A stretch of DNA of 22,654 bases from a virus. The stretch is from positions 1 through 22,654 of the IMG/VR virus record IMGVR_UViG_3300025326_000215; one strand, 5' to 3'. Position numbers and translations under genes: made by a program. The notes beneath the pieces were generated by a model, which made no database searches, was not told the origin of the DNA, and saw only the letters and a program-made list of their open reading frames with translations. Shown piece after piece: positions 1 through 22,654 of this stretch (position 1 is its first letter; each line of letters begins with the position of its first letter).

Positions 1-1230
1 ATCTCCGATCCTGGCGACCTCGGCGTCTGGGAGGAGATCAGCGACGACTTCGTGCATCAGGAGGCGCTCTGCCACTGGTACTCGATGAGTCTCCCCGCCT
101 TCTGGCGCCTGATCTCCGGCAAGCCCGCCTCGATGCGCGAGCGCCTCTGGGCCATCGCCCAGGAGCACCGTTCGCGCCGGCCCTACGGGCGCGATGACGC
201 GCTACCGCCCACGGTCGAATCGCTGATCGTGTTCTCGACCTCGCCGACGATGGCCGGCGAGGCGAACGTGGCGGGCCTGGACGCGACGATGGCGAAACCC
301 CAGGTCGCGGCCGACGTCGTGCGGCTCGCGGAGCTCTGGATCTGGGACGACGCGCTGGCGGACTACCGCGTCGTCACGTTCCTCTTGCCGACCGAGACGA
401 TCGTCCGCGACACGGGCAATCCGCTCTTGCCGGGCGAACATCCGTTCTACCCGCTGACGCTCGACCCGGTGCCGGGGTACGTCTGGGGCCTGGCCCCGAT
501 GCGCTATTTGATCGGGCTCCAGAACTGGCGCGAGAAGAAAATGTTGTCGATGGACGATCGGGACGAGAAGCAGATCGACCCGCCGCTCGTCCTGCTCGGC
601 TTCGGGAACCTCGTGGACAACGAGAAGGCCAAGGCGTTCCGGAAGGCCGGCGGCACGCTGGCCGCGAACAACCCCGGCGCGGACGTCAAACCCGTGATCC
701 CGCCCCCGATCCCCGATCCGCTCTACATGATCGACGCGATCGACCGGATGTGGGAGAACATGGAGTCGCTCCCGACCGGGGCCGGCGCCCGCGGGCTCGG
801 GCCAGCGAGTGCCGAGGACGACCTCATGGCGAAGGCGCTGCTGTCCTCCGGCCCCACGCTCAACCGCGCGATGCTGGTGGAGCGCTGCATCGAGCGCGTC
901 GCCACGGCGCTGCTGCGGCTCGAGCGGCGCCGGAAGGAGCGCCCGCTGTTCACCACGGAGGGCGAGCGCTTCTATCTGTCGCAGATGCCGGCCGCCCTGG
1001 CCGCGCGGGTCTGGGCGCACTCGGCCTCGCCGATCTTCGCGCAGCAGATCATGAGCAAGGCCCTGGCCGCGCGTCAGACCGGGGACATCACCGGGGAGGA
1101 CTTCTTGGAGTTCCTCAACCTGCCGGGGCTCGACCTCCTGCGCCCGAAGGCGCGGCGCATCGCCGAGGCGCAGGCCGAGCATCAGGACAAGGTGATGCAG
1201 GTCGCCAAGCTGAAGGCCCTGAAGAAGTAG
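1..1230 (+). CDS. Phage portal protein (5'-truncated)
   Basis: The reading frame is open from base 1, so the true start lies upstream and 409 residues are visible. A GTG at 52 is only an internal codon. The middle has the pattern of short-tailed phage portals: a GEHPFYPL segment, PGYVWGLAPMRYLIGLQNWR (a portal-like 'WG..P...L..LQ' stretch), then a long charged helix followed by IDPPLVLLG. The C-terminal part is helical and ends in a lysine-rich tail. A portal forms the dodecameric ring at one capsid vertex through which DNA is packaged and ejected. Its position ahead of scaffold, capsid and adaptor genes fits. I recognise it by pattern and gene order only; a search is needed to place it in a portal subfamily. 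Confidence 0.7.
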   Translation: MSDPGDLGVWEEISDDFVHQEALCHWYSMSLPAFWRLISGKPASMRERLWAIAQEHRSRRPYGRDDALPPTVESLIVFSTSPTMAGEANVAGLDATMAKPQVAADVVRLAELWIWDDALADYRVVTFLLPTETIVRDTGNPLLPGEHPFYPLTLDPVPGYVWGLAPMRYLIGLQNWREKKMLSMDDRDEKQIDPPLVLLGFGNLVDNEKAKAFRKAGGTLAANNPGADVKPVIPPPIPDPLYMIDAIDRMWENMESLPTGAGARGLGPASAEDDLMAKALLSSGPTLNRAMLVERCIERVATALLRLERRRKERPLFTTEGERFYLSQMPAALAARVWAHSASPIFAQQIMSKALAARQTGDITGEDFLEFLNLPGLDLLRPKARRIAEAQAEHQDKVMQVAKLKALKK

Positions 1231-1231
1231 C

Positions 1232-1792
1232 ATGATCCCGGCCTGCGATGCCTGGGCGGAGATCCGCCGGGCGATTGCGGCGCATCCCCAGAAGGGCTCG
1301 TTCCTGGACGTGGGCGGACGCGATGGACGGCACGCGGCGCTCGCCGAAGGGTTCCGCGATTACACGATCCTCGACCTCGAGCCGCACGGGCTCTATGACC
1401 AGATCCGCGGGGACATCTGCGCGCTCGAGCCGGATCTGCTGCCAGACGGAACCATCGACGTGCTCTTCAGCACCGACCTGCTCGAGCACGTCACCGACCC
1501 GCCCGCCGCCGCGCGGACCATCGGTCGGCTCCTGAAGCCCGGCGGCCTCGCGATCACGCAGACGCTGTTCGCCTGGGACTATCACCCGCGCCCGGTCGAT
1601 TACTGGCGCTTCACGCACGCCGGGCTGGCCTACCTCTTCGAGCAGTACGGCGGGCTCCGTACCGAGCTGGCCGCCTACGATGCGGCGCTGCGTCTCGAGG
1701 ATCTTCGCGGCTCCGGGCTCCTGGACCGCGCCGGGATCGTGCGCCGCCGGCTGGTCAAGCGCAAGGTGCTCCACATTGGGCGGAAACCATGA
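1232..1792 (+). CDS. SAM-dependent class I methyltransferase
   Basis: The 186-aa protein has the class I methyltransferase order. Motif I is FLDVGGRDG (residues 24-32), the acidic end of strand 2 is ILDLEP (D48), motif IV is DVLFSTDLLEHV (76-87), and LLKPGG (100-105) follows. These match the Methyltransf_11-type fold. A later DYWRFT segment (123-128) is common in methyltransferases of polysaccharide and LPS clusters, so the substrate may be a sugar or lipid-linked glycan rather than DNA; that is inference. It starts one base after the portal stop and so is probably co-translated with it. A methyltransferase between portal and capsid genes is unusual. Fold is secure, substrate unknown. Confidence 0.85.
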   Translation: MIPACDAWAEIRRAIAAHPQKGSFLDVGGRDGRHAALAEGFRDYTILDLEPHGLYDQIRGDICALEPDLLPDGTIDVLFSTDLLEHVTDPPAAARTIGRLLKPGGLAITQTLFAWDYHPRPVDYWRFTHAGLAYLFEQYGGLRTELAAYDAALRLEDLRGSGLLDRAGIVRRRLVKRKVLHIGRKP

Positions 1793-1852
1793 TCCGGCCC
1801 GCGCGGCCACCACCCGTCTCCTGACCTTCAAATCGGCCTGTCAACCTTTTCC

Positions 1853-1882
1853 TTGACACACCCTGACAGGTCAGGGTACAGG
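1853..1882 (+). promoter_or_regulatory. Possible sigma70-type promoter
   Basis: A perfect TTGACA box (1853-1858) is followed after 18 bases by TACAGG (1877-1882), which matches only three of six consensus -10 bases. It lies in the one clearly non-coding gap of the window, upstream of the small gene at 1892 and the capsid genes. The weak -10 and unknown host make this tentative. Confidence 0.4.
1860..1877. promoter_or_regulatory. 18-bp inverted repeat, operator-like
   Basis: ACCCTGAC-AG-GTCAGGGT is a perfect inverted repeat with 8-base arms and a 2-base centre, sitting between the TTGACA box and the possible -10. Related half-sites lie nearby: CCTGTCA at 1837-1843, CTGACC at 1821-1826 and a TGACA at 1854-1858, ten bases before the TGACA inside the palindrome. 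This looks like a repressor or activator site. In RNA it would form a 7-bp stem with a CAGG tetraloop. No T-run follows, so it is not an intrinsic terminator. Confidence 0.5.
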
Positions 1883-1891
1883 TAAGGGCGT

Positions 1892-2014
1892 ATGCAACGT
1901 TTGGGCCGTTACCACGCCCGCAGCGTGCGGAAGAACGTCGCCAAGGCCCGCACGTCGCGCTGGGCCGGGGGCACCCGGCAGACCGCGCGGCGGATGCCGC
2001 GGGGCCGACGATGA
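1892..2014 (+). CDS. Small highly basic protein (40 aa)
   Basis: A 40-codon frame starts at ATG 1892, three bases after an AAGGG (1884-1888). It ends in a TGA that overlaps the next gene's ATG (ATGA, 2011-2014). Twelve of 40 residues are arginine and two are lysine, and the C-terminus reads RRMPRGRR. This composition suggests nucleic-acid binding, but I recognise no family. The four-base overlap with the downstream gene and the upstream promoter-like region support it being translated. It is too short for coding statistics to be decisive. Confidence 0.5.
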   Translation: MQRLGRYHARSVRKNVAKARTSRWAGGTRQTARRMPRGRR

Positions 2015-2358
2015 ACGGCGCGACCGGCCCGACTGCGCCCGCGACGACGCCCGCTGATAACTCCGGCCTGCACGTTCGCGGGAAGATCCAGGTCAACATC
2101 GCGCTCAAGACGCTGACGCAGGCCGTGCAGCTCCTCGGCGCCGAGACCGAGGACGGACGAATCGTGCTCGAGGCGCTGGCGAAGCTCAGCAAGCAGTTTG
2201 GCGAGGCGGCGCAGGATCTCACGCGGCAGGAGATCGCGATGATGGCCGAGAACGCCGCGCCCGCGGGGCCGACCCCGGCCGGCGGGATGAGCGACTTCCG
2301 GCAGATGACGCAGCAACGCATGCCCCCGGCGATGATGGCCGGCGGGCCAGGAGGGTAG
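2011..2358 (+). CDS. Hypothetical head-region protein (115 aa)
   Basis: The protein has a low-complexity N-terminus (proline, threonine, alanine), then a predicted helical block around residues 28-75 (IALKTLTQAVQLLG, VLEALAKLSKQFG). It ends in a methionine/glycine/proline-rich tail. Small helical proteins with an 'eGrivlealakLsKqFg'-like block are often found just after phage portal genes, but no function is known to me. It starts by ATGA overlap with the basic 40-aa gene. It could be an assembly factor or minor head protein. Confidence 0.7.
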   Translation: MNGATGPTAPATTPADNSGLHVRGKIQVNIALKTLTQAVQLLGAETEDGRIVLEALAKLSKQFGEAAQDLTRQEIAMMAENAAPAGPTPAGGMSDFRQMTQQRMPPAMMAGGPGG

Positions 2359-2360
2359 TC

Positions 2361-2576
2361 ATGGGTGATGGACTCGTCGGACCGCAGCGCTACCCCATAA
2401 GGGATCCGAAAAGCAACTCGAAGCGCAACGGCCGGATGGTGAATTCGCCCAGGTACGCCGACATGGGCGGCCTCACCGGCCCCGGCAAGCTTCCGGCCGG
2501 CGGCGACTTCGTGCCCGAGGCGCCGACCGGCGTCAAGAGCGCGAAGAAGACTTCGGCACGCAGCCAGGAGGGCTAA
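2361..2576 (+). CDS. Hypothetical small protein (71 aa)
   Basis: This short, hydrophilic protein is rich in Gly, Pro, Lys and Arg, with no hydrophobic core segment, so it is probably disordered. AGGAGG (2349-2354) lies six bases before ATG 2361, a good ribosome binding site. It sits three bases from the preceding gene and just ahead of the candidate scaffold. I do not recognise a family; a minor head component is possible only by position. Confidence 0.65.
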   Translation: MGDGLVGPQRYPIRDPKSNSKRNGRMVNSPRYADMGGLTGPGKLPAGGDFVPEAPTGVKSAKKTSARSQEG

Positions 2577-2579
2577 GCC

Positions 2580-3125
2580 GTGGCGAACGAACAGGTCGAT
2601 ATCCGCGCCGTCCTGATGGAGGCGCTCGACAACGACCCGGAGACGCGGCCGAAGTTCCGGGCGCTCGTCAAGCAGAAGTTCCCGAAGGCGCCGATTCCCG
2701 AGGTTGACCTCGATCAGCGCTTCGAGGCGCACAAGACGGAGCTACGGCAGGAGCTGGAGGCCGAGCGCCTCGCGCGCAAGAAGGACAAGGACGCGGCCGA
2801 TCTGGCCGCCGCCCGCCGCGCCGTCATGGAGGACCCAGAGCTCCGCATCACCGAGGACGAGATCCCCGAGGTCGAGAAGATCATGCAGGATTCGACACTC
2901 GGGCCGATCGCCTCGCACAAGGCGGCGGCCATGCTCTACCGCAGCATGCAGGCCGTGGCGACGCCGCGGCCGTTCGCCCTGACGGCCGACGTGCCCGGGA
3001 TGGGGGCCAGCGCCGAGCAGTACAAGGGCATTCTCGACGACCCGCAGAAGTGGCGGGGCGGCCGGATCGAAGAGATCGTCAACGACTTCCGCAACGGCCG
3101 GGGTCACAAGTGGCCGGTGGCCTGA
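2580..3125 (+). CDS. Candidate capsid scaffolding protein
   Basis: The start is GTG 2580, after a GGAGG (2569-2573). The 181-aa protein is strongly charged. Residues about 44-85 form a long Glu/Arg/Lys/Ala helix likely to be coiled coil, followed by an acidic stretch (ITEDEIPEVEK) and a C-terminal basic, tryptophan-containing helix (WRGGRIEEIVNDFRNGRGHKW). Scaffolding proteins of tailed phages are typically helical, charged, encoded between portal and capsid, and bind coat through a short basic C-terminal helix. Those general features are all present. There is no sequence-specific signature, so the assignment rests on composition and position. The secreted protein and ligase genes separate it from the capsid gene, which is unusual. 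Confidence 0.45.
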   Translation: MANEQVDIRAVLMEALDNDPETRPKFRALVKQKFPKAPIPEVDLDQRFEAHKTELRQELEAERLARKKDKDAADLAAARRAVMEDPELRITEDEIPEVEKIMQDSTLGPIASHKAAAMLYRSMQAVATPRPFALTADVPGMGASAEQYKGILDDPQKWRGGRIEEIVNDFRNGRGHKWPVA

Positions 3126-3147
3126 CATGCAGCAAGGAGGCGCGCCC

Positions 3148-3804
3148 ATGCGTCGGATGATCGCACTCGTCACGTTCACGCTCCTCCTGCTCGGCGCCGC
3201 GGCGCCGGCCCTCGCCCAGGTCCGCGCCCCGGTCGGTCCGGGCGGGCTGCTCTACTGGGACAATGCCACGCGGTCGTATGCCAACGACCGCACGACCCAG
3301 CACAAGCTCCTCGGCCTGCTGATCCCGCCGTCGCTCATGGCGACGCAGCCGGTGCCCAACACCACGAGCATCTGGCCGACCTCCGCGCCGATCAGCGTCA
3401 AGATCATCGGGCAGTTGACCACCCTGACGACCGTGCAGGCCGCGCTCGGCATCAACTACGGCTCCGGCGCGACGCTCTCGCTCATCAACAGCGCCGCGTT
3501 GACGAGCGCGAACGAAGGATTCAGCGACGCGCCCTTTGAGCTGACGGTCTATCTCGTGCCGCTGGCGACGACCTCGGCGACGCCGAACATGGCGAACTCG
3601 CTCTGGATGCAGGCCAGGTTCGCGACCCGTGGGCTGACCAATGCCAACGCCGGCCAGGTCGAATACACGGCGCGCGTGCTGGGGACCTCGGTGCTCGCTT
3701 CCCCGACCGAGTTGAACATCTACTGGCGCTGGCTCGGCGCGGCCGTGACGGGCGGTAGCAGCGTGCTCCGCGTCCACTCGACCCAGGTCAAGATCGGACT
3801 GTAA
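3148..3804 (+). CDS. Secreted protein with Sec signal peptide
   Basis: I prefer ATG 3148 over an in-frame ATG at 3127 because AAGGAGG (3134-3140) lies seven bases before it. This start also gives a classic Sec signal peptide: MRRM, then a hydrophobic core IALVTFTLLLLGAAAP, with an ALA-Q cleavage site near residue 24. The mature part (about 195 aa) is rich in Thr, Ser, Ala and Leu, lacks cysteines and looks like a beta-rich protein (for example TELNIYWRWLGAAV and VLRVHSTQVKIGL near the end). I recognise no family. The beta-rich, small-residue composition resembles capsid decoration or surface proteins, but an exported protein inside a head operon is odd. It could be a periplasmic or surface factor expressed with late genes. 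Confidence 0.75.
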   Translation: MRRMIALVTFTLLLLGAAAPALAQVRAPVGPGGLLYWDNATRSYANDRTTQHKLLGLLIPPSLMATQPVPNTTSIWPTSAPISVKIIGQLTTLTTVQAALGINYGSGATLSLINSAALTSANEGFSDAPFELTVYLVPLATTSATPNMANSLWMQARFATRGLTNANAGQVEYTARVLGTSVLASPTELNIYWRWLGAAVTGGSSVLRVHSTQVKIGL

Positions 3805-3807
3805 GGC

Positions 3808-4968
3808 ATGACGCTCTCCCGCGCCTGGTGGGTGCCGGTGGCCGGGGCGCTGCTCGCGCCCCTCGTCACCTGGCTCCCGATGCTCGCCCACGAGTACCCC
3901 GGGCTCGGGCTGCCCGTCTACGCGCCGCCCATCGGCATCGACCTCTGGCAGAGTCAGGTGTTCTGGGCCGTCGCGTTCGCCGCCGTCGGCGCCGCGCTCT
4001 GGGTCCGTGACCGCTGGCTCGGCGTGCTCCTCTGGCTCCTCGCGGGCAATCTCCTGATCCGCGGCTCGCTCTTCGACGGCTCGCACTTCGCCGTCGTGCT
4101 GTTCGGCGTGCTCGCGCTGGTGGCCCTCCGGCAGACGCCGCGCGTCTGGCACGGGCGCCTGCGCCTGATCCTCGCAGTCTCCGGCATGGTCCAGGTCGCG
4201 TACATGCTCCAGCAGGCGGTGCTCCACTACGATCTCCTCTGGGGGCCGGTGGTAGGCGGCGTGCTCGTCGCCAAGGTGCAGCCGCTCGGCACCCTGGGGA
4301 CCGTGGACGCGGCGAGCGCCTACGTGGCGATCACCGCGCCGCTGATGCCGCTCTGGGCGCTCCCGTTCGGCGTCTGGGCGATCTGGGAAGGGCGCTCGCT
4401 GACCGCGATCGCCGCGTTCGGCGTCGGCCTCCTGGCTCGCTGGCTCATGCAGGAGGACCGCCCGCGCGTGCGCGCTGTCGGCCTCGCGGCGGCGCTCCTG
4501 ACGCTCGGCGGCGCCGTCATCGCGGTCGGGCTCTGGAAGCACGCGGTCTCGCCGACCATCCCGGGCTGGGGCACGGTGACCGGGCGCCTCACGATCTGGG
4601 CCTTCGCGCTCTCCGACTGGTGGACGCAGGGGCTGTTCCACGGCTTCGGGTTGTCCTCCTGGTCGCTCCGCATCCCGATGCTCCAGCAGCAGGCCGGCGT
4701 GCTGCCGAACGGGGAGCTGTGGGCGCAGGCGCATTCCGAGCCGATCCAGGTCGCCTACGAGACCGGCGTCCTCGGGATGGCCGTCCTCGGCGCCTGGCTC
4801 CGCGACCACTGGCGCGCGTGGCAGTCTCCCGCGTGGGGGCCGGCGCTTGGCGCGCTGGCGGTCTCCACGCTTGGCTTCTTCACGTTCCACGTCGTCTCGA
4901 CGGCCTTGCTCGGACTGGTGCTGTTCGGCCTCGCGTCCGCACAGACGGCTGAGGCCCACGGAGGGTAA
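3808..4968 (+). CDS. O-antigen ligase/polymerase-like membrane protein
   Basis: The 386-aa protein has roughly ten hydrophobic segments separated by short charged loops, so it is a multi-pass inner-membrane protein. The C-terminal half carries Wzy_C/WaaL-type features: TGRLTIWAFALSDWWTQGLF followed by HGFGLSSW, then AHSEPIQVAYETGVLG. That last stretch fits the H-[NSQ]-x9-G-x-x-[GTY] motif described for WaaL ligases (H309, S310, G320, G323). Family members join or polymerise undecaprenyl-linked glycans on the periplasmic face. It starts three bases after the secreted protein and stops five bases before the capsid ATG. I know of no head operon with this gene; phage serotype-conversion genes normally lie elsewhere. 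Ligase versus polymerase cannot be settled from sequence. Confidence 0.8.
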   Translation: MTLSRAWWVPVAGALLAPLVTWLPMLAHEYPGLGLPVYAPPIGIDLWQSQVFWAVAFAAVGAALWVRDRWLGVLLWLLAGNLLIRGSLFDGSHFAVVLFGVLALVALRQTPRVWHGRLRLILAVSGMVQVAYMLQQAVLHYDLLWGPVVGGVLVAKVQPLGTLGTVDAASAYVAITAPLMPLWALPFGVWAIWEGRSLTAIAAFGVGLLARWLMQEDRPRVRAVGLAAALLTLGGAVIAVGLWKHAVSPTIPGWGTVTGRLTIWAFALSDWWTQGLFHGFGLSSWSLRIPMLQQQAGVLPNGELWAQAHSEPIQVAYETGVLGMAVLGAWLRDHWRAWQSPAWGPALGALAVSTLGFFTFHVVSTALLGLVLFGLASAQTAEAHGG

Positions 4969-4973
4969 CCACA

Positions 4974-5984
4974 ATGGCTCTGCTCGGCGGAATTTTCTCC
5001 GGGGCATCACAGGCGCAGCAGGACGAGCTGCAGGCCGTCACCCGCTACGCGGCCGTGCCGGCGTGCATCGTCCAGATCTACCAGTTCGACGGGTGGCTGT
5101 CGGCCGCGCTCTCGCAGGCCAAGATGGTCACCGGCGGCATGACGTCGATCGTCGTGCCGGTCCAGGGCGCGCCGCTGACGACGGCCGCGGCCATGGACTT
5201 CACGGGCTCCTTCTCCGCGCCGTCGGGGCAGACCGGGATCAAGCAGGCCAGCGGCGTTCTCAAGGGCGTCATCGTGCCGATCGGGTTCCAGGGCATGGAG
5301 GGCATCATCCAGGACAACGCCGCCCTGATCCCGCTGGTCGAGGCGCGGATGAACGACGCAGGGAACCAGGTGGCGGACTACCTGTCGAGCCAGGCGTGGA
5401 CGAACACGTCCGACATAAACATCAACATCACCGGCTGGCCCGCGATCGGCAGCGCGACGAACACCTACCTCGGCCTGGACCGCACGGTCGAGACCTACAT
5501 GCAGGCGTGCCTCCGCACCGGCGGGGCGATCACGCGGCAGATGATGCTCGCGTCGATCATCGACGGCATGCAGTTCGGCCTCGGCGAGATGCCGAACGTC
5601 GGATTCCTCTCGGTCGGCGACTGGTACGCGCTCGCCGCCGACTTCATCGCGGACGAGACCTATCAGGTCCAGCCCGGGACCGGCTTCGACAAGTCCGAGG
5701 GCCGCGGCGGGTTCACGGCGCTCAGCGTCGCGGGCGTGCCGCATTTCATGAGCACCAGGCTCGCGAACGGCACCGCGTACCACTACAACACGCGCTACGA
5801 CCACATGTACATTCACCAGATGGCGCCGTTCGCGTTCACGGGCTTCGCCTCGACGCTGCCGGCGCTGTCGATCGGCTACATCGGCTGTCTGGTCGCGATC
5901 CTCGAGCACGTCAACGTCAAGCCCCGCACTGTCTGCGTGACCTCGAGCCTGACGGGCGGGATGACGGTCACGGCCGCGCCGTAA
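4974..5984 (+). CDS. Likely major capsid protein
   Basis: GGAGGG (4960-4965) lies eight bases before ATG 4974. The 336-aa protein begins with a helical N-terminus (QAQQDELQAVTRYAAV). A segment IPLVEARMNDAGNQVADYLS follows, resembling the spine-helix region of HK97-fold coat proteins ('...ar.ndag.qva..l'). A mixed alpha/beta, glycine-rich remainder includes GLGEMPNVGFLSVGDWYALA, which fits an A-domain. Length, position after portal and scaffold, and lack of any enzyme motif all fit the coat protein that forms the icosahedral shell. The call is by pattern and context; structure prediction would test the HK97 fold. Confidence 0.7.
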   Translation: MALLGGIFSGASQAQQDELQAVTRYAAVPACIVQIYQFDGWLSAALSQAKMVTGGMTSIVVPVQGAPLTTAAAMDFTGSFSAPSGQTGIKQASGVLKGVIVPIGFQGMEGIIQDNAALIPLVEARMNDAGNQVADYLSSQAWTNTSDININITGWPAIGSATNTYLGLDRTVETYMQACLRTGGAITRQMMLASIIDGMQFGLGEMPNVGFLSVGDWYALAADFIADETYQVQPGTGFDKSEGRGGFTALSVAGVPHFMSTRLANGTAYHYNTRYDHMYIHQMAPFAFTGFASTLPALSIGYIGCLVAILEHVNVKPRTVCVTSSLTGGMTVTAAP

Positions 5985-6001
5985 CGCCGTGGGGAGGTCT
6001 G

Positions 6002-6214
6002 ATGCCCACGACCGGAGCCGTCGCCAGCATCACGGCCGGCGCGGTGAGCCACGCAGTGAGCGCGACGCTGGCCGCGACCTACGAGGTCGGCGGCGCGCCC
6101 TCCTGGCCCACGGCCTGGGGGATCGGTAGCAAGAGCGCCGCGGGCTTCACGCTGACCTTCGCCGCCCCGGCCCCGGCGGGCGGCGCGGTCTTCGACTGGA
6201 CCGCGCGGTGGTGA
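6002..6214 (+). CDS. Single-domain protein, candidate head decoration protein
   Basis: GGGGAGG (5991-5997) lies four bases before ATG 6002. The 70-aa protein is one compact, probably beta-sandwich domain, with the pattern GAPSWPTAWGIGSKSAAGFT then LTFAAPAPAGGAVFDW. The next gene carries the same domain at its N-terminus with about 65% identity (46 of 71 aligned positions by hand). Domains with 'SW.T.W....K...GFT..F..PAPAG...DW' recur in phage structural and bacterial surface proteins. The gene directly after the capsid often encodes a decoration or cement protein, so I infer that role, but nothing in the sequence proves it. Confidence 0.65.
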   Translation: MPTTGAVASITAGAVSHAVSATLAATYEVGGAPSWPTAWGIGSKSAAGFTLTFAAPAPAGGAVFDWTARW

Positions 6215-6428
6215 GATGCCCGTAGCCGGGGCCGTCGCCACGATCCCCGCGGCCGCGACGTCGCACGCGGTCTCGAGCCTCAACCTCTCCACGCCCTACG
6301 AGATCTCCGGCGCGCCCTCCTGGGTCACCGCGTGGAGCGTCGGCGCCAAGACCGCGAGCGGCTTCACGCTGACGTTTGCGGCGCCCTGCCCGGCCGGCGG
6401 CGGCACGTTCGACTGGCTCGCGCGCTAT
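6002..6428 (+). repeat. Tandem domain duplication (diverged)
   Basis: Two adjacent coding copies of a roughly 70-residue domain: copy 1 (6002-6214) is free-standing and copy 2 (6216-6428) is fused to the adaptor. Hand alignment gives 46 identical residues over 71 positions with one gap, so the duplication is old. The best-conserved blocks are GAPSW, TAW, GFTLTFAAP and PAGG..FDW. Confidence 0.85.
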
Positions 6429-7085
6429 CCGTCCGTCTCGGGGGGCGGCACCGCGACGCTGGCCGACTATCTGGCCGAGCTGCGGAGGCTCCTCCACGAC
6501 GAGAACGATAACTTCTGGTCCGCCGCGGACAAGACGGCGTACATCAACGCCGGAATCCAACGCCGCGATCTGGACAGCGGGCAGAACCGCGTGCTCATCA
6601 GCAAGACACTCACCGCGGGGACGGCGCTCTACAACTTCTCCGATCTGAGCAACGACGCCGTGTTCGACGTAATCGGTATCGCGGTCATCAACGGCTCCAC
6701 GCGCATCCAACTGAATCAGTACAGCTACAGCGAGCTGAGCGTGGCCGCGCGGGCCTGGACCACGTATCAGTCGCTGCCGCGCGCCTTCGCCCGCTACGGG
6801 CCGAGCCAGGTCTACCTCGCGCCGATTCCGGTCAGCGCCTACGTCTCGGAGTGGGACTGCTGCGTGTACTCCGATCCGCTCGTGGCGCCGACGGACGTGG
6901 ACCCGCTCCCGTTCCCGTACGTCAAGCCCGTCGCCTACTATGCGGCGTACGAGGCCAAGCTCTACGAGCGCGCGTTCGACGAGGCCGAGGGGTTCCTCGC
7001 GCAGTACCAGCAGCAGCTCCAGGTGGCCCTGACGGCGCGAGTCGGGACGGTGCCGAGTCTCTACAGTGGCGTGGTGCGGGTGTGA
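6216..7085 (+). CDS. Head-tail adaptor with N-terminal duplicated domain
   Basis: Residues 1-71 are a diverged copy of the preceding 70-aa protein. After a short linker (PSVSGGGT) the rest has the pattern of phage neck/head-tail adaptor proteins: LADYLAELRRLLHDENDNFW, then TAYINAGIQRRDLDSGQNR, then beta-rich segments and a C-terminal helix (YAAYEAKLYERAFDEAEGFL). Such adaptors bind beneath the portal and link it to the tail nozzle in short-tailed phages. Adaptors of this kind usually begin at or near the 'L..LL.D....FW.d.el..yIN' block, so the extra N-terminal domain is an addition. It starts one base after the preceding stop. Confidence 0.65.
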   Translation: MPVAGAVATIPAAATSHAVSSLNLSTPYEISGAPSWVTAWSVGAKTASGFTLTFAAPCPAGGGTFDWLARYPSVSGGGTATLADYLAELRRLLHDENDNFWSAADKTAYINAGIQRRDLDSGQNRVLISKTLTAGTALYNFSDLSNDAVFDVIGIAVINGSTRIQLNQYSYSELSVAARAWTTYQSLPRAFARYGPSQVYLAPIPVSAYVSEWDCCVYSDPLVAPTDVDPLPFPYVKPVAYYAAYEAKLYERAFDEAEGFLAQYQQQLQVALTARVGTVPSLYSGVVRV

Positions 7086-7198
7086 GCCGCGGGGGCCCGT
7101 GTCCGCTGTTTCATCCCGGGCCAGGAGACGCGCCCTGTCCGGACGTCTCGTCCGGCACCATGGCGGTCACGAGCCAGCCCGAGCGTAGCACGCCATGA
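7082..7198 (+). CDS. Microprotein (38 aa) filling the adaptor-nozzle gap
   Basis: GTG 7082 overlaps the adaptor's TGA (GTGA), and the frame's TGA at 7196-7198 overlaps ATG 7195 of the nozzle gene (ATGA). Otherwise this interval would be the longest gap in the window (109 bases). The product is rich in Pro, Gly, Ser and Cys, has no hydrophobic segment and matches no family I know. Both junctions have the overlap pattern seen throughout the operon, which is the main support. It could instead be a translational relay whose product matters little, or a chance frame. Confidence 0.5.
   Translation: MSRGGPCPLFHPGPGDAPCPDVSSGTMAVTSQPERSTP
7139..7155. other. Short perfect hairpin
   Basis: CCGGACG-TCT-CGTCCGG forms a 7-bp, G+C-rich stem with a 3-base loop. 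No T-run follows, so it is not a canonical intrinsic terminator. It lies about 40 bases before the nozzle gene and could pause transcription, protect an mRNA end or be an incidental product of G+C-rich sequence. Confidence 0.35.
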
Positions 7199-8751
7199 GC
7201 ATGACGCCAAGGATGTTGCAGCAGCGCGGCGGTGGCGCACGGCGCCCGTCCGCGGGGCCGCGCTGGCAGGAGTTCGAGGCGTTCCGGCGGGGGATGAACC
7301 AGGTCGATGCGCGCACGGCCATCGCCGATGATGAGGCGTACTGGCTCGAGAACATGATCCCGATCGGGGCGGGCGCGCTCCAGGTCCTGAACGGGCCGGG
7401 TGACGCCGTCGCGACCATCAGCGTCGGGATCGCCTCGCTCTGGGGCTTCACGCTGAACGGCGCGCCGGTGCATATCGCGATCAACCGGGACGGCTCGGTG
7501 ACGCAGGTCACGCCAGGCGGGGCGACGACGAACGTCGCGACGGCGAACAGCGTCGATCCGAGCGACGCCGTCTGCACGATCTGGCGCGGCACCACGATCC
7601 TGATCCTCTCCTCGCTCGGCTACGTTTCCTGGGACGGCACGACGTTCACCGTGATCTCGACGACGCAAACCGGCGCCGCGCTCGTGGTGGGGCAGGGGCG
7701 CGCCTGGCTCATCAGCGAGCGCACGATCACCTACACGGCGCCGAACACGTACAACGACTTCACGGCCGGGAACGGCGCGGGCTCGACGATCCTGACGGAC
7801 GAGGCGTTCGACGGGAACGTCGTCGCGGCGGTCTCGGCCCTCGAGCAGATCTGGCTCGTCGGCAACGCCTCCGTGGAGGCGCTGTCGAATGTCTCCTCCT
7901 CCGGGACTGCGCCGAACGTGGTCACGGTGTTCGCCCTGACGAACATCGTCCCGACGATCGGCACGACCTCGCCGCAGTCGCTCCGCGGGTACTTCCGCGC
8001 GCTCACGTTCCTCGCGCCCTACGGGGCCTACGCGCTCTCCGGGGTGACGCCGCAGCAGCTCTCGGAGAAGCTCGACGGCCTGTTCCCGTCCCTGACCATT
8101 GACGACACCGTGTCCGCGTGCGTGGCGATCGTCAAGAACCTCCTCTGCCTGATCTACCGGGTCCAGTACACGGGCCAGGCGCTGGCGAACGGGGCCGGGC
8201 CGATCTCGCTGCTCCTCGTGTTCAACAAGGGCCGCTGGTGCCTGGCCTATCAGGGCGCGGTGACCTGGGTCACGACGCTGATCGTCGGGGGCGTGGCGCA
8301 GGCGTGGGCCACGGACGGCACCACGATCTTTCGCCTGTTCGGCGCGGCGGATACGGTGGACGTGACGGCGAAGATGGTGTCCAAGCTCCACAGCTTCGGC
8401 TCCTCGATGAGCGGCAAGTTCGTGACGCGCGCCGCCGTCGAGGTCGAGTCCTCGCGGCCGATCAGCCCGACGCTGACGATCGACTCGCTCTACAAGAGCG
8501 AGGCGGTCACGCTCACGACCACGGCCGAGCTGACGTGGCAGACGACGGCGGGCGGGATCATCACGTTCATCAACGCGGGCGGGCAGGACCTCGCGTGGCA
8601 GACGCAGGGGCCGACCGCCTCGCGCGTCCGGAGCGCGATGTACGGCACCTACATCGGCTGGACCTATCAAGTCACCGGGCCGCCGCACCGCATCCAGAAG
8701 TTCGCGCTCGAAGTCGTGCCGGCCCGGGTGACGGAGACGAGGCAAAAATGA
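7195..8751 (+). CDS. Tail nozzle/hub protein of short-tailed phage
   Basis: The 518-aa protein opens with a basic, disordered stretch. A segment then reads FRRGMNQVDARTAIADDEAY and WLENMIPIGAGALQVLNGPG. This 'G.N......i.d.EA.wleN..p...G.L....G' layout is typical of podovirus nozzle proteins (P22 gp10 / T7 gp12 functional class), which form the lower tail tube and plug DNA. The body consists of repeated beta strands consistent with a propeller, such as AVCTIWRGTTILILSSLGYV and ALEQIWLVGNASVEALS. It lies directly after the adaptor and before the fibre-like gene, as expected. Length fits the class. Subfamily is not resolved. Confidence 0.65.
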   Translation: MSMTPRMLQQRGGGARRPSAGPRWQEFEAFRRGMNQVDARTAIADDEAYWLENMIPIGAGALQVLNGPGDAVATISVGIASLWGFTLNGAPVHIAINRDGSVTQVTPGGATTNVATANSVDPSDAVCTIWRGTTILILSSLGYVSWDGTTFTVISTTQTGAALVVGQGRAWLISERTITYTAPNTYNDFTAGNGAGSTILTDEAFDGNVVAAVSALEQIWLVGNASVEALSNVSSSGTAPNVVTVFALTNIVPTIGTTSPQSLRGYFRALTFLAPYGAYALSGVTPQQLSEKLDGLFPSLTIDDTVSACVAIVKNLLCLIYRVQYTGQALANGAGPISLLLVFNKGRWCLAYQGAVTWVTTLIVGGVAQAWATDGTTIFRLFGAADTVDVTAKMVSKLHSFGSSMSGKFVTRAAVEVESSRPISPTLTIDSLYKSEAVTLTTTAELTWQTTAGGIITFINAGGQDLAWQTQGPTASRVRSAMYGTYIGWTYQVTGPPHRIQKFALEVVPARVTETRQK

Positions 8752-9944
8752 GGCGCTGGGGACTCGCCGCACTGCTCGTCGTCGGACTGCTGACGCTGCT
8801 GTTCCGGCCGCCCGCGCTCCTCGGCCAGTCGGGCGGGCCGTTCATTCGCGCGACGTGCTCGCAGATCAACAGCCCGACGACGGGCGAGTCGGTCTGCTTC
8901 AACTCGACGCGCGGCGAGTGGCAGACATGGACCGGCAGCGCGTGGGTCGCGATTTCCGGGGCCAGTAACAGCGTCATGAACGGCGTGCTGTTCGTCACGG
9001 CGACCGGCACGACGACGAACGCCGGGTTTCTGTTCGACGGGACCAATCTCTTCCTCCCCTCCGGCGGCGTCGTCAACTGGGCGAACGGTGACGTGACGCT
9101 CACCCACAGCGCCAATGCCCTGACGCTCGCGGGCGGCCCCCTCCTCCTCCCCGACGGCACGGCAGCGGCGCCGAGCGTGGCACGAGACACCGACCCGGCA
9201 ACGGGAATGTATTTCCTTGGGACGGTGCCCAATACTGTGCTTGCTTTTGCCACAGAGGGCGTACAACGGCTAACCATCTCAGCTACTGTTACCACTTTCG
9301 ATGCTCTGCGAATGGGAATCAGCACTGGAGACGTCTGGCTCTCTCGCGCCGCCGCCGGCCACGCGAAAGTCACGACGGATGGGAGCACGCTGGGGACGTG
9401 GAGCGCCTCGGTCCTCTACGCCGATGGGGCCAAGGTCACCGCCGGCTCGGGCACGGGCGTCACCGTCAACGAGACCGCCACCGTGCGATCGGTCGTCTAC
9501 AAAGTGACCGTCCTCTCGACCAACTGCATCGCCGCCGCCGTGACCTGCGATCTCACCATCGCCACACTCCCGGCCAAGACGTTCCTCAAGAGCGTGTTCG
9601 TGGACCTCACGACGACCTACGCCTGCACCGCGACCTGCACGACCGCGACGCTCTCGGGCACGCTCGGCACGACTGCGGGCGGCACGCAACTGCTGGCCTC
9701 GATGGACCTCGACGCCGCGACCACGCAGTTCGGCGACGCGGACGCGGAGCTCGGCGCCACGATGAACGCCGCCGCCCGGAGCGCGAACGGCGCGCTGTTC
9801 AACGGCGTGCTGATGTCGTGGAGCGCGACGACGACGGTGACGTACCGGATCACGAGCGGCACGGGCAACCTCGGGGACGGGGCGGCGACGAACCTGAGCC
9901 AGGGGGCGATGGTGTTCTACCTCGTCACGGAGGTGTTCCCATGA
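8748..9944 (+). CDS. Tail fibre/spike-like protein with N-terminal signal/anchor
   Basis: The ATG overlaps the nozzle stop (ATGA). Residues 1-27 form a signal peptide or anchor: MRRWG, the hydrophobic core LAALLVVGLLTLLF, then PPALLGQ. The body (398 aa in all) looks fibre-like: CFNSTRGEWQTWTGSAWVAI, LTHSANALTLAGG, and APSVARDTDPATGMYF followed by TEGVQRLTIS, a block common in phage fibres. The C-terminal part is threonine-rich with several cysteines (for example YACTATCTT). Fibres normally recognise the host receptor, but export signals are not expected on them. Bases about 9190-9340 are clearly less G+C-rich than the flanks, suggesting a swapped segment. It could be a secreted surface protein built from fibre modules. 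Confidence 0.65.
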   Translation: MRRWGLAALLVVGLLTLLFRPPALLGQSGGPFIRATCSQINSPTTGESVCFNSTRGEWQTWTGSAWVAISGASNSVMNGVLFVTATGTTTNAGFLFDGTNLFLPSGGVVNWANGDVTLTHSANALTLAGGPLLLPDGTAAAPSVARDTDPATGMYFLGTVPNTVLAFATEGVQRLTISATVTTFDALRMGISTGDVWLSRAAAGHAKVTTDGSTLGTWSASVLYADGAKVTAGSGTGVTVNETATVRSVVYKVTVLSTNCIAAAVTCDLTIATLPAKTFLKSVFVDLTTTYACTATCTTATLSGTLGTTAGGTQLLASMDLDAATTQFGDADAELGATMNAAARSANGALFNGVLMSWSATTTVTYRITSGTGNLGDGAATNLSQGAMVFYLVTEVFP

Positions 9945-10225
9945 TCCGCTGGGCGCTCGCCGTGCTGCTGCTGGCCGCGCCCGCCTGGGCCGGCTCCTTC
10001 ACGATCACGACGACGCCCGAGCAGGACCGGGCGCTCGCGGCGCGCGCGACCCGCGAGGGCATCACGGTGGAGGCGCTGGTGCGCGGACACGTGCTGAATG
10101 GCCTCGTGAATCCGGCGCGCGCCGCGCTGGAGCAGCAGCGCGAGCGGACGTACCGCGAGAAACTCGACGTCTTGCCGCCCGCCACGCGCGCGCGCGTCCT
10201 GCAAGAGCTGGGCGTGAGCGAATGA
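9941..10225 (+). CDS. Small secreted protein, phage fibre-neighbour type
   Basis: The gene overlaps the preceding stop (ATGA). MIRWALAVLLLAAPAWA is a classic Sec signal peptide with an AWA-G cleavage site near residue 17. The mature 77-aa part begins FTITTTPEQDRALAARATRE and is otherwise helical. Small phage proteins with a 'FTITTTpEQD.AL...A...g' start are common next to tail-fibre genes, usually without a signal peptide as far as I know, and have no known function. The signal peptide therefore looks like an addition to a standard cytoplasmic phage module. Role unknown. Confidence 0.7.
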   Translation: MIRWALAVLLLAAPAWAGSFTITTTPEQDRALAARATREGITVEALVRGHVLNGLVNPARAALEQQRERTYREKLDVLPPATRARVLQELGVSE

Positions 10226-10434
10226 TGAGGCGGCCCGGGCTGAGGCTCCTGCTAATCGCGCTCCTCCTGGTCGGGTGCGCCGCGCCAGCGTGGCAGAAAG
10301 CGCCCGTCACCGAGACGCCCTACGACCAGCAACTCGACGAGCTGAACGCGCAGCTCTGCAAGGAGCGCGGCGGCCAGTGGGTCCGCGTCGATCCCGGCGG
10401 GCGGTGGGACTGCCTCGTCGTGAACCGGCCATGA
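10222..10434 (+). CDS. Small lipoprotein (70 aa)
   Basis: MMRRPGLRLLLIALLLVGC is a lipoprotein signal with lipobox LVGC (Cys19). The mature protein is only about 52 residues and contains two more cysteines (QLCKERGG and WDCLVVNRP) that could form a disulfide. Alanine after the lipidated cysteine suggests outer-membrane sorting in a diderm host. It overlaps both neighbours by ATGA. It is too poor in proline for a typical Rz1 spanin and far from the lysozyme. It could block superinfection or anchor a partner at the cell surface, which is speculation. Confidence 0.7.
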   Translation: MMRRPGLRLLLIALLLVGCAAPAWQKAPVTETPYDQQLDELNAQLCKERGGQWVRVDPGGRWDCLVVNRP

Positions 10435-10838
10435 CGCAGCTCGACGCGCTCCGCCAGGCCGTCCTCGAGTGCCAGCAGTTCCCCTACCGAGCCGAGCAGC
10501 CGGGGAGCGACCTCTGGCAGAGTCCGAAAGAGACGGAGCACTACGGCAACGGCGATTGCGAGGATGCGGCGGTGTGGACGATCGCCCGCACCTGGGCGCT
10601 CGTCGAGGGCGCGGAGCTCTGCCTCGTCGCCGGCGTGCTCGCGGGCGGCGTCGGCCACGCCTGGGTCGAGCTCGTGGACGGTGCCGAGACCTGGTGGGCG
10701 GACCCGACGCCCGGGTGGGGCGCGCTCGTCCACCCGCCGGGCTGGTTCCAGGGCCGGACGCCGCGCTTCGCCTACCGCTGGAACGGGAGCTTGTTCCTCG
10801 ATAAGTTCGCCTACACCACCCCCGGGAGGGTCTCGTGA
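10431..10838 (+). CDS. Transglutaminase-like cysteine protease fold protein
   Basis: The 135-aa protein shows a transglutaminase-like triad in order: Cys43 in GNGDCEDAAVW, His76 in GVGHAWVEL and Asp91 in WWADPT. In this superfamily the triad acts as a cysteine peptidase, amidase or, less often, a cross-linker; bacterial members frequently process envelope or polypeptide substrates. There is no signal peptide, so it should act in the cytoplasm or on assembling virions unless exported another way. ATGA overlap with the lipoprotein and GTGA with the next gene place it in the same translational chain as the secreted proteins. Fold and triad are convincing; substrate is unknown. Confidence 0.75.
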   Translation: MTQLDALRQAVLECQQFPYRAEQPGSDLWQSPKETEHYGNGDCEDAAVWTIARTWALVEGAELCLVAGVLAGGVGHAWVELVDGAETWWADPTPGWGALVHPPGWFQGRTPRFAYRWNGSLFLDKFAYTTPGRVS

Positions 10839-11017
10839 ACGGCGGTCTCGTCGATCGCTGGCTGGTGCGCCTCGTCGCCGTCATACTGCTCGTGGCCGGC
10901 GTCGTCCTCGCCGCGCGCGAGATCGCCGACTGGATGATCTGGCGCCGGGACGTGAACATGGCGATTCAACAACTCGCGCAACGCCTGGCCGCGCCACCGA
11001 CGGGAGGGACGAAGTGA
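10835..11017 (+). CDS. Single-pass membrane peptide (60 aa)
   Basis: GTG 10835 overlaps the preceding stop (GTGA), and its TGA overlaps the next ATG (TGATG). One hydrophobic segment (LVRLVAVILLVAGVVLA) is followed by a charged amphipathic region (REIADWMIWRRDVNMAIQQL). It could be a small holin-like, pore-accessory or anchor peptide. I see no family motif. Its place between a transglutaminase-like gene and a fibre-like gene gives no firm clue. Confidence 0.6.
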   Translation: MNGGLVDRWLVRLVAVILLVAGVVLAAREIADWMIWRRDVNMAIQQLAQRLAAPPTGGTK

Positions 11018-12015
11018 TGCGACGCTACTGGCCGCTCTGGCTCCTGCTCCTGGCGCTGCCGTTCCGGGCCGATGCCACCGGCACGCTCAGTGTCCCCAAC
11101 ACCTTCGGCGGACTCGCCGCGGGCGCGCACAACGTCTCGCTGATCGACGACAACTTCACATCCGTGGAGAACTACGTCAACAACCGCGAAGTCACGGCGG
11201 ATGTCCTCGCCAATCGCCCCGCGGCGTCCACGGCGGGCCGCTGGTACTTCGCTACGGACACCTCCACGCTCTATCTCGACACGGGCTCGACGTGGCTGAC
11301 GATCTCGCAGGCCAGCACCGTGTCGGGTATCCATCGCGTGGCGAGTCTGACGGGGACGAACAACGCGGGGACGCCGGCCAGTCAGTACGACCTCACGGCC
11401 GGGGCCGTGGTGCTCCGGAATCCTACGGATGGCTCGATCATCGTGCGGACCAACCCCGGGACACTCACGGTCAATCTCGCCACGACCGGCGCCAACGGGC
11501 TCGACACGGGCGCGCAGGCAACGGCCTTCTATAACCTCTATTACATCTGGAACGGGACGACGCTCTCGACGGTCGCCTCACTCGCGGACGCGAGCGCTGG
11601 CCCGTCGCTGCCCTCCGGCTACACGTTCTGGGCCTGGGCCACCACGATCCGCTCGACGGCCTCGCTCGCCAACAGCTACGTGCGCGGCTGCCGGGTCTAC
11701 TGGCAGGAGGCGCGGCAGCTCATCATCAACAGCACTGGGACCGGCGAGACGACGGTCAGCGTCGCGACGCTCACCGCGCCGAACGCGAAGAGTACCGCGT
11801 TGTTCCTGGACGCCGCGTCCGGGGGCGGCACCTCCACCACGTTCCTTCGGCTCGTGACGGGCGTCAACTTCATGCAGGCGAGCCGCTATGCGGCGGCCGG
11901 CGGCTTCAATACGCAAGTCTGGCTCCCGAACGTGGGCCAGCAATTCCTCTACCAGCGCGGGGCCGGTGACGCCTTCGATATCTGGCACGCTGGGTATGGA
12001 TTCTGCGATGATTGA
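11017..12015 (+). CDS. Second fibre-like protein with signal peptide
   Basis: MRRYWPLWLLLLALPFRADA is a signal peptide with an ADA-T cleavage site near residue 20. The mature part (312 aa) starts like phage fibre N-termini (TLSVPNTFGGLAAG, then DDNFTSVENYVNN). It continues with RPAASTAGRWYFATDTSTLY and LDTGSTWLTIS, a module very common in tail fibres, then a threonine/alanine-rich beta region. The likely role is a surface-exposed appendage, but the signal peptide argues for export. With the gene at 8748 this makes two exported fibre-like proteins in one operon. It starts by TGATG overlap with the membrane peptide. Confidence 0.65.
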   Translation: MRRYWPLWLLLLALPFRADATGTLSVPNTFGGLAAGAHNVSLIDDNFTSVENYVNNREVTADVLANRPAASTAGRWYFATDTSTLYLDTGSTWLTISQASTVSGIHRVASLTGTNNAGTPASQYDLTAGAVVLRNPTDGSIIVRTNPGTLTVNLATTGANGLDTGAQATAFYNLYYIWNGTTLSTVASLADASAGPSLPSGYTFWAWATTIRSTASLANSYVRGCRVYWQEARQLIINSTGTGETTVSVATLTAPNAKSTALFLDAASGGGTSTTFLRLVTGVNFMQASRYAAAGGFNTQVWLPNVGQQFLYQRGAGDAFDIWHAGYGFCDD

Positions 12016-12062
12016 GCGACGTGCTGACCGGACTCCTCGCGCTGCTGCTGGCAGGAGGACTC

Positions 12063-13529
12063 ATGGCTGACAGCCTCTTCGGTGATCTCGGCCTGGACGA
12101 GCAGACTCCGACCGTGCTCGACTTCCTCGGGCAAGAAACTCCCCTCGCGTTTCGTGCGGAGCCCGCGCTACCGACTGGCGGCCCCGTGGCCGGTGGCACC
12201 GCACCCGCAACGGTGGCCGGCGAAGGCACGACCGCGGCGGGTGAGGCGGCGGCCGGCGCGGCGGGGGGGTTGCTGCGTCGCGGCGGTGCTGAGGGTGACA
12301 GCGCGCTCCAGTCAATTCTGAGGGGACTCGACGTCGCGTCGGACCCGACGATCAGGGATCTCATCGCGAAGATGCTCTCCGGGGGAGGACCACCCGGTCT
12401 CACGATGGACCAGTTGTTTGCCGACTTCCCGCAGACGATCATCGGGCCATCCGGGCTCGGCCCGGGAGACATCGACCTCGCCACGGCCGCCGAACAGGGT
12501 TTGACAGGGGCGGAGGGCTGGTCGGGGTTGTCGGGCTCCTCCATCCTGCCGTACCTCGGTGCCGTCGGTGCTGGCCTGTCGAGCGGTGGCGAGTTCCCTG
12601 CGGCCGGCGCGGCGCAGATGGAACTCATCAATCTGCTGGCGACGTACTTCGGTGGCGGGGTCCCGGGGCTCTCCATCGCGACGGGTGTTGCGTCCGCGTT
12701 CGCGCCGAAGATCTTCGAGTCCAAGCCGTCGTCGCTCCAGAAGAAGCAGGCGAACACGCAGTTCGCCTCCGACCTCGGCAAGCAGATGATCGTCGATCTG
12801 CAAGAGGCGACGACGCCGGAGGAGCTGGCGCAGGTGCTCCAGTCCTACAGCTCCGGCCAGTACCCGGTGACGTTCCGCTCGGTCCTGGGCGGGGAGAACG
12901 TGCCCACGGTGGACCTGGACCAGATCCTCGGCCCGGACTTCAATGTCGGCGTCGAGGGCATCAACACAGGCGACCTCGGCGGGCAGATCGGGCCGTCGAT
13001 CGCCAACATGGTCCGGTACAACGCGCAGCTCCTGAAGGCCGCGCAGGCCGGGGACCCGGAGGCGGTGGCGCAACTCCAGGGGCGCACCGCGCAGAAGGCG
13101 CGCTACCAATCCGGGATCAAGGCGATTCAGGACGCGGGCATTCCGCTCACGCAGGAGATGCTCCGCGGCATCTACCTGAATGCGATCGGGGACAACGCCT
13201 TCCCGTTCACCGACCGGGCCGGGGCGCTCCAGCGCGTCTCGGAGACGAACCTCATGGATCCGACGCTGGCGGGGCCGGCGTTCGCGGCGCTGAACGCCAT
13301 GGGCGTCCCGATGCCGGCGGGCCAGCGCACGGCGGCCGAGACTCTGGCGCGCACGGCGGTGGGCTCGGCGGCCGGCGGCTTCACGGGTCCCGACGTCGAG
13401 CGCGCCCTGCGGGAGTACCAGACGGCGCTCGGGGCCACGGAACGCGCGGGCACGGAGGGCCTGTCCTGGGATCAGGCGCTCGAGGCGCAGCGGGCGTGGG
13501 AGGATCTGATGCGGTCGGGGAGCGCGTGA
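12063..13529 (+). CDS. Candidate internal virion/ejection protein 1
   Basis: I chose ATG 12063 because AGGAGG (12053-12058) lies four bases upstream. A longer frame from TTG 12012, which overlaps the previous stop, would add a hydrophobic segment (LTGLLALLLAGG) that looks like another signal. The 488-aa protein has an acidic start, an alanine/glycine-rich low-complexity stretch (residues about 38-72), glycine-rich hydrophobic stretches (GAVGAGLSS; GVASAFAPKIF) and a helical C-terminal half with repeated charged helices. Podovirus ejection proteins share these general features (large, Ala/Gly-rich, helical, encoded after tail genes) and form a channel across the cell envelope. No homologous motif is visible; the role is inferred from position. 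Confidence 0.5.
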   Translation: MADSLFGDLGLDEQTPTVLDFLGQETPLAFRAEPALPTGGPVAGGTAPATVAGEGTTAAGEAAAGAAGGLLRRGGAEGDSALQSILRGLDVASDPTIRDLIAKMLSGGGPPGLTMDQLFADFPQTIIGPSGLGPGDIDLATAAEQGLTGAEGWSGLSGSSILPYLGAVGAGLSSGGEFPAAGAAQMELINLLATYFGGGVPGLSIATGVASAFAPKIFESKPSSLQKKQANTQFASDLGKQMIVDLQEATTPEELAQVLQSYSSGQYPVTFRSVLGGENVPTVDLDQILGPDFNVGVEGINTGDLGGQIGPSIANMVRYNAQLLKAAQAGDPEAVAQLQGRTAQKARYQSGIKAIQDAGIPLTQEMLRGIYLNAIGDNAFPFTDRAGALQRVSETNLMDPTLAGPAFAALNAMGVPMPAGQRTAAETLARTAVGSAAGGFTGPDVERALREYQTALGATERAGTEGLSWDQALEAQRAWEDLMRSGSA

Positions 13530-13807
13530 TGGCCTGGACAGACAAGCCGCTCCAGCGCATCAAGGATAGCCGGCAATACCCGATCGTCGAGATCACATGG
13601 CGCGATGCTGCGTGCTACGGTGGCTGGGACTGGGTCGCTCCCTATCGCAAGAAGGGCACGAAAGAGTGCCGCAGTGTTGGCCGCCTGATTCGAGCCGACC
13701 GCAAAGAGCTTGTGATTGTCCAGAGCATTGATGCTGAAGGTCGGGTCTCCGACGGGATCAGCATCCCGCGTTCCTGGACAAGTCGCGTGAGGCGGCTCCG
13801 TGCTTGA
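13529..13807 (+). CDS. Hypothetical small protein (92 aa), lower G+C
   Basis: It starts by TGATG overlap at 13529. The protein is short and basic. It contains IVEITWRDAACYGGWDW, a pattern ('V.V.W.DA....GW') that recurs in small phage and bacterial proteins of unknown function, and VGRLIRADRKELVIVQS, a likely beta pair. The coding sequence is noticeably poorer in G+C than its neighbours, suggesting separate acquisition. It interrupts the run of large internal-protein genes. Confidence 0.65.
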   Translation: MAWTDKPLQRIKDSRQYPIVEITWRDAACYGGWDWVAPYRKKGTKECRSVGRLIRADRKELVIVQSIDAEGRVSDGISIPRSWTSRVRRLRA

Positions 13808-14141
13808 TCCGATCTTGATCGCCTCGGTCCCGCACCGGAACCTGACCGCGTTCCGGGACCTCAGCGGCACCATCGAATCCATGCACCGGGCGATCGCCCA
13901 AGCCGCCTTCGGGCTCACCGGGACGGCCTACCGCATCCTGCCACTGGGGGACGGGCGCGGGGACGCCTCCTGGCTCCAGGCGCTCCAGGCCCAGCACGAG
14001 GCGGCGGCGCAGGCCCTCAGCCTGACGCCCCCGGCGGACCTCTCGTCCTACGATCTGCGGGAGGCGGACCAGTGGGCGAGCTTTACATGGGTGCTCTCCC
14101 AGGACCTAATTCGCTTGCGGGACGCGGCGGGGGTGACCTAG
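13800..14141 (+). CDS. Hypothetical helical protein (113 aa)
   Basis: GTG 13800 begins eight bases before the previous stop, with a GAGG about ten bases upstream. The protein is mostly alpha-helical (for example TIESMHRAIAQAAFG and LQALQAQHEAAAQALS), without hydrophobic membrane segments or cysteines. No family is recognised. The helical, alanine-rich make-up is like the neighbouring candidate internal proteins, so it may be a small virion component. Confidence 0.6.
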   Translation: MLDPILIASVPHRNLTAFRDLSGTIESMHRAIAQAAFGLTGTAYRILPLGDGRGDASWLQALQAQHEAAAQALSLTPPADLSSYDLREADQWASFTWVLSQDLIRLRDAAGVT

Positions 14142-14142
14142 G

Positions 14143-14202
14143 ATGGGTTGGGGCGGAAAGTCGTCTTCTCGGGGCCATTCCGGCCCTCAGGCGGGGGATT
14201 AA
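14143..14202 (+). CDS. Possible 19-aa microprotein
   Basis: A short frame (MGWGGKSSSRGHSGPQAGD) fills the 64-base gap between genes ending at 14141 and starting at 14206, ending three bases before the next ATG. Some phage internal virion proteins begin with a similar Gly/Lys/Ser stretch, so it might be a detached N-terminus of the next gene. It is too short for confidence. Confidence 0.3.
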   Translation: MGWGGKSSSRGHSGPQAGD

Positions 14203-14205
14203 GGC

Positions 14206-14949
14206 ATGGCCTGGTGGGACATCGGCGGTGACCTGACGAACCTCGCACAGCGCGCGTTCGGCTCCACGCCCGAGGCCGGCTACTACATCGCGGCGCCGGC
14301 CGCAGCCGCTGCGGCGCCAGCGTCAAGCGGTGGGTGGTGGGACAGCCTCAAGAGCTTCCTCACGCCGGTCGGCGAGGGCCTCCAGGCGGCCGGCGGTGTC
14401 GCTAAGGCCGTCTCCCCGCTCGTCAATCTCGCGACCGGCGCCATGGGCATCTACGGCGGCGTCAAGGGCGCCCAGCAGCTCGCGGAGCAGACGAAGATCG
14501 CCCGGGAGTCCCAGCGGACGGGGCAGCGGATGGCCGAAGGGGCAGCCGGCGCGGCGGCCCCGCTCGTCGGCTACGGCAAGGAGCAACTGGCGCTCGTTGA
14601 GGCGGGCAAGCTCCCCGAGTCCATCGAGTCCGAAATCGCCCTCTGGATTCAGGGCGCCAAGCAGCGGGCGCGCGACTTCTACGCGCGGATCGGCCAGGGC
14701 GACTCGGACACGCTCCGCACGATGGAGGATCTCATCGACCAGCGGGCGATCAGCATGCGCGCCGCGGCGCTCCAGGACCAGGCGCGGCTCGGGATCGGCT
14801 CGCTCTCGTCCGGGGCCGGGGCCTACGGCACCGGGGGAGGCATCGCGGGGCAGGCCGGGGCGACGGCGACGGCGCAGGGGCAGAGCATCGAGGAATTGAT
14901 CCGACAGGCGAACGAGGCCATGGCGGCGCTGAGTGGCGGAGCGGCTTAA
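14206..14949 (+). CDS. Candidate internal virion/ejection protein 2
   Basis: The 247-aa protein has an N-terminal tryptophan-rich segment (MAWWDIGG) and an alanine-rich linker (YYIAAPAAAAAAPASSGGWW). A glycine/alanine-rich hydrophobic helix follows (LVNLATGAMGIYGGVKGAQQ), then long polar helices (QQLAEQTKIARESQRTGQRM). It ends in a glycine-rich tail. Small-residue hydrophobic helices next to polar helices are typical of membrane-inserting phage ejection proteins. I see no catalytic motif. It lies among other candidates of the same kind; the function is inferred. Confidence 0.5.
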   Translation: MAWWDIGGDLTNLAQRAFGSTPEAGYYIAAPAAAAAAPASSGGWWDSLKSFLTPVGEGLQAAGGVAKAVSPLVNLATGAMGIYGGVKGAQQLAEQTKIARESQRTGQRMAEGAAGAAAPLVGYGKEQLALVEAGKLPESIESEIALWIQGAKQRARDFYARIGQGDSDTLRTMEDLIDQRAISMRAAALQDQARLGIGSLSSGAGAYGTGGGIAGQAGATATAQGQSIEELIRQANEAMAALSGGAA

Positions 14950-15197
14950 TGCGGCTCCTGATACTGACGAGAGATATGGATTTCCCGGGTCAGAAGCTAC
15001 CCGAATGCTTACGGGCGGAAGATATCCAATTTGTCGTGCCGATTTCGACAAACGAGGTGCTCGCAGAAGATACAGCAGCGCCACGTGCTGTCGTAGAAAG
15101 AATCAGGGGTGCCGGGCTCTCGCTAGCTCAAGAGTACGAGAATACCGCGGGGGGATGGCTTATCGATGCGGGAACGCTGCCTGGGGCCGACGAATAA
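14949..15197 (+). CDS. Hypothetical protein (82 aa), foreign base composition
   Basis: It starts by TAATG overlap with the previous gene and ends by TAATG overlap with the next. The sequence starts MRLLILTRDMDFPGQK and has a beta-alpha flavour with acidic surface residues. Codon use differs sharply from neighbours (ATA, TTA, CTA, AGA and ATT codons; clearly lower G+C), which points to recent acquisition. No family is recognised. It could be a 'moron' carried by the late operon. Confidence 0.65.
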   Translation: MRLLILTRDMDFPGQKLPECLRAEDIQFVVPISTNEVLAEDTAAPRAVVERIRGAGLSLAQEYENTAGGWLIDAGTLPGADE

Positions 15198-15463
15198 TGG
15201 CCCGCATCTCGAACGCCGACTTCGGACAGATGTTGGAGGAGGAACGCGCCACCATCGGCTACCCCTTCGCAGTCGCGTTCAGCGAGGACGAGCCGACGTG
15301 TCCAACGTGTCGCGGCGTCCGCTGGGTCTCACGGGAGGCCGACTTCCTCGTGTTCTACAAGAAGGCGCTGCAATCGGTCGTCGAGGAGCCCGAGCAGGTC
15401 CGCCCCATCCTGCGCATGATCCTGCGACGCGAGAAGGCGGCGCTGGAGCCGGTCGATGGCTGA
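15197..15463 (+). CDS. Hypothetical protein with CPTC motif (88 aa)
   Basis: It starts by TAATG overlap. The N-terminus is helical (FGQMLEEERATIG). A CPTC pair (Cys35, Cys38) followed by RGVRWVSREADF could be half of a zinc site or a redox pair, but no second cysteine pair exists, so a dimeric zinc site or no metal are both possible. The C-terminal half is charged helix. It overlaps the next gene by eight bases. Confidence 0.65.
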   Translation: MARISNADFGQMLEEERATIGYPFAVAFSEDEPTCPTCRGVRWVSREADFLVFYKKALQSVVEEPEQVRPILRMILRREKAALEPVDG

Positions 15464-17003
15464 CACCGCGATGATCCCGTGGTCTCCCGAAGTCCTGGAG
15501 GGCGCGCAGCCCGTCCAGCCCGCGCAGGCGTTCTCGCCACTGACTGACGTGGCGCAGGCGATTCCGCAGATCAAGGCGAAGCAGGCCGAGTTGCAGCGCG
15601 CCCGTGACGCCGAGCAGGCGACGCTCGCCGCCAGCGCCGCCGCGCAGCGCCCGAAGATCGAGGCGGCGCAGACGGCGCTCGCGCAGCCGATGCCGACGCC
15701 GCCGACGGCGCCGCCGATCACCGAGCCGCCATCGCGCGGTCTGACGCCCTTCCTCGCGCCCATCGACGGGGAGCCCGCAGAGACGAGCATCGCGAAGCTC
15801 CTGCAAGGGATCGGCCTGCTCGCCACCGGGATCAGCGGGTTCGCCCGCGGCGATGCCCGCGCGGCGCTCGCGTCGATGCAGGGCGCCCTCACGGGCTGGC
15901 AGGCCGGGGACACGATCCGGGCGGATCGCCACTTCGCCGACTGGAAGGCCGCGACCGACGCGATGCTCGCCAAGTGGGACGTTGAGCACAAGACATACAA
16001 GGACCTGATGGAGCAGCGCGGGAAGTCGGTAGAGGAATTGCTGACGGACGCCAAGCTCGAGGCGCTGAAGCAGGGGAACGAGACGGCCGTGGCGGCGTTC
16101 GCCAGCGGGAGCGTCGAGAAAGCGCTCAACTTCCTGACGCAGCAGCAGACTCACGGGGACGCGGTCATGCTCAAGACCGCGCAACTCGCCGCCGCGGACG
16201 CCTCGCGCAAGACCACCGAGGCGATCCGACTCCAGGGCCTCGACATGCAGCGCGAGGGGACCGCGCAGCGAGAGCGTGACGTGGCGCGACGGGAGCGCGA
16301 GGAGACGTTCTATCACGACCTCCTGACGCGCTTCGGTTTCGGGGGGCCGGCGCCGACGGGAACTGGTGCGCCGAGCGCGGGTCCGTCCAGCCTAGCCACG
16401 CCGAGCGGCGCCGTCATGGAGCCGCCGACCGTCTCCGTGGGCAAGGGCGGGATCGGCCTGCAATTCGAGCCGCGCAAACTCGGCGAGCAGGAGAAGACGG
16501 CGCTCAAGACCTACGACGCGATCCTCGCGACCGTCAACGAGCTGAACGAGTTCAAGGCGCCGGAAATCGCGCAGTATGTCGGGCTGATGAATCGCCCCGT
16601 CCAGGAGGCGAAGCGCTGGATTCCAGGGCTCGCCAGTGACCGTTACGAGCACTTCCGCTCCATCGTGATGCGGCTCAAGAGTTCAGCATTCGGCGAGGGC
16701 GGCAAGCAGTTGACGCCATTCGAGTACGGCGTCGTCTCCGGCTTCACGCCGACGGGCGATGAGCCGAGCATTGAAGCCTTCCTCCAGAAGGTTGGCGGTC
16801 TGCGCCGCTTCACCACGATCAGGCGGAACCTCGTTGCCTACTATTCGCGGCAGGGCATCGACGCGAGTCAGGTGCCGGAAACGCAGTGGGATCAGGCCAT
16901 GAAGCTCGGTCTGGGCAGCGTGCCGACGGGTCCCACGGCGGGTCCCACCGTCCCCGAGCGCTGGGAGCGCGGGCCTGATGGCACGCTCCGGAGGATCCCA
17001 TAG
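15456..17003 (+). CDS. Candidate internal virion protein 3, coiled-coil
   Basis: The 515-aa protein has an N-terminal helical region (IPQIKAKQAELQRARDAEQA) and a proline-rich linker (MPTPPTAPPITEPPS). A glycine/alanine hydrophobic helix comes next (LLQGIGLLATGISGFARG), followed by long charged helices with coiled-coil character (residues about 160-290) and a folded C-terminal region of about 200 residues rich in aromatic and charged positions. The overall layout matches large ejection or internal proteins of podoviruses, which are stored in the head and cross the envelope with the DNA. No lytic or nuclease motif is visible. Assignment is by architecture and context. Confidence 0.5.
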   Translation: MADTAMIPWSPEVLEGAQPVQPAQAFSPLTDVAQAIPQIKAKQAELQRARDAEQATLAASAAAQRPKIEAAQTALAQPMPTPPTAPPITEPPSRGLTPFLAPIDGEPAETSIAKLLQGIGLLATGISGFARGDARAALASMQGALTGWQAGDTIRADRHFADWKAATDAMLAKWDVEHKTYKDLMEQRGKSVEELLTDAKLEALKQGNETAVAAFASGSVEKALNFLTQQQTHGDAVMLKTAQLAAADASRKTTEAIRLQGLDMQREGTAQRERDVARREREETFYHDLLTRFGFGGPAPTGTGAPSAGPSSLATPSGAVMEPPTVSVGKGGIGLQFEPRKLGEQEKTALKTYDAILATVNELNEFKAPEIAQYVGLMNRPVQEAKRWIPGLASDRYEHFRSIVMRLKSSAFGEGGKQLTPFEYGVVSGFTPTGDEPSIEAFLQKVGGLRRFTTIRRNLVAYYSRQGIDASQVPETQWDQAMKLGLGSVPTGPTAGPTVPERWERGPDGTLRRIP

Positions 17004-17983
17004 TGCCGCGCACCATCAGCTTCGAGGGGCAGACCCACCAGTTCCCGGACGATGCGACGGATGCGGAGATCGCCTCCGCGCTCGGCCCACAGGCCAAGCC
17101 GACGCCGCCCGATACGCGCGGCGTCGTGTCCGGCGCGATTGCCGACACGTTCGGACTGAGCGGACGGCGCGGAGCGGTGCCGCTGACCGGCGTGCCAGGC
17201 ACCAAGACGCCAGCGGGGGTCCTCCTCAACCCGCAGACGCCGCTGGAACATCTCGCGCGGTTTGCTATGGCTGCCCCAGCGATCGGGCTTGCGGGCGCCG
17301 GCGCCGGCGCGGCCGTGCCGGCGGCGCTCTCCCCGGCTGCGGCGATTGCCGTGCGGATCGCCGCGAGTGGGGCACTTGGCGCCGGCACGGCGGCAGCCAA
17401 GGGAGAGTCGGTCACGCGGGGCGCAGCGATGGACGCCGCCCTAGCCGCACTAACCGAGGGCGCGGCGGGCATGATTCCGCGCCTCGGCTGGCGCAGCTAC
17501 AGCCTCAAGGGCGCCGCGGCGCCGATCAAGGCCGGGCGCGAGATGCCAGCCAAGGCGGCCGAGCAGCTCGTCACCAAGGCGAATCTCTCGCCGGGGCGCT
17601 ACCTCGATATCCCGGCGCTGGCGCCCGGCAAGTTGACGCTCCGCGAGGCGGCCAGTCTGCTGAGCCAGAAGACCGGCATGGACTACGACCAAGCCCTCGT
17701 CGCGCTCATGAAAGAGTTGGCGCGGACGCCTGCCGCGCGCAAGGCCGGCGCCGCGCAGCTCTGGTCCCGCTGGGCACCGCCTCAGGTGCCAGACAGCCGG
17801 ATGCGGGAACTGGCGTACTGGCTGACGCGAGGCGCCCGCCCCGGCGAAATCGCGCCGATCCGCGCGGCGCTCCAGGGGGCCGGCACGGCGCCGGTCGGTG
17901 AGCCCTCGGTGCCTGTCGGTATTCCGGCGGCGATCCTCGGCGCGCAGGCAGGGTACAATCGCTTGCCCTGGATGCGGCCATGA
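17003..17983 (+). CDS. Candidate internal virion protein 4, membrane-penetrating
   Basis: GTG 17003 overlaps the previous stop (TAGTG). The N-terminus ISFEGQTHQFPDDATDAEIA matches a short module ('I.feG..h.FPddaTd.EI..aL') often found at the start of phage internal or structural proteins. Residues about 90-150 are strongly Ala/Gly-rich and hydrophobic (AAPAIGLAGAGAGAAVPAAL) and could insert into a membrane. The C-terminal half is helical and basic. This two-part architecture fits an ejection protein. No catalytic motif is seen. Confidence 0.5.
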   Translation: MPRTISFEGQTHQFPDDATDAEIASALGPQAKPTPPDTRGVVSGAIADTFGLSGRRGAVPLTGVPGTKTPAGVLLNPQTPLEHLARFAMAAPAIGLAGAGAGAAVPAALSPAAAIAVRIAASGALGAGTAAAKGESVTRGAAMDAALAALTEGAAGMIPRLGWRSYSLKGAAAPIKAGREMPAKAAEQLVTKANLSPGRYLDIPALAPGKLTLREAASLLSQKTGMDYDQALVALMKELARTPAARKAGAAQLWSRWAPPQVPDSRMRELAYWLTRGARPGEIAPIRAALQGAGTAPVGEPSVPVGIPAAILGAQAGYNRLPWMRP

Positions 17984-18471
17984 AGCGCCGCCCCGGTCGG
18001 CCGCGGCGCGCCGTCGTCCAGGTCGGGCTCCCGTCCGACGTCGATCTCGACGCCGTGGTGCGCCACGCCGCCGCAGTCACGCGCGAGTATGAGGCCGTCC
18101 ACAAGCCGGCGACGAACGGGCAGGCGGCCACGGTCGCTCCCGCCCGACCCGCGCCGCCCGTGTTCGACGCCTCCGTGCCGTTCGAGGCGCGCGTGGATTC
18201 GGCCTTGACGCGGCTCCTCGGCATGATCGAGGCGGCCACGGTCGCTCCCGCCCGACCCGCGCCGCCCGTGTTCGACGCCTCCGTGCCGTTCGAGGCGCGC
18301 GTGGATTCGGCCTTGACGCGGCTCCTCGGCATGATCGAGAATCCCGAAGATGGCGCCAAGCTGGCGGATCTCGTCAAAGCGGCCGAGGCGGCAATAAAAT
18401 GGGTGACCGTGAAACACGGGCTGGAAGAGGGGCGCGGCTGGGGCGGGAAGCTGGGAGGCGACGCGCTATGA
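17980..18471 (+). CDS. Hypothetical DNA-binding-like protein with internal repeat
   Basis: It starts by ATGA overlap. The N-terminus MKRRPGRPRR resembles an AT-hook (core GRP flanked by basic residues). The middle contains an exact 36-residue tandem duplication that includes PAPPVFDASVPFEARVDSAL. The C-terminus is a helix (LADLVKAAEAAIKWVTVKHG) with a glycine/tryptophan tail. Without the repeat it would be about 127 residues. A small terminase or DNA-binding adaptor is conceivable, but no helix-turn-helix is obvious and terminase genes usually lie elsewhere. Confidence 0.6.
   Translation: MKRRPGRPRRAVVQVGLPSDVDLDAVVRHAAAVTREYEAVHKPATNGQAATVAPARPAPPVFDASVPFEARVDSALTRLLGMIEAATVAPARPAPPVFDASVPFEARVDSALTRLLGMIENPEDGAKLADLVKAAEAAIKWVTVKHGLEEGRGWGGKLGGDAL
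18122..18339 (+). repeat. Perfect 108-bp tandem duplication
   Basis: Bases 18122-18231 and 18230-18339 are identical over 110 positions at a 108-base offset, by direct comparison. The period is a multiple of three, so the frame is kept and 36 residues are repeated exactly. Complete nucleotide identity means it is very recent or is an assembly artefact. Confidence 0.95.
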
Positions 18472-18686
18472 CCATCGAGAACGGCACGCCGAAAGTGTTG
18501 GCGGAACTCCGGATCGCCCTCGTCGAAGGCGGACAGATCCAGTTCGCGTGCCCGCCTGACGAGATGCTGAGCCGCGCGCTCATCAGCAAGGCGCTGGCGA
18601 TGCTGGAGGAGACGCTCCGCCAGCAGCAGGCGCCGCGCGTCGTGCCGGCGGTGGCCTTCTCGCGCGCGCCGATGCCGCCGATCTGA
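18468..18686 (+). CDS. Hypothetical small protein (72 aa)
   Basis: It starts by ATGA overlap. A short beta-rich start (VLAELRIALVEGGQIQFACP) is followed by a helix (SRALISKALAMLEETLRQQQ) and a proline-rich tail. There is a single cysteine and no membrane segment. No family is recognised. Confidence 0.65.
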   Translation: MTIENGTPKVLAELRIALVEGGQIQFACPPDEMLSRALISKALAMLEETLRQQQAPRVVPAVAFSRAPMPPI

Positions 18687-18700
18687 GACAGGAGGGGACC

Positions 18701-18979
18701 ATGCACATGACGGAGGAGTTCCTGGGCGGGGCGCCGGGCAACCTGGGCGGGGAGCGGGAGTACGCACAGCAGCGCCAGCAGGTCGAGCGTGACGCGCGCA
18801 TGGCGTGGATTCATTTGTTCAACGCGCTGGCGCTCCGCATGGCGCGCTGGGTGGCGCTCGCCATGAGCTTCGCGCTGTTCGCCTACACGGTCTGGCAGCC
18901 GGACTGGACGAGGCTGGCCGCGGCTGGGGCCTTCTCGGTGATCTGCAATCTGCCGCTGTGGCTGAAGAAGGAGCGGTGA
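18701..18979 (+). CDS. Small two-helix membrane protein (92 aa)
   Basis: AGGAGGGG (18690-18697) precedes ATG 18701, and a second in-frame ATG lies at 18707. The N-terminal 35 residues are polar. Two hydrophobic segments follow (WVALAMSFALFAYTVW and LAAAGAFSVICNLPLWL), and the protein ends in KKER. A holin-type protein is possible, but its distance from the lysozyme and the polar N-terminus leave other membrane roles open. It is a credible gene with the clearest ribosome site in this region. Confidence 0.7.
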   Translation: MHMTEEFLGGAPGNLGGEREYAQQRQQVERDARMAWIHLFNALALRMARWVALAMSFALFAYTVWQPDWTRLAAAGAFSVICNLPLWLKKER

Positions 18980-19194
18980 TGCAACAGCAGCAGCCGAGAT
19001 TCGATCCGTTTGTCCAGTCGCAGCCATTCTCGGGGAATATGTGGGAATTCGTTTCGCATCTGCGCCAGCAGGCACAGCGCGAGACACAGGCGCAAGCAGA
19101 CGCAGCCAGCGCCTACTACGCGCAGAAGGCCGTGAGCGAGATGCGGATTATCGACATGGTGCAGGGGCGCGACGGCGTGTGGCGGGTAGCGTGA
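18979..19194 (+). CDS. Hypothetical glutamine-rich protein (71 aa)
   Basis: It starts by TGATG overlap. The N-terminus is glutamine-rich (MQQQQPRF). The centre is a polar helix (SHLRQQAQRETQAQADAASA), and the end reads VQGRDGVWRVA. There are no cysteines and no hydrophobic segment. No family is recognised. Confidence 0.6.
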   Translation: MQQQQPRFDPFVQSQPFSGNMWEFVSHLRQQAQRETQAQADAASAYYAQKAVSEMRIIDMVQGRDGVWRVA

Positions 19195-19454
19195 TGCCCG
19201 GCGAGTCTCGCGCCCATCTGCACGCGTCAATCGTCCACGATGCCCAGTTCGTCGCGGCGTGTGCGTGCGGTTTCGCCTACGACTCGCCGGAAGCGACACC
19301 CGCGGCGGCCATCGCGGCGGTCGCGGCGACGCACCGACACCCGAACGCGGAGTTCCGCGCGTACCCGGTCGATTACACAGCACACCCGCTCTACACGAGG
19401 GAGGCCCCATGGCACAGAGACCACCGGAAGGCAAAGGCAAAGAAGGGCTCGTGA
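19194..19454 (+). CDS. Hypothetical protein with CxCG...HxH motif (86 aa)
   Basis: It starts by TGATG overlap. A cluster CACGFAYDSPEATP followed about 15 residues later by THRH could form a C2H2-like zinc site. Small 'C.CG..........A...H' proteins are common in phages and actinobacteria with unknown roles. The C-terminus is lysine-rich (HRKAKAKKGS). The last 46 bases overlap the next gene in another frame. Confidence 0.6.
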   Translation: MPGESRAHLHASIVHDAQFVAACACGFAYDSPEATPAAAIAAVAATHRHPNAEFRAYPVDYTAHPLYTREAPWHRDHRKAKAKKGS

Positions 19455-19666
19455 AGCCGCCCGAGCAGCCGCGGGGCTGGCCGGCGGTCGATACGCAGGC
19501 GCTGCGGAAGAGCGAGGCGCACGGGGACATGGACATGCAGTCCATGGAGGCGTACCAAGCGCGCATGAAGGCGCAGGAGGCCCTGGTGCGCCGCGGGCAG
19601 TCGCAGGGCGTGCATCGCTACGACGACGCGACCACGATCACCGGCGCGGTGACGTCGAAGGAGTAG
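19409..19666 (+). CDS. Hypothetical hydrophilic protein (85 aa)
   Basis: GAGGGAGG (19397-19404) lies four bases before ATG 19409, inside the preceding gene. The product is rich in Lys, Glu, Gln and Arg, with a helix around MEAYQARMKAQEALVRRG, and is otherwise probably disordered. The strong ribosome site and a stop three bases before the next ATG support it. No family is recognised. Confidence 0.6.
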   Translation: MAQRPPEGKGKEGLVKPPEQPRGWPAVDTQALRKSEAHGDMDMQSMEAYQARMKAQEALVRRGQSQGVHRYDDATTITGAVTSKE

Positions 19667-19669
19667 ACG

Positions 19670-19828
19670 ATGCCCGCCGCGAGCGTCGGCGCCGAGATCC
19701 GCCACCTGAGCCGGAAGCCCGGGTACTCGCAGCGGCGCGCGGTGGCGGCGTCGCTGAACATGGCCCGCGCCGGACGCTTCGGGCGGAAGGCCCAGCGCTC
19801 GGCGCGGCGGGGACGAAGGGAGCGGTAG
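19670..19828 (+). CDS. Small highly basic protein (52 aa)
   Basis: It starts three bases after the previous stop, and its TAG overlaps the lysozyme GTG (TAGTG). Thirteen arginines and two lysines occur in 52 residues. The segment GYSQRRAVAASLNMARAGR fits a short pattern ('s..qaVAi.L..AR.ag') seen in many small phage and bacterial proteins of unknown function. The C-terminus is poly-basic (RSARRGRRER). Nucleic-acid binding is plausible but unproven. Confidence 0.65.
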   Translation: MPAASVGAEIRHLSRKPGYSQRRAVAASLNMARAGRFGRKAQRSARRGRRER

Positions 19829-20253
19829 TGCGCGTGTCCGATCAGGGCCGTGCGCAGATCGCCCGGGACGAGGGCGGGATGCGCTTGCAGATGTACCAGG
19901 ACTCGCGAGGCGTGCCCACCATCGGCATCGGCCACAACCTGCGCGACAAGCCCATCCCGCACGCGGCGGCGCTCCTCATCTTCGAGCGTGACGTGGCCGA
20001 CGTGGAAGCCGACCTCAAGCGCCTGCTCCCTTGGGCTGAGGGAGTCAGCCCCGCGCGCTACGACGCGCTCGCGAACATGCTCTTCAACCTGGGCAGCGGC
20101 GGACTCCTGACCTTCGTGAAAATGCTGCGGGCGGCCGAGGCGGGGCGCTGGCAGGAGGCCGCCGACGAGGTGCTCGCCTCCGTCTATCACGCGCAAGTCG
20201 GCACGCGCGCCGTGCGCCTGGCACAGCAGATGGCCGAGGACCGATGGATCTAG
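19828..20253 (+). CDS. Endolysin, T4-type lysozyme (GH24)
   Basis: GTG 19828 overlaps the previous stop, with GAAGGGAG about five bases upstream; a second GTG at 19834 is possible. The 141-aa protein has the GH24 layout. Glu15 in RDEGGMRL, Asp25 in MYQDSRG and Thr31 in VPTIGIGHNL correspond to the Glu-Asp-Thr triad, with one extra residue between Glu and Asp compared with T4 lysozyme. The C-terminal half shows MLFNLGSGGLLTFVKML and QVGTRAVRLAQQM, also typical. It cleaves the GlcNAc-MurNAc backbone of peptidoglycan at lysis. There is no signal sequence, so a holin should release it. Confidence 0.93.
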   Translation: MRVSDQGRAQIARDEGGMRLQMYQDSRGVPTIGIGHNLRDKPIPHAAALLIFERDVADVEADLKRLLPWAEGVSPARYDALANMLFNLGSGGLLTFVKMLRAAEAGRWQEAADEVLASVYHAQVGTRAVRLAQQMAEDRWI

Positions 20254-20256
20254 GGC

Positions 20257-20577
20257 ATGGGCGATGACCGGGTGGATCGGCCGCGCACGAACGGGCGCGA
20301 GTACATCACGACGCGCTGGGTGCTGGGCGTGGCCGGGACGCTGATCTTCCTGCTGCTCACGACGGGCGCGGGCATGTTCCACGCGCGCATGGTGGCGCTG
20401 GAAACGGCGAACACCAAGACGCAGCAGCAGACGGCCGAGACGGACGCCAAGGTGCGCGTCCTCGAGGAAGGCGTCAAGACGATCAAGGAGCGCGTCGGCG
20501 AGATCCGCGACGAGCAGCGCGAGCAGGGCCGTGAGCAGCAACGGAAGCTGGACGAGCTGCTGCGGAGAACGAAGTGA
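20257..20577 (+). CDS. Membrane/coiled-coil protein, possible i-spanin
   Basis: The start is three bases after the lysozyme stop. One transmembrane helix (residues about 21-41, WVLGVAGTLIFLLLTTGAGM) precedes a long charged coiled coil (about 45-104: ALETANTKTQQQTAETDAKV, then KERVGEIRDEQREQGREQQR). An N-terminal membrane anchor with a periplasmic coiled coil is the architecture of Rz-type inner-membrane spanins, which pair with an outer-membrane lipoprotein to fuse membranes at lysis. The lipoprotein at 21176 is a possible partner. A holin-associated protein is the main alternative. Confidence 0.55.
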   Translation: MGDDRVDRPRTNGREYITTRWVLGVAGTLIFLLLTTGAGMFHARMVALETANTKTQQQTAETDAKVRVLEEGVKTIKERVGEIRDEQREQGREQQRKLDELLRRTK

Positions 20578-20780
20578 GCGTCTGGGTGTTCGTCCTGATC
20601 CTCCAGTTGCCGAGCTTCGGTGGTGCCGTGACGGCGACCGTGACAGCGCAGACCTATGACGCATGCGTCAAGCTCCGGACCCTCGTGCTCGACAACCTCG
20701 GCGGCAGGGAGGAGAACCTCCGCGGCTCGCTGTCGCCGTGCGCGGTGGCGGCCCCGGCGCGGCCGCAGGGCGAGCCATGA
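20574..20780 (+). CDS. Hypothetical protein with hydrophobic N-terminus (68 aa)
   Basis: GTG 20574 overlaps the previous stop (GTGA). Residues 2-11 (SVWVFVLILQ) are hydrophobic, and TATVTAQ near residue 26 could be a cleavage site, so a weak signal peptide is possible. Two cysteines (ACVKL; SPCAV) would suit a periplasmic disulfide. The end is proline-rich (AAPARPQGEP). Its position beside the possible spanin suggests a lysis role, but no family is recognised. Confidence 0.6.
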   Translation: MSVWVFVLILQLPSFGGAVTATVTAQTYDACVKLRTLVLDNLGGREENLRGSLSPCAVAAPARPQGEP

Positions 20781-20899
20781 CGCGCCCGGCCAAGTGCCCG
20801 GCGTGCCGGCGGCGGACGTACCGTTTCATCACGGAACGCGGGCGCTGGATCTGCGCGGCGTGCGGGTACACGGACCGACCCACGGGAGGTAGCCGATGA
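20777..20899 (+). CDS. Zinc-ribbon microprotein (40 aa)
   Basis: ATGA overlaps occur at both ends. The 40-residue protein is a minimal zinc ribbon: CPAC (Cys7, Cys10) and CAACG (Cys26, Cys29) with basic residues between (RRRTYRF). The spacing is right for a four-cysteine zinc site. Such microproteins may bind nucleic acid or protein; target unknown. Confidence 0.7.
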   Translation: MTRPAKCPACRRRTYRFITERGRWICAACGYTDRPTGGSR

Positions 20900-21114
20900 G
20901 ATGGGTGGAAGCGCTCCAGGCGGCAACGCGCCCGATCGTGACGCTCGCGCTCGTCGGCGCGCTGGTCTACGGATTCGTGACGACGCTCGTCAACGCCGAG
21001 GCGTTTCTCTCCGTCGTCGGCATGGTTGTGACTTTTTGGTTCTCGCAGCGGCAGATGGGACGTGCGGAAGGGACGCTGCCGCCCACGGTGGCCCCGAGAC
21101 AGGAGAAGCCATGA
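20896..21114 (+). CDS. Holin-like small membrane protein (72 aa)
   Basis: It starts by ATGA overlap. Two hydrophobic segments (TRPIVTLALVGALVYGFVTT and FLSVVGMVVTFWFSQRQM) are joined by a short polar turn, with a charged, proline-rich C-terminus. The layout, including 'RP....l......' before helix 1 and 'fwF..R' after helix 2, resembles phage holins of the GTA_holin_3TM type, though only two helices are clear. Position downstream of the lysozyme supports a holin that releases it. Confidence 0.6.
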   Translation: MRWVEALQAATRPIVTLALVGALVYGFVTTLVNAEAFLSVVGMVVTFWFSQRQMGRAEGTLPPTVAPRQEKP

Positions 21115-21179
21115 GCGACCGAACTCGCCCGCCGCGCATCTTCCGGCGCCGTGCCCGCTTCTCTCGGAGCAACATATGA
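21111..21179 (+). CDS. Arginine-rich microprotein (22 aa)
   Basis: This 22-codon frame is joined by ATGA overlaps on both sides (21111-21114 and 21176-21179). It has a purine-rich ribosome site (AGGAGAAG) just upstream. Eight of 22 residues are arginine (for example RPPRIFRRRARFSR). It is either a translated microprotein or a relay that brings ribosomes to the lipoprotein start. Confidence 0.5.
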   Translation: MSDRTRPPRIFRRRARFSRSNI

Positions 21180-21514
21180 GAGCGGCGCTCCTCGCCCTGA
21201 GTGTGCTCACGCTCGCCGGCTGCGCGACCTCCGGCGCCACGATGAGCGTCAACCGCGTGCAGGTCGCGCTCCTGCTCGGCGACGTCAAGGCGCAGTACGT
21301 CCGCGTCTCGACGCTGCTCGCCCAGGCGTGCGAGGCCAAGACGCTCGACCCGGCAACCTGCGCGAGCCTGGACGCCGCGCGGAAGGAGGCGGCGCGCGTC
21401 GAGCGGAGTGTGCGCCGCGCGCTCGTGGCGCCGCCCTCGAATGACCTCGACATGGAGCAGCTCATGGAGTACCTGGGCGTGGTGATGCAGCTCGCGGGGA
21501 AGGCGGCGCTGTAG
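21176..21514 (+). CDS. Lipoprotein (112 aa), possible o-spanin
   Basis: ATG 21176 overlaps the microprotein stop. MRAALLALSVLTLAGC is a lipoprotein signal with lipobox LAGC (Cys16). The mature part is helical, with two cysteines about ten residues apart (AQACEAKTLDPATCASL) and a basic helix (AARKEAARVERSVRR). A lipoprotein after a lysozyme and a membrane coiled-coil protein fits a two-gene spanin set, but it lacks the proline-rich character of Rz1. It may instead be a generic outer-membrane lipoprotein. Confidence 0.65.
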   Translation: MRAALLALSVLTLAGCATSGATMSVNRVQVALLLGDVKAQYVRVSTLLAQACEAKTLDPATCASLDAARKEAARVERSVRRALVAPPSNDLDMEQLMEYLGVVMQLAGKAAL

Positions 21515-21515
21515 G

Positions 21516-21632
21516 GTGGCTGAGGTCGGGGACGTTATCCATCGCTTACCAGCCCCCACGCCGGCTAGACCTCGCGCCGACTTCGCGCTGTGCCGATGGC
21601 GGCGCCTGCACACCCCAGCACTGCGAGTGTAG
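21516..21632 (+). CDS. Possible microprotein (38 aa)
   Basis: A frame from GTG 21516 to TAG 21632 fills the 119-base gap between the lipoprotein and the DUF1353 gene, leaving one base on each side. The product is arginine/proline-rich (PAPTPARPRADF) with one cysteine and no membrane segment. The ribosome site is weak. If it is not real, the gap contains no promoter or terminator that I can see. Confidence 0.4.
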   Translation: MAEVGDVIHRLPAPTPARPRADFALCRWRRLHTPALRV

Positions 21633-21633
21633 C

Positions 21634-21987
21634 ATGGCCTTCCTCACGCCGCTTCGTCTCGAGTGGATCGGCGTCCGCGCGGGGCGCGACCGCTGGCGCC
21701 TCCTCGCGCCGCTCAGGTACCGCACGGAGTCGGGTGAGGTCTACACGGTCCCCGACGGGTACGAGACGGACGGCGAGTCGCGTCCGCCCCTGACGATGCC
21801 GCTCTCCGGCCCGCCCTGCACGCGCTCGGGCGTGCTCCACGACTGGCTCGGCGACCGGATCGGCGTGCCGGTCGAGCAGGCCCACGCGCTCTACCGCGAG
21901 GCGCTGTTGAGCGAGGGGCTCGATCCTGTGTGGGCCGAGCAGCGGTTCGCCGCCGTCAGCTACTGGGACCAGCGGACGCGGGCGTGA
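21634..21987 (+). CDS. DUF1353 family protein
   Basis: The 117-aa protein fits DUF1353. WRLLAPLRYRTESGEVYTVP is followed by DGYETDGESRPPL ('vP.Gf.TDgaS.P'), GVLHDWLGDRIG ('avlHDwL'), a helix ALYREALLSEGLDP and a final aromatic segment (FAAVSYWDQ). Conserved Asp/His residues suggest a catalytic or metal site, but the biochemical role is unknown. The family is common in phage late regions near lysis genes. Confidence 0.8.
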   Translation: MAFLTPLRLEWIGVRAGRDRWRLLAPLRYRTESGEVYTVPDGYETDGESRPPLTMPLSGPPCTRSGVLHDWLGDRIGVPVEQAHALYREALLSEGLDPVWAEQRFAAVSYWDQRTRA

Positions 21988-22364
21988 TGTGTACGCTCGC
22001 CGAACCCTGCGGGGGCCAAGTCATGCTCGACCGGGAGCATCTTGCGCGCGCCGCCATGGATCTCGACCTCCCGATGGAGGACGTCATCGCCCAGGCCAAG
22101 GCGGGCCGGCTGGCCATCCCGCTGCTGTTCCACTGCACGGGGAGCGGGCATACGTTCAGCCTCGCGCCCACGCCGACCCGGCCGCGGCGCGGGCCACGCT
22201 TCGTGCCGGCGTGCGCGATCTGCGGGCGCCCCGTGGTCACGAACATTCCGCAGGGGGCGCGCCGGTATCATGCCCGATGTGAGCTGGAGGCGGGCCGGCG
22301 GCGCGCGAGAGGCTGGCGACCCGGCCCACGCGAGTATGTCGATCTGGAGGGGCGCGCCTTGTGA
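21987..22364 (+). CDS. Zinc-finger-like hypothetical protein (125 aa)
   Basis: It starts by TGATG overlap; ATG 22023 is an alternative. The N-terminal half is helical (MLDREHLARAAMDLDLPMED). The C-terminal half has CAICGRPV (Cys76, Cys79) and YHARC (His95, Cys98), a treble-clef-like zinc site, plus an arginine-rich tail (EAGRRRARGWRPG). It probably binds nucleic acid or protein. No nuclease motif is visible. Confidence 0.65.
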   Translation: MCTLAEPCGGQVMLDREHLARAAMDLDLPMEDVIAQAKAGRLAIPLLFHCTGSGHTFSLAPTPTRPRRGPRFVPACAICGRPVVTNIPQGARRYHARCELEAGRRRARGWRPGPREYVDLEGRAL

Positions 22365-22546
22365 GCCAGGTCATGCTGGCGCTGTGGACGCTGATCGGCC
22401 TGGGGCTGCTGCTCGCCTTCATGGCGAGCGCCCTCTGGCTCTGCGCCACAACGCCCCGGCGCGAGGGGGACGGCCCGCCGCGCGGCGTCGTCGTCACCTG
22501 GGTCGTCCTGGCCCTCCTCCTCCTCCTCTGGCTCCGGGCGGGATGA
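22361..22546 (+). CDS. Small two-helix membrane protein (61 aa)
   Basis: GTG 22361 overlaps the previous stop (GTGA). Two hydrophobic segments (LALWTLIGLGLLLAFMASAL and VVVTWVVLALLLLLWL) flank a charged loop (TTPRREGDGPPRG). This hairpin could be a holin or antiholin, giving more holin-like candidates than a phage usually needs. No family is recognised. Confidence 0.6.
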   Translation: MSQVMLALWTLIGLGLLLAFMASALWLCATTPRREGDGPPRGVVVTWVVLALLLLLWLRAG

Positions 22547-22550
22547 GCGG

Positions 22551-22654
22551 ATGAGCACGCTCACGCGCGATGACGTCAGACGGCGCTGGCGCCGGCCCTG
22601 GATCTCGCGCATCCCCGATCTCGGGCTCTGGCGGCCAGCGCGACCGTGCCGGGC
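22551..22654 (+). CDS. Partial basic protein (runs off the window)
   Basis: ATG 22551 lies four bases after the previous stop, and the frame stays open to the window end (34 complete codons). The start reads MSTLTRDDVRRRWRRPWISR: arginine- and tryptophan-rich, with no hydrophobic segment. Function and full length are unknown. Confidence 0.45.
   Translation, partial: MSTLTRDDVRRRWRRPWISRIPDLGLWRPARPCR

Follow-up and report, generated by a model that had tools for sequence, protein, structure and literature searches.

A short gene of low G+C content, found between two conserved genes of an uncultured tailed phage, is likely to be an accessory (cargo) gene that came from a source of lower G+C and that resides in a variable slot of the phage genome. 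The gene encodes 82 amino acids and belongs to the window, i.e., the whole 22,654-base virus record analysed here, which is part of the phage genome. The features of the window to which we refer below are as follows.

13529..13807, + strand: second low-GC gene, 92 aa, with a weak match to PHROG 25889 (E 1.6e-4)
13800..14141, + strand: conserved 113-aa gene of the same block, with homologues in relatives
14206..14949, + strand: conserved left flank, 247 aa, with homologues in the relatives L010, L114, and L118 and, by iterated HMM, in more distant records
14947..14951, + strand: TAATG stop/start overlap from the 247-aa gene to the 82-aa ORF, one shared base (stop TAA of the 247-aa gene at 14947-14949)
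14949..15197, + strand: putative ORFan cargo gene, 82 aa, low G+C (0.558), acidic product, called from the ORF, its composition, and coding statistics (ATG at 14949, stop TAA at 15195-15197)
15195..15199, + strand: TAATG stop/start overlap from the 82-aa ORF to the 88-aa ORF, one shared base (ATG of the 88-aa ORF at 15197)
15197..15463, + strand: second slot tenant, an 88-aa ORF with a single CxxC, GC3 0.88 (normal), from the ORF call
15456..17003, + strand: conserved right flank, 515 aa, with homologues in 15 distinct relatives

Composition, coding signal, and setting of the 82-aa ORF

The first-pass annotation had called the gene compositionally foreign, and this was borne out by three measures. 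Its G+C content was 0.558, compared with 0.696 (69.6%) in the window, and no 249-bp stretch of the window, sampled every 10 bases, was lower. GC3 was 46/83, compared with a pooled 0.898 in the 27 other ORFs (binomial p ~8e-16), and the codon fit to the window usage was the worst among the 39 ORFs scored (-0.60 bits/codon). The second-worst fit (-0.41) belonged to 21989-22364, whose frame is doubtful as the length scored is not a multiple of three. A milder low-GC outlier was the gene at 13529-13807 (GC3 65/93; p ~9e-8), separated from the 82-aa ORF by two genes. Our search found no relatives of this gene, and the equivalent junction of L010, L114, and L118 has no counterpart of it; there, the 113-type gene is directly overlapped by the gene preceding it. 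The resemblance of this preceding gene to the 505-aa product of the window is weak (E 2e-6 in L114 and 0.004 in L118), and in L010 the assignment is by position only.

The TAATG overlaps reported for both ends of the gene are present (14947-14951 and 15195-15199). However, overlaps of this sort are usual in the window: 18 of its 27 listed junctions overlap, and as the start is a placeholder in 3 of these, the number is at least 15. The TAATG joins are ordinary here and are not special evidence for a gene. Other statistics suggest that the 82-aa ORF is probably a real gene. Of first-order Markov sequences with equal make-up, 2.5% keep an 82-codon frame open. The G+C fractions at its three codon positions were 0.67, 0.45, and 0.55, with GC1 exceeding GC2 (56 versus 37 of 82; Fisher p 0.004), and the ordering GC1 > GC3 > GC2 is expected of a coding frame at moderate G+C. 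In residue composition, scored against the 14 larger ORFs of the window, the 82-aa frame ranked above the five other frames, and only 0.03% of shuffles matched or exceeded it. It is highly improbable that this is not a gene, with the stretch being untranslated or the true coding frame being a 176-aa +2 frame (14933-15463). The latter is open over the entire 82-aa stretch, but its GC2 and GC3 there were 0.68 and 0.45, and its residue score was -22, compared with +9.9 for the 82-aa frame; we rejected it as the coding frame on the GC2/GC3 order and the poor residue score.

The window encodes a major-head-type protein (PHROG 9953, E 6e-6), an SU10-type adaptor, and a phage lysozyme (19840-20253), and the 82-aa ORF lies in a same-strand chain, downstream of the capsid and adaptor genes and upstream of the lysozyme gene. 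It had been placed between internal-protein genes, a description we could not sustain: no family match shows the flanks to be internal virion proteins, and the direct downstream neighbour is the 88-aa CxxC ORF, which has a weak zinc-ribbon match below the Pfam cut-off and is itself followed by the 515-aa gene. Between 13400 and 15700, a search with the sigma-70-type consensus found no promoter-like site, and a single terminator-like site was on the other strand and at chance level. An Rfam search gave no match. No repeats were found at the borders of the 82-aa gene, and a mobile element with terminal repeats was rejected on this ground.

Other genes on these contigs had informative matches. 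A methyltransferase-domain protein (Methyltransf_23, E 3.6e-15) is encoded at 1232-1792 of the window, upstream of the capsid gene. O-antigen-ligase-like (Wzy_C) proteins, scoring just below the Pfam cut-off, were found at 3808-4968 of the window and at L124:2575-3672, one of them directly upstream of the capsid gene, and a DegT-type aminotransferase was found at L123:16728-17693; these hint that the phage (or contig G001) carries surface-polysaccharide genes. Two matches to virion proteins lie at the left end of contig G001 (L123:1061-4177 and 7092-10352), one to a tail protein (PHROG 376, E 6e-163) and one to an internal virion protein (PHROG 6651, E 7e-28). They lie ~30 kb upstream of the capsid gene, on a contig identical to the left part of the window, and may belong to the window phage or to another phage. 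No tRNA was found in L123, L124, L010, or L118.

The junction between the 247- and 515-type genes in relatives

We gathered distant relatives via the capsid protein, with a listing of 80 of at least 576 relatives, and via alignments of the neighbouring genes, with which 23 loci were searched as whole records. Iterated HMM searches were run over stop-to-stop ORFs of at least 60 codons in 112 loci, and start positions were then inspected. The slot was scored only in contigs with a detectable 515-type gene. L018 and L111, being one record (G007), were counted once, and overlapping stretches of the same contigs (L008, L009, L100-L103, L105-L107, L109, and L119-L121) were not counted apart; L027 and L045 were kept although they are cut inside the 515-type gene at the stretch end.

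The 515-type gene was found in 15 distinct relatives across the 112 loci, with some assignments (e.g., L012, L027, L045, and L116) resting on iteration. The slot was empty in 12 of the 15, the 515-type gene directly following a larger gene of 332-480 codons. Its first possible start lay -44 to +14 nt from the previous stop, and in L011, L012, and L112 the junction was a one-base stop/start overlap. The left gene of these 12 was recognised by HMM in 4 (E 5e-4 or better after iteration), weakly in 1 (E 0.037), and by position only in 7. In the three closest relatives the slot was occupied by other small genes: a single 49-aa hydrophobic ORF in L010 (IMG/VR 3300045936_000038), which keeps the 113/247/515-type order; four small ORFs in L114 (VBID01000050.1), a phage-like contig from a Chloroflexi genome bin; and five in L118 (3300009012_000007). 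From their sequences, these other tenants look like hydrophobic-segment or CxxC mini-proteins.

The first-pass annotation had proposed a comparison of relatives for presence or absence of the gene, and the outcome that it named as refuting, a gene of matching composition in every relative, was not observed. The 82-aa protein had no match at E<=10 among the stop-to-stop ORFs of at least 60 codons in the 112 loci, including the 15 relatives with the flanking gene, and the slot ORFs of L010, L114, and L118 matched neither it nor the 88-aa ORF. In a tree of the 515-type proteins, which has long branches and modest support and is indicative only, the window and the three occupied relatives fell on one side of a branch with support 88/85 (88% of bootstrap trees), as one group nested among the empty-slot phages, and the window grouped with L114 and L118 (98/96). 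In the simplest history, the two genes would have adjoined ancestrally, and the occupied clade would have gained small genes, the content turning over.

The pair L114 and L118 resolves one such change to the base. L118 has 203 extra bp in the slot, amounting to one complete 68-aa ORF between a 66-aa and a 38-aa gene. Identity between the two contigs is 82.8% in a 908-column block to the left of the indel and 85.2% in 210 columns to its right, and their flanks align up to a TGA present at both indel borders, leaving the flanking genes intact. One-gene exchange at stop/start overlaps thus occurs in this phage group, because L114 and L118 differ by a gene-exact indel at a TGA junction. The pair does not tell the direction, being compatible with gain or loss. 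The added ORF differs little in G+C from its two neighbours (0.594 versus 0.617 and 0.641), and the other slot genes of L114 and L118 likewise differ little in composition from the flanks. A further difference is a 57-aa ORF that L114 (reverse complement 7162-7335) has, and L118 lacks, between its 113- and 247-type genes, and the last slot gene differs in length as well (81 versus 49 aa, related over 33 residues).

Origin of the gene

The view that a cargo gene has been fitted into the chain is supported by the composition, the lack of a match in the 15 relatives, the 12 empty slots, and the gene-exact indel in L114/L118. The gene would have been acquired from a source of lower G+C into a site that varies between two conserved genes, those of the 247- and 515-aa products. 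It would bring no signals of its own and would be transcribed with the surrounding same-strand operon, its product being made by translational coupling or re-initiation at the TAATG overlaps, and exact exchange between stop and start codon would spare both flanking proteins. We infer late expression with the operon because the gene sits between the capsid/adaptor genes and the lysozyme gene; translational coupling, gain rather than loss, and recency are inferred likewise. No donor of the gene was found. While the cargo part of the earlier claim held, its "recent" derives from composition only: four IMG/VR contigs (L002-L005) that are 99.99-100% identical to the left part of the window (1-9916) end at 7.2-9.9 kb, before the slot. 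The ending of all four in that range may mark a hard-to-assemble or variable spot.

Two other histories have to be weighed. The gene may have been long resident in the lineage, its composition reflecting constraint or weak codon selection. We consider this unlikely, as GC3 was 0.55 compared with 0.90 in the pooled neighbours while the adjacent 88-aa ORF had 0.88, and as L114 and L118, the nearest relatives on the tree, had no match to the 82-aa protein; on the other hand, no closer relative spans the slot, ORFans evolve fast, and composition alone is a weak clock. More improbable still is that the ancestor of the occupied group had the gene and that L010, L114, and L118 have lost it. Exact one-gene indels in either direction are what the L114/L118 pair displays, but this history requires at least two losses and leaves the foreign composition, and the slot is empty in 12 more distant records.

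Beyond the likely acquisition of the 82-aa gene as cargo, we tentatively suggest that the 247/515-type junction is a clade-specific plug-in slot, in which small genes lacking signals of their own may be swapped exactly between stop and start codons. Stop/start sequence shared over 3-5 bp (TAATG in the window, TGA in L114/L118) might help this exchange, and a fast-changing accessory set would inherit the operon's expression at once.

The product and comparison with known systems

The 82-aa product is acidic (14 D/E versus 7 K/R; pI 4.4) and lacks hydrophobic bias (GRAVY -0.05). No informative match was found in Pfam, NCBIfam, or the PLSDB plasmids (best E 0.1 in the latter), and the best matches in PHROGs and PDB sequences had E 0.089 and 0.95, respectively. 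PADLOC gave no match, which tests little, its models being of defence and not anti-defence. Eleven pattern stretches returned no relatives from IMG/VR, a search by exact peptide patterns that reaches only close relatives. The protein was also absent from 400 genomes of the phylum of G024 (0/400; the window record itself was recoverable) and from six related virus records searched whole (0/6), although neither search had a known positive, so that their emptiness says little. INPHARED gave matches in 33 records (best E 0.4; in a small local set, E 1.7e-4), most of them from the group of Salmonella phage chi. We took these as chance, since the match is antisense to an annotated gene and lies in an open stretch that lacks a start codon ahead of the match and through nearly all of it. 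The AlphaFold2 model, made without an alignment, was too poor for searching by fold (pLDDT 51.8, pTM 0.35), and Foldseek found nothing in the PDB at E<=0.001 (best E 0.88). Genes of this kind are expected to lack homologues, and the lack decides nothing in either direction.

The suggested anti-defence or host-takeover function thus found no support, with no homologue, no usable fold, and a position that is not in an obvious early region. Such a product would be an acidic soluble inhibitor binding a host enzyme, which is compatible with a cargo origin. Being small, acidic, an ORFan, and apparently acquired, the protein has traits common to many anti-defence and takeover inhibitors. However, it lies downstream of the capsid and adaptor genes and ahead of the lysozyme gene, late for takeover, it lacks a homologue or fold match, and its fellow tenants look to be of the hydrophobic-segment or CxxC kind; we regard this reading as doubtful. 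Its probable late expression suits early takeover less well than a late role, whether host-directed or virion-associated. The leading candidate, to which we tentatively give an even chance, is an accessory factor directed at the host cell in the late phase of infection, with the smaller share of that chance falling to anti-defence or takeover proper. A product without selected function is possible but less likely, and a virion-associated or ejected protein is less likely again.

Phage morons are described as segments that one genome carries and a related genome lacks, typically consisting of an ORF together with a promoter and a terminator (PMC3029335), and as often being of odd base composition (PMC2266997). 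Classical morons are further expected to be expressed outside the phage's own operons, often from the prophage. Like them, the 82-aa gene differs in base composition and lies between genes that adjoin in relatives (12 of 15, with the left gene assigned by position only in 7). Unlike them, it overlaps both neighbours by one base, and no promoter or terminator of its own was seen. We therefore rejected a classical moron, because the overlaps leave no room for such signals. Closer parallels, from mycobacteriophages, are two ORFans inserted at gene boundaries, Island3 gene 68 (85 residues) and Brujita gene 65 (PMC3029335). There too, one phage has a small product without homologues that a close relative lacks, and the exchange lies near gene boundaries with the neighbours intact, although the gene-exact indel was seen here in L114/L118 and not for the 82-aa gene itself. 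A 60-bp repeat is common to Island3 gene 68 and its neighbour, and both events lie near the right genome end, whereas no border repeat was found for the 82-aa gene, which lies between conserved genes downstream of the capsid genes. The orphams of Microbacterium phages such as ValentiniPuff and Hendrix (PMC7302621) are likewise relative-less genes between conserved virion genes. They differ in phage group and site, and Hendrix has 40 ORFs between its terminase and portal genes, compared with 1 to 5 small ORFs in the slot here. In a narrow look at the literature we recognised no description of this phage group or slot, and we make no claim of its absence from print.

The 82-aa gene is thus probably a boundary-inserted phage ORFan of a known kind that is common in phages, and its insertion by itself is an ordinary kind of event. 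What the locus adds is a view at base resolution of how a phage operon with tight overlaps can take up small genes and stay intact. It also points out a slot of an uncultured phage group; the tenants of this slot, the acidic 82-aa protein and the CxxC and hydrophobic-segment mini-proteins, are candidates for accessory functions.
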